A program made the position numbers and the translations under genes. Below the pieces are notes generated by a model, which made no database searches, had not been told where the DNA came from, and was given only the letters and a program-made list of their open reading frames with translations. From positions 1 through 57,805 of the forward strand of contig JAJFIK010000083.1 of the NCBI GenBank assembly GCA_021775005.1: 57,805 bases of DNA. Reading direction: 5' to 3'. The stretch is from Rhodospirillales bacterium (GTDB lineage: Bacteria; Pseudomonadota; Alphaproteobacteria; JAJFIK01). This document shows, in pieces, positions 1-57,805 of the stretch (positions are counted from its first letter, which is position 1; each line of letters opens with the position of its first letter).

Positions 1-1691
1 CGCAGGCGGTGCAGGAACTGTTCCCCGGTACGCAAGTCACCATCGGCCCAAACATTGAAGATGGGTTCTTTTACGATTTCGCGCGCAACGAGCCGTTTCG
101 GGAAGAAGACCTCGCCAGCATTGAAAAACGCATGGCGGAGATCGTGGATCAAGCACGCCCCACCCGCCGCGAGGTGTGGCCGCGCGACAAAGCCATCGCC
201 CATTTCAAATCCATCGGCGAGGCCTACAAGGCGGAGATCATCGAAGACCTGCCCGAGGGCGAAGACATCTCGGTCTATTTTCACGGCGACTGGCATGACC
301 TCTGCCGCGGGCCCCACCTGCCCACCACCAAACATATTGGCAAGGCGTTCAAGCTGACCAAGCTGGCCGGGGCCTATTGGCGCGGTGACCACCGCAATGC
401 GCAACTCCAGCGTATCTACGGCACCGCGTGGCGCGACCCCAAGGAACTTAAAGCCTATCTCCATCGCGTCGAAGAGGCTGAGCGCCGCGACCACCGCAAG
501 ATCGGCAAGGAAATGGAGCTCTTTCATTTCCAGGAGGAGGCGGTGGGCCAGGTGTTTTGGCATCCCAACGGCTGGACGCTTTACAGCGAGTTGCAAAACT
601 ACATGCGGCGGCGGCTGACGGTTGAAGGCTATAAGGAAATCAATACCCCGGAATTGATGGACCGCAAATTGTGGGAAGCCTCAGGCCACTGGGAAAAATA
701 TCGCGAGCACATGTTCATCGCCCATGTGGAAGATGAAGATCGTCATGTGGCGCTGAAGCCGATGAATTGCCCGGGCCATGTGCTGGTATTCAATCAAGGC
801 CTTAAGTCATATCGCGACCTGCCGCTCAGGTTTGCGGAGTTTGGCTCCTGCCACCGCTATGAGCCATCGGGGGCGCTCCATGGCCTCATGCGGGTGCGCG
901 GCTTTGTGCAGGATGATGCGCATATTTTCTGCCGCGAAGACCAAGTGTTGAGCGAGACGGAAAATTTCTGTCGCTTACTGCAGTCGGTCTACAAGGATTT
1001 GGGCTTCACCGACATTTTGGTGCAATTCTCAACCCGCCCTGAAGTGCGTGTCGGATCAGACGAGGTTTGGGACAAAGCCGAAGCCGCCCTTGAAAGCGCA
1101 CTCAAGCATATAGGGCTTCCTTTTGAGTTGAACCCCGGCGATGGCGCCTTTTATGGCCCCAAGCTGGATTTTGTTCTGAGCGATGCCATCGGTCGGAGCT
1201 GGCAATGCGGCACCTTCCAGGCGGACTTCACGCTGCCGGAACGGCTTGATGCCAATTACATCGGTGAGGACAGTGCCAAGCACCGCCCTGTTATGTTGCA
1301 CCGCGCGATCCTGGGCAGCTTGGAGCGCTTCACTGGCGTTTTGATTGAACATTATGCGGGCAAGTTCCCGCTTTGGCTCAGCCCCGTGCAGGCGGTGGTG
1401 GCCACCATCACCTCTGATGGCGACGCCTATGCCGCGGAAGTATTAGCGGCGTTGCGGGCAGCGGGCCTGCGGGCAGAACTCGACGTGCGTAACGAGAAGA
1501 TCAACTACAAGGTTCGGGAACACAGCCTCGCCAAAATCCCCGCTCTCTTTGTGGTGGGCAAACGCGAGGCGGAAGAACGCACCGTCTCCATCCGGCGTCT
1601 GGGCAGCCAGGATCAAAGCGCCGCTGGCCTTGATGAGGCCATCGCGGCGCTTAAGGCAGAGGCGACACCGCCCGATTTGGCGCGCAGGTGA
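1..1691 (+). CDS. thrS: Threonyl-tRNA synthetase, 5'-truncated by window edge
   Basis: Class II aminoacyl-tRNA synthetase that charges tRNA-Thr in the cytoplasm. The reading frame is open to the first base of the window, so the N-terminal TGS domain and the start of the editing domain lie outside; about 560 of the usual 640 or so residues are present. Visible parts in order are the end of the editing (SAD) domain with the [12 protein letters not shown] segment, the catalytic core with MNCPGH, the motif 2 region ([12 protein letters not shown]), motif 3 ([11 protein letters not shown]), and the C-terminal anticodon-binding domain ending near [18 protein letters not shown]. The GTG at position 9 is internal to the gene, not its start. 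infC follows 173 bases downstream on the same strand, the usual thrS-infC order. Confidence 0.97.
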
Positions 1692-1733
1692 GGTCCATCG
1701 CGCACATTTATATGGATTTGACAGCTGATGCCC

Positions 1734-1761
1734 GGGCAGGGCAGGTATTCCCGCCTTGCCC
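1734..1761 (+). promoter_or_regulatory. Leader hairpin between thrS and infC
   Basis: Two 12-base arms (1734-1745 and 1750-1761) can pair with one G-U and one mismatch around a TATT loop. No T-run follows, so it is not a classic intrinsic terminator. It lies in the 173-base gap ahead of infC and could be an attenuator, a processing site or an mRNA end-stabiliser. The pairing is read directly from the sequence; the function is inferred. Confidence 0.35.
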
Positions 1762-1864
1762 ATGGCATCGTCCATCCATAGGGTAAGCCATTGGCAGAAA
1801 GCCCGCCGCCCGGCCGCAATGATGCGAGATCCACCGGACCGGCGTCAAAAAGGAGAGTAAAGAC

Positions 1865-2407
1865 ATAGCACGTAGACCACACCGCGCGCCGCCGCCTAAA
1901 CGCGACGAAGGCCCGCGCATAAATGATCAAATTCGCATTCCGGAAGTTTTGCTGATTGACGCAGAGGGAGAGAAACGAGGGGTTGTTGCGCTGGAAGATG
2001 CGCTGGAACTGGCTGCCGAAGCTGGCCTTGACCTTGTAGAAGTTTCCCCCGGCGCCAAGCCGCCCGTTTGTAAAATCCTCGATTACGGCAAATACAAGTA
2101 TCAGGCGCAGAAGAAAGCGGCTGAGGCGCGCAAAAAGCAAAAGACCGTCGAAGTCAAAGAAATCAAAATGCGTCCCAACATCGACACGCACGATTACGAC
2201 GTGAAGGTGCGCAAGATGCATGAGTTTTTTGCCAATGGCGACAAGGTGAAAGTCACGCTCCGCTTCCGCGGCCGTGAAATGGCGCACCAGGAACTCGGCA
2301 CCGCCCTACTTCGCAAGGTGCAAACGCAAATGGACGAGATCGCTAAGGTGGAAATGTATCCCCGCCTTGAAGGCCGTCAGATGATTATGGTGCTGGCACC
2401 GAAGTGA
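1865..2407 (+). CDS. infC: Translation initiation factor IF-3, AUA start
   Basis: IF-3 binds the 30S subunit, keeps it apart from 50S and proofreads the initiator tRNA-start codon match. The conserved N-terminal motif ([19 protein letters not shown]) is encoded upstream of the first ATG/GTG/TTG codon that would fit the family. The frame opens after a TGA at 1820 and has no ATG before the conserved region. ATA at 1865-1867 sits nine bases after an AGGAG (1851-1855) and gives 180 residues, the normal family length, beginning [11 protein letters not shown]. Non-canonical Ile-type start codons are established for infC (AUU in E. coli) and allow IF-3 to repress its own translation. A TTG start at 1949 would delete the conserved N-terminus. 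An intrinsic terminator follows. Confidence 0.93.
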
Positions 2408-2418
2408 CGCGACGCGTC

Positions 2419-2446
2419 ATCCCGGACGCCGTTGGCGGTCCGGGAT
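2419..2446. repeat. Palindromic element after infC
   Basis: Nine-base perfect arms (ATCCCGGAC and GTCCGGGAT) surround a ten-base centre, 11 bases after the infC stop. This resembles the short GTCATCCCGGAC-type palindromes scattered between genes in many alphaproteobacteria. I noticed no second copy in this window, but I did not search exhaustively. It may also act as a 3' mRNA hairpin. Confidence 0.5.
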
Positions 2447-2481
2447 CTCGAGCAGCCAACCGGATCGGTTGAGATAAAAGG

Positions 2482-2509
2482 CGGGCTGGCGCTAACGCTG
2501 GCCCGTTTT
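2482..2509 (+). terminator. Intrinsic terminator of infC
   Basis: A ten-pair stem (2482-2491 with 2496-2505, two G-U pairs) carries a CTAA loop and is followed at once by TTTT. This is a good rho-independent terminator for the thrS-infC transcript, separating it from the receptor genes downstream. Confidence 0.75.
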
Positions 2510-2585
2510 GTTGTAGGGCACCATCCAATCCAAAAATCGGCGTTTTGAGTTGCCGTGAGAATTGCTATGGCCTTAGGATAGCCTC

Positions 2586-2969
2586 ATGTTCGCAATGTTT
2601 CGCAATACAGGCTCCCGCTGGAGTGCTTTTGCGCTGACCCTTGCCCTTCTGATGGGCCTGGGGCAGGTCGCCCACTTTGCAAGCCATACGACCGAAGCCC
2701 ATAGCGAGGCCGACCTCTCAATTGACTTTGAGGCGGCGTTCGTCCCATTCGATGCTGAAGTAGGGCTTGGTCTTTACACATGCGAACACCAGCACAATCA
2801 TGAAGGCAGCAGTATTTCACCGGTTCTGACAGCGACGCTCCTGCCCTCGCTCCGTGCAGCTCCCATTGTCTTTGATGTGGCGCTAGTACATTACGATTCA
2901 GCTGACGCCCCCCTTGCAGTGCAATGGGAACGAGCCGGCCCAGACCGGCCCCCGCGGCACAACGCCTAG
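2586..2969 (+). CDS. Small exported protein with His/Cys patch, upstream of ZnuD-like receptor
   Basis: 127 residues. A hydrophobic N-terminal segment (about residues 11-33) looks like a signal peptide or membrane anchor. The middle contains CEHQHNHEG, a cluster of Cys, His and acidic residues that could bind a transition metal. The C-terminus is Pro/Arg-rich (DRPPRHNA), as in small DUF2946-like proteins often found beside metal-uptake or metal-resistance genes. It lies about 90 bases upstream of a ZnuD-like TonB receptor on the same strand, so a role in zinc handling is plausible by context only. An alternative ATG lies three codons in. An imperfect inverted repeat (GCTAT-N9-ATAGC, 2564-2582) overlaps the ribosome-binding region. 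I do not recognise the gene firmly. Confidence 0.65.
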   Translation: MFAMFRNTGSRWSAFALTLALLMGLGQVAHFASHTTEAHSEADLSIDFEAAFVPFDAEVGLGLYTCEHQHNHEGSSISPVLTATLLPSLRAAPIVFDVALVHYDSADAPLAVQWERAGPDRPPRHNA

Positions 2970-3060
2970 GCCCACACGGCCCTTTTCATCTGAAAACTGA
3001 ACCTGCCCTGGCTGCGCCTTTTTTTGGTGAATGTGCCTGGCGCATTTCATGAGGCGTATC

Positions 3061-5067
3061 ATGACTTTCAAATACCGCATGCTGACCGCTGCGTCAGCGC
3101 TTTGCCTGAGTTGTCTTCCGGTGTGGGCCGAAGAGGCTGAAGAAACCTTCATCATTACCGCGTCACCGCTTGCCGGCACCCAGGCCGAGACCGCCGCCGC
3201 CGTCACAGTTGTGACGCGGGACGAAATCATTAAGGAAGGTGCAGCAACATTGGGCGAATTGCTTGATGGATTGCCCGGCGTCCATCAATCGTCCTTCGCG
3301 GCGGGGGCGAGCCGGCCCATTATCCGCGGTCTCGACAATACGCGCGTTCGCATTCAAGAAAACGGTGTCGCCACGGGGGATGTCTCAGTCCTGAGCGAAG
3401 ACCACGGGGTCGCCATCGACCCCCTCGCCGCGCAGCGGGTGGAGATCGTACGCGGTCCCGCTGTCCTCAGATATGGCTCGGAAGCCATTGGCGGCATCGT
3501 CAATATTCTAAATGACCGCATTCCCACTTCGGCTCCAGAGGGCGGGTTTGCCGCCGAAACTTTTGTCATCGGCTCAAGCGTTGATGGCGGCGTGCAGGCT
3601 GGTGGCCTGGTTGATGCGGGGGGCGAGAATTTCGCCATCCATGCCGATGCTTTCTGGCGCGATGCAGGCGACCATGACACACCACGCGGGACACAGGAAC
3701 GCACTTGGACGGAACAAGTCGGAGCCTCCGTCGGCGGATCACTGCTGTCTGACAACGGTCACATCGGCGCAGCCGTGTCTCACTTTGTCAGCGAGTACGG
3801 CATCCCGGCAGGCGAGGGTGAAATTTACATCGACATGCAGCAAACACGTCTGCAGGTCAGCGGGGGCGTTGACGGCCTTGCCGGACCGATTACTGAACTG
3901 CGCTTTTCGGGGGGCCTCACCGATTACACCCATGACGAGATTGACCTCGGTACCGGTGATGTAGGGTCCACCTTTGACAATGACGAAGGCGAAGTGCGGG
4001 CAGAGGTTCTCCATGCGCGATTTGGACCCTTCACAGGGGCGTTCGGTGTTCAGGCGCGGGCGCGGGACCTCTCTGCCAGCGGCGAAGGGGGCGAACTATT
4101 AGCCCCCAGCAATACCCGCATGGTGGGGGCATACCTGTTCGAGCAGATCGATGTGAACCCTTTCACGATTCTGGAGTTCGCTGGCCGTGTTGAGCATGTC
4201 GAACATGAAGGCACCGCCTTCCGTCCCGTATTGCCCAACGGCATGGAGTTTAACGCATCCCGCGACTTCATGCCGATAAGCGGATCGGCGGCAGCGGTGT
4301 TCAACCTGGGCCACGATGTGTCGTTTTCGGCCACCGCGCAGATCGTCCAGCGCGCGCCGGATGTACTGGAGCTTTTCGCCAAAGGCCCCCACGAAGCGAC
4401 CGAGACATTCGAGATCGGGAATCCTGATCTGAGTCTGGAGACTGCGCGCGGGCTTGAAGTGATGCTTGAACGCACTCAAGGCCCAATTCGGTTTGAGTTG
4501 GCAGGCTACACCACCTGGTTCGATGACTTCATCTTCAAGGCCTTCACTGGCGTTGCGTGCGGTGAAGAGTTTGACACGTGCGGTATAGAGGATGAGCTCA
4601 CGCAAATCCGCTACGACCAGGACGGCGTAACCTTCACCGGCTTTGAAGCCTCTGCCGTATGGGATGTATTGCCCATCGGCCCAGACGGCATGATCACGCT
4701 GGACGCCATGGCTGACCACGTGCGCGCGGAACTGGATAGCGGCGGGAACGTGCCGCGCATCCCGCCGTTCCGGTATGGCGGCGGCATCACTTATGAGAAC
4801 AGCGTGCTGACCCTGGGCGCAAACTTCTTACATGTGGGGGAGCAAGACGACCTCGCCCCGTTCGAGAGCCCGACCGACGCCTACACAACGGTAAGCGCCC
4901 GGGCGATCTATCGCTTTGACATGCCCAACACAGATACTCCGTTCGAGCTCGGGCTCGTTGCCAGCAATCTTCTGGATGAGGAAGCGCGCAACCATACCTC
5001 GTTCAAAAAGGATGATGTGTTGCTGCCCGGACGGAACATTCGCATCTTTGTCCGTGCGCAGTTCTGA
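3061..5067 (+). CDS. znuD: TonB-dependent receptor, ZnuD-like (zinc uptake)
   Basis: Outer-membrane beta-barrel that imports a metal or metal complex with energy from TonB. The chosen start (ATG 3061) gives MTFKYRMLTAAS, a signal peptide ending near WAEEAEE, and 668 residues; the ATG at 3031 would add ten residues and spoil the signal. The plug domain follows (TVVTRDEI...LGELLDGLPGV, then ENGVATGDVSVLSEDHGVAIDP and the QRVEIVRGPAVLRYGSEAIGG box). The SEDHG/IDPLAAQRVE wording is characteristic of ZnuD-type receptors. A barrel loop holds a Cys pair (GVACGEEFDTCGIED). The C-terminus ends in an aromatic (IFVRAQF), as expected for Bam insertion. The small His-containing gene upstream may be co-transcribed. 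The substrate is inferred from the family. Confidence 0.87.
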   Translation: MTFKYRMLTAASALCLSCLPVWAEEAEETFIITASPLAGTQAETAAAVTVVTRDEIIKEGAATLGELLDGLPGVHQSSFAAGASRPIIRGLDNTRVRIQENGVATGDVSVLSEDHGVAIDPLAAQRVEIVRGPAVLRYGSEAIGGIVNILNDRIPTSAPEGGFAAETFVIGSSVDGGVQAGGLVDAGGENFAIHADAFWRDAGDHDTPRGTQERTWTEQVGASVGGSLLSDNGHIGAAVSHFVSEYGIPAGEGEIYIDMQQTRLQVSGGVDGLAGPITELRFSGGLTDYTHDEIDLGTGDVGSTFDNDEGEVRAEVLHARFGPFTGAFGVQARARDLSASGEGGELLAPSNTRMVGAYLFEQIDVNPFTILEFAGRVEHVEHEGTAFRPVLPNGMEFNASRDFMPISGSAAAVFNLGHDVSFSATAQIVQRAPDVLELFAKGPHEATETFEIGNPDLSLETARGLEVMLERTQGPIRFELAGYTTWFDDFIFKAFTGVACGEEFDTCGIEDELTQIRYDQDGVTFTGFEASAVWDVLPIGPDGMITLDAMADHVRAELDSGGNVPRIPPFRYGGGITYENSVLTLGANFLHVGEQDDLAPFESPTDAYTTVSARAIYRFDMPNTDTPFELGLVASNLLDEEARNHTSFKKDDVLLPGRNIRIFVRAQF

Positions 5068-5146
5068 AGCAGCGTTGATGAAGTGAAAGTGAGGCAGGCC
5101 AGCTGACTTGGCGCGGCTTAACCTGCCTCGCCCCCCAGCGCCAAGC

Positions 5147-5515
5147 TTAGTGATGCGCGTCCCAGAAATCTTCGCGCCGGTCACGACGATCTTCGCGCGC
5201 GTCTCGCCGATCTTCGCGCCGGTCATAGACGTCCTCAAGTGCATCAAAATAGTCCTCAATGAGATCGCCGGGGCCGGTGAAATGGCGCGCGTCATAGACG
5301 TCCTCACGGGCGTCCCAATAATCTTCACGAGCGTCGCGCCGGTCTTCGGCGCGGTCACGGCGGTCTTCGCGGACGTCGCGAACATCTTCCACGCGATCCC
5401 AAAAGCCGCCATGGTTTGGATGTGCGGCTGCGGGGCTTGCCACCGCCCCGGCCGCAAGAACAAGGATGAGCGCTGTTGCGGCGAGCAATTTTTGTGCTGT
5501 CAGTGAACCCAACAT
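5147..5515 (-). CDS. Arg/Asp/Glu-repeat exported protein
   Basis: 122 residues. The start is set at ATG 5515 because AAGGAGA lies just upstream; the frame extends five codons further but only to a TTG overlapping that ribosome-binding site. A clear signal peptide (LLAATALILVLAAGAVASPAAA) is followed by HPNHGGFW and then about 90 residues made almost only of Asp, Glu, Arg, Tyr, Trp and Ala in a degenerate seven-residue pattern (EDRRDAR, EDYWDAR, EDVYDAR, EDRRDRR). The pattern suggests a highly charged helix with salt bridges in the periplasm. The DNA is repetitive (TCTTCGCG and CGGTCACG units), which also creates a long open frame on the other strand. Function unknown. Similar RED-rich exported proteins are known in proteobacteria as uncharacterised. 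Confidence 0.7.
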   Translation of the reverse strand: MLGSLTAQKLLAATALILVLAAGAVASPAAAHPNHGGFWDRVEDVRDVREDRRDRAEDRRDAREDYWDAREDVYDARHFTGPGDLIEDYFDALEDVYDRREDRRDAREDRRDRREDFWDAHH

Positions 5516-5686
5516 GGGAATCTCCTTCAATCTGGCTGGCCCCCGCCTAGCCGGACATGAAGGTCAAACGCAGCAAGCCCCTCAATCCCGTCGCTTTTCG
5601 CCGTGACAGACGTCACACCACGTTGCCGCCCCCGCAAGATTCCCTTAAGTTGTAGGCACCTATAAAAAACAACTTGGGAGATGGAT

Positions 5687-6796
5687 ATGGCTCGGCGACC
5701 CGCATCAAAAAAAAGCGCGGCGAAGAAAGTTGCCAAGAAGGCGGCAGCGCGGCCCAGCGTCAAAGGCAAACGTCTCATCGTGTGCAGCGATGGCACCTGG
5801 CAAAGCCTAAAAACAAATGACCCCACCAATGTCCGGCGCATTGCAGAACTGACTGCCCCGTTTGGAACCGATGGCAAACCGCAGATTGTTTTCTATGATG
5901 GCGGCGTTGGATCCGGCGATGGCGTGATCTCAAATTTGCGCGGCGGTGCCTTTGGCACCGGGCTCGACGAAAACATCCGCGAGGCCTATCGATTCATCGC
6001 GCTCAACTATGAGAGAGGCGATGAAATATATCTTTTTGGTTTTTCGCGCGGGGCCTACACCGTGCGCTCCCTCGCCGGCATGATCTACGCAAGCGGCCTG
6101 GCGAAGCGAAGTGACCTTTCTTCTGTTCCCGAAGCCTATGAGCTTTACCGGGACCAGAAAGTGAAAGCGAATTCACCAAAGGCAAAAGCATTCAAAAAAA
6201 CCAAACGCGAACCGGAGATAACATTTTTGGGCTGTTGGGATACGGTGGGCTCAATGGGGGTTCCGGATCTCATTACATTTTCGGACCTGGATGAACACTT
6301 CAACAGCGTTTATGAATTTCATGATCACACCCTGAACCCCAAAATCAAACACGCACGACAAGCGGCAGCCATCGACGAAGACCGCAAAGTGTTCGGCCTC
6401 ACCCCTATGGAGCCACATAAAAATCGGGTCCGCGCCAATGGATCCAACAACCAGTTGGTGCAGCTATGGTTTCCTGGCGGTCATGGCGGCGTAGGTGGCG
6501 GCGATCGCCGAACGACGCCTCATTCAAACAGCGCCCTGGCCTGGATGATGGCGGAAGCGACAGCGGCGGCGGGACTTACGTTCACGATCAAGCCAGGGTC
6601 TCTGGCGACAGACCCCCTCGCCAATCTCTATCTGTACCAAAAGAAACTGATTGGTTTTCATCGGCTCGGCACGGAACCCAGGAAGATTGAGGGGGGATTT
6701 GCAGCGCTCCACCAAAGCGCGCGGAAACGGTGGCAGGGCAAACCCAAGTGGCGGCCGAAAAACCTCAAGCCCTTTAGAGACGATTTGAACGCCTGA
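5687..6796 (+). CDS. DUF2235 alpha/beta-hydrolase (phospholipase-like)
   Basis: 369 residues. The start at ATG 5687 is preferred because GGGAG sits six bases upstream; ATG 5681 directly abuts it. After a basic Lys/Ala tail (SKKSAAKKVAKKAAARP) comes the DUF2235 core: KRLIVCSDGTWQ, DPTNV, then the nucleophile elbow GFSRGAYTVRSLAG with the presumed catalytic Ser, and later GCWDTVGSMG and WFPGGHGGVGGG. DUF2235 proteins include the Tle1 family of type VI secretion phospholipase effectors, but there is no T6SS gene nearby, so a housekeeping or stand-alone lipase role is as likely. It is transcribed alone, with an upstream gap of about 170 bases holding its promoter. The histone-like tail is unusual. 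Confidence 0.8.
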   Translation: MARRPASKKSAAKKVAKKAAARPSVKGKRLIVCSDGTWQSLKTNDPTNVRRIAELTAPFGTDGKPQIVFYDGGVGSGDGVISNLRGGAFGTGLDENIREAYRFIALNYERGDEIYLFGFSRGAYTVRSLAGMIYASGLAKRSDLSSVPEAYELYRDQKVKANSPKAKAFKKTKREPEITFLGCWDTVGSMGVPDLITFSDLDEHFNSVYEFHDHTLNPKIKHARQAAAIDEDRKVFGLTPMEPHKNRVRANGSNNQLVQLWFPGGHGGVGGGDRRTTPHSNSALAWMMAEATAAAGLTFTIKPGSLATDPLANLYLYQKKLIGFHRLGTEPRKIEGGFAALHQSARKRWQGKPKWRPKNLKPFRDDLNA

Positions 6797-6968
6797 TTGC
6801 CCCCTGTTATGCCCCCTTGCGCGGGGACGTGAGACCCCCTATAACGCGCGCCTTCCGGGGCTTTTGAGCCCTTGGAACCGCACCGCCGGGCAGGGCATGC
6901 CTGGGCGATGCCAAACGAGCAAGGGGCAACCGGTCTCGCCCCGTTAAGTCATTGAAGGATATAGTGAA

Positions 6969-7172
6969 ATGCCCAAGTTGAAGACCAAGAGCGGTGTCAA
7001 AAAACGCTTCAAAATGACGTCGAGCGGCAAAATCAAAGCAGCTCAAACCGGCAAACGCCACGGCATGATCAAGCGCTCCAACAAGCAAATCCGCCAGCTT
7101 CGCGGCACGGATGTGGTTGCGGATGCAGACGCAAAGATCATCAAAAGCTGGGCCCCCTACGGCCTTAAGTAA
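6969..7172 (+). CDS. rpmI: Ribosomal protein bL35
   Basis: 67 residues, the usual size. It begins [14 protein letters not shown] and contains [18 protein letters not shown], diagnostic of L35 of the large ribosomal subunit. AAGGA lies upstream of the ATG and rplT follows 23 bases later, so the pair is co-transcribed. In many bacteria infC precedes rpmI directly; here four unrelated genes and about 4.5 kb separate them, so infC cannot share a simple leader with rpmI-rplT. The 172-base gap upstream contains several short GC-rich inverted repeats (for example GGGCT-TTTG-AGCCC) and could be an autoregulatory leader, which is speculative. Confidence 0.97.
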
Positions 7173-7195
7173 GCCAAAACGTCAGGAGAAGTGCC

Positions 7196-7552
7196 ATGTC
7201 ACGTGTTAAACGGGGTGTAACTACCCACGCTCGTCACCGTAAAATCATCAAAGCCGCCAAAGGCTACCGCGGTCGTCGCAAAAACACCTTTCGCATTGCC
7301 AATCAGGCAGTGGAGAAGGCGGGCCAATACGCCTATCGCGACCGTCGCACCAGAAAGCGGAATTTCCGCTCGCTCTGGATTCAACGCATCAATGCTGCTG
7401 TGCGTGAGCATGGCCTGACCTATGGCCGATTTATCAACGGTCTCGATCTTGCGGGCATTGAGGTTGACCGGAAAGTGTTGGCTGACCTCGCCGTTCGTGA
7501 GCCCGAGGCCTTTAAGGTCCTGGTCGATCAGGCGAGCGCGGCGCTAAACTAA
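7196..7552 (+). CDS. rplT: Ribosomal protein bL20
   Basis: 118 residues, full length. It starts [19 protein letters not shown] and has the [30 protein letters not shown] segment of L20, which binds 23S rRNA early in 50S assembly and in several bacteria represses its own operon. The ribosome-binding site AGGAGA is eight bases before the ATG. pheS begins about 105 bases downstream and may be read from the same transcript. Confidence 0.97.
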
Positions 7553-7656
7553 GCCATCCCGCTTAAAGCCCCGACTTTGGGCCAAACTCCGCTGGGCTTG
7601 ACCAGTGGAGCGATTTGCGTTGCAACCACAGCACTGATGGCAAAAGGGGAAGCCAA

Positions 7657-8733
7657 ATGTCCAGCGTAAAGGCGATGGCCAAAGATCATCTAAGCGCTAT
7701 CAAGGCCGCAGAAGACGACGCGGCGCTTGAGGACATTCGCGTGAGCCTTCTGGGCAAGAAGGGCACCATCAGCGAGCTGATGAAAACCCTGGGCAAAATG
7801 AGCCCTGAGGAACGCCAGGAAAAGGGCCCGCTCTATAATGGCTTGCGCAGCGCCGTTGCTGATGCCATCGCCGCGCGAAAACAGGACTTCCATGAAGCCG
7901 CACTCGACGCGCGACTGGTGTCTGAGAAAATTGACGTGACCCTGCCTGTGCGGCCCCAGGGCCAGGGCACCATCCACCCCATTACCCAAGTGACCGATGA
8001 GATCACCGCGATCTTTGCCGATATGGGCTTTGCCGTGGCTGAAGGTCCCGACATCGAAACGGACTATTATAATTTCACCGCGCTCAATTTCCCCGAAGGC
8101 CACCCCGCGCGGGAAATGCATGACACATTCTATATGACGCCTGATGAGGCTGGCGCGCGCAAAGTTCTGCGTACCCACACAAGCCCGGTGCAAATCCGCA
8201 CCCTGCAGGCACAAAAGCCGCCCGTGCGCGTGATCATTCCCGGTCGCACGTATCGCTGCGACTCAGATCAAACTCATACGCCTATGTTCCACCAGGTCGA
8301 GGGCCTTGCCATCGACAAGAGCACCACCATGGGGGAGCTGAAATGGACACTGGAGCAATTTTGCAAAGCGTTCTTTGAAGTCGAACAAGTGCAAATGCGT
8401 TTTCGTCCCTCGTTCTTTCCTTTCACGGAACCGAGCATGGAAGTGGACATTCGCTGTGACCGCTCAGGCGGTGAGCTGAAAATCGGCCAGGGCGATGATT
8501 GGATGGAGATTTTGGGCTGCGGCATGGTGCATCCCAATGTCTTGCGCAACGTGGACCTGGACCCCGACGTCTATCAGGGCTGGGCCTTTGGCATGGGCAT
8601 CGACCGGCTAGCCATGTTGAAATATGGCATCCCGGATTTGCGCGACTTCTTCGCCGCTGATCTGCGTTGGCTGCGCCATTATGGTTTTGCCGCTCTTGAA
8701 ATGCCCAACCTGGCAACAGGCCTGAGCCGATAG
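7657..8733 (+). CDS. pheS: Phenylalanyl-tRNA synthetase alpha subunit
   Basis: 358 residues from ATG 7657, which has AGGGGAAG upstream; the frame extends 14 codons further (to 7615) without family similarity. The N-terminal coiled coil that contacts tRNA ([24 protein letters not shown]) is followed by the class II catalytic core: [17 protein letters not shown], motif 2 around [19 protein letters not shown], and motif 3 [18 protein letters not shown]. It works as an alpha2-beta2 tetramer with PheT. Unusually, a membrane protein gene lies between pheS and pheT. Confidence 0.97.
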
Positions 8734-8744
8734 GAGATCAGATC

Positions 8745-9464
8745 ATGCGCGGTGGAATTTCAGCAATCTTTTCGAACTTGAGATTTGAGACCATCGGTTC
8801 AATCTCTGCCATCATTGTATCTGTCGCAGCTATCATCGTGGCGTGGGACCAAGCCATGGTCATGCGCGCGCAACAGCATGCAGCGGTGTGGCCCATATTG
8901 GATGTCTATTTCACTACCGACTTCGATGAAGACAGGCTCTATCACCAGCTGTTCTTTGAAAACGCCGGCGTGGGCCCGGCCGTTATTCAAACAACGCGCG
9001 TTTACCTGGGTGAACAGCGCCTCACTCACTACAGCGAGCTTGGCGACTACTTTCCTGCGCAACTCCACAATGGCGTGAACACAAGTGGAGGCGGATTTTC
9101 GCGCGCCCTTGGGCCTGAGCGCCAAGACATCATCTTGCAGTTCGATTGGGTCCGCAGCCCGGAAAACGATTTAGCCTTTGACGAAATGCGCGATCGCCAT
9201 ATCAGCGCCATACCGCCGGTGCTCGTGGCGGAAGTTTGCTACTGCTCTGTGTTTGATCGGTGCTGGGTTGCAGCAACAGACACAGGCGGCCCGCCGCGAC
9301 AAGTACGCCGCTGCGACGTGGATGAATGGGATGCGATCAATTTTCTTGCGGAAATATTTGAAGCGGAGGCGAACGCTGAACCGGCAACACTACCCGGCGA
9401 TCCGATTGCCCCCCAAGGCAACACCACCACAGATGCCGCCGTGCTACCGGGAGCAAAGCAATGA
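8745..9464 (+). CDS. One-helix membrane protein inserted between pheS and pheT
   Basis: 239 residues, starting 11 bases after pheS (AGGAG upstream) and overlapping pheT by four bases (ATGA), so it is probably translationally coupled to pheT. There is one N-terminal transmembrane helix (about residues 16-36, FETIGSISAIIVSVAAIIVAW). A soluble domain follows with WPILDVYF, FFENAGVGPAVI and YLGEQRL, a pattern seen in uncharacterised single-helix proteins with a beta-sandwich-like domain, then a CYCSVFDRCW cysteine cluster and a low-complexity C-terminus. It has no similarity I can see to tRNA synthetase accessory proteins. Function unknown. The tight packing argues for a real, co-expressed gene. 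Confidence 0.8.
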   Translation: MRGGISAIFSNLRFETIGSISAIIVSVAAIIVAWDQAMVMRAQQHAAVWPILDVYFTTDFDEDRLYHQLFFENAGVGPAVIQTTRVYLGEQRLTHYSELGDYFPAQLHNGVNTSGGGFSRALGPERQDIILQFDWVRSPENDLAFDEMRDRHISAIPPVLVAEVCYCSVFDRCWVAATDTGGPPRQVRRCDVDEWDAINFLAEIFEAEANAEPATLPGDPIAPQGNTTTDAAVLPGAKQ

Positions 9465-11872
9465 AATTCACCCTCGGCTGGCTAAAGGACCATCTGGAGA
9501 CAGAGGCAAGCCTTGATGAGATCGTCGACAAGCTGACCATGGTCGGGCTTGAGGTGGAGGGCGTTGAAAACCCGGCGGAGAAATTTGCCGCGTTCAAGTC
9601 CGCCAAAATCCTGGAAGCCAAGCCGCACCCCGATGCGGACAAATTGCAGCTCTGCCGCGTTGAGAGCGAAGACGGTATCAGCCAGGTGGTCTGCGGGGCA
9701 CCCAATGCGCGCACCGGCATGATGGGTGTTTTCGCGCCATCAGGCAGCACCATCCCCGGCACCGGCCTGGTGCTCAAACCGACAAAAATTCGCGGCGTTG
9801 AATCAAACGGCATGATGGTATCGGAACGCGAGATGGAGCTTTCCGAAGATCATGACGGCATTATTGAACTGCCTAATGATACAGCCATTGGTGTGCCACT
9901 GACTGAAATTCTGGGTCTCGATGATCCGGTGATTGATATTGCCATCACCCCCAATCGGCCTGATGCGCTGGGGGTTTATGGCGTCGCTCGTGATTTGGCG
10001 GCGGCGGGCCTCGGTGCCTTAAAGGAAAGCATTTACGACCACGTGGCGGGCCAGGCCAATTCGCCCATTGCTGTGACCTTAAAACTTGATGACGCTCACA
10101 AGGCGGCATGTTCCCAGTTTATTGGGCGGCACTTTGCGGGCGTTACAAATGGGCCAAGCCCCTCCTGGCTGCAGCGGCGTTTGCGCGCTATCGGCCTGCG
10201 CCCCATCAATGCGCTGGCTGATATCACCAATTATATTTCCTATGATCGCGGACGCCCCTTGCACGTCTTCGATGCGGCCAAGCTCACAGGCAATGTGCAT
10301 GTGCGCATGGCCGAACCGGGCGAAACTTTGCTTGGCCTTGATGGTAAAGACTACAAACTCGATGACACCATGTGCGCCATTTGCGATGACAGCGGCGTTA
10401 TTGCTATCGGCGGGGTCATGGGCGGCGAGGCGACCGGGTGTACGGAAACCACGACTGAGGTGTTTTTGGAAGTTGCCTATTTTGATCCGCTGACCATCGC
10501 GCGCACGGGGCGCAAATTAGGTATCAATTCCGATGCACGCTATCGCTTTGAACGCGGTGTCGATCCGGCATTTCTTCCCGAAGGCACTGAGATTGCCGCG
10601 CGCATGATCATGGACCTTTGCGGAGGCGAGACCTCTAAACCCATTGTCGCGGGCAATGGCCCCGATTGGCAGAAGTCCATCGCCTTCAATACCGATTTGG
10701 TGAAGCGCCTGACCGGGCTTGCCCTCGATAAAGAGCGCATTGTCGATATTCTTACAGAGCTTGGCTTTGGCGTCGCAGGATTTGGCGGCGATAAGCTGAC
10801 CGTCGATGTGCCCTCGTGGCGGCCGGACGTAGATGGCGCAGCGGACCTTGTAGAAGAAGTTGTGCGCATTCACGGGCTAGAACATGTTTTGCCTACGCCA
10901 TTGCCGCGCCATGTGAGCGTGGCTGAGCCCATTTTGACGGAAAATCAAAACCGCTTGCGCCTTGCCAAACGGGCACTGGCGGCAAAAGGCCTTAATGAAG
11001 CCGTCACGTGGTCTTTCATTCCCGAAGACCACGCCCGTGCCTTTGGCGCGGAAAACGCCATTGCGCGGCTGACGGTGGAAAATCCCATCTCAGCAGATCT
11101 CGACACTATGCGCCCCTCTATTCTGCCAGGCCTCATTGTCGCCGTGGGCCGCAATGTGGATCGCGGCTTTGGCGATGTGGCGCTGTTTGAAGCGGGCCCG
11201 CAGTTCGCCGGTGACACGCCGGAGGAACAGCAAATCGGCCTCGCCGGTGTACGGCGCTCCTCCGGTACGCGCCATTGGTCGGATCGCTCCCGCCCTGTTG
11301 ATGCCTATGATGCCAAGGCTGATGCCCTTGCGGCCCTTGCGGCCGCGGGTGCGCCGGTGGACGGCGTGCAAGTGGTCGCCGAGGCCCCGGCCTGGTATCA
11401 TCCCGGCCGCTCCGGTGTTATTCGCCTGGGGCCCAAGAATGTGCTGGCAGCCTTTGGCGAGATCCACCCACGCGTCCTTGATGCATTGGATGTGAAAGGG
11501 CCCCTGGTGGGCTTTGAGGTCTTTGTCGCCCAAGTGCCAACGCCGAAGAAGAAAGCCACCAAAGCACGCGGCGCGCTCAAGGCCAGCGATCTGCCCAGCG
11601 TGACACGGGATTTTGCCTTTGTGGTGGAAGAAAGCGTCACCGCCGAGGCCCTGTTGCGAGCCGCCAAAGGTGCTGACAAGAAGCTGATCACCGGGGCGAG
11701 CATCTTTGACGTCTTCACCGGGGCAACCATCGGGGAAGGCAAAAAGTCATTGGCCATCGAGGTGACGCTTCAGCCGGTTGAGAAAACTCTGACGGATGAA
11801 GAGATTGACGTTGTCTCCCAAAAGATCATCGCCAAGGTGGCCGGCGCCACCGGTGGCGCGTTGCGCGGCTAA
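9461..11872 (+). CDS. pheT: Phenylalanyl-tRNA synthetase beta subunit
   Basis: 803 residues, normal length. Domains in order: B1 and the tRNA-binding OB fold (AKPHPDADKLQLCRVESEDG...VVCGAPNARTGM, about residues 40-150), the B3/B4 editing domain (around QRRLRAIGLRPINALADITNYI and GVMGGE), the B5 domain, the class II-like core that lacks catalysis, and a C-terminal FDX-ACB anticodon-binding domain (SDLPSVTRDFAFVVEE...IFDVFTG...KSLAIEVTLQP). It pairs with PheS. Its start codon overlaps the stop of the upstream membrane-protein gene. Confidence 0.97.
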   Translation: MKFTLGWLKDHLETEASLDEIVDKLTMVGLEVEGVENPAEKFAAFKSAKILEAKPHPDADKLQLCRVESEDGISQVVCGAPNARTGMMGVFAPSGSTIPGTGLVLKPTKIRGVESNGMMVSEREMELSEDHDGIIELPNDTAIGVPLTEILGLDDPVIDIAITPNRPDALGVYGVARDLAAAGLGALKESIYDHVAGQANSPIAVTLKLDDAHKAACSQFIGRHFAGVTNGPSPSWLQRRLRAIGLRPINALADITNYISYDRGRPLHVFDAAKLTGNVHVRMAEPGETLLGLDGKDYKLDDTMCAICDDSGVIAIGGVMGGEATGCTETTTEVFLEVAYFDPLTIARTGRKLGINSDARYRFERGVDPAFLPEGTEIAARMIMDLCGGETSKPIVAGNGPDWQKSIAFNTDLVKRLTGLALDKERIVDILTELGFGVAGFGGDKLTVDVPSWRPDVDGAADLVEEVVRIHGLEHVLPTPLPRHVSVAEPILTENQNRLRLAKRALAAKGLNEAVTWSFIPEDHARAFGAENAIARLTVENPISADLDTMRPSILPGLIVAVGRNVDRGFGDVALFEAGPQFAGDTPEEQQIGLAGVRRSSGTRHWSDRSRPVDAYDAKADALAALAAAGAPVDGVQVVAEAPAWYHPGRSGVIRLGPKNVLAAFGEIHPRVLDALDVKGPLVGFEVFVAQVPTPKKKATKARGALKASDLPSVTRDFAFVVEESVTAEALLRAAKGADKKLITGASIFDVFTGATIGEGKKSLAIEVTLQPVEKTLTDEEIDVVSQKIIAKVAGATGGALRG

Positions 11873-11917
11873 CCAGAAAGAGTTGGCCGTATGGGCCGCG
11901 AGTGATACACCCCCGCC

Positions 11918-13720
11918 ATGCCTGACCTCGACCACATCAGAAACTTCTCAATCATCGCCCATATTGACCATGGGAAGTCGACCCTTGCGGACCGTCTGAT
12001 CCAGCAATGTGGCGGCCTCACGGCGCGTGAAATGACCGAGCAAGTGCTCGATTCCATGGATATCGAGCGTGAGCGGGGCATTACCATCAAAGCGCAGACC
12101 GTGCGCCTGCTCTATACCGCCCAAGATGGTGAGACCTATACCCTCAACCTCATCGATACGCCGGGGCATGTGGATTTTGCCTATGAAGTGTCACGCTCGC
12201 TTTCGGCTGTGGAGGGCTCGCTTCTGATCGTGGACGCGAGCCAGGGCGTGGAGGCGCAGACCCTTGCCAATGTCTATCAGGCCATAGAGCACGACCACGA
12301 AATTATCCCGGTGCTTAACAAGATCGACCTGCCTGCTGCGGAGCCGGAGCGCATTCAACAACAAATCGAAGACGTCATTGGCATTGACGCCTCGGACGCC
12401 ATTGAGACCTCAGCCAAAACCGGCGCGGGCATTAATGAAGTGTTGGAAGCCATCGTCACGCGCCTGCCCGCCCCCGCCGGCGATCCCAATGGACGACTGA
12501 AAGCCTTGCTGGTGGATAGTTGGTATGACGCTTACTTGGGCGTTGTCGTGCTGGTGCGCGTGATCGACGGGCATTTGAAACGCGGCATGCGCATAAAAAT
12601 GATGCAGGCGAATGCGGTCTATACTGTTGACCGTGTCGGTGTCATGACCCCCAAAGGGGTGGAAGTCGAAGCGTTGGGACCGGGCGAGATCGGGTTTCTT
12701 ACAGCCTCCATCAAACAAGTGGCCGACACCGCCGTGGGCGACACCATCACCGAAGACAAACGCGAAACCGAGGCGGCGCTAACAGGCTTTAAGCCCGCAC
12801 AGCCGGTGGTGTTCTGCGGCTTCTTCCCGGTGGATTCATCGGAATTCGAAGACCTGCGCGAAGCCATGGGCAAGCTGCGGCTCAATGATGCAAGTTTTTC
12901 ATATGAGATGGAAACATCTGCGGCGTTGGGCTTTGGCTTTCGCTGCGGCTTCCTGGGGCTCTTGCACCTTGAGATTATCCGCGAGCGCATAGAGCGTGAG
13001 TTCAACATTGATCTCATCACCACCGCACCGTCGGTGATCTACAATATTTCCATGATCGATGGCTCAAGCATTGAGCTGCATAACCCAGCCGATATGCCGG
13101 ACCCCGTCAAAATCGATCACATTGATGAGCCGTGGATCAAAGCCACCGTGTTGGTGCCCGATGAATATCTCGGCGCGGTCTTGAAACTTTGCGAGGACCG
13201 CCGCGGCATTCAGCAAGAGCTTACTTACGTGGGCTCCCGCGCCATGGTGATTTATCATTTGCCGCTCAATGAAGTGGTGTTTGATTTCTATGATCGCTTG
13301 AAATCCATCAGTCGCGGCTATGCCAGCTTTGACTATGAGATTATCGGCTATCGCACCGACAACCTTGTGAAGATGCAGGTTCTGGTCAATGCCGAGCCGG
13401 TGGATGCCTTGTCTATCGTGGTGCATGCAAGTCGTGCCGAAGCGCGCGGCCGTAACATGTGTGAAAAACTGAAGGACTTGATCCCCCGGCACCTTTTCCA
13501 GATCCCCGTGCAAGCGGCCATTGGCGGGCGCATTATCGCGCGAGAAAACATCCGGGCCATGCGCAAAGACGTCACCGCCAAATGTTATGGCGGCGACGTG
13601 ACACGGAAGAAGAAGCTTCTTGAGAAGCAGAAAAAGGGCAAAAAGAAAATGCGGCAGTTCGGCAAGGTCGAAATCCCGCAAGATGCCTTTATCAAAGCGC
13701 TTAAGATGGACGACAACTAG
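11918..13720 (+). CDS. lepA: Elongation factor 4 (LepA GTPase)
   Basis: 600 residues, typical. LepA is a ribosome-associated translational GTPase implicated in back-translocation and ribosome assembly. Seen here are G1 ([14 protein letters not shown]), switch I ([13 protein letters not shown]), G3 (DTPGHVDF), G4 (NKIDLP) and the LepA-specific C-terminal domain rich in Lys ([19 protein letters not shown]). It lies 45 bases after pheT on the same strand. The next gene converges on it with only three bases between the stop codons, and no terminator hairpin is visible between them. Confidence 0.97.
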
Positions 13721-13723
13721 GCT

Positions 13724-15271
13724 TCAGAATTCTCGGATCATTTCGATCTGCCAGGGCTCCACGCGCAACATGCCGTGGACATTAAATTGCTCAGCATCTG
13801 CCAGCTCGTTCTGATCCAGCCACGCCACTAGCCATTGCGATGCGTCCACGCTTTCTGCCAGAGGAAATATTCCCTCAGGCAGAGGGTAGATAAACGCGGT
13901 GAGATAGAGAATGTTCTCAACAGGCAGGTGAACCACGAGGTATCCTTCAGCCTGGGGATTGTCTTGCGACAATTCAATGAGCCTGAGCTGTCGCGACCCA
14001 TCGCTGATGACATACTCGCCATCTACCTCAACGGTTTGATATGCCGGGGCTGCAGCGGCGCCTGCAAGGCTTAGCGTTGCCGCCGCGGCGCGCTCAACAA
14101 CGCTGAGCGTCTCCGCACTTCCCACTATTGTAACCTCTGGGCTCATGAGCGCGCGCAAACTGCCAATATGATCGGTATGGTGATGGCTCAACACAACGTA
14201 TCGCAAGGGCTTGCCGCCCGTCGCCTCGTCCACGGCTGCAAGGTATTTTGCCCCGAGCGATACCGACGTATCGCCTTGGCTCCAATTGAGTGGTGGAAGC
14301 ATTTGCATTTCATGCCAAATCGAGGGCGCGTCCACAACCACGGCAAATTCATCGAACTCAACAATAAACCCACTAAACCCTGGGCGAAGATTTGCAACAG
14401 CGTAAATGCCGTCGCCAAGTTCTCTGACGTCGGGAGCTTGAAGACCTGCGGGGGCGCTCGCGGCGGCGGCTTCAAAGGGTGGCGGCGTGCCAAGCGCACC
14501 CATATCTATGCCGATGTCACCTGACCTCAGCGCGAATTCCAATTCCTCGCGCTTTAGAACTTTATCGCCCAAAAACATTTGCAGCGTGTGCGGCAAAACA
14601 AGGCCATTGTCGCTTAACTCATAGTCTGACCATTCCCACGCCACCGTTATGTCCCCAAGGACCGGCATATCAATCAACGTCTCTACGCGTGCGAGCAAGT
14701 GAGTATCAGCATCAATATGGACGGTAAGCTGGTCGCCAGCCTCTGTCGTGTAGTTGAGCGTTGTGAAATCTTGATTTCCAGACGCGACTGTCACGCGTTG
14801 AGCACTTGCCAACATTTCGTCTAGCAAAAAATTAGGAACCGCCCGTTGATATCGAGCCGCTTGATCAGAAACCAGCGCGGATGCGTCCCAGCCGCCGCGG
14901 CCATTGGCGAGATCGCCGTAGTAGACCTGCCCGGTTGGCAAATAAACCTCGGTCAGATTTTGCTCTGAATGCACATAGTTGCGCCATTGAAAGTGAAATG
15001 CCGTAACACCAGCTTCAGTATCAACACTCAACCGCTCTTCAATAGGGGTAAGCTCTGGGCGGGTCGGTGATCGCCCTTGCAGCCGCACGGTGAGATCAAA
15101 CGTGCCTTGGGCGTGAAGCGTTATGCCGCCCGCCGCGCGAATGGGTGTAATTCCCCCGTGCGCTTCCAGTGAGTGCGCGAGGACTGGCCAAGGGCCCAGC
15201 TCCTCTTGCGCGAAGGCCGCGCTCGCGAGCAATACCAAACTAACAATGATTCCGAGCAGCATACGAACCAT
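13724..15271 (-). CDS. Exported metallo-beta-lactamase-fold hydrolase
   Basis: 515 residues from ATG 15271, with TGGGGGA just upstream; the frame extends four codons to a TTG that is part of that ribosome-binding site. A signal peptide (MVRMLLGIIVSLVLLASAAFA) targets the periplasm. The first 260 residues or so form a beta-rich domain without a motif I recognise. The C-terminal half is an MBL fold with GIYAVANLRPGFSGFIVEFDEFAVVVDAP and the zinc motif HHHTDHIG. Such two-part proteins occur among MBL-fold enzymes of unknown substrate. It is convergent with lepA and probably monocistronic. Confidence 0.8.
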   Translation of the reverse strand: MVRMLLGIIVSLVLLASAAFAQEELGPWPVLAHSLEAHGGITPIRAAGGITLHAQGTFDLTVRLQGRSPTRPELTPIEERLSVDTEAGVTAFHFQWRNYVHSEQNLTEVYLPTGQVYYGDLANGRGGWDASALVSDQAARYQRAVPNFLLDEMLASAQRVTVASGNQDFTTLNYTTEAGDQLTVHIDADTHLLARVETLIDMPVLGDITVAWEWSDYELSDNGLVLPHTLQMFLGDKVLKREELEFALRSGDIGIDMGALGTPPPFEAAAASAPAGLQAPDVRELGDGIYAVANLRPGFSGFIVEFDEFAVVVDAPSIWHEMQMLPPLNWSQGDTSVSLGAKYLAAVDEATGGKPLRYVVLSHHHTDHIGSLRALMSPEVTIVGSAETLSVVERAAAATLSLAGAAAAPAYQTVEVDGEYVISDGSRQLRLIELSQDNPQAEGYLVVHLPVENILYLTAFIYPLPEGIFPLAESVDASQWLVAWLDQNELADAEQFNVHGMLRVEPWQIEMIREF

Positions 15272-15390
15272 GGTGTCCCCCAAAACATTGCGATGGTCGA
15301 TAGGCTCATTCTAGCGGTGCCAAGAGCGACGTGCGGTCAATTCAGCGTGAGGCGAGTTTACCTTCGCAAGACTAACCGCACTCAACGCGC

Positions 15391-16059
15391 CTATGCCGCC
15401 GAACTCGCCATATCCTCTATATGCGCCGCCAAATCGGCAATGGTCACCACCGACAATTCGTGCAACACGCCAAACTCGATGAGCCTTGGTAATCGTGCCA
15501 TCGTACCATCTGCGTTCATGACTTCGCAGAGCACTGCCGCAGGTTTATGTCCGGCAAGGCGTACAAGCTCGATAGATGCCTCCGTATGCCCTGCTCGTGC
15601 CAACACCCCGCCGGGATCCGCGCGCAAAGGAAACATATGGCCGGGGCGCGCGAGGTCGTCCGGCTTGGCACCATCTGCAATGGCCGCTTTCACCGTGGCC
15701 ACGCGATCGGCAGCCGACACCCCGGTGGTAACGCCTATCTTTGCCTCAATGGAAACAGTGAACGCCGTACCCATACTGGAGGTATTGTTCTTGACCATTT
15801 GCGCCAGGCCCAATCGCCGCAATGTGTCGTCAATCATGGGAAGACAGACGATGCCCGAGCCTTCCTTGATCAAGAGCCGCATCTGCGCGGCGGTGATCGT
15901 TTCGGCGGGGAAAATCATATCGCCTTCGTTTTCGCGGTCTTCATCGTCTACAACGATGACACCGCCGCCTTGGGCAAGATGCGCAATGGCCCGTTCGACC
16001 CGTGCCAGGGGCGTGCCAAATGCAATTTCGAGTTCGTTATGTGGAAAGGTTTGATCCAT
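15391..16059 (-). CDS. ribB: 3,4-dihydroxy-2-butanone-4-phosphate synthase
   Basis: 222 residues from ATG 16059, chosen because GGAG lies eight bases upstream and the N-terminus ([24 protein letters not shown]) matches the family; the frame is open 12 codons further. The enzyme converts ribulose 5-phosphate to the four-carbon precursor of riboflavin. Diagnostic features are [10 protein letters not shown] (metal and substrate binding), TGVSAADR and [10 protein letters not shown] with HTEAS. There is no fused GTP cyclohydrolase II (RibA) domain, so this is the single-function form. It is the only riboflavin gene here and is preceded by an FMN riboswitch, which explains its regulation away from a rib operon. 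Confidence 0.96.
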
Positions 16060-16109
16060 GTGGTGCTCCATCATTGAGCGGCCACTAGAACCCACGGCGG
16101 TTTGAAGAC

Positions 16110-16144
16110 GCGGGGCATAAATCCCCTAAAAGGAGATGCCCCGC
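16110..16144 (-). promoter_or_regulatory. Hairpin between FMN aptamer and ribB (expression platform candidate)
   Basis: Nine-base perfect arms GCGGGGCAT/ATGCCCCGC, plus an inner CTCC/GGGG pairing, form a strong hairpin about 50 bases before the ribB start. No T-run follows, so if it is the switch output it would act by rho, an alternative pairing or access to the ribosome-binding site rather than by intrinsic termination. The structure is seen; the role is inferred. Confidence 0.5.
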
Positions 16145-16187
16145 ATACCGTAACGGGCACGCGAAACGCCTCGCGCACCTTGAACGG

Positions 16188-16336
16188 CTTGTGCTCTTCC
16201 ATCCGGACTATACCGTCGGCTCCGGCATCTCACCGGATCTGCTGACCTTCGATCATAAGACCGAAGCGCTCGCGGGCTCATGGCAATCGCAGCCATATAC
16301 CGCCGGTAGGGATTTTCACCCTGCCCTGAGAACAAG
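16188..16336 (-). ncRNA. FMN riboswitch (RFN element)
   Basis: Read on the minus strand, the segment has the conserved RFN core in order: CAGGGCAGGGTGAAAATCCC, CTACCGGCGGT, AGCCCGCGAGCG, GATCCGGTGAGATGCCGGAG, CCGACGGTATAGTCCGGATG. The closing P1 stem is CTTGTTCTC with GAGCACAAG (one mismatch). It binds FMN and lowers ribB expression when flavin is plentiful. It lies 128 bases upstream of the ribB start codon. Confidence 0.95.
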
Positions 16337-16396
16337 CGCCTTGTTCGTTCCTTATTGGAACAAGCAAAAGATATGGCTGCGTGGAAGATGTATCAA

Positions 16397-16413
16397 GATG
16401 CCCTTAGGGCATC
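16397..16413 (-). terminator. Hairpin after the small membrane-protein pair
   Basis: GATGCCCT and AGGGCATC form an eight-pair inverted repeat around a single base, 10 bases past the stop of the leftward 103-residue gene and ahead of the FMN riboswitch transcript. Only a weak T content follows on the minus strand, so termination strength is uncertain. Confidence 0.4.
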
Positions 16414-16423
16414 CTAGATTGGC

Positions 16424-16735
16424 TCAAGACCGCCCAAAAACAAAAGCGATGATGCCAACAGGTCCGGCAACAACCCAGACCGGCCATTGGATCACGGGCA
16501 AAAGGCCGTGGCTCCATAGGGGCGGCCAGAGGTAGCGCTCGAGAAAGACCTGCACACCGCCATAGCTTCCGCGATGCAGCTCAAACCACCATTGCCCGAT
16601 GGGCTTGAACTGCGGTTCCATTTCTGCGGAGGACAATTGCGCATCATATCCCAGTGCCAAAATGGCAATGGCAATGAGGGCAAGGCCAAAAACAGTTTGA
16701 ATCCATTGAAATGTTGTGCGCTGTCCCAAGATCAA
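16424..16735 (-). CDS. Small membrane protein, LGYDA type (second of a pair)
   Basis: About 103 residues from a TTG at 16735, just downstream of AAGGA; another TTG at 16729 is possible, and an ATG at 16801 would overlap the previous gene by nearly 60 bases. It has two predicted membrane helices (QTVFGLALIAIAILALGYDA and VIQWPVWVVAGPVGIIAFVFG) joined by a Trp/aromatic-rich loop (WWFELH, YLWPPLW). It shares the segment LGYDA followed by a short acidic/Ser stretch with the gene just upstream, so the two may be related or partner subunits. Function unknown. Confidence 0.6.
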   Translation of the reverse strand: MILGQRTTFQWIQTVFGLALIAIAILALGYDAQLSSAEMEPQFKPIGQWWFELHRGSYGGVQVFLERYLWPPLWSHGLLPVIQWPVWVVAGPVGIIAFVFGRS

Positions 16736-16742
16736 TCGTCCT

Positions 16743-17048
16743 TCAGTCGCGGTAGCGGAATAGCCAAGTGAAGAAAATACCCAATATGCCAAGCACAGCA
16801 AAGGCTGGCGACATTACAGCGAACAATAGCGGCCGATGCACCCATGTGGGCCAATCCTGCACCGCGCGTAAGGCGGTCTCAAGATCAAGCATGGTGCCGA
16901 GCCCCGCGCGCTCCCCGATAAGTTGGGCCAGATCAGAAACCGCAAGCGGGTTGACCGTGCCGGATTCAAGGGCACTCAGTGCGTCATAGCCGAGCACCAT
17001 AAGCCCGCCCACGATCAGCAACTGCGAAAAAATGCGCAAGATCAACAC
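16743..17048 (-). CDS. Small membrane protein, LGYDA type (first of a pair)
   Basis: 101 residues from GTG 17048 (AGGGAG upstream). There are two membrane helices: the N-terminal one ends in VGGLMVLGYDALSALESG and the C-terminal one (LLFAVMSPAFAVLGILGIFFTWLF) ends in RYRD. The loop between them is about 45 residues. The next gene starts seven bases after its stop. The pair sits between tRNA-Ser and ribB with no informative neighbours. I do not recognise a family with a known role. Confidence 0.65.
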   Translation of the reverse strand: MLILRIFSQLLIVGGLMVLGYDALSALESGTVNPLAVSDLAQLIGERAGLGTMLDLETALRAVQDWPTWVHRPLLFAVMSPAFAVLGILGIFFTWLFRYRD

Positions 17049-17262
17049 GCCCGCACTCCCTTCATGGCCCGCTCCCGATCAGGCCCCCAATGTGGCTCAA
17101 GGATAAGGCGCAGTTGAGGGCCCGGCAAGCGGTCAAATCCTCAAGGAATACGCGGGCTTGTGCAGTGATGAGCAGGGCCAAGGAGTGGCCTTGATCGGGG
17201 GGCCGCTATGGTTATAGTGCGCGGCTTCGCGGCAAAGGGCCCAAGGGCCGCCATATGGCGAT

Positions 17263-17352
17263 GGACGGGTGGCCGAGTGGTCGAAGGCGCACGCCTGGAA
17301 AGTGTGTAGGCGGGAGACCGTCTCGTGGGTTCGAATCCCACCCCGTCCGCCA
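17263..17352 (+). tRNA. tRNA-Ser (anticodon GGA)
   Basis: 90 bases including the encoded CCA. The acceptor GGACGGG pairs with CCCGTCC; the D-arm contains GGCCGAGTGG; the anticodon stem CACGC/GTGTG has loop CTGGAAA (anticodon GGA, reading UCC and UCU). The long variable arm TAGGCGGGAGACCGTCTC is typical of serine tRNAs, and the T-arm is GTGGGTTCGAATCCCAC. Confidence 0.97.
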
Positions 17353-17389
17353 TATCAACAAGGCCGCCTCGCGCGGCCCTTTTGATATG
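17351..17389 (+). terminator. Terminator of tRNA-Ser
   Basis: GGCCGC/GCGGCC (17362-17367 and 17373-17378) with loop CTCGC is followed by CTTTT. Outer arms CATATCAA and TTGATATG (17351-17358, 17382-17389) can extend the pairing, starting at the tRNA CCA end. Confidence 0.75.
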
Positions 17390-17466
17390 AGGATCGGCGT
17401 GCGGTGAACGGACCCAGGTTCGACCGGACGCTTGGCGAGCTTGCCTCGCCTAATTTAGGCTCGACG

Positions 17467-19932
17467 TTAAGCAACGTTTTGTGAAGCCGGTGGAGGTTGC
17501 TGAGGCGTAGAGCGCCCGGACGCGGTCCATTGCTGAATGCGCGCGATGGCGATGTCTAAATCGATGGGCTTTGTGAGAAAATCGTCGGCGCCTGATGCGA
17601 GAAAGTCGTCCCGGTCCTTTTCGAAGGCACTGGCCGAGACAGCAACGATAGGAGCATTCGCGCTTGGCCCATCGGAAGCACGGATAAGCTCGATAGCGGC
17701 AATGCCGTCCATCACCGGCATGTTTCGGTCCACTAGGATAGCGTCGTAGGCAAACTGACCGGCAGCGTCGACTGCGTTCTTACCATTGGCGACGACATGA
17801 ACCACATATCCCACCTGCGTCAATGCTATATTGAGGAGCCGCTGGTTTGGGATGTTGTCCTCGGCCAGAAGGATCGTTCCCTTGTGCGTGGCGGCCGGGC
17901 TGTGGGAAGGCCGTGTCGCGTCCGCCGCAGGGACCTCGGCCACCGCTTCGACCTCTCCCAAGTCATCAGAGGAATTTGACCTCTCGCGATTCATTGCGAC
18001 CTGATGGATGAGCGCGACCAGATCTTGAACAACCAGAGGTTTGGGGCACACGGCTGCCGCAGTGTTCTGGTCGACGCCCTTTGAAGGGCCTTCGATGGCT
18101 TGACCGGAGACGAGGATTATTTGAAGTTCGAGTTCACCACTCGCGGATTTAAGCTCCTCCAATATGGTCCGGTCGAATGTTGGAACGGCGGAGTCATCGA
18201 AAACAGCAACCTGAATGGGAATACCCTTATGCGCTGCGGCTTCGATCTTGCGCTTGGCCCCGCTAAGGTTGCGCGCTGCCGAAACGTTTGTCCCGAGAGA
18301 TTCCAGAACCGTTGTGGTCACCTTCCGCCGCAGATCGCTCAGGTCCATGATCAGAACACTCAATCCCTGCAGATCCATATCCATCCTGCGCGGAACCGCG
18401 GAGGATGTTGGAGCGGTCATATCCAAAGGCACGGTGAAGCGCATTTGGGTTCCTTGCCCCAGAATACTCTCAGCTTGGATATGGCCTCCCAACAACTCAA
18501 TCAAGCGCCGGCTTATCGCAAGGCCGAGGCCGGTTCCGCCGTATTGCCGTCGATCAGAACTATCGGCTTGTGTGAAGGCTTGAAAAACGTGATTGAGCTT
18601 TTCTTTTGGAATTCCAATACCGGTGTCCGTGACAAGAAATTCCGCGAAGCACTGACCGGTTTCATCTGAATGATCTCGTCTTACTTCTATTGCCACCGCG
18701 CCTTCTTCGGTGAATTTTATGGCATTGCCGACCAGATTGAACAGAACCTGCCGGATTGCGCCAATATCACTGACAAGTTCTTCCGGCAGCGCCGGGTCGA
18801 TATAGGTTACCAAGGCGAGGCCGGTTTCGGTAAACTGGGGTCCGAGCAACCTGGTAACGCTCTCGGTCAAATCTTGAAGCTTGAACGGGAGGGATTCGAG
18901 CGCGTACCTGCCCGATTCTAATTTCGAATAGTCCAATATTTCGTTGAGAATCTCCATCAGATCGTTACCTGAAGTCCGAATGATCTCAAGATAGTCAAGT
19001 TGCTCTTCATTCACGCCGCTTTGTTTCAAAAGGTCTGTAAAACCAATCACGGCATTCATGGGGGTACGGATTTCATGGCTAACAACGGCCAGGAATTCAG
19101 ACTTGGCACGCTCTGAAGTGATCGCGCGATCCCTCTCGGCGGCGGTCTGCGTGTGGGCTTTGAGAATGGCGACATTCATGGGCTTGAAGATGGCCAGCCA
19201 CACGAGAACCAACGAGCCCAGCACCATGAAAGCTCCAAAGATAATGAGAGGTTTTACCAACTTTGTATGATGGATAGACTTAGCAGCCATTTGCGCGCGC
19301 AACGCCCCCATGGCCGGTGCAGCATCGTGCCGGACCACCCGCACGATTTCGCGGCGCAATGCGTCAAGAGACGCGGAGTCATGTTGAGCGTTGTGCAGGT
19401 TGACAAAGCGACGCCCCAAAACAAGTACATTGCCAATCACCGATTCGAGTGAATCTCCGCCGTTGGCTAAGTTTTCTTCCCACGTTCCGTATAGATCTGG
19501 CGGCATTCGGGCCGGGAGATATATGGGTGGTTCATGATCGGTTAGATTTTCGGAATGGGCTTGTTCGATCGATTCGTCCAAGTGCTGCTCGCTATAGCTT
19601 TCGACGGAAGCTGCGCGCGCTGCCTCCAATCCATCGGGATCGACCTGCCGCAATGCGCTGTAGATGTGAGCAAGTTCGTCCAGCGTTGCACTCAATTGCA
19701 CTCGATCCATTTCGGCAAAGTTATCATGATGATTTTGAGCCTCGTTTACTTTGAGGGCAAAATCATAAGTGACTTCGGCCAATTGATGGAATGCCGACTG
19801 GTAGCTGTTAGCAATGTTTGCAGATGTAATGGTACGCCACCCAACAAAGCCTGTCCCTGTGAACGCCGCAAGACACACCAACCCGGCAATCAGAAATCGC
19901 CTCGCTAAGTAGTCTTTGTTCAAAGTAGTCAT
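17467..19932 (-). CDS. Membrane hybrid histidine kinase with two receiver-like domains
   Basis: About 821 residues from ATG 19932 (ATG 19944 is also possible; neither has a strong ribosome-binding site). TM1 (RFLIAGLVCLAAFTGTGFVGW) and TM2 (PLIIFGAFMVLGSLVLVWLAIF) enclose a periplasmic sensor region of roughly 200 residues. Then come HisKA (FLAVVSHEIRTPMNAVIGFTDL, phospho-His in SHEIRTP) and HATPase (NLVGNAIKFTEEG, DTGIGIPKE, GGTGLGLAISRRL). A degenerate receiver (VLIMDLSDLRRK... VAVFDDS) and a canonical receiver (ILLAEDNIPNQRLL, DAILVDRNMPVMDG, KPID) follow. It is probably a multistep phosphorelay starter acting with a phosphotransferase elsewhere. A one-mismatch CtrA-like box lies 67 bases upstream of the start. 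Confidence 0.92.
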   Translation of the reverse strand: MTTLNKDYLARRFLIAGLVCLAAFTGTGFVGWRTITSANIANSYQSAFHQLAEVTYDFALKVNEAQNHHDNFAEMDRVQLSATLDELAHIYSALRQVDPDGLEAARAASVESYSEQHLDESIEQAHSENLTDHEPPIYLPARMPPDLYGTWEENLANGGDSLESVIGNVLVLGRRFVNLHNAQHDSASLDALRREIVRVVRHDAAPAMGALRAQMAAKSIHHTKLVKPLIIFGAFMVLGSLVLVWLAIFKPMNVAILKAHTQTAAERDRAITSERAKSEFLAVVSHEIRTPMNAVIGFTDLLKQSGVNEEQLDYLEIIRTSGNDLMEILNEILDYSKLESGRYALESLPFKLQDLTESVTRLLGPQFTETGLALVTYIDPALPEELVSDIGAIRQVLFNLVGNAIKFTEEGAVAIEVRRDHSDETGQCFAEFLVTDTGIGIPKEKLNHVFQAFTQADSSDRRQYGGTGLGLAISRRLIELLGGHIQAESILGQGTQMRFTVPLDMTAPTSSAVPRRMDMDLQGLSVLIMDLSDLRRKVTTTVLESLGTNVSAARNLSGAKRKIEAAAHKGIPIQVAVFDDSAVPTFDRTILEELKSASGELELQIILVSGQAIEGPSKGVDQNTAAAVCPKPLVVQDLVALIHQVAMNRERSNSSDDLGEVEAVAEVPAADATRPSHSPAATHKGTILLAEDNIPNQRLLNIALTQVGYVVHVVANGKNAVDAAGQFAYDAILVDRNMPVMDGIAAIELIRASDGPSANAPIVAVSASAFEKDRDDFLASGADDFLTKPIDLDIAIARIQQWTASGRSTPQQPPPASQNVA

Positions 19933-19998
19933 TCGACCGCCCATTTTTCTTGCGGCGGCATTGTGTGCCACCGGCCCCTGCAACCTATTATTGCTATG

Positions 19999-20013
19999 TT
20001 AAAATCGCCTAAA
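19999..20013. promoter_or_regulatory. CtrA-like box, one mismatch
   Basis: TTAA-AATCGCC-TAAA, matching TTAA-N7-TTAA at seven of eight positions, upstream of the leftward hybrid kinase. A single-mismatch match in an AT-richer gap is weak evidence alone. Confidence 0.25.
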
Positions 20014-20135
20014 TTCCGCACCGCCAATGAGACTCCCTGCAGTGACCAGTAGCTGGGCAAAAGGCTTCGCGGGCGGTGTTTGGAGAACCGTCCTGATGGC
20101 TTGTATTGAACTCCCGTGCAGCCTCATGCGTGGTC

Positions 20136-21536
20136 CTAAGCCACGAGTGGCATTGATTGTTCAATGTCGGGCTTGAACTGGCGTTTTGGAAGAATGATAC
20201 GAACAGTTGTGCCGACATTCCTCGCGCTGTCAATTTCAAGCTTTCCGTGATGACCTTCGACGATACGCTGGCAGATGCTCAGCCCAAGCCCCACGCCCGC
20301 CTCCACGACGTCCTGCCGAGTGTCGCCGTGGATTTGGGAGAAGGGTTGCAAGGCCATCTTGATTTCGTCATGGCTCATCCCACGCCCCCGGTCGGAAACG
20401 GATATGCACATTTCCTGACTTCCGTGTTCTGTAACAGAGGCGGAAATCGTCGACCCTTCCGGCGAATATTTGATTCCATTGGAAATTATATTGGCGATAA
20501 CACGTGCAACTTGCGAAAAATTACACTCCACATCGCCTATCGGCAGATCGCGCGCAGTAAGTTTGATTTCTTGATCTCGCTCGAGCAGCTTTAGTTCCAG
20601 TTGCCGAATCTGTGTCTCGACAAGGTCATAAAGATCCACCAACTCTGTTTCTATTGGCCCCTCTGCATCACTTAGTTTCGCGTACAGCAAAAGGTCCGAC
20701 ATCATATCAAGGATTAACTTGCCGCTATCGTGAATCACCGAGGCATAGTCTGTAATTTTCTCGCGATCAAAGGAATGTGCTGTCTCTTGCTTTGCCATAT
20801 CGGCGAAGCCGATTATGGCATTGAGCGGCGTTCTAAGATCATGTGACAACGCTGATACAAGTCCTGATAGAGAGATCGATGCCTTTTCAAATTCGTTTCG
20901 GCTTTCAATAATGCTCTTGGCAGCGCGCATAACGACGTAGATGCAAGAGAGAACAAGTAGCAAGCACGCCCATGTTGAAATTGATGCGAAAAATAGGGCT
21001 CTGTATTCTTCATCCCCCGCGACAGAAAGGGTAACGACAGACGACGGAACAACGTCAAGGGCATATGGTGCCGCAAAAGTTAAAAGCGCAAGCAATGCCG
21101 TGACGAATACCGCATAGCTGATCCCGGCACGTGGCCCGATGAAGAAAACAGCGAGCAAGGGCATTTGCGCGAGTACAGGTATGACTGGCGATGCGATTCC
21201 GCCCGAGGACCACGCGTCTGAAAGCATCCCCAGTGTGATACTTGTGGTTAATAGTAAACCCACACTTGAGGTCGATTGCGTAATGTTGAGGATGAAGGGG
21301 GCAAGCAGCAAGCAACCCGCAGCAAACCCGCAAACGATCGGTGTAATCGGATAGTCGTACAAGCCATTGAGCTGACTGAAGACAACAATAAAAACTCCGA
21401 AGAGGCCAAAGATTGGGGCGCAAAACTTGATAAGAATTTCTCTGCCTTGCTCAAGGCTTTGAGATACGGCCTGAATCTCCGAAGCCGAGAGCCGCTCCAG
21501 CTCCTCAATATTCTTTGCGAAAATGTTTTGCAGCAT
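20136..21536 (-). CDS. Membrane sensor histidine kinase, no receiver
   Basis: 466 residues. The N-terminal half has about six membrane helices (from FCAPIFGLFGVFIVVFS to WACLLLVLSCIYVVM) with little periplasmic exposure, as in integral-membrane sensors. HisKA follows (LVSALSHDLRTPLNAIIGFADM), then HATPase (VIANIISNGIKYSPEG, SDRGRGMSHDEI, GVGLGLSICQRIVEGHHG). No receiver or phosphotransfer domain is attached, and no response-regulator gene is adjacent. It lies about 200 bases upstream of the hybrid kinase, in the same direction, so the two could share a transcript. The signal is unknown. Confidence 0.92.
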   Translation of the reverse strand: MLQNIFAKNIEELERLSASEIQAVSQSLEQGREILIKFCAPIFGLFGVFIVVFSQLNGLYDYPITPIVCGFAAGCLLLAPFILNITQSTSSVGLLLTTSITLGMLSDAWSSGGIASPVIPVLAQMPLLAVFFIGPRAGISYAVFVTALLALLTFAAPYALDVVPSSVVTLSVAGDEEYRALFFASISTWACLLLVLSCIYVVMRAAKSIIESRNEFEKASISLSGLVSALSHDLRTPLNAIIGFADMAKQETAHSFDREKITDYASVIHDSGKLILDMMSDLLLYAKLSDAEGPIETELVDLYDLVETQIRQLELKLLERDQEIKLTARDLPIGDVECNFSQVARVIANIISNGIKYSPEGSTISASVTEHGSQEMCISVSDRGRGMSHDEIKMALQPFSQIHGDTRQDVVEAGVGLGLSICQRIVEGHHGKLEIDSARNVGTTVRIILPKRQFKPDIEQSMPLVA

Positions 21537-21713
21537 AGAGACTCTTTGAACCGGAGGTTGTGTCGCTAATATAAATCGGAATCATTAATTTAGGCTTGCC
21601 CTCATCAAAAACTCTGTCCGTGCGATGAGAACGCCTGATTTTCTGCGCCCCGCATCCAATTTCCAATCCTTGCGCATCCACACTGGTGACCACGAAATGC
21701 CCAAGGAGCTAAA

Positions 21714-22412
21714 ATGAAAAATACCTCAACCCGCCAATTTATCATCGATCTGGCACTCGTCTTCGGCGTCATGCTCAGTGTCAAGTGGGTGGCTGATTAC
21801 TATGAAATCATTGGCGCCGGCTCCATTGCCATTTGGTGCGCCATCATCGTCGCCACATTGGTTTTGCGGCGCGACGGCACAAGTTGGGGCGACTTGGGCC
21901 TGACCCTCCCCAAGGGGTGGAAAGGATGGGCCGGAACCGTTGGAATCGCACTTGGCGCCGTGGTCACCGTGGCACTGGTGATGGCCCTTGTTGTCGCCCC
22001 GTTCTTTGCCTCGCTGGGGATTGAAACACCAAGTGACGCGGGTGACCGATTTGCCTTTTTCCTTGGCAAACCGTTTGTGTTCATCACATTTCTTGTGGTG
22101 GTGATTTGGTTCGGTGCAGCCCTTGGCGAAGAATTGCTTATGCGCGGGTTTGTACTGAACCACTTTGCTGACATGTTTGGTCGCGGACGCATTGGCGTCT
22201 TCGCTGCACTGGTGGTGCACGCGGTTATTTTCGGCTCGATGCATGCCTATCAGGGCATTCCCGGCATTGTCAGCACTGGCATGATCGCGATGATTTTTGG
22301 CTCCATATACTTGCTTGCCGGGCGTAAGCTCATGCCTGTCATTCTCGGCCACGGCATCATCAACACCATCAGCCTGACCGGTTATTACGTTACCAATGGC
22401 GCGATGACGTAA
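21714..22412 (+). CDS. CPBP-family intramembrane metalloprotease
   Basis: 232 residues with several membrane helices. The family (type II CAAX prenyl endopeptidase / bacteriocin-processing Abi proteins) carries conserved motifs that are all visible: EELLMRG (EExxxR), FGSMH (FxxxH) and HGIIN (HxxxN). It probably cleaves a membrane-embedded substrate, but no partner peptide or prenylation gene is nearby. AAGGAGC lies six bases ahead of the ATG. It is transcribed divergently from the histidine kinase across a gap of about 180 bases. Confidence 0.9.
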   Translation: MKNTSTRQFIIDLALVFGVMLSVKWVADYYEIIGAGSIAIWCAIIVATLVLRRDGTSWGDLGLTLPKGWKGWAGTVGIALGAVVTVALVMALVVAPFFASLGIETPSDAGDRFAFFLGKPFVFITFLVVVIWFGAALGEELLMRGFVLNHFADMFGRGRIGVFAALVVHAVIFGSMHAYQGIPGIVSTGMIAMIFGSIYLLAGRKLMPVILGHGIINTISLTGYYVTNGAMT

Positions 22413-22507
22413 CGCACCGCGTCAATCAGCAGAAGCTAGCGCGCCTCGGCACCATGCCTGCAAGCGTGGTCGCCGCCCACCTAACGTTGAATTCATCCAG
22501 CGCCGTG

Positions 22508-24076
22508 TCACTCCGTGAGGTGAACCCAGCGGCCCTGAAAATTGTTGTTCGCGGTGATGGGCATTTCGATATTATCGCGCAGGGCCCAGACCACCACCTG
22601 GTTGTGCAGCGGCAGATATATGAGGTCCGCCATGACGATCTCCCAGGCTTGGCGAATAAGCATGAGCCGGCGGTCTGAATCAAATTCGGCACTGAATTCA
22701 TTCAGCAGCTCATTGATTTGCGGATTGTCATAGCCGGGGATATTCCAGACGCTGCCCGCCTCATACATATAGTCAAAGGTATCCTGGCTATCGAGTACGC
22801 CAGAGGACCATCCCAGCATGTAGAAGTCGGTCTCGCGGTTTTCCAATTTGGGAAAATGCAGCGTCTTGGGGAGCGCATCGAGATGCACGTCAACACCAAT
22901 GCGCGCCAGCATTGCCACCACGGCCTGGCAAATGGCTTCATCGTTGAGATAACGATCATTGGGGCAATCAAGCCGCAGCGAAAATCCATCCGCGTAGCCG
23001 GCCTCCGCCAGCAAACTTTGTGCGCGCGAAGGGTCATAAGCCAACCGCACATCCAAGTCTTCGAAATAGCCGTTGATGCCCGGCGCGACCATGAACCCGG
23101 TGGGGTCCGATCGTCCGCGCATAATGCGGGACTGGATCGCATCTGCATCAATAGCGTGGTAAAATGCTTGGCGCACACGCAAGTCTGAAAGGGGGTTGGC
23201 ACCTTCCACATTCCCTGTGCGCAGCTCCGGCGATGAAACATTCAGGCCAAAGAAAATTGTCCGCACTTGCGGGGTTTCCATTGTTGTAAGCCCCGGTGTG
23301 CGTTCAATACGCGCCAGATCTTGCAAGGGGGGCTCCGGCACAAAATCCACTTGACCTGATAGAAGGGCTGCCACGCGCGTGGCATCATTGGAGATTGGCA
23401 AATAAATCAGCTGATCCAGATTGTGCGGGTTCGCCTCCCTAAGCCCCCACCAATCATCATTGCGCCCCAGCACCGTGCGCACGTCTTGCTCTCGAGAGAT
23501 GAGCGAAAAGGGACCCGTTCCCATGGCATGGCGCACAGCATAGTTCTCACCACCGGCAGCGAAATCCTGCACGGCGACCGCATCATTGGCGATGGCCCAG
23601 GCTTCCGACATGATCAAAACATTCGTAAGATTGCGCGGTAAAAGCGGCAGCGGCGAAGAGGTTACAAATTCCACCGTTAACGGATCAATGATGTTGATTT
23701 CTGCAATGTCACGCACATAGAAATTGTAATCCGACGTGGGGTCCTGCGCGCGGCGCAGGGAGAACACAACATCTTCCGCCGTGAAGGGTGTGCCGTCTTG
23801 AAAGCGCACATTTTCGCGCAATCTGAAGCGCCAGCGGGAATCATCCACCGCCTCCCAATTGGTCGCCAACCCGGCCGCCAGCTCGAGGGTCTGGTCAAAG
23901 ACGGTAAGAGATTCATAAATCTGGCTCAGCAAGCTGAAGGTCGGGCCTTCGGCCTGCGCATAAGGATCAAGAGTGAGCGCATCCCCGCGCGAGCCCACAG
24001 TAAGTGTATTTTCGGCCACGGCCGCCTGAGGCACTAGGACCGCAATTGCAGTAATACCAGCGTAAATTAATCGCAT
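22508..24076 (-). CDS. ABC transporter periplasmic binding protein, peptide type (SBP family 5)
   Basis: 522 residues from ATG 24076 (AAGGG upstream), giving a clean signal peptide MRLIYAGITAIAVLVPQAAVA; the frame is open 29 codons further without family similarity. Features of oligopeptide/dipeptide-binding proteins are seen: TLDPYAQAEGPTF, LTVFDQTLELAAGLATNWE, RFQDGTPFTAEDVVFSLRR, and VRQAFYHAIDADAI. It should bind a peptide or similar ligand in the periplasm and hand it to a Dpp/Opp-type permease. None is adjacent; the yej-type transporter at the right end of the window is over 30 kb away, so this is an orphan receptor here. Confidence 0.92.
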   Translation of the reverse strand: MRLIYAGITAIAVLVPQAAVAENTLTVGSRGDALTLDPYAQAEGPTFSLLSQIYESLTVFDQTLELAAGLATNWEAVDDSRWRFRLRENVRFQDGTPFTAEDVVFSLRRAQDPTSDYNFYVRDIAEINIIDPLTVEFVTSSPLPLLPRNLTNVLIMSEAWAIANDAVAVQDFAAGGENYAVRHAMGTGPFSLISREQDVRTVLGRNDDWWGLREANPHNLDQLIYLPISNDATRVAALLSGQVDFVPEPPLQDLARIERTPGLTTMETPQVRTIFFGLNVSSPELRTGNVEGANPLSDLRVRQAFYHAIDADAIQSRIMRGRSDPTGFMVAPGINGYFEDLDVRLAYDPSRAQSLLAEAGYADGFSLRLDCPNDRYLNDEAICQAVVAMLARIGVDVHLDALPKTLHFPKLENRETDFYMLGWSSGVLDSQDTFDYMYEAGSVWNIPGYDNPQINELLNEFSAEFDSDRRLMLIRQAWEIVMADLIYLPLHNQVVVWALRDNIEMPITANNNFQGRWVHLTE

Positions 24077-24164
24077 GCAGCCACCCTTGAAATGATCTTC
24101 CCAGCCCAACCTCATTATGTTTGAAATATCGATGCTGTCACCAGCAAATAGCAGTTGGGCCAAG

Positions 24165-24179
24165 TTAACTGCGTTTTAA
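24165..24179. promoter_or_regulatory. CtrA-type box, exact TTAA-N7-TTAA
   Basis: TTAA-CTGCGTT-TTAA, an exact match to the CtrA consensus known from Caulobacter and relatives. It is 39 bases upstream of the PAS histidine kinase start and 88 bases upstream of the divergent binding-protein gene, so it could control either. Confidence 0.5.
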
Positions 24180-24218
24180 TCCGAGGCGTCTTGAGTGGCA
24201 AAAAGTCAAGGCTATTAG

Positions 24219-25784
24219 ATGACGCCCGATATGGAAAAAATTCTACCGCCGCCAGCGCTGCTCTCAGCCATCGCCCAAACTGGCGTGGGCTTCATATTCT
24301 GCGGCCTAGACCGGCGCATTGAATGGGTAAATGAAGCCTTCACCGCCATCACCGGTTACACGCTCAAGGAAGTCAAGGGCCAACTGACGCGCGATCTGGC
24401 CCTGTCGACCCCCCTTCAAGGCAATGTCATTGATGGCAACCTGACGAGGTTGGTGGAAAGCGGTGAAATTCGCTTTGAAGCAGATATCGCCCATAAGAAA
24501 GGTCAATCTGTGACGGTGGATGTTTGGTTTCGCCAAATCAAGGACGGCGACGAAGAGCTCATCGGATACCTAATTTCAGTAATCGACATTTCCGCACTTA
24601 CACGCACCAGAAAACGACTCACGGCATTTATGGAGAATGCGACAACAGGCATCGTTGTGCAAAATCAAGACGGTGAAATTATTGATTGTAATCCGGAAGC
24701 GGAGCGCTTGTTGGGGCTGACGCGAGAACAAATAAACGGCCGTCATTCTGTCGACCCTCGCTGGCGCGCCATTCGAGAAGATGGCTCTGACTTTCCCGGC
24801 GAGGAGCATGCCATTTCCCGCACGCTGCGGGATGGCGAACCCAGACACAACGAAGTCATCGGAATCCACACACCCGACGGGCGAACGCGGTGGCTTCTCG
24901 TCAATACTCGCGCATTCGCCAACGAAATCGATGGTCGCCGCAATGCGATTGCGAGCTTTAGCGATCTCACCTCGACCAAAGATAAGGAACAGCTGCTCAT
25001 TGCGTTGAGCCAGGAAAAGGAAGAGGCGCGAAAAAGGGCGGAAGACGGCACCCGCGCCAAGGCCGCCTTCCTGGCCACAATGAGTCACGAGATTCGCACG
25101 CCCCTCAACGGGGTAATGGGCATGCTGCAACTGCTTGCTCGCACCGTTGAAGATGAGAAGCAATCGGAATATGTGGATGTCGCGTATAAGTCAGCTGAAG
25201 GTTTGTTGCGGTTGCTCAATGATATTCTCGACTACTCAAAGCTTGAAGGCGGCAAAGTTAATGTGGAGAAAGAGCCTTTTTCCCCTGCGGAAGAGCTGGA
25301 GCGCATTATCACTTTGATGAAACCCCGCATCGTTGAGCGCGGCCTTGATCTGCTTGTGGATCGGAGCGGCGAGCACATTCCCTTTGCCGGTGATAGCGGG
25401 CGGTTTGGCCAGGTCCTGCTCAACCTCATTGGTAACGCGATTAAATTTACCGACCAAGGGCACGTGGAAATTTCTTTGCAGGTTCGCGACGGAGACACGC
25501 CCCAATTGCGCATGGAGATTACAGATACCGGAATCGGTATTGCCGCGGATTCGCAACGTCATCTTTTCAATCGGTTCTCCCAGGCGGATGCCTCCATCAC
25601 CCGGCGGTTCCAGGGAACCGGCCTGGGCCTCGCCATCAGCAAAGAACTCGTTGAGCTCATGGGGGGACGCATCGGTTTCACCAGTGAAGCTGGCGCCGGC
25701 TCAACATTCTGGTTCGAATTGCCAAGCGCCGAATGCGCGACAGATGCCGAACATCCTCAAGGGGCGAGCGCGGCGAATGGCTAG
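24219..25784 (+). CDS. Soluble PAS-PAS histidine kinase
   Basis: 521 residues with no membrane helix, so cytoplasmic. PAS domain 1 (about residues 12-125, FIFCGLDRRIEWVNEAFTAI, ITGYTLKEV) is followed by PAS domain 2 (about 135-260, GIVVQNQDGEIIDCNPEAER). HisKA (AAFLATMSHEIRTPLNGVMGM) and HATPase (NLIGNAIKFTDQGHV, DTGIGIAADS, GTGLGLAISKELVELMGG) follow. There is no receiver domain. The start is ATG 24219; ATG 24231 is an alternative. An exact CtrA-type box lies just upstream. The HisKA/HATPase type resembles the cell-cycle kinases of alphaproteobacteria, but the partner is not in the window. Confidence 0.92.
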   Translation: MTPDMEKILPPPALLSAIAQTGVGFIFCGLDRRIEWVNEAFTAITGYTLKEVKGQLTRDLALSTPLQGNVIDGNLTRLVESGEIRFEADIAHKKGQSVTVDVWFRQIKDGDEELIGYLISVIDISALTRTRKRLTAFMENATTGIVVQNQDGEIIDCNPEAERLLGLTREQINGRHSVDPRWRAIREDGSDFPGEEHAISRTLRDGEPRHNEVIGIHTPDGRTRWLLVNTRAFANEIDGRRNAIASFSDLTSTKDKEQLLIALSQEKEEARKRAEDGTRAKAAFLATMSHEIRTPLNGVMGMLQLLARTVEDEKQSEYVDVAYKSAEGLLRLLNDILDYSKLEGGKVNVEKEPFSPAEELERIITLMKPRIVERGLDLLVDRSGEHIPFAGDSGRFGQVLLNLIGNAIKFTDQGHVEISLQVRDGDTPQLRMEITDTGIGIAADSQRHLFNRFSQADASITRRFQGTGLGLAISKELVELMGGRIGFTSEAGAGSTFWFELPSAECATDAEHPQGASAANG

Positions 25785-25888
25785 CGCCGTGCGCCGGGGC
25801 TCATCGAACATTCTCAAAGCGCAGCGATTTTCACGTCACAACAATTATCTTGCTCAGCAAGATTTGAGGTCCAAAACCGCCAACCCAT

Positions 25889-26179
25889 CTAGGTTCCGAT
25901 TTCCGTTCCCGCATGAACCAGCGCTTCCATAGCGACACGGTTCTCTTCCCGAAGCGTTGCCCACTCTCCGCGCGTCAAACAGACATGAATATAAAGACGA
26001 GTTCCCGTGGGTTGGATCGCCCTGCAGAGCACTTCGTCCTGACGCTCCGCAACCGACATAGCCGTTAGGTCAACGCGGTTGGTGTCCAGGTTTTCTTGAG
26101 ACAACGCTGGCGTTGCTGTCCAGAATACAACGCCAAGTACTAGACCCGCCACTGAAGCGAGTTGAATCAACTTGCTCAT
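25889..26179 (-). CDS. Small exported protein with CRAIQPTGTRL/C motif
   Basis: 96 residues. A signal peptide (LIQLASVAGLVLGVVFWTATPALS) is followed by about 65 residues with two Cys (LCRAIQPTGTRLYIHVCLTRGEWATL). The pattern Cys, then a PTGTRL-like stretch, then Cys and a Thr-Arg-x-Glu-Trp end, occurs in many small secreted alphaproteobacterial proteins of unknown role; the two Cys may form a disulfide. The ATG is preceded by AGGAGG. It is probably monocistronic. Confidence 0.75.
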   Translation of the reverse strand: MSKLIQLASVAGLVLGVVFWTATPALSQENLDTNRVDLTAMSVAERQDEVLCRAIQPTGTRLYIHVCLTRGEWATLREENRVAMEALVHAGTEIGT

Positions 26180-26311
26180 GACTACCTCCTAGTAACCGAA
26201 TGATGTATCACGCAGCCCCGGCACGCCGGGCACCGGGACCATGGGCATCATACGCCTCGAAACAGAATATTTGAAACTCTGTCGAGCGAGGCTCAGAGCC
26301 ATTTGCACGAA

Positions 26312-27619
26312 TTATTGATCACGATCACTTAACGAAGGAGGGCGTCCTTGAGCCTGAAGCGTGATCGATATGATCGCGCCCGTGCCATCTCGTTGGAACG
26401 TGATGCGATAATCTTCCAACTCCTCAAAGACGAAGCGGTCATGAGCCAAGGGGATAAGCGTCAACGGCGCTTGCTCGCCGCGCCGATAGATCAGCGTGCC
26501 GTCTTCAAGGGTGACGTGCCGGGGACCATAAGTGCCCACATACGCAATTGCGTCTTCCGTACTCAAGGACATGGGGCCAAGCCGCGCCGTCACAAGTTCC
26601 GCTGCCCACGCCCAGTTCTCGCGGAGGTTTTCGTCATCGCTCCGCTCCGCAAGGGTTGTATAGGCAAGGGCAAGCGCCTGATCCAGCGCCGCCGACGCAG
26701 CAATGTCCACATCTGGGGCAACGCCGACGCCCTCCCAATTGGTTTCAGTAATGGGATTACGCGCCGATCCGGTTGAAACGAAAATGGCGAAGCCTCTATC
26801 GAGAAGAAATGTCCCCCCAGGGTTTCCTGCGCCATAAGTAGTCTCGCCAACGATGGTGGCGCGCCCAAGGGCCTGCAAGTGATATGCAAAGGCTTCTGCC
26901 GCAGAGCCGGTGCTGCCGCTGGTCAGTACATAAACTGGCACATTGGGCCGAGCGCCAGCTGGAAGGTGGCGCAAGGCACGAAGTTCCGTTGGAAATTCCG
27001 TATCTCTGGAAACGAACGTGTTGATCACAATATCATCTTGCGGATTGAGAAAGTGCGAAATGAGAAATTGCACCATGGAGGGTTCACCGCCGCCGTTTTG
27101 CCGCACGTCGAAAATCACCGCGTCGGTATTGCTAACAAAATTGAGCGCCGCAATGGCCGTAGCTGCGCCCGCCTCGGCATCGGAGAATTGGTTGAACCGG
27201 ATGTAGCCAATATTTCCGGGAAGTATGGAGACCTCTTCAAATCCGTAGTTGGCGCGGCGTAGCGACGCATTGTGCTCTTCCATGGTGCCATGCATCCCGC
27301 CATCGCCATTTCGGTCACTTTGTGGCCCAATATAGTTTACCGAGAAATGGCGATCTTCCTCACGAAGAAAGCCCGTCAATATCCGCGCAAAGTCATCGTC
27401 GTTTTCAGCCCCATCAAACCCCCCACTGGCGTAGGTCGCGCGAAGCATGGACGCGATCTCAGCAGCGCGGACCTCATCAAAATATTCATCGTCGATGGTT
27501 TGCGCCAACTCATCAATCGCCAAGTCACGCAGGCCTTGATCGAACGCCTCTTCGCTCTGCGCGCAGGCTGGAACGGCGGCAAGTGCCGCAAGCAGTGGTA
27601 TGATGACAATAGGTTTCAT
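26312..27619 (-). CDS. S41-family serine peptidase (C-terminal processing peptidase-like)
   Basis: 435 residues. A signal sequence with a possible weak lipobox (LAAVPAC) exports it. An N-terminal helical cap (about residues 25-95) precedes the tail-specific protease domain. That domain has GNIGYIRFNQFSD, VIFDVRQNGGGEPSMV and the nucleophile segment YVLTSGSTGSAAEAF (around residue 240). A C-terminal beta domain (YVGTYGPRHVTLEDGTLIYRR...YRITFQRDGTG) resembles the DUF3471-like modules found on exported hydrolases. There is no PDZ domain. This architecture is usual for retinol-binding-protein-like S41 peptidases of unknown substrate. A good ribosome-binding site (AAGGGGA) precedes ATG 27619. Confidence 0.88.
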   Translation of the reverse strand: MKPIVIIPLLAALAAVPACAQSEEAFDQGLRDLAIDELAQTIDDEYFDEVRAAEIASMLRATYASGGFDGAENDDDFARILTGFLREEDRHFSVNYIGPQSDRNGDGGMHGTMEEHNASLRRANYGFEEVSILPGNIGYIRFNQFSDAEAGAATAIAALNFVSNTDAVIFDVRQNGGGEPSMVQFLISHFLNPQDDIVINTFVSRDTEFPTELRALRHLPAGARPNVPVYVLTSGSTGSAAEAFAYHLQALGRATIVGETTYGAGNPGGTFLLDRGFAIFVSTGSARNPITETNWEGVGVAPDVDIAASAALDQALALAYTTLAERSDDENLRENWAWAAELVTARLGPMSLSTEDAIAYVGTYGPRHVTLEDGTLIYRRGEQAPLTLIPLAHDRFVFEELEDYRITFQRDGTGAIISITLQAQGRPPSLSDRDQ

Positions 27620-27724
27620 GGCTGGTCCCCTTTTTTAGACTCGGGAGGGGGATAGCCTTTTCGCACGCCAAGGCCGAGTTAAAACATCGTAAGGTTCGCC
27701 AATCGCCGCTTGGGGCGGTTATCC

Positions 27725-28557
27725 CTATGGGATTACGCGGTAAGCGGTCAGCTGCCCAGGGCGAAAATTCGGCACCAACAGCAAATCGCCCACAAGTATA
27801 AAATCATTGATATAGGTCTCGCTTTCACGGGAATCGATCAACGTTTCAACAACACCGTCTGATGTAACCGAGAAAATACGGCCCGGCCACTCGCTGACAA
27901 GAAACGATCCATCCGCAAGGGCCGCAATGCCGTCTGCAGCCCCCATGCCGCCTGCAATCAATGTGAGCTGCCGGTCGTCTTCCCTCGTGGAGAGCAATTC
28001 CTCGCTGTCCATCGTGCTCACCAAAATGTTGCCGTCATGCGCGAGCAAGCCATTGGCCCCGCCAAGCCGCGGGTCGGCCCAGCCTGCGCCAAATCCTTCA
28101 TCAGTCAACTCAACAATCGATGCACCGCCAGAATCGGACACGATTACTGATCCTGGGGGGCGATTGCGACGTCATTTAAAAAGACGGCACCAGGCACATC
28201 CACTGTCAGTGACATCTCGCCTGACAAATGATCAATGAACACAATCCGATCAATGTCAGAGACGATGATGTGGTTGCCGCTGACGACCAGACCTTTTGGA
28301 GCGTCGAGCCCGTCGGTCCAATGTAGCTCATCCATAGTGCCATCAAGATTGACCCGGCTGATAAATCCCGCGCCATTGTGATCTGAAGGCCCGCCGTTGA
28401 CATTGCTGACATATAGGAACCCGGTTTCTACGTCATAGGCCACACTTTCAGGCTGGCTAAACCCCTCAAGCATCCAGACCTGTTCCAGCTCCACAGCTTG
28501 CGCCGCCGAGACCAAAGCAATACACATTACTGCCGTGAGAATTGATCGAACAATCAT
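27725..28557 (-). pseudogene. SMP-30/NHL-like exported beta-propeller, frameshifted
   Basis: Two abutting frames read as one protein. The first part (from ATG 28557, with GGGGGAT upstream, to TAA 28144) has a signal peptide and SVAYDVETGFLYVSN, GLVVSGNHIIVSDIDRIVFID and VFLNDVAIAPQ. The second (GTG 28141 to 27725) continues VSDSGGASIVEL, GANGLLAHDGNILV, DGIAALADGSFLVSEW. Adding one C to the six-C run at 28155-28160 (G on the plus strand) gives IAPPGSVIVSDSGG and joins them into a single protein of about 277 residues. It is either a real inactivating mutation, a phase-variable tract or a homopolymer sequencing error. The intact protein would be a periplasmic six-bladed-propeller hydrolase-like protein. 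Confidence 0.75.
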
Positions 28558-28711
28558 GGCGCGATCCCCCATTTTGTCGCGAGTTATTTGCCCCCAGCGT
28601 ATCGCACTTCAAAAAAGGCACCGACTCACAAAGCAGTGAGGCCCTGAGCACGGCACTTCATCGTCCACGAAGCGATTGTTTTGCTGCACTGCGCGCATTA
28701 GGGTGCCGCCC

Positions 28712-30121
28712 ATGACATCGACGAAGCGTTATTTTTTCTGCGGCATAGGCGGCAGCGGCATGTTGCCGTTGGCGCAACTCCTCCATGACGCAGGACACCA
28801 GATTGAAGGGTCGGACCGATCCCTCGATCAGGGCCGTCTGGTGGAGAAATTCGCTGACATGGAGCGCCGGGGCATCAAACTCTACCCGCAAGACGGCAGC
28901 GGCGTTCGCGACAAGGCCCAGATTTTGGTGGCGTCTGCAGCAGTTGAATCCACCGTTCCTGATATTGCCGCCGCGGAACGACTTGGGTTGCGCCGGGTGA
29001 CGCGGGCCGAGGCTTTGGCAGAGTTATTCAATGGCACGCCAACGCGCATTGCCATTGGCGGCACCAGCGGTAAATCCACCACCACTAGCATGGTCGGCTG
29101 GATACTGCACAAATGCGGTGCAGCACCCACCATCATGAATGGCGCGGTGATGAAGAACTTTGCCACCACCGATGCGCCATACGCGAGCGCTGTGAGCGGC
29201 ACGGGGGAGGTCTTTGTTTCCGAGGTTGATGAGAGCGATGGCTCCATAGCGTTATTCAACCCCACCATTGCGGTGCTGAATAACGTCTCGCTGGATCACA
29301 AATCACTTGCGGAGCTGCGCGCGCTCTTTGGTGATTTCATTGCCAAGGCCGAAGTGGCCATTGTGAATGCCGACAACAAGAACGCCGCAGAGCTTGGCCG
29401 CCTTCGCGCATCAGATCGGTGCCAAACATTTTCCCTGAGCGACGACAGCGCGGATTTTTTCGCAAGCGCTATTACACCCGAGCCACAAGGGATGGCGTTT
29501 TCCCTCAATGTGAAATCCACAGGCGCTGTGAGCAACGCCAACATTGCCATGCCCGGACGTCACAATGTCGCGAACGCCTTGGCCGCCATCGCAGCGACCG
29601 CCGCCACCGGCATTGACGCGACCGCCGCCGTGAGCGCGCTTGCAAGTTTCAAGGGTATTCGCCGCCGTATGGAGTATGTGGGAGTTGCGAATGACGTCAC
29701 ATTATTTGATGACTTCGCACATAACCCCGACAAGATTGCCGCCAGCCTTGCCGCCCTCCATGAATTTGACGGGCGCATATTGGTCTACTTCCAGCCCCAC
29801 GGGTTTGGACCCTTGCGCCTGATGAAAAGCGAATTTGTTGACTGTTTTGCGAATAACCTTCGCGTCAAGGATCAACTGCTCATGCCGGACCCCGCCTATT
29901 TCGGCGGCACCACTGACCGAAGCGTTTCATCGCAGGAGATTGTTGATCTGATTGCAAAGACGGGACGGCGCGCCATTCATATGAAGGATCGCGCAGCCGC
30001 CATCGCCTACCTTGCCGATGTAGCGCGATCGGGCGACCGCATTGTCGTCATGGGCGCACGGGACGACACCTTGTCGGAGTTTGCCCAGGAAATACTTGAA
30101 GCCATTGGCGCGCGCACTTAG
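28712..30121 (+). CDS. Mur ligase family protein, MurC/Mpl-like
   Basis: 469 residues from ATG 28712; 12 further codons upstream show no similarity. It is an ATP-dependent ligase of the muramyl family: an N-terminal Rossmann domain (FFCGIGGSGMLPLAQLL, IEGSDRS), a central ATPase with P-loop GGTSGKSTTT, EVDESDGS, LNNVSLDHK, and a C-terminal domain beginning PGRHNVANALAA with RRMEYVG, DDFAHNPDKI and YFQPHGF. The P-loop is GTSGKST where MurC and Mpl have GTHGKTT. There are no mur/fts genes around it, so it is probably a paralogue used in peptidoglycan recycling or on a modified substrate, not the essential MurC. Its stop overlaps that of the convergent nitroreductase by four bases. Confidence 0.85.
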   Translation: MTSTKRYFFCGIGGSGMLPLAQLLHDAGHQIEGSDRSLDQGRLVEKFADMERRGIKLYPQDGSGVRDKAQILVASAAVESTVPDIAAAERLGLRRVTRAEALAELFNGTPTRIAIGGTSGKSTTTSMVGWILHKCGAAPTIMNGAVMKNFATTDAPYASAVSGTGEVFVSEVDESDGSIALFNPTIAVLNNVSLDHKSLAELRALFGDFIAKAEVAIVNADNKNAAELGRLRASDRCQTFSLSDDSADFFASAITPEPQGMAFSLNVKSTGAVSNANIAMPGRHNVANALAAIAATAATGIDATAAVSALASFKGIRRRMEYVGVANDVTLFDDFAHNPDKIAASLAALHEFDGRILVYFQPHGFGPLRLMKSEFVDCFANNLRVKDQLLMPDPAYFGGTTDRSVSSQEIVDLIAKTGRRAIHMKDRAAAIAYLADVARSGDRIVVMGARDDTLSEFAQEILEAIGART

Positions 30122-30786
30122 TCAACAAAGCTTGCGAAGTCTTCTAGTGGCATGCGCTCAGACACCACGTCATTGACCGCTTGTGATTTGTCCATATGCC
30201 CGATGGCCATACCGCAAAAGAGCATTTCATTGTCTGGTGCGCCAACAAATTCGCGCACGGTTTGGGGGTACATGGCCCAGGCTTCTTGCGGACAGCTATC
30301 AATGCCGCGTTCCTGCAAGAGCAGCATCACTGATTGGAGATACATGCCCAGGTCTGCCCATTGGGGCGGTCCCATTTGCTTGTCTACAAAGCAAAAAAAC
30401 CCGTTTGGCGCACCGAAGAATTGAAAATTATTCGCCATCCACATCAACCGCGCGGGCTTATCTTCGCGCGGGATGCCGAGCTTTTTGTACATGGCCTCGC
30501 CAATGCCAAACCGGTTGGTGCGATAGGGCTCGGTAAGGCCCTTGGGATAGATGGCATATTCCATGGGCTCCCCCATGGGAGCTTCCGGAACGCGGGTTCC
30601 CATCACTGTTTTGAGCCGCGCAACCGCGTCTTCACGCAAAACATAAATGCGCCAAGGCTGTACATTGCCCCCCGACGGGGCCCGCGCCGCCAAATCAAGC
30701 ACCTCTCGGATCACGGCCTCGGGCACAGGGTCAGGCAAAAATGCCCGCACCGACTTGCGGGATGCCAATGCGCTTTCCACGCTCAT
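30118..30786 (-). CDS. Nitroreductase-family flavoenzyme
   Basis: 222 residues from ATG 30786, with GGAAG just upstream. FMN-dependent NAD(P)H oxidoreductase fold: SRKSVRAFLPDPVP at the N-terminus (FMN phosphate contact), DLAARAPSGGNVQPWRIYVL, and the late MLFCGMAIGHMD segment. Members reduce nitroaromatics or quinones, or dehydrogenate other substrates; no neighbour narrows this. It is convergent with the Mur ligase, and their stop codons share TTAG. A 32-codon open frame precedes it on the same strand. Confidence 0.9.
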   Translation of the reverse strand: MSVESALASRKSVRAFLPDPVPEAVIREVLDLAARAPSGGNVQPWRIYVLREDAVARLKTVMGTRVPEAPMGEPMEYAIYPKGLTEPYRTNRFGIGEAMYKKLGIPREDKPARLMWMANNFQFFGAPNGFFCFVDKQMGPPQWADLGMYLQSVMLLLQERGIDSCPQEAWAMYPQTVREFVGAPDNEMLFCGMAIGHMDKSQAVNDVVSERMPLEDFASFVD

Positions 30787-30809
30787 CAAACTTCCTTCCG
30801 TTCACCGCG

Positions 30810-30908
30810 TTAAATTTTCTGCGCAGCAAGAATTTTGTAGTCTTCATAGTGCGCGGGCAGCATGGCCCGCAACCGCTCAGGCAGGGGTGCTGGCTGAGTA
30901 TAAGACAA
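30810..30908 (-). CDS. Possible 32-residue small protein ahead of the nitroreductase
   Basis: A TTG at 30908 with AGGGA four bases upstream opens a 32-codon frame. The product is hydrophilic, with Pro and Arg near the front and LPAHYEDYKILAAQKI at the end. The stop lies 23 bases before the nitroreductase start. It reads like coding sequence, but it is very short, has a non-AUG start and has no recognised family. It may instead be the remnant of a lost upstream gene. Confidence 0.25.
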   Translation of the reverse strand: MSYTQPAPLPERLRAMLPAHYEDYKILAAQKI

Positions 30909-30986
30909 TCTTTCCCTAACGATAGTCTGGACCGTGGGTTCAATTGGCTTCATGCTGGCCTGATCAAGCACGAGGATGGACTGGCT

Positions 30987-32426
30987 GTGACAGGATTCAG
31001 TGACTATGACAATTACGACGCTGTTGGCCTTGCCGCCTTGGTGGCCGCAGGCGATGTTTCCGCAACCGAGCTATTGGATGAAGCAATAGATCGCACCGAG
31101 CGGATGAACGGGGAGATCAACGCGGTTTCGCTGAAGCATTATGATGAAGCGCGCGCCAGCATTGATGCCGGCCTGCCTGATGGCCCCTTGAGAGGCGTGC
31201 CATTTTTGCTCAAAGACCTCCACCTTCAGTTAACTGGCACCATCACTACATTTGGCTCAGGGCTTTTCAAAGATTTCAAGGCCGATCACGACAGCACCCT
31301 GACGGCACGCTACAAAGCTGCGGGGCTGGTGATTTTCGGCAAGACTAATACGCCGGAATTTGGCCTTACCTGCACGACCGAGCCACGGCTTTTCGGCCCC
31401 TCAAAAAACCCGTGGGATCTTACAAAGTCCACCGGCGGTTCATCTGGCGGTGCGGCGGCGGCGGTGGCCGCGGGAATTCTGCCAGCAGCAAATGCCAGTG
31501 ACGGGGGCGGCTCCATTCGCATTCCGGCGTCGGCTTGCGGCCTTGTGGGGCTTAAGCCCACGCGCGGGCGCACCCCCATGGGCCCTGACCGGGGCGAAGG
31601 TTGGGCTGGGCAATCCATCAGCCATGTGGTGTCAAACACGGTGCGCGACACGGCCGCTTTTCTTGATGCCACTTGCGGCATGGCACCGGGCGATCCTTAC
31701 ACAGCCCCGGACCAAAAACGCCCCTTCGGACAAGATGTCGGTCGCAACCCAGGCAAACTGCGCATTGCCTTTCATACCAAGCGCCCGGATGGCACTGAGG
31801 CGGATGCCGAAGTTGTTCAAGCCGTTCACGCTGCTGCAAAACATTGCGAGGCGCTTGGGCATAGCGTCGAGGAAGCGACCGTTGCCGTTGATCCCGCCCA
31901 AATGGGCACCGCGCAATTGCTCCTCATCGCCTCCAACATTGCTGCCACAGTGGATGGTCGCCTGGCCGCATTGGGCCGCGAGATCCAGCAAGGCGACTTG
32001 GAGACCAACACTCTTGCCATGGCCGAGATTGGTCGTACCGTCAGCGCCACAGATTACGTGAACTCAACGCTCTTTATGCATACGCTGGGGCGCAGGTTTG
32101 CGGCCTTCCATGAGACCTATGATGTCTACCTTGCGCCAACCCTTGCCACCCCGCCCGTCCCGCTCGGTACGCTGGACATGATGAGTGACGACACTGACAA
32201 TTATGTGGAGCAACTTCGCCTGTTTTGCCCCTACACAGCCATGTTCAATATGACGGGGCAGCCAAGCATTTCGCTGCCGCTCCATTGGTCGAAAGCTGGC
32301 TTGCCTGTGGGCAGTATGTTCACCGCCAAGTTTGGTGATGAGCACACGTTGCTGGCTTTGGCCGCGCAACTGGAAGAGGCCGCCCCCTGGGCCGGCAAAC
32401 GCCCACCGCTTCACGCCGGGGCTTAA
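30987..32426 (+). CDS. Amidase signature family hydrolase
   Basis: 479 residues from GTG 30987 (GAGGA ten bases upstream), where family similarity begins ([25 protein letters not shown]); the open frame runs 82 codons further upstream without similarity. The Ser-cisSer-Lys triad context is visible: the Lys in PFLLKDLH, then [16 protein letters not shown] and [13 protein letters not shown]. It hydrolyses an amide bond; the family covers fatty amides, aryl amides and oligomer-degrading enzymes. It is not the GatA subunit, since no gatB or gatC is present. The stop codon overlaps that of the convergent alpha-hydroxy-acid dehydrogenase in a shared TTAA. Confidence 0.9.
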
Positions 32427-33586
32427 CTCATCAGGCGTTGGACATAGGCGCCATTGGCTTTCACTTCATCGATTGAAGTAACGCCGAGCATTTTCATATC
32501 GCGACTCAACTCCGCTTGCATCAAGGTGAGCATGCGCTCAACGCCCGCCTGCCCACCAGCGGCCAGTGCATACAAGTATGGGCGTCCAAATGAACAAGCA
32601 TCGGCCCCAAGCGCGAGCGCTTTTAATACATGAGTGCCCCGACGCACGCCCCCATCCACAATCAACTCAAGCGCATCGCCAACTGCGGCGCGCATGGGTT
32701 GGATGCAATCCACCGGTGCTGGCACGCCGTCGAGCTGCCGTCCGCCATGGTTTGAAATCATGATCGCGCTCGCTCCCACTTCAACAGCACGCTTGGCATC
32801 GTTTGCACTTTGCAGACCCTTAATCGCGAAAGGCCCGCCCCACTCTTCAATCATCCATGCCGCATCATCCCAATTGAGCGATTGATCGATCTGCGTGTTG
32901 ACGTATTGAATAAGGCTCATGGTGTTGTTCTTCAACGCATCAATTCGTTGCACCACATTGGCAATCTGAAAGTTAGGTTCGCGAAGTAGATTCAACGCCC
33001 AATGAGGATGCAGGGCAAAGCTTGCCAGACTGCCAAGGGAAAACTTCGGCGGCATGGTCATGCCAGTATGGGTATCCCGTTCTCGATTACCTGCGATGGG
33101 CACATCTACCGTGAGGCAAAGCGAGGTGTATCCCGCCGCCTTGCAGCGCTGGATAAGCTCGCGGGTCAATTCGCGATCCTTGAATACATAAATCTGAAAC
33201 ATTTTGGGGCTGGTCCCGATGGCCGCCACATCCTCAATACTGGTTGTCGCCAGTGTGGAAAGCGAATACATGGTGCCAAAGTTGTCCGCCGCGCGGGCAA
33301 CTGCCGGTTCTTTGTCATGGTGAAAGAGCCGCGACATGCCGGTGGGCGAGAGAAAAAACGGCAGATCCAGGGTGGTGCCGAAAAGCTTGGTGGACATATC
33401 GATGCTAGAGACATCCACCAGATAGTGCGGTACCAACTCATAGCCGAAGAAGGCTTCTGTATTGCGGCGCAAGGTCCACTCATCATCGCCGCCGCCATCA
33501 ATGTAGTGAAACATCGGCGCTGGCAGCCGTGCCTTGGCAAGCTCACGAAAGGCCATCGCATTTGTGATGCGGCTAAATCGTCCCAT
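32423..33586 (-). CDS. lldD: FMN-dependent alpha-hydroxy-acid dehydrogenase (L-lactate dehydrogenase-like)
   Basis: 387 residues from ATG 33586; seven further codons upstream do not match the family. TIM-barrel flavoprotein with the N-terminal RELAKARLPAPMFHYIDGGGDDE, LPFFLSPTGMSRLFH, the FMN-binding LCLTVDVPIAGNRERD and the catalytic MISNHGGRQLDG (His abstracts the alpha proton; Arg binds the carboxylate). It then has IVDGGVRRGTHVLKALALGA. It oxidises L-lactate or a related 2-hydroxy acid and passes electrons to the respiratory chain or oxygen. The exact substrate is not decided by sequence alone. Confidence 0.9.
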   Translation of the reverse strand: MGRFSRITNAMAFRELAKARLPAPMFHYIDGGGDDEWTLRRNTEAFFGYELVPHYLVDVSSIDMSTKLFGTTLDLPFFLSPTGMSRLFHHDKEPAVARAADNFGTMYSLSTLATTSIEDVAAIGTSPKMFQIYVFKDRELTRELIQRCKAAGYTSLCLTVDVPIAGNRERDTHTGMTMPPKFSLGSLASFALHPHWALNLLREPNFQIANVVQRIDALKNNTMSLIQYVNTQIDQSLNWDDAAWMIEEWGGPFAIKGLQSANDAKRAVEVGASAIMISNHGGRQLDGVPAPVDCIQPMRAAVGDALELIVDGGVRRGTHVLKALALGADACSFGRPYLYALAAGGQAGVERMLTLMQAELSRDMKMLGVTSIDEVKANGAYVQRLMS

Positions 33587-33667
33587 ACTTGTCAGGCCCC
33601 TGTGCACTGTGAATGATTGCGGGGTTCAAGGTGACCCATTCACCGCCCCCAATGCAAGGTAATGCCC

Positions 33668-34516
33668 ATGGATTTCGTAACCGCTGATACGCTTTCCAAC
33701 GAAGCGCTTTATGAAGTCGCAATAGATGGATTCAGCGACTACGTCGTACCTACGGCCTGGACCTTTGAGCAATGGAGCGGTGTCATGACCCAGCGAGGGT
33801 TTGCACCGAAACTCTCGTTTGTTGCTTGCGAGGAGGGACGCCCGGTTTCCTTTTGGATCACCGGCATTGCCCCGAAAGCACGGCCAGGTGTTGGCTATGC
33901 CATCTCAGTGGGGACGCGGCCATCAGCGCGGCGACAGGGGCTTTCCGGGCAGCTTTTTGAGCACGTCTCTGCTTTGCTTAAGTCCCAAGGGTTTCATCAC
34001 ATGGTGCATGAAGTCATCACCACCAACGCGCCGGCGGTAAAACATTATGAGCGGCTTGGGTATAAGAAGTCCCGCCTTGTTCGGTGTTTTCGCGGTGATG
34101 TGGCCGCGGCTTTACGTATTCCCGACAATGTGGAGATCCAAGTCACGTCTTTGGATGAAGCCCAAGCTATTGCGCGGGATATCAGCGATTGGCAACCAAC
34201 CTGGCAGAATGACTTTCACGCTTTGCGGCAAAACGGTGAGCGCTCTGTAGCATTTTCCGCCACCCATGCGGGCCGCATTGTTGGATTTGGCGTGCTTATT
34301 CCCGATCATGAGCAAGTTGCCCAAATCGGCGTGATGCCCGCCTTTCGTCGCAAAGGGATTGCATCAGCTCTCTTTGCCCATTGGCGCGAACACTATGGTT
34401 TGTCCAAGGCGGCTTTAGTCAACGTTGACGAGGCAGATGCGCCATTGATCAAGCTCATAGGCGCCATCGGACTGGAGCCCACGGTTGACCAATATGAATT
34501 GACGCTTGATCTCTAA
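33668..34516 (+). CDS. Tandem GNAT acetyltransferase
   Basis: 282 residues from ATG 33668 (AAGG upstream; ATG 33662 is also possible). There are two acetyl-CoA-binding GNAT folds. The first has VGTRPSARRQGLSGQLFEHV and NAPAVKHYERLGY; the second has IGVMPAFRRKGIASALFAHW and a shorter end. Fused GNATs often keep one active half; here both halves have a recognisable pyrophosphate-binding R/QxxGxG/A-like loop (RRQGLSG, RRKGIAS). Substrate unknown. The gene stands alone between the divergent lldD-like gene and the converging coiled-coil gene. Confidence 0.87.
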   Translation: MDFVTADTLSNEALYEVAIDGFSDYVVPTAWTFEQWSGVMTQRGFAPKLSFVACEEGRPVSFWITGIAPKARPGVGYAISVGTRPSARRQGLSGQLFEHVSALLKSQGFHHMVHEVITTNAPAVKHYERLGYKKSRLVRCFRGDVAAALRIPDNVEIQVTSLDEAQAIARDISDWQPTWQNDFHALRQNGERSVAFSATHAGRIVGFGVLIPDHEQVAQIGVMPAFRRKGIASALFAHWREHYGLSKAALVNVDEADAPLIKLIGAIGLEPTVDQYELTLDL

Positions 34517-34525
34517 GAACAGGCG

Positions 34526-37405
34526 CTAAGACGCTTGGCGCTCGTCAACATCATCGGGCGCTGACGCATCACTGGTATCAACTGAGAGGTCTTTCAGCTC
34601 TTCCGTGAGACCGCGCAACGCATCATAAATGGCTGAGAGGTCTGCTTCTTCCGGTGGTTGCACATCAGAGACCCGATCTTTTGCGCCTGTTTTCACACCT
34701 GTGCCAAAGCCATCTGCAACTTCCGCCATATCGGGCCGCGTGATTGGCGTGGATGACCGCGCAATTTCGACCGCAAGGCTGTCGATGCGCCCGCCAAGCT
34801 CACTTATGGTTTCGCGCAAAGTGTCGTCGAGACGAATCTGTTGGCGGGTTAATGTGGCAAAGGAGCGCTCAATTTGCTGCGTGGCCGCATCACTATCTGA
34901 CGAACGAAGATGCCGCACAATACCGGAGAGGCCCTCTTGCATAGAAGTGGCGATGGCCTGTTGTGCGCGAGACAAGCCAGACTGAAGCCGCTCCACACGG
35001 CCGATGTGATTCATGATCTCACCGTCGGCACCACCATCGATGCTGGTAAGTTTATCACCTATGGCGCGCACTTCTTGAGCAATCGCCCGCGTTGTCTCGC
35101 CAATGCTTATAAGGCGTGGTTCAATAATGGCCGATGTGGGTGGATTGTCGTCATGACTTTCCAGCTGCTCACGCAAGCCATCCATTGTTGCCATCAGTTG
35201 TGCGGTCTGCTCGGCCTCAAGGGAAATGCGGGCCTCAAGGGCTTCAGAGAACTCCGCAAGTTCTTGCCCCACAACGGCGCTGCGCTCAGCGGTAAAGCTG
35301 GCTCGCGTTTGTTGACTTTGCCCTTCCACGACTTGGCTCAAGTGGGTCACTGCGCGGCCCATTTCGTTGCGCAAGGCGGCGAGTACGGGCGATAGATCCA
35401 CTGGCGAGGCGAGGCGGTCAGTGAGGGTGCTAAGGCTTTCGTCCAGAGTTTCGAGAGAGTCAGATATAAGCGCAACTTGTTCACCAATGGCGCGGCTTTC
35501 AGCATCAAAGCTCAAATGTAAGGACTTCAGATCGCCGGTAACCTCGCCGATGGTGACGGATTCACGATAAAACGCATCGCGGGCATCCTGCAGCGCGTCA
35601 TGGACGGCAGTGAGTTGCCCGCCAAGCTTACCAATCATGTCGCTGCCGGTATTCTCAAAAGTGCCGATTTTTTGCCCCAGGGCATTGATTTCTTGTTGCA
35701 GGCCATCAAAACGCGCAGGCAAGTCGCCAGCGCCGGAGTTTAGATCCTTTGCAAAGCTGCTGACTTTTGCTGCTGTGTCCACAAGATCGTTCATCGCTGT
35801 ATCGATTTGAAGACGCAAAGCCTGGCGCTCTTTCTTCCAATAGGCGCGATCAGCTTCGGACTCAGTGGCGGCGTGGTCGCGCGCGGCTCTTGCTGCTTCA
35901 ACTTCCTTGGACCAGAACCCGGTTGAGACTGCCGCTTCCTTGGCCGCTTCACTAAGCCCAAGCACGGAGCGCAGCAGACCGTCGCGAGCGGCATCAACCG
36001 GGCTAATGGTGCGTCCTGAAAGCTCCTCAAAGCTTTGGAGTGTCGATCCAAGCGCTTCGATGTGCACATCAAGCCCTTCGATACGTGCAGCCAGCCCGGC
36101 CCGTGCGTCTTCTCCCGCTGCCAAGGCGCGCGCCTGGTCTTCGGCCCATGCAGCTGAGATGTGATCAAGGCGGCTGCTCGCAACCTCGGTGCGCCCGACA
36201 GCGGTTTCGGCAACTTGGGCGAGGCGATCAGCGGTGCCATGCAAGCGGTCAAACTCACCGCGCATGGTTTCCCCAAGCCCAACCATCTCATTGCGCCACT
36301 CTTCTTCTGTGCCGGCGAAGGAGCGCCGCGCACCTTCAAGATCACCAGCGAGGCGAATGACGTTCTCCCCGGCATCAGAAAGACTTTGTAGCTGCCCTGA
36401 GGTTTCCGCAATGGTCTCGTCCAGCGCCGCTTCGAGGCGCGCCATGGCGGCCTCGCTGTTTTCAGAAATTGTTGATTCTGCACCGGTGAGGGCCTGGGCG
36501 GATGTGCGCGCCGCATCGGCAGCGGACCTTAGTTCGCCCAGTGCGTCGTCCACCGCGTCAGCCCCGTCCCCTTCCAGGCGCAAGCGCAATGCGCCATCGG
36601 GGCCAAAGGTCAAAAGCCGCCCGGCCTGAAGCTGGGCCCGTCTGATTTGGGCCGCAATGCGTGCCACGTCGCCGATTTCATCGGAGCGGGCTGCTTCGGG
36701 AAGCTCACGCTTTTCTTCGTCAACCATGAGGTCTTCAAGGTGATCGGCAAGCTTGCGTAGGGGACGCCGGATACCGAACCAAAACAGGGCGGCAGCCGAC
36801 GCCATGACAATAATGGCGAGGATCAACGCAATACCAGTGATCCAGCGCTGTAAATCAAGAATGGCAATGGCACCTGCGGTCTGCGCTTGTAATTCCATGG
36901 CGCGAAAACGATTAAGCGCGGTGTCAAAGGACGCCATGCCATCGGCAAATTCGATGGCCACAAGGGCGGGATCGCGCGTACCTGCCCCCAGCGCCACAAT
37001 CGCAAGTTCGCTTTCGGCAATGCGGGCCTGGGCGGCTTGCGCAAATATCGCGCTGTGGGCTTGATCTGTGATCGAAATGTTCGCCAACTCGCCCTCAGCC
37101 CCCGCCACAAGCTCAGCCATGAGCGCCAATGTGTCCGGGTTAGGTTGGGTGGCATAGATCATAAGGCGGCCAGACAATCCCCCGCGCCCCAAAAGCGCAT
37201 CGATTTCATCTGCGGCCTGCAGTTGGGAGTTAGTCGCGCGCCCATCCCGGGTCAATGCAGAGCGGGCCGCTTGACTCAAGTTATCGGTGAGGATCGCTGC
37301 CGCAATCAATAAAACCGTAAAGAAGACGGCCCCGGCCACCAGCATACGGCTGACAGAGGTGAACGGCGATACCCGCGCCTTACTCGTGGTCGTGGTCTTG
37401 CTCAT
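34526..37405 (-). CDS. HAMP-domain membrane protein with very long coiled coil
   Basis: 959 residues. TM1 (about 20-42, SRMLVAGAVFFTVLLIAAAIL) and TM2 (about 189-212, ITGIALILAIIVMASAAALFWF) enclose a helical periplasmic domain. A HAMP domain follows directly (RRPLRKLADHLEDL...RSDEIGDVARI). The remaining 700 or so residues are almost wholly Ala/Glu/Leu/Arg heptad coiled coil with a short acidic tail. It resembles a chemoreceptor in outline, but I find no MCP hairpin tip (the E-x-x-x-x-T-N-x-L-A-L-N-A-x-x-E-A-A-R-A-G-E core). It therefore probably does not bind CheA. It borders the Tad pilus block, and an exact CtrA-type box lies 96 bases upstream. A polar scaffold or mechanical sensor are possibilities; the function is unknown. 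Confidence 0.82.
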   Translation of the reverse strand: MSKTTTTSKARVSPFTSVSRMLVAGAVFFTVLLIAAAILTDNLSQAARSALTRDGRATNSQLQAADEIDALLGRGGLSGRLMIYATQPNPDTLALMAELVAGAEGELANISITDQAHSAIFAQAAQARIAESELAIVALGAGTRDPALVAIEFADGMASFDTALNRFRAMELQAQTAGAIAILDLQRWITGIALILAIIVMASAAALFWFGIRRPLRKLADHLEDLMVDEEKRELPEAARSDEIGDVARIAAQIRRAQLQAGRLLTFGPDGALRLRLEGDGADAVDDALGELRSAADAARTSAQALTGAESTISENSEAAMARLEAALDETIAETSGQLQSLSDAGENVIRLAGDLEGARRSFAGTEEEWRNEMVGLGETMRGEFDRLHGTADRLAQVAETAVGRTEVASSRLDHISAAWAEDQARALAAGEDARAGLAARIEGLDVHIEALGSTLQSFEELSGRTISPVDAARDGLLRSVLGLSEAAKEAAVSTGFWSKEVEAARAARDHAATESEADRAYWKKERQALRLQIDTAMNDLVDTAAKVSSFAKDLNSGAGDLPARFDGLQQEINALGQKIGTFENTGSDMIGKLGGQLTAVHDALQDARDAFYRESVTIGEVTGDLKSLHLSFDAESRAIGEQVALISDSLETLDESLSTLTDRLASPVDLSPVLAALRNEMGRAVTHLSQVVEGQSQQTRASFTAERSAVVGQELAEFSEALEARISLEAEQTAQLMATMDGLREQLESHDDNPPTSAIIEPRLISIGETTRAIAQEVRAIGDKLTSIDGGADGEIMNHIGRVERLQSGLSRAQQAIATSMQEGLSGIVRHLRSSDSDAATQQIERSFATLTRQQIRLDDTLRETISELGGRIDSLAVEIARSSTPITRPDMAEVADGFGTGVKTGAKDRVSDVQPPEEADLSAIYDALRGLTEELKDLSVDTSDASAPDDVDERQAS

Positions 37406-37500
37406 TGTTCCATACCCCCAGGGCGCAGCGGGGCGGGCTACGTAGTCCTAAGCCAAAAGTCTAGGGTTTCTGCCCCTTGAGGCAGGCTCGGTGGTTCGGG

Positions 37501-37515
37501 TTAACGACTTGTTAA
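37501..37515. promoter_or_regulatory. CtrA-type box, exact TTAA-N7-TTAA
   Basis: TTAA-CGACTTG-TTAA followed by C, the full CtrA consensus. It lies 96 bases upstream of the HAMP/coiled-coil gene start, in the 145-base gap before the end of the tadE-like gene. Confidence 0.6.
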
Positions 37516-37550
37516 CAAGTGTCGAGAGGACCGCTCTGGTGCCCGACGCT

Positions 37551-37994
37551 CTAACCGTCCTGATTGATCAATGGGAATTCGGCCGTATGAGACAGGGTGA
37601 GATTATTCACCGGGAAAAAGGGCGTAATCGGCGTGTGGACATAGCTGGTGACAACACGGACGATGTCTGGCGCTTCGCCAGCTCCCATTGTGCGCGTCAC
37701 CGTCACGGAAAGATCCCCTGACGCCAGCCGCGACAATTGGAGCTCAATCTCAGCTTCGATTTCAGAATTACTAACCCCGCCGGGATCAACTGATGCAATC
37801 CGCGCAGCACGATCCACATGAAACCCGATTTGGCTCTGAGTCCAAAGGACTTGCCCGGTCTCATAGATGCCAAACATCATGGCGAAGAATACCGGCGCGA
37901 CAAACGCAAATTCAACGGCGACGCTACCGCTTTCATCAGCGCTCATCTCGTTCGCGGAGCTGGGTTTGAAGTATTTCATAATGCTTTGGATCAC
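37551..37994 (-). CDS. TadE/TadF-like minor pseudopilin
   Basis: 147 residues from GTG 37994; an ATG at 37979 is the alternative. A short cytoplasmic leader ends in ADESG, followed by SVAVEFAFVAPVFFAMMFGIYETGQVLW: a prepilin-peptidase-type site (Gly, then Glu at +5) and one hydrophobic helix that stays in the membrane until assembly. The C-terminal domain is periplasmic (INQDG end). TadE and TadF are minor pseudopilins required for Flp pilus assembly. It is the last gene of a leftward three-gene set, 11 bases after the next TadE-like gene. Confidence 0.85.
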   Translation of the reverse strand: MIQSIMKYFKPSSANEMSADESGSVAVEFAFVAPVFFAMMFGIYETGQVLWTQSQIGFHVDRAARIASVDPGGVSNSEIEAEIELQLSRLASGDLSVTVTRTMGAGEAPDIVRVVTSYVHTPITPFFPVNNLTLSHTAEFPLINQDG

Positions 37995-38005
37995 TTATCG
38001 ACGCC

Positions 38006-38452
38006 TCATGGCACTTGCAGAAACCCGGAGCGAGATACATCTACTGTCGCGCCGATGATTGGATAGTTGAAAAGCGTTGATACAGATCGAGCCATATCAA
38101 TTTGCACAAATATTCGTTTATAGCCTTGGGTGCATTGACTGCTGCAAACAAGCGAGGTGCCGTCGGGGCACTCACAGAACATGGAATAAGCTGACGTCGC
38201 CTCGCCATCCGCATAGCCGCTTCCGGCAAATGATGCAGTGGTGATATCGGCGCTCGCATAAGCATCAGCCAAGGCGTAGCGCAGGCCCGCTGTGACACCA
38301 TCGTTGAGACGCGCATTAGCATCAATGACCCGGCCCGCATCAACGAGACCGAGAAACATGATCGCCATAACCGGCACAATCAATGCGAACTCAACCACGG
38401 CATTGCCGCTGTCGTTGCGCCGAAACTCGGCAATGAAATTCCTATAGGTCAT
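38006..38452 (-). CDS. tadE: TadE-like minor pseudopilin
   Basis: 148 residues from ATG 38452, with GGAG about ten bases upstream; the longer frame to 38515 runs into the preceding gene. The leader ends RRNDSG, then NAVVEFALIVPVMAIMFLGLVDAGR, the Gly/Glu+5 pseudopilin signature. The periplasmic part carries four Cys in a short span (CECPDGTSLVCSSQC), suggesting disulfides. It begins five bases after the stop of the TadG-like gene, so the genes are co-transcribed. It is probably matured by the prepilin peptidase encoded on the other side (cpaA). Confidence 0.87.
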   Translation of the reverse strand: MTYRNFIAEFRRNDSGNAVVEFALIVPVMAIMFLGLVDAGRVIDANARLNDGVTAGLRYALADAYASADITTASFAGSGYADGEATSAYSMFCECPDGTSLVCSSQCTQGYKRIFVQIDMARSVSTLFNYPIIGATVDVSRSGFLQVP

Positions 38453-38457
38453 GGCCC

Positions 38458-39762
38458 TTACTCCACCAATGTCACGGTAATTGCCCCAATGCGGCTGAGG
38501 CTGGGATCGTCGCATTCCTGCTCGATCTCGAAATTACCTGTAAATGTCACAGCGCCGGAGACCACCTGCACACAGCCATCATCCAATGTGGCATTGCCCG
38601 ACATGTAGACTTCGACGCCCGGCGCATAAATCACGCCAAAGTAATGCGACGACGAGTTGCCATTGACCTGCCAACGCGCCGAGGACGACGAAGAAACTTC
38701 ATCGCCGCGTGGATCGCGCATGAATAGAATGCCCTCGTAGTCGCCTGCGGTCGACGCTGACAGGTCCATTTCCGCAGACCCATTTATGGTCGGCTCACCT
38801 GGATCAGTGGGGTCATCTGAATTTGTGAAAACAATGGTAACGCCGTCGCCATAGACATCGGCATTGGCATTCACATTGAAGTCGCCGCCGTCCATGAAAT
38901 AGGTTCCTGGCGCCATTGTTATGCCGGCATTGGCGTTGACTCTCAGGTCACCGCAATAAACGCCGGGCTCCAACACATCGCCGTTTTTCGCGCGAACATT
39001 ATTGTAGTCGCAGCCACCCGCGAGATCCGCATCATCAACCTCAAGATCCGCGTAAGGGTTTATGACCGGATTGGAATAGGGGCGGAATGCGGCTACGGCC
39101 TCAATGTTCCCGCCGTCATCAATACCGCCAACGGCCGTCACCACCGTTGTACTGACATAGGACGATCCACTTGCAGAAACAGCATTACCTGCCGTTGAAT
39201 TTGATGCAATGCCGCAGCCAAGAAACGCCGCGGAAGACCCCGAAAATGTCACTGCACCAGACAACGATGGATGCAGCGTCAAGATGCAGTAGTTCCCATC
39301 CGCATATGTTCGCGCCACCGCGCGCGCACTTGCCTCTGGGGTGCCGCCAAATACAACACCTGCAAGGAACACATCAATTTCCTGCGTTGCAATGACCTCC
39401 ACCGCCGTGTTGTCACCGACAAATTCACCGCTAAGCGGGGGGTTGTTCACCTGCAAAGTGGCCAGGAGACTGTCCGGTACGCCATTTCGCGTTAACTCAT
39501 TGCGCACAATTGTGGTGAGACTTTCGCCATTATAGGCCGCAGCCCCTTGCAAGGCGCGATCTGACGATGCGGCCAGCGTTGCCATGTCCACAGCCGCCTG
39601 GAGGCGACTATCGGTGCGATACCAATTGGCGGCATCAATGCCGAAGGCGATGGAGCCCACCATAAATACACTTGAGAGGGAAAAGAGCATTGCCGTTGCG
39701 CCAGACTCTTCGCCTGCGAAAGTCCGCAACTCAGTAATAAAGGATCGAAGCCAACGCATCAT
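38458..39762 (-). CDS. tadG: TadG-like pilus assembly protein
   Basis: 434 residues from ATG 39762 (or ATG 39759; GGAG just upstream). The N-terminus has the Flp-type hydrophobic segment (EESGATAMLFSLSSVFMVGSIAFGIDAANWY) but lacks Glu at +5, so it is probably not cleaved like a pilin. The Tad_N-type helix is followed by RLQAAVDMATLAASS. The large periplasmic region is rich in Asn, Ser and Gly with repeating beta motifs (NVNANADVYGDGVTI, WQVNGNSSSHYFGVIYAPG), suggesting a beta-helix. No von Willebrand A MIDAS motif is evident. TadG proteins are thought to anchor or initiate the pilus. First gene of the leftward set. Confidence 0.82.
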   Translation of the reverse strand: MMRWLRSFITELRTFAGEESGATAMLFSLSSVFMVGSIAFGIDAANWYRTDSRLQAAVDMATLAASSDRALQGAAAYNGESLTTIVRNELTRNGVPDSLLATLQVNNPPLSGEFVGDNTAVEVIATQEIDVFLAGVVFGGTPEASARAVARTYADGNYCILTLHPSLSGAVTFSGSSAAFLGCGIASNSTAGNAVSASGSSYVSTTVVTAVGGIDDGGNIEAVAAFRPYSNPVINPYADLEVDDADLAGGCDYNNVRAKNGDVLEPGVYCGDLRVNANAGITMAPGTYFMDGGDFNVNANADVYGDGVTIVFTNSDDPTDPGEPTINGSAEMDLSASTAGDYEGILFMRDPRGDEVSSSSSARWQVNGNSSSHYFGVIYAPGVEVYMSGNATLDDGCVQVVSGAVTFTGNFEIEQECDDPSLSRIGAITVTLVE

Positions 39763-39955
39763 GATCTCCGCAATAAAAACTGTCATGCGGTAACATACGT
39801 GGGATGCATTCCGACGCGCTTAAATCCGGTGGGAGGTTTTAATTAAGATTTTCGAGAAATTAAAACGAAAACGCCGCGCCTCGATTTTACCCGGGGCGCG
39901 GCGCCGATAAAGCCAAACATTAACTAAGCGAAGACCAAGCTGCGCCTAACCCCGT

Positions 39956-40423
39956 CTATTCTTCATCATCTTGGGTCTCCAGACCAAGCGGCCAGGATGA
40001 CAGATTCTGCAATTGGCGATCTTGTGAAAAAATACTATTGGCACGATCGGGGTCATCCCCGGGCTGATAAACCTGAACACAATTTCCCGGGCAGGCGTAT
40101 GTCACTCGATCAGCACCGCGATAAAGAGATAGCGCCAAATGCTGTTCCGCCCCCACGGTGACTTGTATGTTCGCAATGGCTTCGCCGCCTGCGTTGAGTG
40201 CGATAACATTCGTCGTACCAAATAACCGGCCTTGCACAATCAGTAAATTCCCATCCAGGACAACCACATCCGCAATCATCGGATTACCGACAATGACCGT
40301 CGCGGCTTCGCTTTCAAGGCGAACAACTTCAGAGCTGTTCTGCGACACCGTCAACACAGATGCACTCGCCGGCAGGACCAGGGCCCCAAGGCAAAGCGAT
40401 ACGAATATTCCTAGAAAGCGCAT
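39956..40423 (-). CDS. Stand-alone pilus-assembly N-terminal domain protein (CpaC/RcpA N-domain)
   Basis: 155 residues from ATG 40423 (GGGAGAG upstream). A signal peptide (MRFLGIFVSLCLGALVLPASA) is followed by the domain found at the N-terminus of the Tad secretin: EVVRLESEAATVIVGNPMIADVVVLDGNLLIVQGRLFGTTNVIALNAGG. The true secretin encoded at 42608 has the matching stretch (DAADILVTNPEIVDAV). A C-terminal CPGNC pair may form a disulfide and the tail is acidic. It could be a periplasmic partner or plug for the secretin ring. It is transcribed away from the pilin gene. Confidence 0.85.
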   Translation of the reverse strand: MRFLGIFVSLCLGALVLPASASVLTVSQNSSEVVRLESEAATVIVGNPMIADVVVLDGNLLIVQGRLFGTTNVIALNAGGEAIANIQVTVGAEQHLALSLYRGADRVTYACPGNCVQVYQPGDDPDRANSIFSQDRQLQNLSSWPLGLETQDDEE

Positions 40424-40800
40424 TTTACTCTCCCCACCATCGGGTTTCATTCCCGGCCAAGGTGGCACAGAAACGTAAATGCGCTCTCAACGAATTGGAT
40501 TGAGTTTGAGCAGAGCAAAAATGCCCTGTTTTGATGTACTCATTATAGATAGCGAAAAACGATAGAATACTGTGGTCACGCAGTGCGCGAGGCTCGCCAT
40601 ACGGTGGCGTTAAATATAAAACGAATTTCTCCAAAAATTTTAACGAAAAATTAGCCACGAACCAATTCAGCACTCGAAAAACGATCGCCGGTTTAACGAA
40701 TTGGCAACGGCACTTTCGTAGGGTGTGATTGTCAGCGAACGGAGCATGTCGCTTTAGATCGCGGACGGTGCTGAAGAGTAATTTATTGGGAGTATATATT
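40424..40800. promoter_or_regulatory. Divergent promoter region of the Tad locus
   Basis: 377 bases without a gene, AT-richer than the surroundings. It must hold promoters for the leftward secretin-domain gene and for the Flp pilin operon. It contains TTAA-CGAAAAA-TTAG (40640-40654), one mismatch from the CtrA consensus, and TTAA-CGAATTG-GCAA (40693-40707), a weaker half-match. A GGAG ribosome-binding site lies nine bases before the pilin ATG. I see no convincing -35/-10 pair by eye. Confidence 0.55.
40640..40654. promoter_or_regulatory. CtrA-like box upstream of Flp pilin, one mismatch
   Basis: TTAA-CGAAAAA-TTAG, 146 bases before the pilin start codon. In Caulobacter the pilA promoter is CtrA-activated, which makes the position meaningful, but the match is imperfect and the region is AT-rich. 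Confidence 0.35.
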
Positions 40801-40971
40801 ATGTCTAAGTTTGTTACCCGCTTTGCGAATGATGAGTCCGGTGCAACTGCCATTGAGTATGGCCTTATTGCTGCTGGGATCGCTGTTGCCATTATCGGTG
40901 TGTTGACCACACTTGGCACGAACCTGACGAGTACTTTTACGTCAGTCGCTACAGAAATGGCGTCAAGCTAA
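40801..40971 (+). CDS. pilA: Flp/Fap-type major pilin
   Basis: 56 residues from ATG 40801 (GGAG upstream; the frame extends 24 codons further without pilin similarity). The leader MSKFVTRFANDESG is cut after Gly by the prepilin peptidase. The mature protein begins ATAIEYGLIAAGIAVAIIGVL, with the Glu-Tyr pair diagnostic of Flp pilins, followed by a short Thr/Ser tail. It polymerises into the adhesive Tad pilus. First gene of the rightward operon. A 21-pair hairpin follows the stop codon and probably sets pilin apart from the lower-expressed machinery. Confidence 0.95.
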   Translation: MSKFVTRFANDESGATAIEYGLIAAGIAVAIIGVLTTLGTNLTSTFTSVATEMASS

Positions 40972-40987
40972 ACCACTTACTCGCGGC

Positions 40988-41036
40988 GCCGTTCCCCGGC
41001 CTTTGCCATTCACGTGGCAAGGGTCGGGGCAACGGC
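40988..41036 (+). promoter_or_regulatory. Long stem-loop between pilin gene and cpaA
   Basis: Left arm 40988-41008 pairs with right arm 41015-41036: 21 pairs including two G-U, one bulged C (41030), and a six-base loop TTCACG. No T-run follows, so it is more likely a 3' stabilising or partial-termination structure than a full terminator. The pairing is read base by base from the sequence. Confidence 0.7.
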
Positions 41037-41115
41037 CCGGGAGTTCCTGCACACAAAAAAAATTGCGTGTTGGCATTGCTTTCATGGGTCCGGGGCCCGA
41101 TTGGGGGAGACATCG

Positions 41116-41619
41116 ATGACCGAATTTGCGGTCTTTCTGCTTCTACCGGCTGCGTTTCTTCTCGCGGCCTTTTCCGATCTTACCCGCTACACCATTCCAA
41201 ATTGGCTAACGGGCGCGATCGCCCTTAGCTTTATTCCCGTCGCCCTATTCGCTGGCCTCGCGCCCCTCGCTATATTGATTCATCTTGGCGTTGGCTTCGT
41301 CGCGCTGGGCATTGCTATGATGCTATATGCCATGCGGTGGCTGGGCGGCGGAGATGCAAAGCTAATCGCCGCGGCAGCCCTTTGGGCCGGCCCGACGGCA
41401 TTCTGGGTCTTTTTACTCGCAGCCGCCCTTGCCGGCGGTGCGCTGACTTTGGGACTGTTATTTTTTCGTAAACTTCCTTTGCCGCCTCTTTTCGCATCAC
41501 GCGAATGGATTGCACGACTTCATGACCCGAAAGAAGGCGTCCCTTATGGCGTTGCCCTTTCGGCCGGCGCGTTTTACGCCTTTCCCTACATGACCCTCTC
41601 TCAAATGCTTGGGTCTTGA
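41116..41619 (+). CDS. cpaA: Prepilin peptidase CpaA/TadV
   Basis: 167 residues from ATG 41116 (GGGGGAGA upstream). Type IV prepilin aspartic peptidase of the short Tad class. The first catalytic Asp is in FSDLTRYTIPNW, and the second lies in the WLGGGDAKLIAA motif (GxGD type). There are several membrane helices and no N-methyltransferase domain. It cleaves the leader of the Flp pilin and of the TadE-like pseudopilins. Second gene of the Tad operon; a perfect 24-base palindrome follows in the gap before cpaB. Confidence 0.95.
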   Translation: MTEFAVFLLLPAAFLLAAFSDLTRYTIPNWLTGAIALSFIPVALFAGLAPLAILIHLGVGFVALGIAMMLYAMRWLGGGDAKLIAAAALWAGPTAFWVFLLAAALAGGALTLGLLFFRKLPLPPLFASREWIARLHDPKEGVPYGVALSAGAFYAFPYMTLSQMLGS

Positions 41620-41657
41620 GGAACACGGATTAATCAAATGACAAGAAGCATAAACAA

Positions 41658-41681
41658 CCTGCCCAGAAATTTCTGGGCAGG
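41658..41681. repeat. Perfect 24-base palindrome between cpaA and cpaB
   Basis: CCTGCCCAGAAA followed by its exact reverse complement TTTCTGGGCAGG, with no spacer. In RNA it would fold as a nine-pair stem with an AAATTT loop. There is no downstream T-run. It could be a protein-binding operator, an attenuator or a processing site that separates pilin-cpaA from the machinery genes. Confidence 0.65.
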
Positions 41682-41692
41682 ACGCCACGGCG

Positions 41693-41707
41693 TTAAGACT
41701 AATTTGA
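41693..41707. promoter_or_regulatory. CtrA-like box upstream of cpaB, one mismatch
   Basis: TTAA-GACTAAT-TTGA, seven of eight consensus positions, 67 bases upstream of cpaB. It would give cpaB-tadC their own promoter. The evidence is weak without experiment. Confidence 0.3.
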
Positions 41708-41774
41708 TTCACTTTGCGCATTGTAGAGACCAACGAAGTGGGAGTCGCTCGCGCGACATGGGGAGACAAGACCA

Positions 41775-42608
41775 ATGAACGCTACTCGAATTGTTATACT
41801 GGTGCTGGCACTCGCAGCCGCCGGCGGAGCAGCATTCTTGATCCAACGGCTTATGCTGAGCAACAACGACCAGGTCGTCGCAGCAGCGCCTGAAGTGATT
41901 ATGGTTGATGTCCTTGTCGCAGCACGGGACCTGGCCCCTGGCGATAGCATAAATTCTGGCTCGCTGCGTTGGCAGCAATGGCCTGAAGATGCGCTGACGC
42001 CAAATTTGATATCACGTGAGGCAACACCAAATATTCGTGAGACACTAGAAGGCGGCACCGTTCGCCGCAATGTCACGACCGGTGAAGCCATTGTAGCAGC
42101 GGCGATCGTTGATGCAGGCAATACTGGCTTAATGGCTGCGCTGCTTTCGCCGGGTATGCGGGCCATGTCGGTGGCCGTTTCTGACGAGACGGCAGCAGGC
42201 GGTTTTATCCTGCCCGGTGACCATGTCGATGTGGTTCTGACTCGCGAGGTTAGCACCGACCGCCGCAATTCATCGTATCAAAGTGCAACAATCCTGTCCA
42301 ACGTGCGCGTATTGGCGGTTGATCAGATCATCACCGATGACATTGATGGTGGTGCAAAGGTAAGCGACACGGCTACGCTGGAAATCTCGCCGGGCCAGGC
42401 AGAGTTGCTGGCGATTGCCATTGAGGCGGGGAGTATCACATTGACACTCCGCAGCTTCGCCGACATCGGCGCAGTTCAGGATGATCTCGCTAATTACGAG
42501 ATGCCGGAAATATTTGCGCCGCCGGCATCAACGCAAACCGAACCTCACCGCGTTACGGTGTTGCGCAACGGTCAATCAAACCGCGTCCGCGTTGAAGGGG
42601 GCATGTAA
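41775..42608 (+). CDS. cpaB: Flp pilus assembly protein CpaB/RcpC
   Basis: 277 residues. One N-terminal membrane anchor (RIVILVLALAAAGGAAFLIQRL), then a SAF domain (VDVLVAARDLAPGDSINSGSLRWQQWP) and the RcpC domain (GMRAMSVAVSDETAAGGFILPGDHVDVVLTRE). It is thought to help assemble or gate the secretin in the periplasm. Its TAA stop overlaps the cpaC ATG by one base, so translation is coupled. A good ribosome-binding site (GGGGAGA) lies upstream. Confidence 0.95.
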   Translation: MNATRIVILVLALAAAGGAAFLIQRLMLSNNDQVVAAAPEVIMVDVLVAARDLAPGDSINSGSLRWQQWPEDALTPNLISREATPNIRETLEGGTVRRNVTTGEAIVAAAIVDAGNTGLMAALLSPGMRAMSVAVSDETAAGGFILPGDHVDVVLTREVSTDRRNSSYQSATILSNVRVLAVDQIITDDIDGGAKVSDTATLEISPGQAELLAIAIEAGSITLTLRSFADIGAVQDDLANYEMPEIFAPPASTQTEPHRVTVLRNGQSNRVRVEGGM

Positions 42609-44092
42609 TGACCAACAAATTTTCAAAAAAATTGATGGGTGCACTGGTCGGCGGCATTGTCGCGACTTTGGCGATTGCTGGCCCCGCCCAGGCGACCGAG
42701 AGCCCGATGTTTGTGACCATTCACGAAGCAGGCAGCGGTCACACCGCGCGCGATATCACCATCCCTCTTGATAAGTCGGTGATTGTCGAATTGCCGGTCG
42801 ATGCAGCGGACATATTGGTCACCAATCCTGAAATCGTGGACGCCGTTGTGCGCACACCGCGCAGAACGTATTTGATGGGTCGCGGCGTTGGACAGACGAA
42901 CGCCTATTTCTTTGACTCTCGGGGACGGCAAATTCTCAATCTTGAGATTCGGGTTGAACGTGATCTATCCCCTTTGACCGATCTATATGACGAGCTCATT
43001 CCCAGTGCGAACATTGAAGTCAACGCCATCAATGATAATTTGGTGCTGACCGGGTTTGTACCAAACGCTGTTGCCGCTGATCAGGCGCGGGACCTGGCAG
43101 GTCGCTTTGTCGGCAATCCTGAGTTCATCCTCAATATGCTTAGTATCGAGGCCAACGAGCAGGTCATGTTGCAAGTGCGCATCGTGGAGATGCAACGCAG
43201 CTTTGCAAGGCAATTGGGCGTGGATCTCAGCTCGGCCTTTAGCACCAGCAATCTGATGCTGACGGCGGGGACGGTAAACCCCCTGTCGGTCGTCGGTCGG
43301 GCCTTGGGCGGCCTTGGGCCAGCAGGGAGCTCTCGATCTCTGCGCTGGACACCAGATAGCGGCCAGCCTGGCGAGTATCTGGATGGCACCATTCGCGCCT
43401 TTGAGCGCAATGGCTTGTTGCGCATGCTGGCGGAGCCGAACTTGACCGCTATTTCTGGTGAAACAGCCAACTTCCTTGCGGGCGGTGAATTTCCGGTCCC
43501 GTCAGGCCGCGATCGCAATGGCAATGTAAGCATTGAATTTAAGCCCTTTGGCGTGGGCTTGGGCTTTACACCCGTCGTGATGGATGAGGGCCGTATTTCC
43601 CTGCGCATCGCCACAGAAGTGTCAGAGCTTTCCAGCGACGGTGCCATTCAATTGGATCAGACGACATTCACAGACCCCGATACCGGCGAAGTTACAGTTA
43701 TTGCTGGCACGACCATTCCTGGTTTGACCGTGCGGCGCGCTGAAACAACGGTTGAGCTTCCTTCCGGTGGCAGCATGGTCATCGCGGGGCTGTTACAAGA
43801 TCAAACGCGCCGCAATATGGATGGCGTGCCTTGGGTGAAAGACACCCCGGTCCTTGGTGCTTTGTTCCGGTCTGAAGACTACCAAAACGACGAAACAGAG
43901 CTTGTCATCATTATCACGCCTTATCTGGTGGACCCTGTGGCAATGAATGAACTGGCGACCCCTGATCTTGGATATGTGCCCGCCAATGCTGCTGATTCAG
44001 GCCTGCTCGGCCGCCTTCACGCCATGTATGGCGTAGGCGAAGGGGCAACTGGTCGCCGCTTGCAAGGGCCCGTCGGCTACATCGTGGAGTAA
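42608..44092 (+). CDS. cpaC: Tad secretin CpaC/RcpA
   Basis: 494 residues. A signal peptide (GALVGGIVATLAIAGPAQA) precedes the pilus-assembly N-terminal domain (IPLDKSVIVELPVDAADILVTNPE), a BON-like domain (IEVNAINDNLVLTGFVPN) and the secretin core (MLAEPNLTAISGETANFLAGGEFPVP, FGVGLGFTPVV, TVELPSGGSMVIAGLLQDQ, WVKDTPVLGALFRSEDY, ELVIIITPYLV). It forms the outer-membrane ring through which the pilus leaves. It packs against cpaB (one-base overlap) and cpaD (five-base gap). Confidence 0.96.
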   Translation: MTNKFSKKLMGALVGGIVATLAIAGPAQATESPMFVTIHEAGSGHTARDITIPLDKSVIVELPVDAADILVTNPEIVDAVVRTPRRTYLMGRGVGQTNAYFFDSRGRQILNLEIRVERDLSPLTDLYDELIPSANIEVNAINDNLVLTGFVPNAVAADQARDLAGRFVGNPEFILNMLSIEANEQVMLQVRIVEMQRSFARQLGVDLSSAFSTSNLMLTAGTVNPLSVVGRALGGLGPAGSSRSLRWTPDSGQPGEYLDGTIRAFERNGLLRMLAEPNLTAISGETANFLAGGEFPVPSGRDRNGNVSIEFKPFGVGLGFTPVVMDEGRISLRIATEVSELSSDGAIQLDQTTFTDPDTGEVTVIAGTTIPGLTVRRAETTVELPSGGSMVIAGLLQDQTRRNMDGVPWVKDTPVLGALFRSEDYQNDETELVIIITPYLVDPVAMNELATPDLGYVPANAADSGLLGRLHAMYGVGEGATGRRLQGPVGYIVE

Positions 44093-44097
44093 GAAAA

Positions 44098-44796
44098 ATG
44101 TTTGGACAAGATATGAAATCGCTCACGAGATTGCTTGCCGCCATCGGTTTTTCCGCTTTGGCGGGTTGTGCGTTGCCGGGGACCACAGATCCAGACCTGG
44201 TGATGCTCCCTGAAGTGGCGCACCCCATCACGGTTGAAGCCACAACGGCGGAAATGGAGATCCTGGTCAATCCGCAATCGGTGGCACTGCTTCGAGTGGA
44301 CGAGACGCGGTTGCGGGCCTTTGCCGCCGCCTATCGCACCCGCGGTCATGGACCCATGACGGTCTATGTACCGTCCCATTCACCCAATTCAATGGCAGCC
44401 GTTCAAGTTATGGCCGATGTCCACCGCGTTTTAGTGGTGGAGGGTTTGCACCCAGATGCGGTGCAATCGCGCGCCTACACCCCAACTGAAAACCCTGAGT
44501 GGTCGCCCATCGTTTTGGCATTCACGCGGTATGAGGCCAGCGCCAGCCCCTGCGGCGATTGGAGCGAGTCCTACACCGTACGGTTCAATGGCAATCCATC
44601 ACCAAATTGGGGTTGCGCCACACAGAACAATTTGGCGGCGATGGTTTCTGAGCCATCTGATTTGATCCGTCCTCGCGAGATGAGCCCGGCAAGTGCCGCA
44701 CGCCGCTCAACAGTTCTTGAAAATTACCGCGCGGGCCGAGACACCGCGAGCCAATCGTCCAGCCAAGGCAATGGCCTTGTCAGCGAAGTCGAATAA
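44098..44796 (+). CDS. cpaD: Pilus assembly lipoprotein CpaD
   Basis: 232 residues from ATG 44098 (ATG 44113 is also possible). The lipoprotein signal has a clear lipobox LAGC (SLTRLLAAIGFSALAGC), so it is likely anchored in the outer membrane. The CpaD domain contains NMAAVQVM-like AAVQVMADVHRVLVVEGL and the CGDWSESY ... NWGCATQNNLAAMVSEPSDLIRPRE segment, diagnostic of the family. CpaD is required for correct secretin assembly. The C-terminus is Ser/Gln-rich. Confidence 0.93.
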   Translation: MFGQDMKSLTRLLAAIGFSALAGCALPGTTDPDLVMLPEVAHPITVEATTAEMEILVNPQSVALLRVDETRLRAFAAAYRTRGHGPMTVYVPSHSPNSMAAVQVMADVHRVLVVEGLHPDAVQSRAYTPTENPEWSPIVLAFTRYEASASPCGDWSESYTVRFNGNPSPNWGCATQNNLAAMVSEPSDLIRPREMSPASAARRSTVLENYRAGRDTASQSSSQGNGLVSEVE

Positions 44797-44814
44797 TTCT
44801 GGAAGGAATGCACT

Positions 44815-46164
44815 ATGGCTGATTTTGCGGAAAACCTTTCTCCCGACGACGATGGTTTCGACATTGCTGAAGACTTTGGCAGCAGTGAAGATCAATCGAA
44901 GTCGCTCACTGCGGCACTTACCACAGAGGGCTTGAGCCCCATTGAGCCCAGCGATGCTCAATTGAACCCGCGACCGGTGCCGCGCATTAGTATCGATTGT
45001 TTCTGTGATAGCCCTGAGACCGGCGCGAGCGTTCAGCGCGCGGCCGAGGATCGGCGTCTCGCCCGCACCCATACAACTGTTTATATGGGCGGCATCGCGG
45101 CGGCCATTGATCACTATGCAACGCGCGCAACCCCAAACCTCATTCTCGTTGAAACGAAAGATGATGGTCAGGATATTCTCGACGGGTTGTCCCAACTTGC
45201 TGACCAATGCGACGCCACAACTAAAGTGATCGTGTTGGGCGCAAAAAATGACATTTTGCTCTACCGCGAATTGATCCAGCAGGGGGTCAGCGATTACATG
45301 ATCACGCCGCTGACGCCCCTTCAAATTATCGATTCGATCTCTGGTCTTTATGCTGATCGGGATGCATCTCCTATCGGTCGGGTTGTGGTCTTTGTCGGTG
45401 CCAAAGGCGGCGTTGGCGCGAGCGCCTTGGCGCATAACGTCGGGTGGTTGATCGCCGAAGAAGCAAATGATGATGTCACGATCGTGGATTTTGACGTGGC
45501 ATTTGGGACCGCGGGCCTTGATTTCAATCAGGAACCAACGCAAGGCGTCTCAGACGCGCTGGCCTCGCCGGAGCGTCTTGACGATGTTCTTTTGGACCGC
45601 CTGCTAGTGAGGTGCACAGATCATTTGAATGTGCTCACCGCACCTGCGGCTTTGGATAAAGACACAGATATTGATCCGGGGTCGTATGAGGCGGTACTGG
45701 ACGTCGTGCGCCAATCCAGCCCGGTTGTCATTGTTGATCTGCCGCATGTTTGGTCGGCGTGGTCAAAGCAAGTCATGGTCGCGGCGGACGAAGTTGTCAT
45801 CGTCTCTACGCCAGATCTGGCGGGCTTGCGCAATACCAAAAACCTTGCGGATCTGCTTGTACTGGCCCGTCCCAATGATGCGCCGCCGCGGGTTGTACTC
45901 AATCAATGCGGCATACCCAAGCGGCCGGAGGTTCCAGCAAAGGATTTTGCTGAAGCCGTCGGGCGTGAGGTTGTCGCCGCGGTGCCTTTCGATGCCATGT
46001 TGTTCGGAACCGCCGCGAACAATGGCCAAATGCTCGGAGAGTTGAAATCTGCGACCAAGCCTACGGACGAACTCCGCAAATTGTCGCAATTGCTGACGGG
46101 CCGCCAGGCGCAAGGCAAAAAGCCTCAAGGCTTGTTCGCCAAGCTAATGGGACGGAAGAAATAG
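44815..46164 (+). CDS. cpaE: Pilus localisation ATPase CpaE/TadZ
   Basis: 449 residues. An acidic N-terminus and an atypical receiver-like domain (about residues 60-175) precede a MinD/ParA-type ATPase domain with deviant Walker A (VFVGAKGGVGASALAHNVGWL), a switch-like VDFDVAFGTAGLDF and the VIVDLPHVWS segment. CpaE/TadZ marks the pole or assembly site for the pilus. The C-terminal tail is Lys-rich (KKPQGLFAKLMGRKK). It ends one base before the cpaF start codon, so the two are translationally linked. Confidence 0.95.
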   Translation: MADFAENLSPDDDGFDIAEDFGSSEDQSKSLTAALTTEGLSPIEPSDAQLNPRPVPRISIDCFCDSPETGASVQRAAEDRRLARTHTTVYMGGIAAAIDHYATRATPNLILVETKDDGQDILDGLSQLADQCDATTKVIVLGAKNDILLYRELIQQGVSDYMITPLTPLQIIDSISGLYADRDASPIGRVVVFVGAKGGVGASALAHNVGWLIAEEANDDVTIVDFDVAFGTAGLDFNQEPTQGVSDALASPERLDDVLLDRLLVRCTDHLNVLTAPAALDKDTDIDPGSYEAVLDVVRQSSPVVIVDLPHVWSAWSKQVMVAADEVVIVSTPDLAGLRNTKNLADLLVLARPNDAPPRVVLNQCGIPKRPEVPAKDFAEAVGREVVAAVPFDAMLFGTAANNGQMLGELKSATKPTDELRKLSQLLTGRQAQGKKPQGLFAKLMGRKK

Positions 46165-46165
46165 A

Positions 46166-47614
46166 GTGTTTGGCAAACGTGCAAACGATCCAACTGAGCG
46201 TTCAACCCCTGCCGCCGCAAAGAAGCGGGCGGCAGCGTCTGCGTCTGCGCCAAAACCTAACCGCACCAATATAGAGCTGAGGGCACCAAATGAGGTGCCC
46301 AAGGCGCTACCAAAGACCAGCGCACCTGGTACACGGTCAGAAGATTACTACGTTACCAAGCAGTCCATTTTCGCGGCATTGATCGATACCATTGATTTAG
46401 GGCAATTGGCGCAATTGGATGCCGAAAGTGCGCGCGACGAAATTCGTGACATTGTCACAGAGATTGTCACCCTTAAAAACGTTGTCATGTCTGTGTCCGA
46501 GCAAGAGAATATGCTCGAGGATATTTGCAACGATGTTCTGGGCTACGGCCCGCTTGAGCCCCTACTCGCACGCGACGACATATCAGACATCATGGTCAAT
46601 GGCGCCGGGCGCGTCTTTATAGAAGTAAAGGGCAAAATCGAACTGACGCCCATTCGCTTCCGTGACAACCAACAACTAATGAACATCTGCCAGCGGATTG
46701 TGAGCCAAGTCGGCCGCCGCGTGGATGAATCAAGCCCCATATGCGATGCGCGCTTGCATGACGGTAGCCGTGTCAACGTCATTGCCCCGCCTTTGGCGAT
46801 TGATGGCGCGGCATTGACCATCCGGAAGTTTAAGAAGGACAAGCTCAGGCTCGCTGATCTCGTCAATTTCGAGTCAATCAATGAAGCTGGTGCGGACATT
46901 CTGTCCATCATCGGCGCGTCGCGCTGCAATGTGCTGATTTCGGGTGGGACAGGTTCCGGTAAAACAACTTTGCTGAACTGTATGACTGCTTTCATCGAAG
47001 AAAGTGAGCGTGTTGTTACATGCGAAGACGCGGCGGAACTTCAATTGCAGCAGCCCCATGTGGTGCGTCTTGAAACCCGCCCGCCAAACCTGGAAGGGTC
47101 TGGTGAAGTCACCATGCGTGACCTGGTGAAAAACTGTCTGCGGATGCGGCCCGAGCGCATTATCGTGGGCGAGGTGCGGGGGCCCGAAGCGTTTGACCTG
47201 CTTCAGGCTATGAACACCGGCCATGACGGGTCGATGGGGACCCTTCACGCCAACTCACCGCGCGAAGCCTTGTCGCGACTGGAGAGTATGATCACGATGG
47301 GCGGGTTCTCCCTGCCCTCCAAAACCATTCGCGAAATGATCGTCGGCTCCATCGATGTCATTATCCAGGCAGCACGGCTGCGGGACGGATCGCGGCGCAT
47401 CACTCACATCACTGAAGTAATTGGCGCCGAAGGTGACACCATAATTACCCAGGATGTGGTGCTGTTTGATATCGAAGGCGAAGATGATGGCACCATTTTG
47501 GGCCGCCACCGCGGCACTGGCATTGCCCGCCCAGTTTTTTGGGAGCGTGCGCGGTACTTCAACCTTCATCCAAAATTGGCTAGTGCCCTTGACCGCCTGA
47601 ACGGAGATATCTGA
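46166..47614 (+). CDS. cpaF: Tad secretion ATPase CpaF/TadA
   Basis: 482 residues from GTG 46166, with GGAAG upstream. It is the hexameric motor that powers Flp pilus assembly. A Lys/Ala/Pro-rich N-terminal tail (SRA-like charge) is followed by the N-domain ([20 protein letters not shown]) and the RecA-like core: Walker [15 protein letters not shown], Asp box [10 protein letters not shown], Walker [20 protein letters not shown], His box [15 protein letters not shown]. It is full length for the family. tadB starts three bases after the stop. Confidence 0.97.
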
Positions 47615-47617
47615 GCC

Positions 47618-48604
47618 ATGTCTGCCATGCTGCTGACCATTGTCATTTCTGTTCTTGCCCTTCTGACGGTGGGCGGCGTTGGCTACTCTTTAGTGGGTGC
47701 AGATCCCCACGCTGCGCGCGCGCGCCAACGTCTTCAGAGCGTCAAGCGGGGAACCACGGTCACCTCGCGGGAAAGCAAGCAACAACAAAAAGAGCAAGAT
47801 CGCCGCAAGACCGTTCAAAAAGCGCTGCATGAACTTGAAGAGAAACAGAAGCAAGGCAAAAAGCTTCCCCTCGATACACGAATTGAGCAGGCTGGCCTTG
47901 AATTCGGGGTGTTGACGTTCTGGCTTGCATCGCTCGGGTTTGGGGTATTTGTCTTTCTCGCCATGTTGATGGGTGGCTTAAATCCCCTTGTCGCGGCGGG
48001 CGGGGGCCTTGCCGCGGGCTTTGGGTTCCCGCGCTGGGTCATCGCCTTTTTGACCGCTAAGCGGCAAAAAGTCTTTATGGAAGAATTTGCCAATGCCCTT
48101 GATGTGATCGTGCGCGGGGTCAAGGCAGGCTTACCGCTGACCGAATGCCTGAACATCGTGGCACGTGAGAGCCCCGACCCCGTGGGTAGCGAGTTTCGCA
48201 GTATCGTCGAAGGTAGCCGCATGGGGATTACCCTGGAAGAGGGTCTGCAGCGCATGTATGAGCGCATGCCGGTGCCCGAGGTGAACTTCTTCGTCATTGT
48301 GCTGTCGATCCAATCGAAAACCGGCGGCAATTTGTCGGAGGCATTGGGCAATCTCACCACTGTGCTACGCGATCGCAAATCTATGCGCGGAAAAATTCAA
48401 GCTATGTCGTCTGAGGCGAAGGCGTCCGCAGGGATCATCGGCTCTCTTCCTCCCGGTGTCGCGGCGCTGATTTTCGTCTCCACCCCGGATTACATTCGCC
48501 CGTTGTTCACAGAGCAAATGGGCAATCTTCTTATCCTTGGCGGTGCCATATGGATGACCATTGGCGTGCTGGTAATGAAGAAAATGATCAACTTCAATTT
48601 CTAG
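47618..48604 (+). CDS. tadB: Tad inner-membrane platform protein TadB
   Basis: 328 residues. Type II secretion F-like fold: a first helix (LLTIVISVLALLTVGGVGYSLVG), a basic cytoplasmic stretch (KQQQKEQDRRKTVQK), and two central and one terminal membrane helices. The T2SSF domain contains FANALDVIVRGVKAGLPLTECL and SIQSKTGGNLSEALGNLTTVLRDR. With TadC it forms the inner-membrane platform that couples the CpaF motor to pilin addition. AGGAGGAG follows its stop as the ribosome-binding site of tadC. Confidence 0.95.
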   Translation: MSAMLLTIVISVLALLTVGGVGYSLVGADPHAARARQRLQSVKRGTTVTSRESKQQQKEQDRRKTVQKALHELEEKQKQGKKLPLDTRIEQAGLEFGVLTFWLASLGFGVFVFLAMLMGGLNPLVAAGGGLAAGFGFPRWVIAFLTAKRQKVFMEEFANALDVIVRGVKAGLPLTECLNIVARESPDPVGSEFRSIVEGSRMGITLEEGLQRMYERMPVPEVNFFVIVLSIQSKTGGNLSEALGNLTTVLRDRKSMRGKIQAMSSEAKASAGIIGSLPPGVAALIFVSTPDYIRPLFTEQMGNLLILGGAIWMTIGVLVMKKMINFNF

Positions 48605-48616
48605 GAGGAGGACAAC

Positions 48617-49594
48617 ATGAGCTTTCACAATATCATCGTCCTTTTCACGACGCCTGAGTTCTGGGCCGTTATCCTGGTTGCGCTGGCAGTCTTTGCCACG
48701 ATCATGACGCTTGCGTTGCCAATGTTTGAAGGTGACAAGCTAAATTCTCGCCTTAAGTCGGTGGCCAGCCGTCGCGAAGAGTTGCGGCTCAAAAACCGGG
48801 AAGCCATGCTAGCCTCAAGCAAGCGCACCATTCGCCGCGACTCCAAAACTGTGTGGAGCGTACTTGCTGAACGCGTGAACATTGAAAATTTGATGGACTC
48901 CGTCGAGATGCGTCAGGGTCTCGCTAAGGCCGGCATTCGGGGGCAAGGGCCATATCTTACTTACATGTTTGTGCGGCTTTTCGGTCCATTTGTGCTTGCA
49001 GCCTTGGGTACTCTTTATGCTTTCGTGTTGGTGCAGACAGATATGTCAACGACGATGAGATTCGGCATTCCCGTTGTCGCCTTTGCTATCGGATATTATC
49101 TGCCAACTTTGATTGTGAAGAACATCACGGAGCGCCGCCAACAATCCATTCAGAAGAGCTTCCCCGATGCCCTCGACCTGTTATTGATCTGCGTAGAGTC
49201 CGGTATGTCCGTTGAAGCCGGATTTCAACGCGTCGCCACAGAAGTTGGCTCGCAGTCGCCTGAACTGGCGGAGGAAATGGCACTAACTAATGCCGAGCTT
49301 TCGTTCCTGCCGGATCGATCTGGTGCCTATGAGAACCTCGCCACGCGCACAGATCTGCCGGGGGTGAAAGCGGTGACCACATCGCTGATACAAGCCGAGC
49401 GTTACGGCACCCCTGTAGGTCAGGCGTTACGGGTGATGGCACAGGAAAACCGGTCTATGCGCATGCAGGCCGCAGAAAAGAAAGCCGCCTCGCTGCCCGC
49501 ACAGCTCACTGTGCCGATGATTGTCTTCTTCCTGCCGGTGCTGTTTTTGGTGATCCTGGGGCCTGCGGCCATGACCTTCTTCGACACCCAATAA
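48617..49594 (+). CDS. tadC: Tad inner-membrane platform protein TadC
   Basis: 325 residues. Same T2SSF fold as TadB: an N-terminal helix (FWAVILVALAVFATIMTLAL), a pair of central helices, then SFPDALDLLLICVESGMSVEAGFQRVATEVG and LPGVKAVTTSLIQAERYGTPVGQALRVMAQE, and a C-terminal helix (MIVFFLPVLFLVILGPAAM). It starts 12 bases after tadB with a strong AGGAGG. Last gene of the rightward operon. The hairpin after it has its T-run on the opposite strand. Confidence 0.95.
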   Translation: MSFHNIIVLFTTPEFWAVILVALAVFATIMTLALPMFEGDKLNSRLKSVASRREELRLKNREAMLASSKRTIRRDSKTVWSVLAERVNIENLMDSVEMRQGLAKAGIRGQGPYLTYMFVRLFGPFVLAALGTLYAFVLVQTDMSTTMRFGIPVVAFAIGYYLPTLIVKNITERRQQSIQKSFPDALDLLLICVESGMSVEAGFQRVATEVGSQSPELAEEMALTNAELSFLPDRSGAYENLATRTDLPGVKAVTTSLIQAERYGTPVGQALRVMAQENRSMRMQAAEKKAASLPAQLTVPMIVFFLPVLFLVILGPAAMTFFDTQ

Positions 49595-49627
49595 AGAAAA
49601 AGGGCTGCGCGCGGAACGAGCAGCCCT
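49592..49627 (-). terminator. Terminator of the tadD-like gene
   Basis: Arms AGGGCTGC and GCAGCCCT (49601-49608, 49620-49627) form an eight-pair stem. On the minus strand the stem is followed by TTTTTCTTTAT, a good T-run, so it terminates the leftward tadD-like transcript. On the plus strand the hairpin is preceded by A's and not followed by T's, so it ends tadC transcription at best weakly. Confidence 0.8.
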
Positions 49628-49652
49628 TGCCAGATTAATTTCAACATAAAGT

Positions 49653-50456
49653 TTAGTTGGGCTCACCGCCTAGATCGCTCCACGCCGCCGGTTGGGTCAG
49701 CATGGAGCGGTAGTAGGCGACATTGTTCGCGACCGCATCTGCGGGAAGATCACGCCGCGCGAGTTGTTCGGCTTCTTCAAAATTGCCTTGCAGACCAAGC
49801 ACGAGGGCGAGGTTCTGTCTCACCTGGGCGCTGGCACCGGGCTGTTCCGAGGCAACACGCAACATCGCTTCCGCCCCATCTAAATCACCAGCGAGGGCGC
49901 GGGAAAGACCATAGTTGTTCAGAACCGAAGGATTATTGGGCGAAATCTGCAGAGCGCGCTCATACGAAGCGGTCGCGTTACCCGTATCGCCAATTTGATC
50001 AAACGATACCCCTGTAAGGGAGTGCAATTGCCAATTTTCCGGTTGAACCGCTGTCGCACGATTGAGCGGTGCAATAGCGTCACCGCCTCGCCCGACATCA
50101 ACCAGCCCGCGGGCGTATTCCGTCTGCAAATCAGTATCTTCGGGATAGACCTCTGTCACACGCCCGAGGAACGAGAGGGATTCTTCGGTAGATCCTAAAT
50201 CCCTCAGGGCAGAGGCATATTCCACCGCGGCAGTTGTATTGGTCGGGTCTTGCTCAAAAACCGTGCTCCAATAGGCGGCGCGAGATAAGGGATCATCCCC
50301 CGCGGGCGCGGGCGGCAGATCCGCTTGGCTTTGAACGCTAGCCGTGGACGCTGGCGCAACAGTTTCGCCGCCACTGGTTGTTTCACAGCCCGCGAGCCCA
50401 AGCCCTGCTATAAGCGCCAAAATCGATGTGGTGCTCAGTCGTCGACGATCGATCAT
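49653..50456 (-). CDS. tadD: TadD-like TPR lipoprotein
   Basis: 267 residues from ATG 50456 (AGAGGT upstream). A lipoprotein signal with lipobox LAGC (STTSILALIAGLGLAGC) is followed by tetratricopeptide repeats (AAVEYASALRDLGSTEESLSFL, LQTEYARGLVDVGRGGDAIAPL, GNATASYERALQISPNNPSVLNNYG). TadD is a pilotin-like factor that assists secretin assembly in Tad systems. Its position converging on tadC supports that role even though it has its own promoter. Confidence 0.88.
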   Translation of the reverse strand: MIDRRRLSTTSILALIAGLGLAGCETTSGGETVAPASTASVQSQADLPPAPAGDDPLSRAAYWSTVFEQDPTNTTAAVEYASALRDLGSTEESLSFLGRVTEVYPEDTDLQTEYARGLVDVGRGGDAIAPLNRATAVQPENWQLHSLTGVSFDQIGDTGNATASYERALQISPNNPSVLNNYGLSRALAGDLDGAEAMLRVASEQPGASAQVRQNLALVLGLQGNFEEAEQLARRDLPADAVANNVAYYRSMLTQPAAWSDLGGEPN

Positions 50457-50612
50457 AACGGACCTCTTGTCTGATCGGGTGTATCGGATTACTGGCGTTA
50501 GAGTGCCGCGCTGCCGTCAAGATTTTCTTAACTGCGAAAATGGGGGCTCGCCGCCTCTTTCCGCCGCCGATTGCCCCTTTCCGCCCCCGTTTGTAGGCGT
50601 ATAGTGCGGTCC

Positions 50613-51713
50613 ATGGATGAGTTTTTCTTCTTTTTCAAAAATATCTACGGGGCGGTCACAAAGCGTTTTGGCGGCAGCGCGGCGGTCGCCCTGGCAGTGG
50701 TTTTTTTGGGGGGTGGCGCAATAATCGCCGGAGTGTTTTTTGCGCTCAGCAGGGACATCGCAGAAACCGGCCCAGCTGAGGGGCAGCTATTTGAAATTGG
50801 CACGGGCGCCGTCACCGGCACTTATTATCCTTTGGGTAACACTCTCGCTTCGATTATTTCCAACCCTACCGGGTCAGTGCGCTGTGCCGATCAAACCCAG
50901 TGCGGGCCCCCGGGCCTTACCCCCATCGTGCAAGCAACGGATGGATCCGTGGCCAACGTAAACGCGGTGCATAGGGGCCGATTGGATAGCGCCTTCGCGC
51001 AGTCAAATGTGCTCAACCAAGCCTGGACGGGGGCGGTACCGTTTGCATATCCCTTGGAAGATTTGCGCGCCATCTCTGGACTCTATCAGGAAATGGTACA
51101 TCTGGTGGTGGCGCGAGGATCAGATATTGAAACTGTGGCCGACCTGCGCGGTGCCCGCGTTTCCATTGATCGTGAAGGCTCGGGCACCCACGGGATCGCC
51201 CAAATGATTCTCGAAGCAGCCGGACTTTCTGGGCGCGATGTCGAGATCATTACGACACCCGCAGATCAATCAGCCGAAATGCTGCTTTCAGGCGAGTTGG
51301 ACGCCTTTTTCTTTGTTGCCGGGCCGCCAGTGCGCGCCGTTGGCGGATTGGCTGATCTTCATTTGATTGATCTTGTACCAATCGATGGCGCGGCGATATC
51401 GGCGCTGATTGAGTCGCAGCCGTTTTTGGTGGCCTCTGAAATTCCCATGGGCAGCTACACAGAAATCATCGCGGCCACCCCAACCATCGGCGTGACGGCG
51501 GTTTGGATTGTGCATGAATCTGCCGATTTCGATCTTGTTTATCAGATCACCCGCGCTTTGTGGAACGGGGCGAACAAACGACTTCTAAACGCTGGACCAG
51601 CACAGGCGCAGTCCATGATGGCATCCGCCGCTTTTGACGGCGTGCCGATACCCTTCCATTCCGGCGCAGAAGCCTATTATCGCGAGGCAGGACTTCTCAC
51701 CGAAGACGAATGA
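50613..51713 (+). CDS. TAXI-family TRAP transporter solute-binding protein
   Basis: 366 residues from ATG 50613; the 14 codons upstream to 50571 show no similarity, and no strong ribosome-binding site is visible. There is an N-terminal membrane anchor (FGGSAAVALAVVFLGGGAIIAGVFFAL) rather than a cleaved signal. The TAXI domain has FEIGTGAVTGTYYPLGNTLA, LRAISGLYQEMVHLVVA, LRGARVSIDREGSGTHG and AFFFVAGPP. These proteins deliver solutes to fused TRAP permeases; no permease gene is adjacent, so it may be an orphan or sensory version. Upstream is the divergent tadD-like gene. Confidence 0.87.
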   Translation: MDEFFFFFKNIYGAVTKRFGGSAAVALAVVFLGGGAIIAGVFFALSRDIAETGPAEGQLFEIGTGAVTGTYYPLGNTLASIISNPTGSVRCADQTQCGPPGLTPIVQATDGSVANVNAVHRGRLDSAFAQSNVLNQAWTGAVPFAYPLEDLRAISGLYQEMVHLVVARGSDIETVADLRGARVSIDREGSGTHGIAQMILEAAGLSGRDVEIITTPADQSAEMLLSGELDAFFFVAGPPVRAVGGLADLHLIDLVPIDGAAISALIESQPFLVASEIPMGSYTEIIAATPTIGVTAVWIVHESADFDLVYQITRALWNGANKRLLNAGPAQAQSMMASAAFDGVPIPFHSGAEAYYREAGLLTEDE

Positions 51714-51754
51714 CCTGACGCGTCGTTATCGCAAAGCCAATCAAGGAATTTCCC

Positions 51755-53212
51755 GTGACTGATCTTCTTCTCACCCGCCCTTCCAAAGCCGCCCTTCCCG
51801 TCAAACCCGTCCTCGCTAAGGATTGGAGCAAAACGCACAAGGCACTTTCACAAACCGCAAGCGGTTGGGCGAAGCAAAATGCCTTTGATGCGAGCTTTGG
51901 ACAACTACTCGCGCTGCCCAACAGTAAAGGTGAGGTGGCGAGCTATTTGTTTGGCCTTGGCGCGGGCACCGAACCCTTTGCGGCTGCATACCTAGCAGAG
52001 CACCTTCCCAAAGGGGATTATTGGCTGTCCGCCCCCATGCCCCCGGCCGACGAAGCAACCATCGCCTTTGCCTGGGTGATGGGAAACTATCGCTTTGATC
52101 GCTATAAGAAGGCAGCTGTCACTCGCAAACGGCTTGTGGTTTCCAGCGCCGCCGTCGCTGAAGAAGCGAACCGCATGGCCAGCGCGGTCACGCTGGTGCG
52201 TGATCTGGTCAACACCCCTGCAAGCGACATGGGACCGGATGAACTTGAAGCCGCCACACGTGCTTTGGCAAAGGACCATGCGGCGAAAATCACGGTGATC
52301 AAAGGCAAGGCGCTGGAAGACGGCTTTCCCATGGTGTTTGCTGTGGGCAAGGCCAGCCCGCGCGCACCGCGGATGCTTGATATGACCTGGGGGGATTCCT
52401 CAGCGCCAAAAGTAACATTAGTTGGCAAAGGCGTTTGCTTTGACACCGGCGGGCTCAATCTCAAACCCGGCCAATTTATGCTGAACATGAAAAAAGACAT
52501 GGGCGGGGCCGCCAATGTGCTGGGGCTGGCGCAAATGATCATGGGGGCAAAGCTTAACCTTCGTTTGCGGGTGTTGATCCCAGCCGTGGAAAACTCCGTC
52601 GCCGGCAATGCTTTCCGTCCCGGCGATGTGCTTCAAAGCCGCAAAGGGCTGACGGTTGAGATCGGCAATACCGACGCAGAAGGCCGCCTTGTATTGGGGG
52701 ACGCACTAGCGCTCGCAGACGAGGAAAAACCCGAGCTTCTCGTGGACATGGCAACGCTCACGGGGGCCGCACGGGTGGCCCTGGGGCAAGACCTGCCGGC
52801 GCTTTACTCTGACGATGATGGGTTTGTAGCTGAGCTGCTTGAGTACGGAACTAAATCCCATGATCCGCTTTGGCATATGCCTTTGTGGCAGCCCTATATG
52901 GCAGACCTCGACAGCAAGGTTGCGGACCTCAATCATATTTCTGCGGGGTCCTATGGTGGGTCCATCACCGCGGCGTTGTTTCTTTCACGCTTTGTCGAGA
53001 ACGCGAAAACCTATTCCCATATCGATTTGTTCGCTTGGAACGAAAAGCCAAAACCCGGTCGTCCCTATGGCGGGGACGCGTGTTCCATACGTGCCCTTTT
53101 TGGAGTACTCAATGCACGATATGGTGTAGCTATCGACAAAGGAGTGGATTCCAAGTCAAACTCCAAACCAGCGAAGAAATCAGCACGTGCAAAAGGCCGC
53201 GCAAAGAAATAA
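51755..53212 (+). CDS. M17 leucyl aminopeptidase
   Basis: 485 residues from GTG 51755 (AAGGA upstream). A two-metal cytosolic exopeptidase that removes N-terminal residues. The catalytic domain shows VGKGVCFDTGGLNLKP, MKKDMGGAANVLG and the family signature NTDAEGRLVLGDAL, then LVDMATLTGAARVALG. The N-terminal macro-like domain is short. A Lys-rich tail (KPAKKSARAKGRAKK) extends past the fold. A MarR-type regulator follows 37 bases downstream and may share its transcript. Confidence 0.95.
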   Translation: MTDLLLTRPSKAALPVKPVLAKDWSKTHKALSQTASGWAKQNAFDASFGQLLALPNSKGEVASYLFGLGAGTEPFAAAYLAEHLPKGDYWLSAPMPPADEATIAFAWVMGNYRFDRYKKAAVTRKRLVVSSAAVAEEANRMASAVTLVRDLVNTPASDMGPDELEAATRALAKDHAAKITVIKGKALEDGFPMVFAVGKASPRAPRMLDMTWGDSSAPKVTLVGKGVCFDTGGLNLKPGQFMLNMKKDMGGAANVLGLAQMIMGAKLNLRLRVLIPAVENSVAGNAFRPGDVLQSRKGLTVEIGNTDAEGRLVLGDALALADEEKPELLVDMATLTGAARVALGQDLPALYSDDDGFVAELLEYGTKSHDPLWHMPLWQPYMADLDSKVADLNHISAGSYGGSITAALFLSRFVENAKTYSHIDLFAWNEKPKPGRPYGGDACSIRALFGVLNARYGVAIDKGVDSKSNSKPAKKSARAKGRAKK

Positions 53213-53249
53213 GGCAAGGCGATTTGTGATCAGGGCCGAGGGGGGGTAA

Positions 53250-53627
53250 ATGAAACTGCAATCGCTGGAAGCACTCACCCTTTGGTCAGAGGTTGTCTGC
53301 AGCGGCGTCGCCAAAGCGGCACCGGATTTATCCCAGCGCCAGCTTGGCATCCTGCTCACGGTCTATCTTGCGCCGCCGCCTCACACTGTGAGGGGCCTTG
53401 CCGCACAGCTAAATATTTCAAAGCCTGCCGTGACCCGCGCGCTGGACACCCTTTCCATTAAGGGGCTGACGCGCCGCAAACGCGACCCCGATGACAAGCG
53501 CAATGTGCTGGTGCAGCGCACCGTCGGAGGGTCGGTGTTTCTGAGTGACTTGTCTGATCAAATCGTCAAGGCCGCGGACAACCTTGAGCACGAGCCTGGA
53601 CTTTCGATCCTACGCTCTGCAGGTTAG
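53250..53627 (+). CDS. MarR-family transcriptional regulator
   Basis: 125 residues, somewhat short for MarR (about 140-150). The winged helix is present: LSQRQLGILLTVYL, TVRGLAAQLNISKPAVTRALDTL, LTRRKRDPDDKRNVLVQRT (DxRxx wing). The flanking dimerisation helices are present but brief. It may regulate itself or the aminopeptidase upstream; no operator is obvious. It starts 37 bases after the peptidase stop with a GGGGG stretch upstream. The last four bases overlap the stop of the convergent methyltransferase. Confidence 0.88.
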   Translation: MKLQSLEALTLWSEVVCSGVAKAAPDLSQRQLGILLTVYLAPPPHTVRGLAAQLNISKPAVTRALDTLSIKGLTRRKRDPDDKRNVLVQRTVGGSVFLSDLSDQIVKAADNLEHEPGLSILRSAG

Positions 53628-54439
53628 CCGGGCTTTTTTGCCGTAACTACAAAGGCTGACAACGGCATTTTTGCCGGTTCCGCGCCAAATGTTTCCACAA
53701 AGGTCTCACGCACAGCGTCTCGCGCCTGCTCTGGCGTAACGCCGGTGCCGCGTTCTTCAATTTCCATATGGACCGGGTTGCCGAAGACAAAGGCGTTGGC
53801 GAAGCTATGGTATGATCTGATGACGCCCGTTTTCTCAACTTTCTCCACACTCACATCAACAAAGCCTGCGCTTTCAGCGTCTTGGCGGAGTTGGTCCGGG
53901 TCGTGATAGTGAAACGGCACTTTGTAAAAGCCGGGGGGATCGCTTTTGAAAAAACTACCAATCAATTCATCAGCGATGCCTGCGAACGGGTTGGCCGCCT
54001 GGCTATCCCACACATTGTAGAGATAGGTGCCGCCCGGTTTCAGAACACGCCATGCCTCTCGAAGCGAGGCTACTTTGTCCGGCATGAACATAATCCCGAA
54101 TTGCGCGAGCAGAAGATCAAAGCTGGCATCGCGCTGGGCAATATCCATCGCATCAACAACCTTGAAGGAAACGCCTTCCCAGAAGCGAAATTTAACCCGA
54201 GCCACATCAAGCATGGCATCGTTGAGGTCCGTCGCCACAATTTTGGCTTTTGATGGCAACTCATTTCGAAGCACGCGTGTGACAATGCCCGTCCCCGCAG
54301 CAAGTTCCAATACTTTGCGCGGATTCAGTGCCTTAGCGCGGGCCGCGATATCCTCCGCATAGGGCTCAAAAATCACCGGGCCGAGGCCCTCATCATAGTT
54401 TTTTGGGATCTTGCCTGTAAATTGCACGGCGACATTCAT
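53624..54439 (-). CDS. Class I SAM-dependent methyltransferase
   Basis: 271 residues. SAM-binding motif I is LELAAGTGIVTRVL; further motifs are VATDLNDAMLDVA, AQFGIMFMPDKV and LREAWRVLKPGGTYLYNVW, typical of UbiE/Methyltransf_11-type small-molecule methyltransferases. The substrate is not evident. It is 12 bases downstream of the yejF-like gene on the same strand and could be read from that operon. The ATG has GGAGAAACC upstream. Confidence 0.88.
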   Translation of the reverse strand: MNVAVQFTGKIPKNYDEGLGPVIFEPYAEDIAARAKALNPRKVLELAAGTGIVTRVLRNELPSKAKIVATDLNDAMLDVARVKFRFWEGVSFKVVDAMDIAQRDASFDLLLAQFGIMFMPDKVASLREAWRVLKPGGTYLYNVWDSQAANPFAGIADELIGSFFKSDPPGFYKVPFHYHDPDQLRQDAESAGFVDVSVEKVEKTGVIRSYHSFANAFVFGNPVHMEIEERGTGVTPEQARDAVRETFVETFGAEPAKMPLSAFVVTAKKPG

Positions 54440-54451
54440 CTGCGGTTTCTC

Positions 54452-56092
54452 CTAGTTGGCCACGGCGTTGGCGCTCGCCACTTCCAAATCAAATGCAGCG
54501 GCCATCAGCGCCTTGGTGTAATCCGCCGCTGGCGCATCAAAAATTTGCACCGCCGACCCTTTCTCCACAACCCGCCCATCCTTCATGACGATGACGTGGT
54601 CCGCAAGAGCCCGCACAACTTTGAGGTCATGGGAAATAAACAGATATGCCAACCCGTAGCGATCCTGCAGGTCGCGCAAGAGGTCAACAATCTGCGCCTG
54701 CACAGACATATCCAGGGCGGAGGTGGGCTCATCCAGCATGACAAATTTCGGCTTCAGGATCATCGCCCGTGCAATGGCGATGCGTTGACGTTGACCGCCA
54801 GAGAATTCATGGGGGTAGCGATCCATAGCATCGGCCTCAAGCCCGACCTCTTCCAGCGCTTCGGCTATGCGCGCGCGCCGGTCATCGGGCGCAGGCGCCA
54901 GGCGATGCACGTCAAGCCCCTCGGCCACAATGTCGCCCACCGACATGCGCGGGCTGAGCGAGCCATAGGGGTCCTGAAACACAACCTGCATTTCCTGTCG
55001 CAAAGGACGCATGGCTTTGGAGCGATACTGATCAATGCCCGCGCCGCGATAGGAAATACCGCCGGTGGAGGATATCAGCCGCAGGATCGCTTGGCCGAGA
55101 GTGGTCTTGCCCGACCCGGATTCCCCCACAACGCCGACTGTGTGACCGGCGCGCAAGGAAAGCGAAATCCCGTCCACCGCCTTCACGTGACCGGTTGTTT
55201 TGCGCAGCAGGCCTGACTTGATGGGAAACCAAACCTTGAGATCAGTGGTCTCAACAATGGTTTCTGCCTCATCGGTGCGCGGTGCAGGCGTCCCCTTGGG
55301 CTCTGATGCAATCAAGTGCTTGGTGTAGTCATGGGACGGGCGTGAGAGGACTTTTGAGGTTTCCCCCCGCTCAACAATGTGACCGTCCTTCATGATGCAG
55401 ACGGTGCTTGCCATTTTCCGCACCACGCTGAGGTCATGGGTAATGAGCAAAAGCGCCATACCCATCTCAGCCTGAAGCGATTGCAGGAGCTCAAGTATTT
55501 GCGCCTGCACCGTTACATCAAGCGCAGTGGTTGGCTCATCAGCGATTAGGATATCCGGCTCGTTCGCCAATGCCATGGCGATCATCACGCGCTGGCGCTG
55601 CCCGCCCGATAGCTGGTGAGGGAGCGCGCCAAGGCGACTCTCTGCGTTCTGGAGGCCCACCTTTGAGAGCAGCTCGAGCACGCGAGCGCGCACCTCGGCC
55701 TTTGGCAATCCCTGGTGCAGTTCAAGTATCTCTCCCACTTGCCGTTCAATGGTTTGCAGGGGGTTGAGCGAGCTCATGGGTTCTTGAAATATCATTGAGA
55801 TACGATTGCCGCGCACTTTGCGCATGGTGGCATTGTCAGCCGCCATCATCTCTTGTCCATCAAAGATAATTGAGCCCGCGGGGTGGCTTGCTGCGGGGTA
55901 AGGCAGCAGCTGCAAAATGGAAAGTGCCGTGGTGGATTTGCCCGAACCGGATTCGCCCACCAGCGCCAAGGTCTCCCCTTTCGCAAGATCAAATGAAACC
56001 TCTTCCACCACTGTGCGCGGCGCACCATCCACCATGAAGGCAATGGCAAGATCTCGGATAGAAAGGAGCGCGCCGCTGGTTCCGTTGCTCAT
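54452..56092 (-). CDS. yejF: Peptide ABC transporter ATPase with two nucleotide-binding domains (YejF-like)
   Basis: 546 residues carrying two complete ABC domains. Domain 1 has Walker [16 protein letters not shown], signature [16 protein letters not shown] and Walker [14 protein letters not shown]. Domain 2 has [29 protein letters not shown] and [13 protein letters not shown]. Each has the Opp-type C-terminal extension (KHLIASEP...; KALMAAA). It energises uptake of peptides such as microcin C in the E. coli Yej system. It overlaps yejE by four bases (ATGA), so translation is coupled. Confidence 0.94.
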
Positions 56093-57141
56093 CCCTCGCC
56101 CCCCGGCATTTTGCGCGGATCAAACGCATCGCGCACGCCTTCGCCAATAAAGATGAGCAAGCTGAGCATGGTGGCGATGACAAAAAACGCGGACATGCCG
56201 AGCCACGGAGCATGAAGGTTATTCTTGCCTTGCTGCAACAGTTCCCCCAAAGAAGGTGAACCTGGCGGCAATCCAAAGCCAAGGAAATCCAGCGATGTTA
56301 GCGTGGCGATGGAGCCGTTCAGAATAAACGGCAGAAATGTCAACGTCGCCACCATGGCGTTGGGCAAAACATGGCGGAACATGATGCGGCCATGGCCCAT
56401 GCCCAGGGCACGTGCTGCCTGAACATATTCAAAGTTGCGCGCGCGCAAAAACTCCGCACGCACCACCCCCACAAGAACCACCCATGAGAACATCAACAAG
56501 ATAATAAGCAGAATGAAAAAACTCGGGACCAGCACGGAAGACACAATAATAATGACATAAAGCGCGGGGATTGCGGTCCATATTTCGATGAAGCGCTGCA
56601 AGACCAGATCGGTCCAACCACCGAAGTAGCCTTGCACGGCCCCTGCCCCCACGCCGATGAGCGCGGAGAAACCAGTGAGGATGAGCCCGAACATCACGGA
56701 GAGACGAAAGCCATAGATAACACGCGCCAGCACATCGCGTTGTTGGTCGTCAGTGCCAAGCCAGTTGTCGCCATCGGGTGATGCGGGCGCGGGCACGGCT
56801 TTATCGCGGATGATGGTGTCATAGCTATAGGGGATCAGCGGCCAGACCATCCAGCCGCCGCTTTCTTCGATTAGCTCCTGCACGTAAGGGTCGGCATAGT
56901 CCGCTTCTGTTTCAAAGAAACCGCCAAATTGTGTCTCGGGATAGGCAACAATTGTGGGGAACAAAAGCTCCCCCTCGTACCACGCCAAAAGTGGTTTATC
57001 GTTGGCAAGGAGCTCGGCAAAAAGCGTCACACCAAAGAGCAACAAAAATAAATAGAGCGAGAACAGCCCGCGCTTGTTAGCGCGAAAGTTTTGCAACCGT
57101 CTTTGATTGAGCGGCGAAAGCCGCGCGCGCTTTGCCGTCAT
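56089..57141 (-). CDS. yejE: Peptide ABC transporter permease (YejE-like)
   Basis: 350 residues. An N-terminal helix ([21 protein letters not shown]) is followed by a long periplasmic loop typical of YejE ([52 protein letters not shown]). The BPD transmembrane domain (about 130-340) contains [25 protein letters not shown], the EAA-type loop for contact with YejF. It overlaps both neighbours by four bases. Confidence 0.94.
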
Positions 57142-57805
57142 GCTTCGCGGCTTTCAAAATCAATACGCGGATCAACCCAGGTGTAGGCAATATCTGCGAA
57201 CAAATGCACCACAAGGCCGATGAGCGAGAAAATATAGAGCGTGCCAAAGACCACCGGGTAATCTCGATTGACGATAGATTGGAACGAAAGCAGCCCCAAA
57301 CCATCAAGGGAGAATATCGTCTCAATAAGGATCGACCCGGTAAAGAAGATGTGCATAAACGCGGCAGGAAATCCCGACACGATTAGAATCAAGGCGTTGC
57401 GCAACACATGGCCGTAGAGGATTTCATGTTCCGTCAGCCCCTTGGCGCGCGCGGTGGTGACATATTGCTTGCGGATCTCATCCAAGATTGAGTTCTTCAT
57501 AAGCAATGTGACGGTGGCGAACCCGCTGATCACCATGGCCGTTACCGGCAAAGTGATGTGCCAGAAATAGTCCGCAATACGCGCCGGCCAGGAAAGCTCG
57601 CCCCAGTTTTCAGAGGTGATGCCGCGTAAGGGAAAGAGGTCCAGGAAAGTGCCTCCCGAGAAAAGCACGATCAGCAGCACCGCAAACAAAAACCCCGGCA
57701 CCGCATATCCCACAACCACAACCGCGCTGGTCCAAACGTCAAACGCTTGGCCATCGCGCACCGCCTTGGCAATGCCAAGGGGGATGGAGATCAAATAGAT
57801 CAGCA
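57138..57805 (-). CDS. yejB: Peptide ABC transporter permease (YejB-like), truncated by window edge
   Basis: At least 222 codons; the frame continues past the right end (upstream codons read LIY before LISIPLG), so the N-terminal third of the usual 360 or so residues is missing. Seen are [35 protein letters not shown] and the EAA-like loop [26 protein letters not shown]. It ends IDFESREA. It pairs with YejE to form the membrane channel. The periplasmic binding protein (yejA) would be expected beyond the window. Confidence 0.94.

Follow-up and report, generated by a model that had tools for sequence, protein, structure and literature searches.

The window, the whole stretch of DNA analysed (57,805 nucleotides from a Rhodospirillales bacterium), contains beside a Tad pilus locus a gene for a protein of 959 residues. 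The parts encoded by the whole gene follow one another in the order TM1, periplasmic four-helix bundle, TM2, HAMP, hairpin, coiled coil and C-terminal helix. The order was sampled by three genomes, the own genome and two relatives (G001 and G002, both MAGs), and the gene is found in all three; the homologues in G001 and G002 are open frames with about 41% identity. The features of the locus are listed below.

33662-34516: GNAT gene, inserted in this window between the gene and the side of the FMN-dependent dehydrogenase
34526-37405 (-): whole gene, 959 residues with an ATG start, one open frame
37289-37345 (-): TM1, residues 21-39, from hydropathy
36857-37267 (-): periplasmic four-helix bundle, residues about 47-183, predicted Tar/Tsr-type sensor fold, from AlphaFold2 and VIA-align
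36776-36832 (-): TM2, residues 192-210, from hydropathy
36620-36778 (-): HAMP domain, residues about 210-262, from Pfam, profile and alignment
36569-36616 (-): family hairpin LTFGPDGALRLRLEGD, residues about 264-279, from its gapless spacing to HAMP and from prediction
34751-36562 (-): helical heptad-periodic (coiled-coil) region, residues about 282-885, from periodicity against shuffles and from the model
34583-34639 (-): conserved C-terminal helix LSAIYDALRGLTEELKDLS, residues 923-941, in genus members only, from alignment
37501-37515 (-): predicted CtrA box TTAACAAGTCGTTAA with CC directly after it, at a distance of about 95 nt from the ATG on its upstream side
37551-39786 (-): TadE, TadE and TadG-like genes, directly upstream of the gene
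41014-49594 (+): core Tad genes for a prepilin peptidase, CpaB, the secretin CpaC, CpaD, CpaE and CpaF
within 41014-49594 (+): TadB/TadC, assigned by position

Architecture of the protein

Hydropathy reveals two hydrophobic segments only in the 959-residue protein, residues 21-39 and 192-210. The periplasmic region is all-helical in the AlphaFold2 model, with a pLDDT of about 80 over residues 61-170. The best fold matches of this bundle in VIA-align are the four-helix sensor domains of chemoreceptors and histidine kinases (Z 13-15); the match to the chemoreceptor sensor domain 2asr has a Z of 15.2 and an rmsd of 1.7 with 125 aligned residues. Unrelated helical proteins begin at about Z 12 in the same list, a modest margin for helical bundles, and the assignment of a Tar/Tsr-type sensor fold is strengthened by the order TM, bundle, TM, HAMP.

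HAMP is below the Pfam cut-off in the window protein alone (15.4 bits, E 0.025) and just under it in the G001 homologue (23.5 bits, E 3e-4). Its identity is settled by a profile of the HAMP block from six members of the family, which matches HAMP structures of Af1503 with an E of 1.4e-8. The landmarks of HAMP, a two-helix domain after a TM with a proline and D-x-x-G, are present in the six-member alignment. The two membrane helices, the periplasmic helical domain and the HAMP domain that an earlier note had read from the DNA are borne out by hydropathy, by AlphaFold2 with VIA-align and by the six-member profile. That description was right in its architecture, but it overlooked the hairpin that follows HAMP and the CtrA box upstream of the gene. 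The hairpin, around FGPDGALRLRLEGDG, is predicted as two short strands with a pLDDT of 55-60. Fold comparison of the HAMP-hairpin-helix block gave low scores (Z about 5 or less), with a coiled-coil stalk and HAMP structures at the top.

The region after the hairpin has coiled-coil-like periodicity (mean power 4.9, compared with 1.85 +/- 0.33 in shuffles), as it does in two homologues, and is predicted to be helical by AlphaFold2. The strong periodicity agrees with the coil of about 700 residues described earlier, but the coil spans about 600 residues (282-885) and is not uninterrupted to the end of the protein: a low-confidence linker follows, and then the short conserved C-terminal helix. The full-length AlphaFold2 model has a mean pLDDT of 47.7 and does not provide a reliable arrangement of the coiled coil.

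Output domain and chemotaxis partners

The claim that the protein lacks the MCP core was confirmed by a profile search for a divergent domain, in which MCPsignal (PF00015) had no match at E<=10 in any of three homologues. Pfam and NCBIfam scans found no MCP, kinase, cyclase or GGDEF domain in the window protein. MCPsignal and CheW have no matches in the own genome, which is 97.8% complete. Coupling of HAMP to a CheA array is therefore very unlikely, in agreement with the earlier proposal that HAMP is used here for something other than control of CheA. Flagellin was undetected in the own genome and in G002, and is present in G001. Pfam matches to Baculo_PEP_C, IFT57 and DUF1664, and SMC-like NCBIfam matches, were coiled-coil matches below the cut-off and were set aside.

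Members of the family

A class-wide profile search covered 385 genomes with at most two candidates scored per genome, so that further members of the family may be missed. Most matches were the HAMP domains of ordinary MCPs, kinases and cyclases, which were sorted out by the MCP tip, a kinase motif or Pfam. At least three distant members were left after sorting: L137 (in genome G116) and L138 (G219), and L140 (G307), which come from two alphaproteobacterial families other than that of the window, L137 and L138 from one and L140 from the second. L137 and L138 are 34% identical over 478 residues. Each of them is only weakly similar to the window protein, and the membership of L137, L138 and L140 hence rests on the HAMP-hairpin block and on the architecture that they have in common. 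This block, which runs from HAMP to the hairpin, is gapless in all six members and ends in [DQT]-x-G-x-x-x-x-R-[FL]-E-G, after which the coiled coil begins.

The periplasmic bundle is absent in two of the six members. The alignment indicates that the G002 homologue retains TM1, a short loop, TM2 and all later parts, and L140 is likewise devoid of the bundle. The shared core thus consists of a membrane anchor, HAMP, hairpin and coil, with the sensor optional. The C-terminal helix LSAIYDALRGLTEELKDLS was not seen in the distant members.

Other searches returned little. A single-protein search of the contigs of close relatives gave no match, and alignment found the G001 and G002 homologues only. 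The post-HAMP region alone retrieved no convincing relative outside the genus, the viral contigs searched held no relatives, and among plasmids L137 matched only HAMP domains from rhizobial MCPs. A literature search for a HAMP/coiled-coil protein with this build gave no paper. Judged by sequence, these proteins are an undescribed alphaproteobacterial family, defined by HAMP joined gaplessly to a conserved hairpin and then a coiled coil; the family is new, as an unusual combination of known parts. A hybrid kinase in G047 (L017/L139) has a periplasmic motif, GFAGFIHHYKDFVLYG, that resembles the bundle motif LGRGGLSG / LGYSGFLG, hinting that this kinase and the family bundle may have a shared sensor ancestor.

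Genomic surroundings

In all three genomes of the genus, the gene has an FMN-dependent dehydrogenase gene on one side and the Tad genes on the other. It is downstream of tadG-tadE-tadE on the same strand in two of them, the own genome and G001; in G002 the adjacent tadE is inverted and the gene is still in place. No terminator-like site was found in the 145-bp gap between the gene and tadE. G001 has two CpaB loci, and its sole copy of the gene adjoins one of them.

The three distant members are set among different genes. L137 is near genes for an aldose epimerase and for a cytidylyltransferase with a glycerophosphotransferase, L138 is near an FtsW/RodA gene, and L140 has as neighbours a hybrid kinase gene and one that is GvpL/F-like. 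RcpC/CpaB had no match in the G219 genome, which carries L138. No similar ORF, by profile or by build, was found within about 10 kb of any of the 40 Tad loci examined in other families of this class. The association with Tad proposed in the earlier note holds for the three genomes of the genus, but not for the three distant members or the 40 Tad loci; the gene is not encoded with Tad genes across lineages, and the Tad neighbourhood is a feature of the genus and not of the family.

Several further features were recorded. At 39956-40468 (-) of the window, opposite to the main Tad run, the secretin N-terminal pilus domain T2SS-T3SS_pil_N is encoded as a protein of its own, with a counterpart at the same place in G001 and G002. 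An FMN riboswitch (117 bits) lies at 16187-16337 (-) of the window and a tRNA at 17263-17349 (+). In locus L021, a Tad/TadG-like ORF with a long Asp/His-rich repeat run (DDDDHDDDD) is found at positions 14297-16075 of that locus, and locus L022 has a related gene with Asp and Gly runs at its positions 17026-18756.

A conserved CtrA box

The predicted box upstream of the gene, TTAACAAGTCGTTAACC, is a perfect TTAA-N7-TTAA with a trailing C. The same kind of box lies upstream of both homologues, so that a perfect CtrA box is conserved in three CtrA-encoding genomes, which is new. It is the sole TTAA-N7-TTAA in the 20-kb locus of each relative, where 0.10 and 0.07 are expected, and falls within the most conserved block of the intergenic alignment, G002 with its inverted tadE included. 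CtrA is encoded in all three genomes with 80-81% identity to Caulobacter CtrA, and these matches are far above any other response regulator. In sequence terms, the gene thus has what marks a member of the CtrA regulon, a conserved upstream TTAA-N7-TTAA in genomes that encode CtrA. The pattern is hardly enriched genome-wide over a reversed control (20 and 15 strand hits, respectively, in the own genome), and the argument for CtrA accordingly rests on conservation at the gene. Promoters with TTAA-N7-TTAA track CtrA through the cell cycle in Caulobacter, where full CtrA sites drive predivisional transcription (PMC4287350), and the CtrA motif is conserved and functional across the Alphaproteobacteria (PMC9437464). 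Among the distant members, a box, TTAACCATAAGTTAA, directly precedes the start of L138, with a chance of about 0.008 in 150 bp, and no perfect box was found just upstream of L137 or L140.

Similar sites occur elsewhere. All three genomes of the genus also have TTAA-N7-TTAAC upstream of a gene that resembles protein-L-isoaspartate methyltransferase (L116, L123 and L127; sites near 1501), and this is a second candidate for CtrA that is conserved. In the own genome, a box identical to TTAACAAGTCGTTAA is found elsewhere (L111, G000:C31:2620), with a gene encoding an Hpt-like protein on one side and a divergent one on the other. At 24165-24179 the window has a second exact TTAA-N7-TTAA, flanked by the genes for a solute-binding protein (22508-24163, -) and for a PAS-PAS histidine kinase (24219-25784, +).

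Discussion

Research on HAMP domains usually concerns their role as relays, whether to a kinase, a cyclase or the CheA array. The best explanation for the window protein, to which we give an even chance, is a CtrA-controlled membrane-anchored coiled-coil scaffold that works by analogy like TipN or PodJ; it is the anatomy together with the predicted CtrA control that points to a membrane scaffold of this type. The scaffold would retain a sensory receptor's front half, from the first TM through the four-helix bundle and the second TM to HAMP, without a catalytic or CheA-coupling output. The two TM helices and HAMP would dimerise and anchor it in the inner membrane, the conserved short hairpin would link HAMP to a long dimeric coiled coil extending into the cytoplasm, and the coil would recruit partners. 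Transcription of the gene would be controlled by the cell-cycle regulator CtrA, in which case production of the scaffold would be limited to a single stage or cell type. Its most likely task would be to organise a cell pole. The polar scaffold of the earlier note fits the anatomy and the CtrA box as far as the scaffold is concerned; its polar position is what we infer. It is plausible that the Tad pilus machinery is a client in this genus, and not the defining client of the family.

The retention of HAMP, and of the sensor bundle in most members, speaks against a passive scaffold and suggests signalling. A true signal receptor with an unrecognised output is possible, if somewhat doubtful: the bundle would bind a ligand or a periplasmic protein, HAMP would relay the shift, and the hairpin and coil would regulate, in trans, a kinase or another partner protein. 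The bundle has a sensor-type fold, HAMP is real, and the hairpin keeps a constant spacing to HAMP in all six members, as such a receptor would have it. However, the G002 homologue and L140 have lost the bundle, which argues that neither pilus-tension nor ligand sensing is the shared function of the family, and no partner gene stays adjacent across families. A sensor role may be retained by the members that keep the bundle. The same loss disfavours the pilus tension sensor that had been suggested earlier. A Tad-specific factor in this genus, either a scaffold for the pilus machine or a tension sensor, is unlikely as a whole. The gene remains beside Tad in three of three genomes despite the rearrangement of tadE/tadG in between, is on the strand of tadG-tadE-tadE in two of them across a gap free of any terminator-like site found, and adjoins a CpaB locus as the sole copy in G001. 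Yet three genomes of one genus say little beyond synteny, the FMN dehydrogenase on the opposite side is equally conserved, the distant members are away from Tad (one of them in the genome with no CpaB match), and the gene is absent at the 40 Tad loci of other families.

An envelope or cell-shape protein is improbable; as a membrane coiled coil, it would space or organise the nucleoid or the synthesis of the cell wall. L138 adjoins FtsW/RodA, L137 adjoins wall genes of the glycerophosphotransferase type, and there are weak coiled-coil matches to SMC and ZorA models; but the neighbours vary between members, and matches to SMC-like models are expected from coiled-coil composition. A decayed, functionless chemoreceptor would account for the missing signalling tip and for a genome in which neither MCP nor CheW is found, but hardly deserves credence, given a frame that is open in all members, invariant positions in HAMP and the hairpin, and a conserved promoter element, all despite large divergence.

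If the reading as a CtrA-controlled scaffold is true, HAMP would be coupled directly to a long coiled coil without the CheA pathway, a receptor front end turned into a cellular scaffold, and the family would be a concrete candidate for pole marking in alphaproteobacteria outside Caulobacter. A more far-reaching version is held to be rather improbable. In it, a chemoreceptor front end became a CtrA-controlled polar landmark in a widespread alphaproteobacterial family, the state of HAMP would set the register of the coil through the hairpin, an envelope signal would switch the recruitment of polar clients, and TipN would be a possible member.

Comparison with known systems

TipN is similar in size to the window protein. 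Tar/Tsr-type chemoreceptors (MCPs) have the same order and folds of TM, four-helix bundle, TM and HAMP; unlike them, the window protein is without the MCP signalling hairpin, and its genome is without a detectable MCP or CheW. Af1503 of Archaeoglobus, the best PDB profile match, is likewise a HAMP transmembrane protein without a standard output domain (PMC3585426), but it is archaeal and has no long coiled coil or hairpin after HAMP. PodJ, a coiled-coil scaffold anchored in the membrane, recruits CpaE of the Tad system (PMC9684454) and has a TTAA-N6-TTAA CtrA site upstream (PMC4287350), as the window gene has a predicted CtrA box. The topology of PodJ is the opposite one, with cytoplasmic N-terminal coils, one TM and a periplasmic peptidoglycan-binding C-terminus. 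TipN, a polarity scaffold of Caulobacter crescentus, carries two TMs in its N-terminal part and a large cytoplasmic coiled coil in its C-terminal part (PMC9178275, PMC4460556), and the window protein is built alike in both respects. The two are likened by description, as an analogy only, and descriptions of TipN contain no HAMP or sensor bundle (PMC9178275, PMC4460556). Were TipN shown to be linked to the family, this would hint at the descent of a landmark protein regarded in one review as Caulobacter-specific (PMC4460556).
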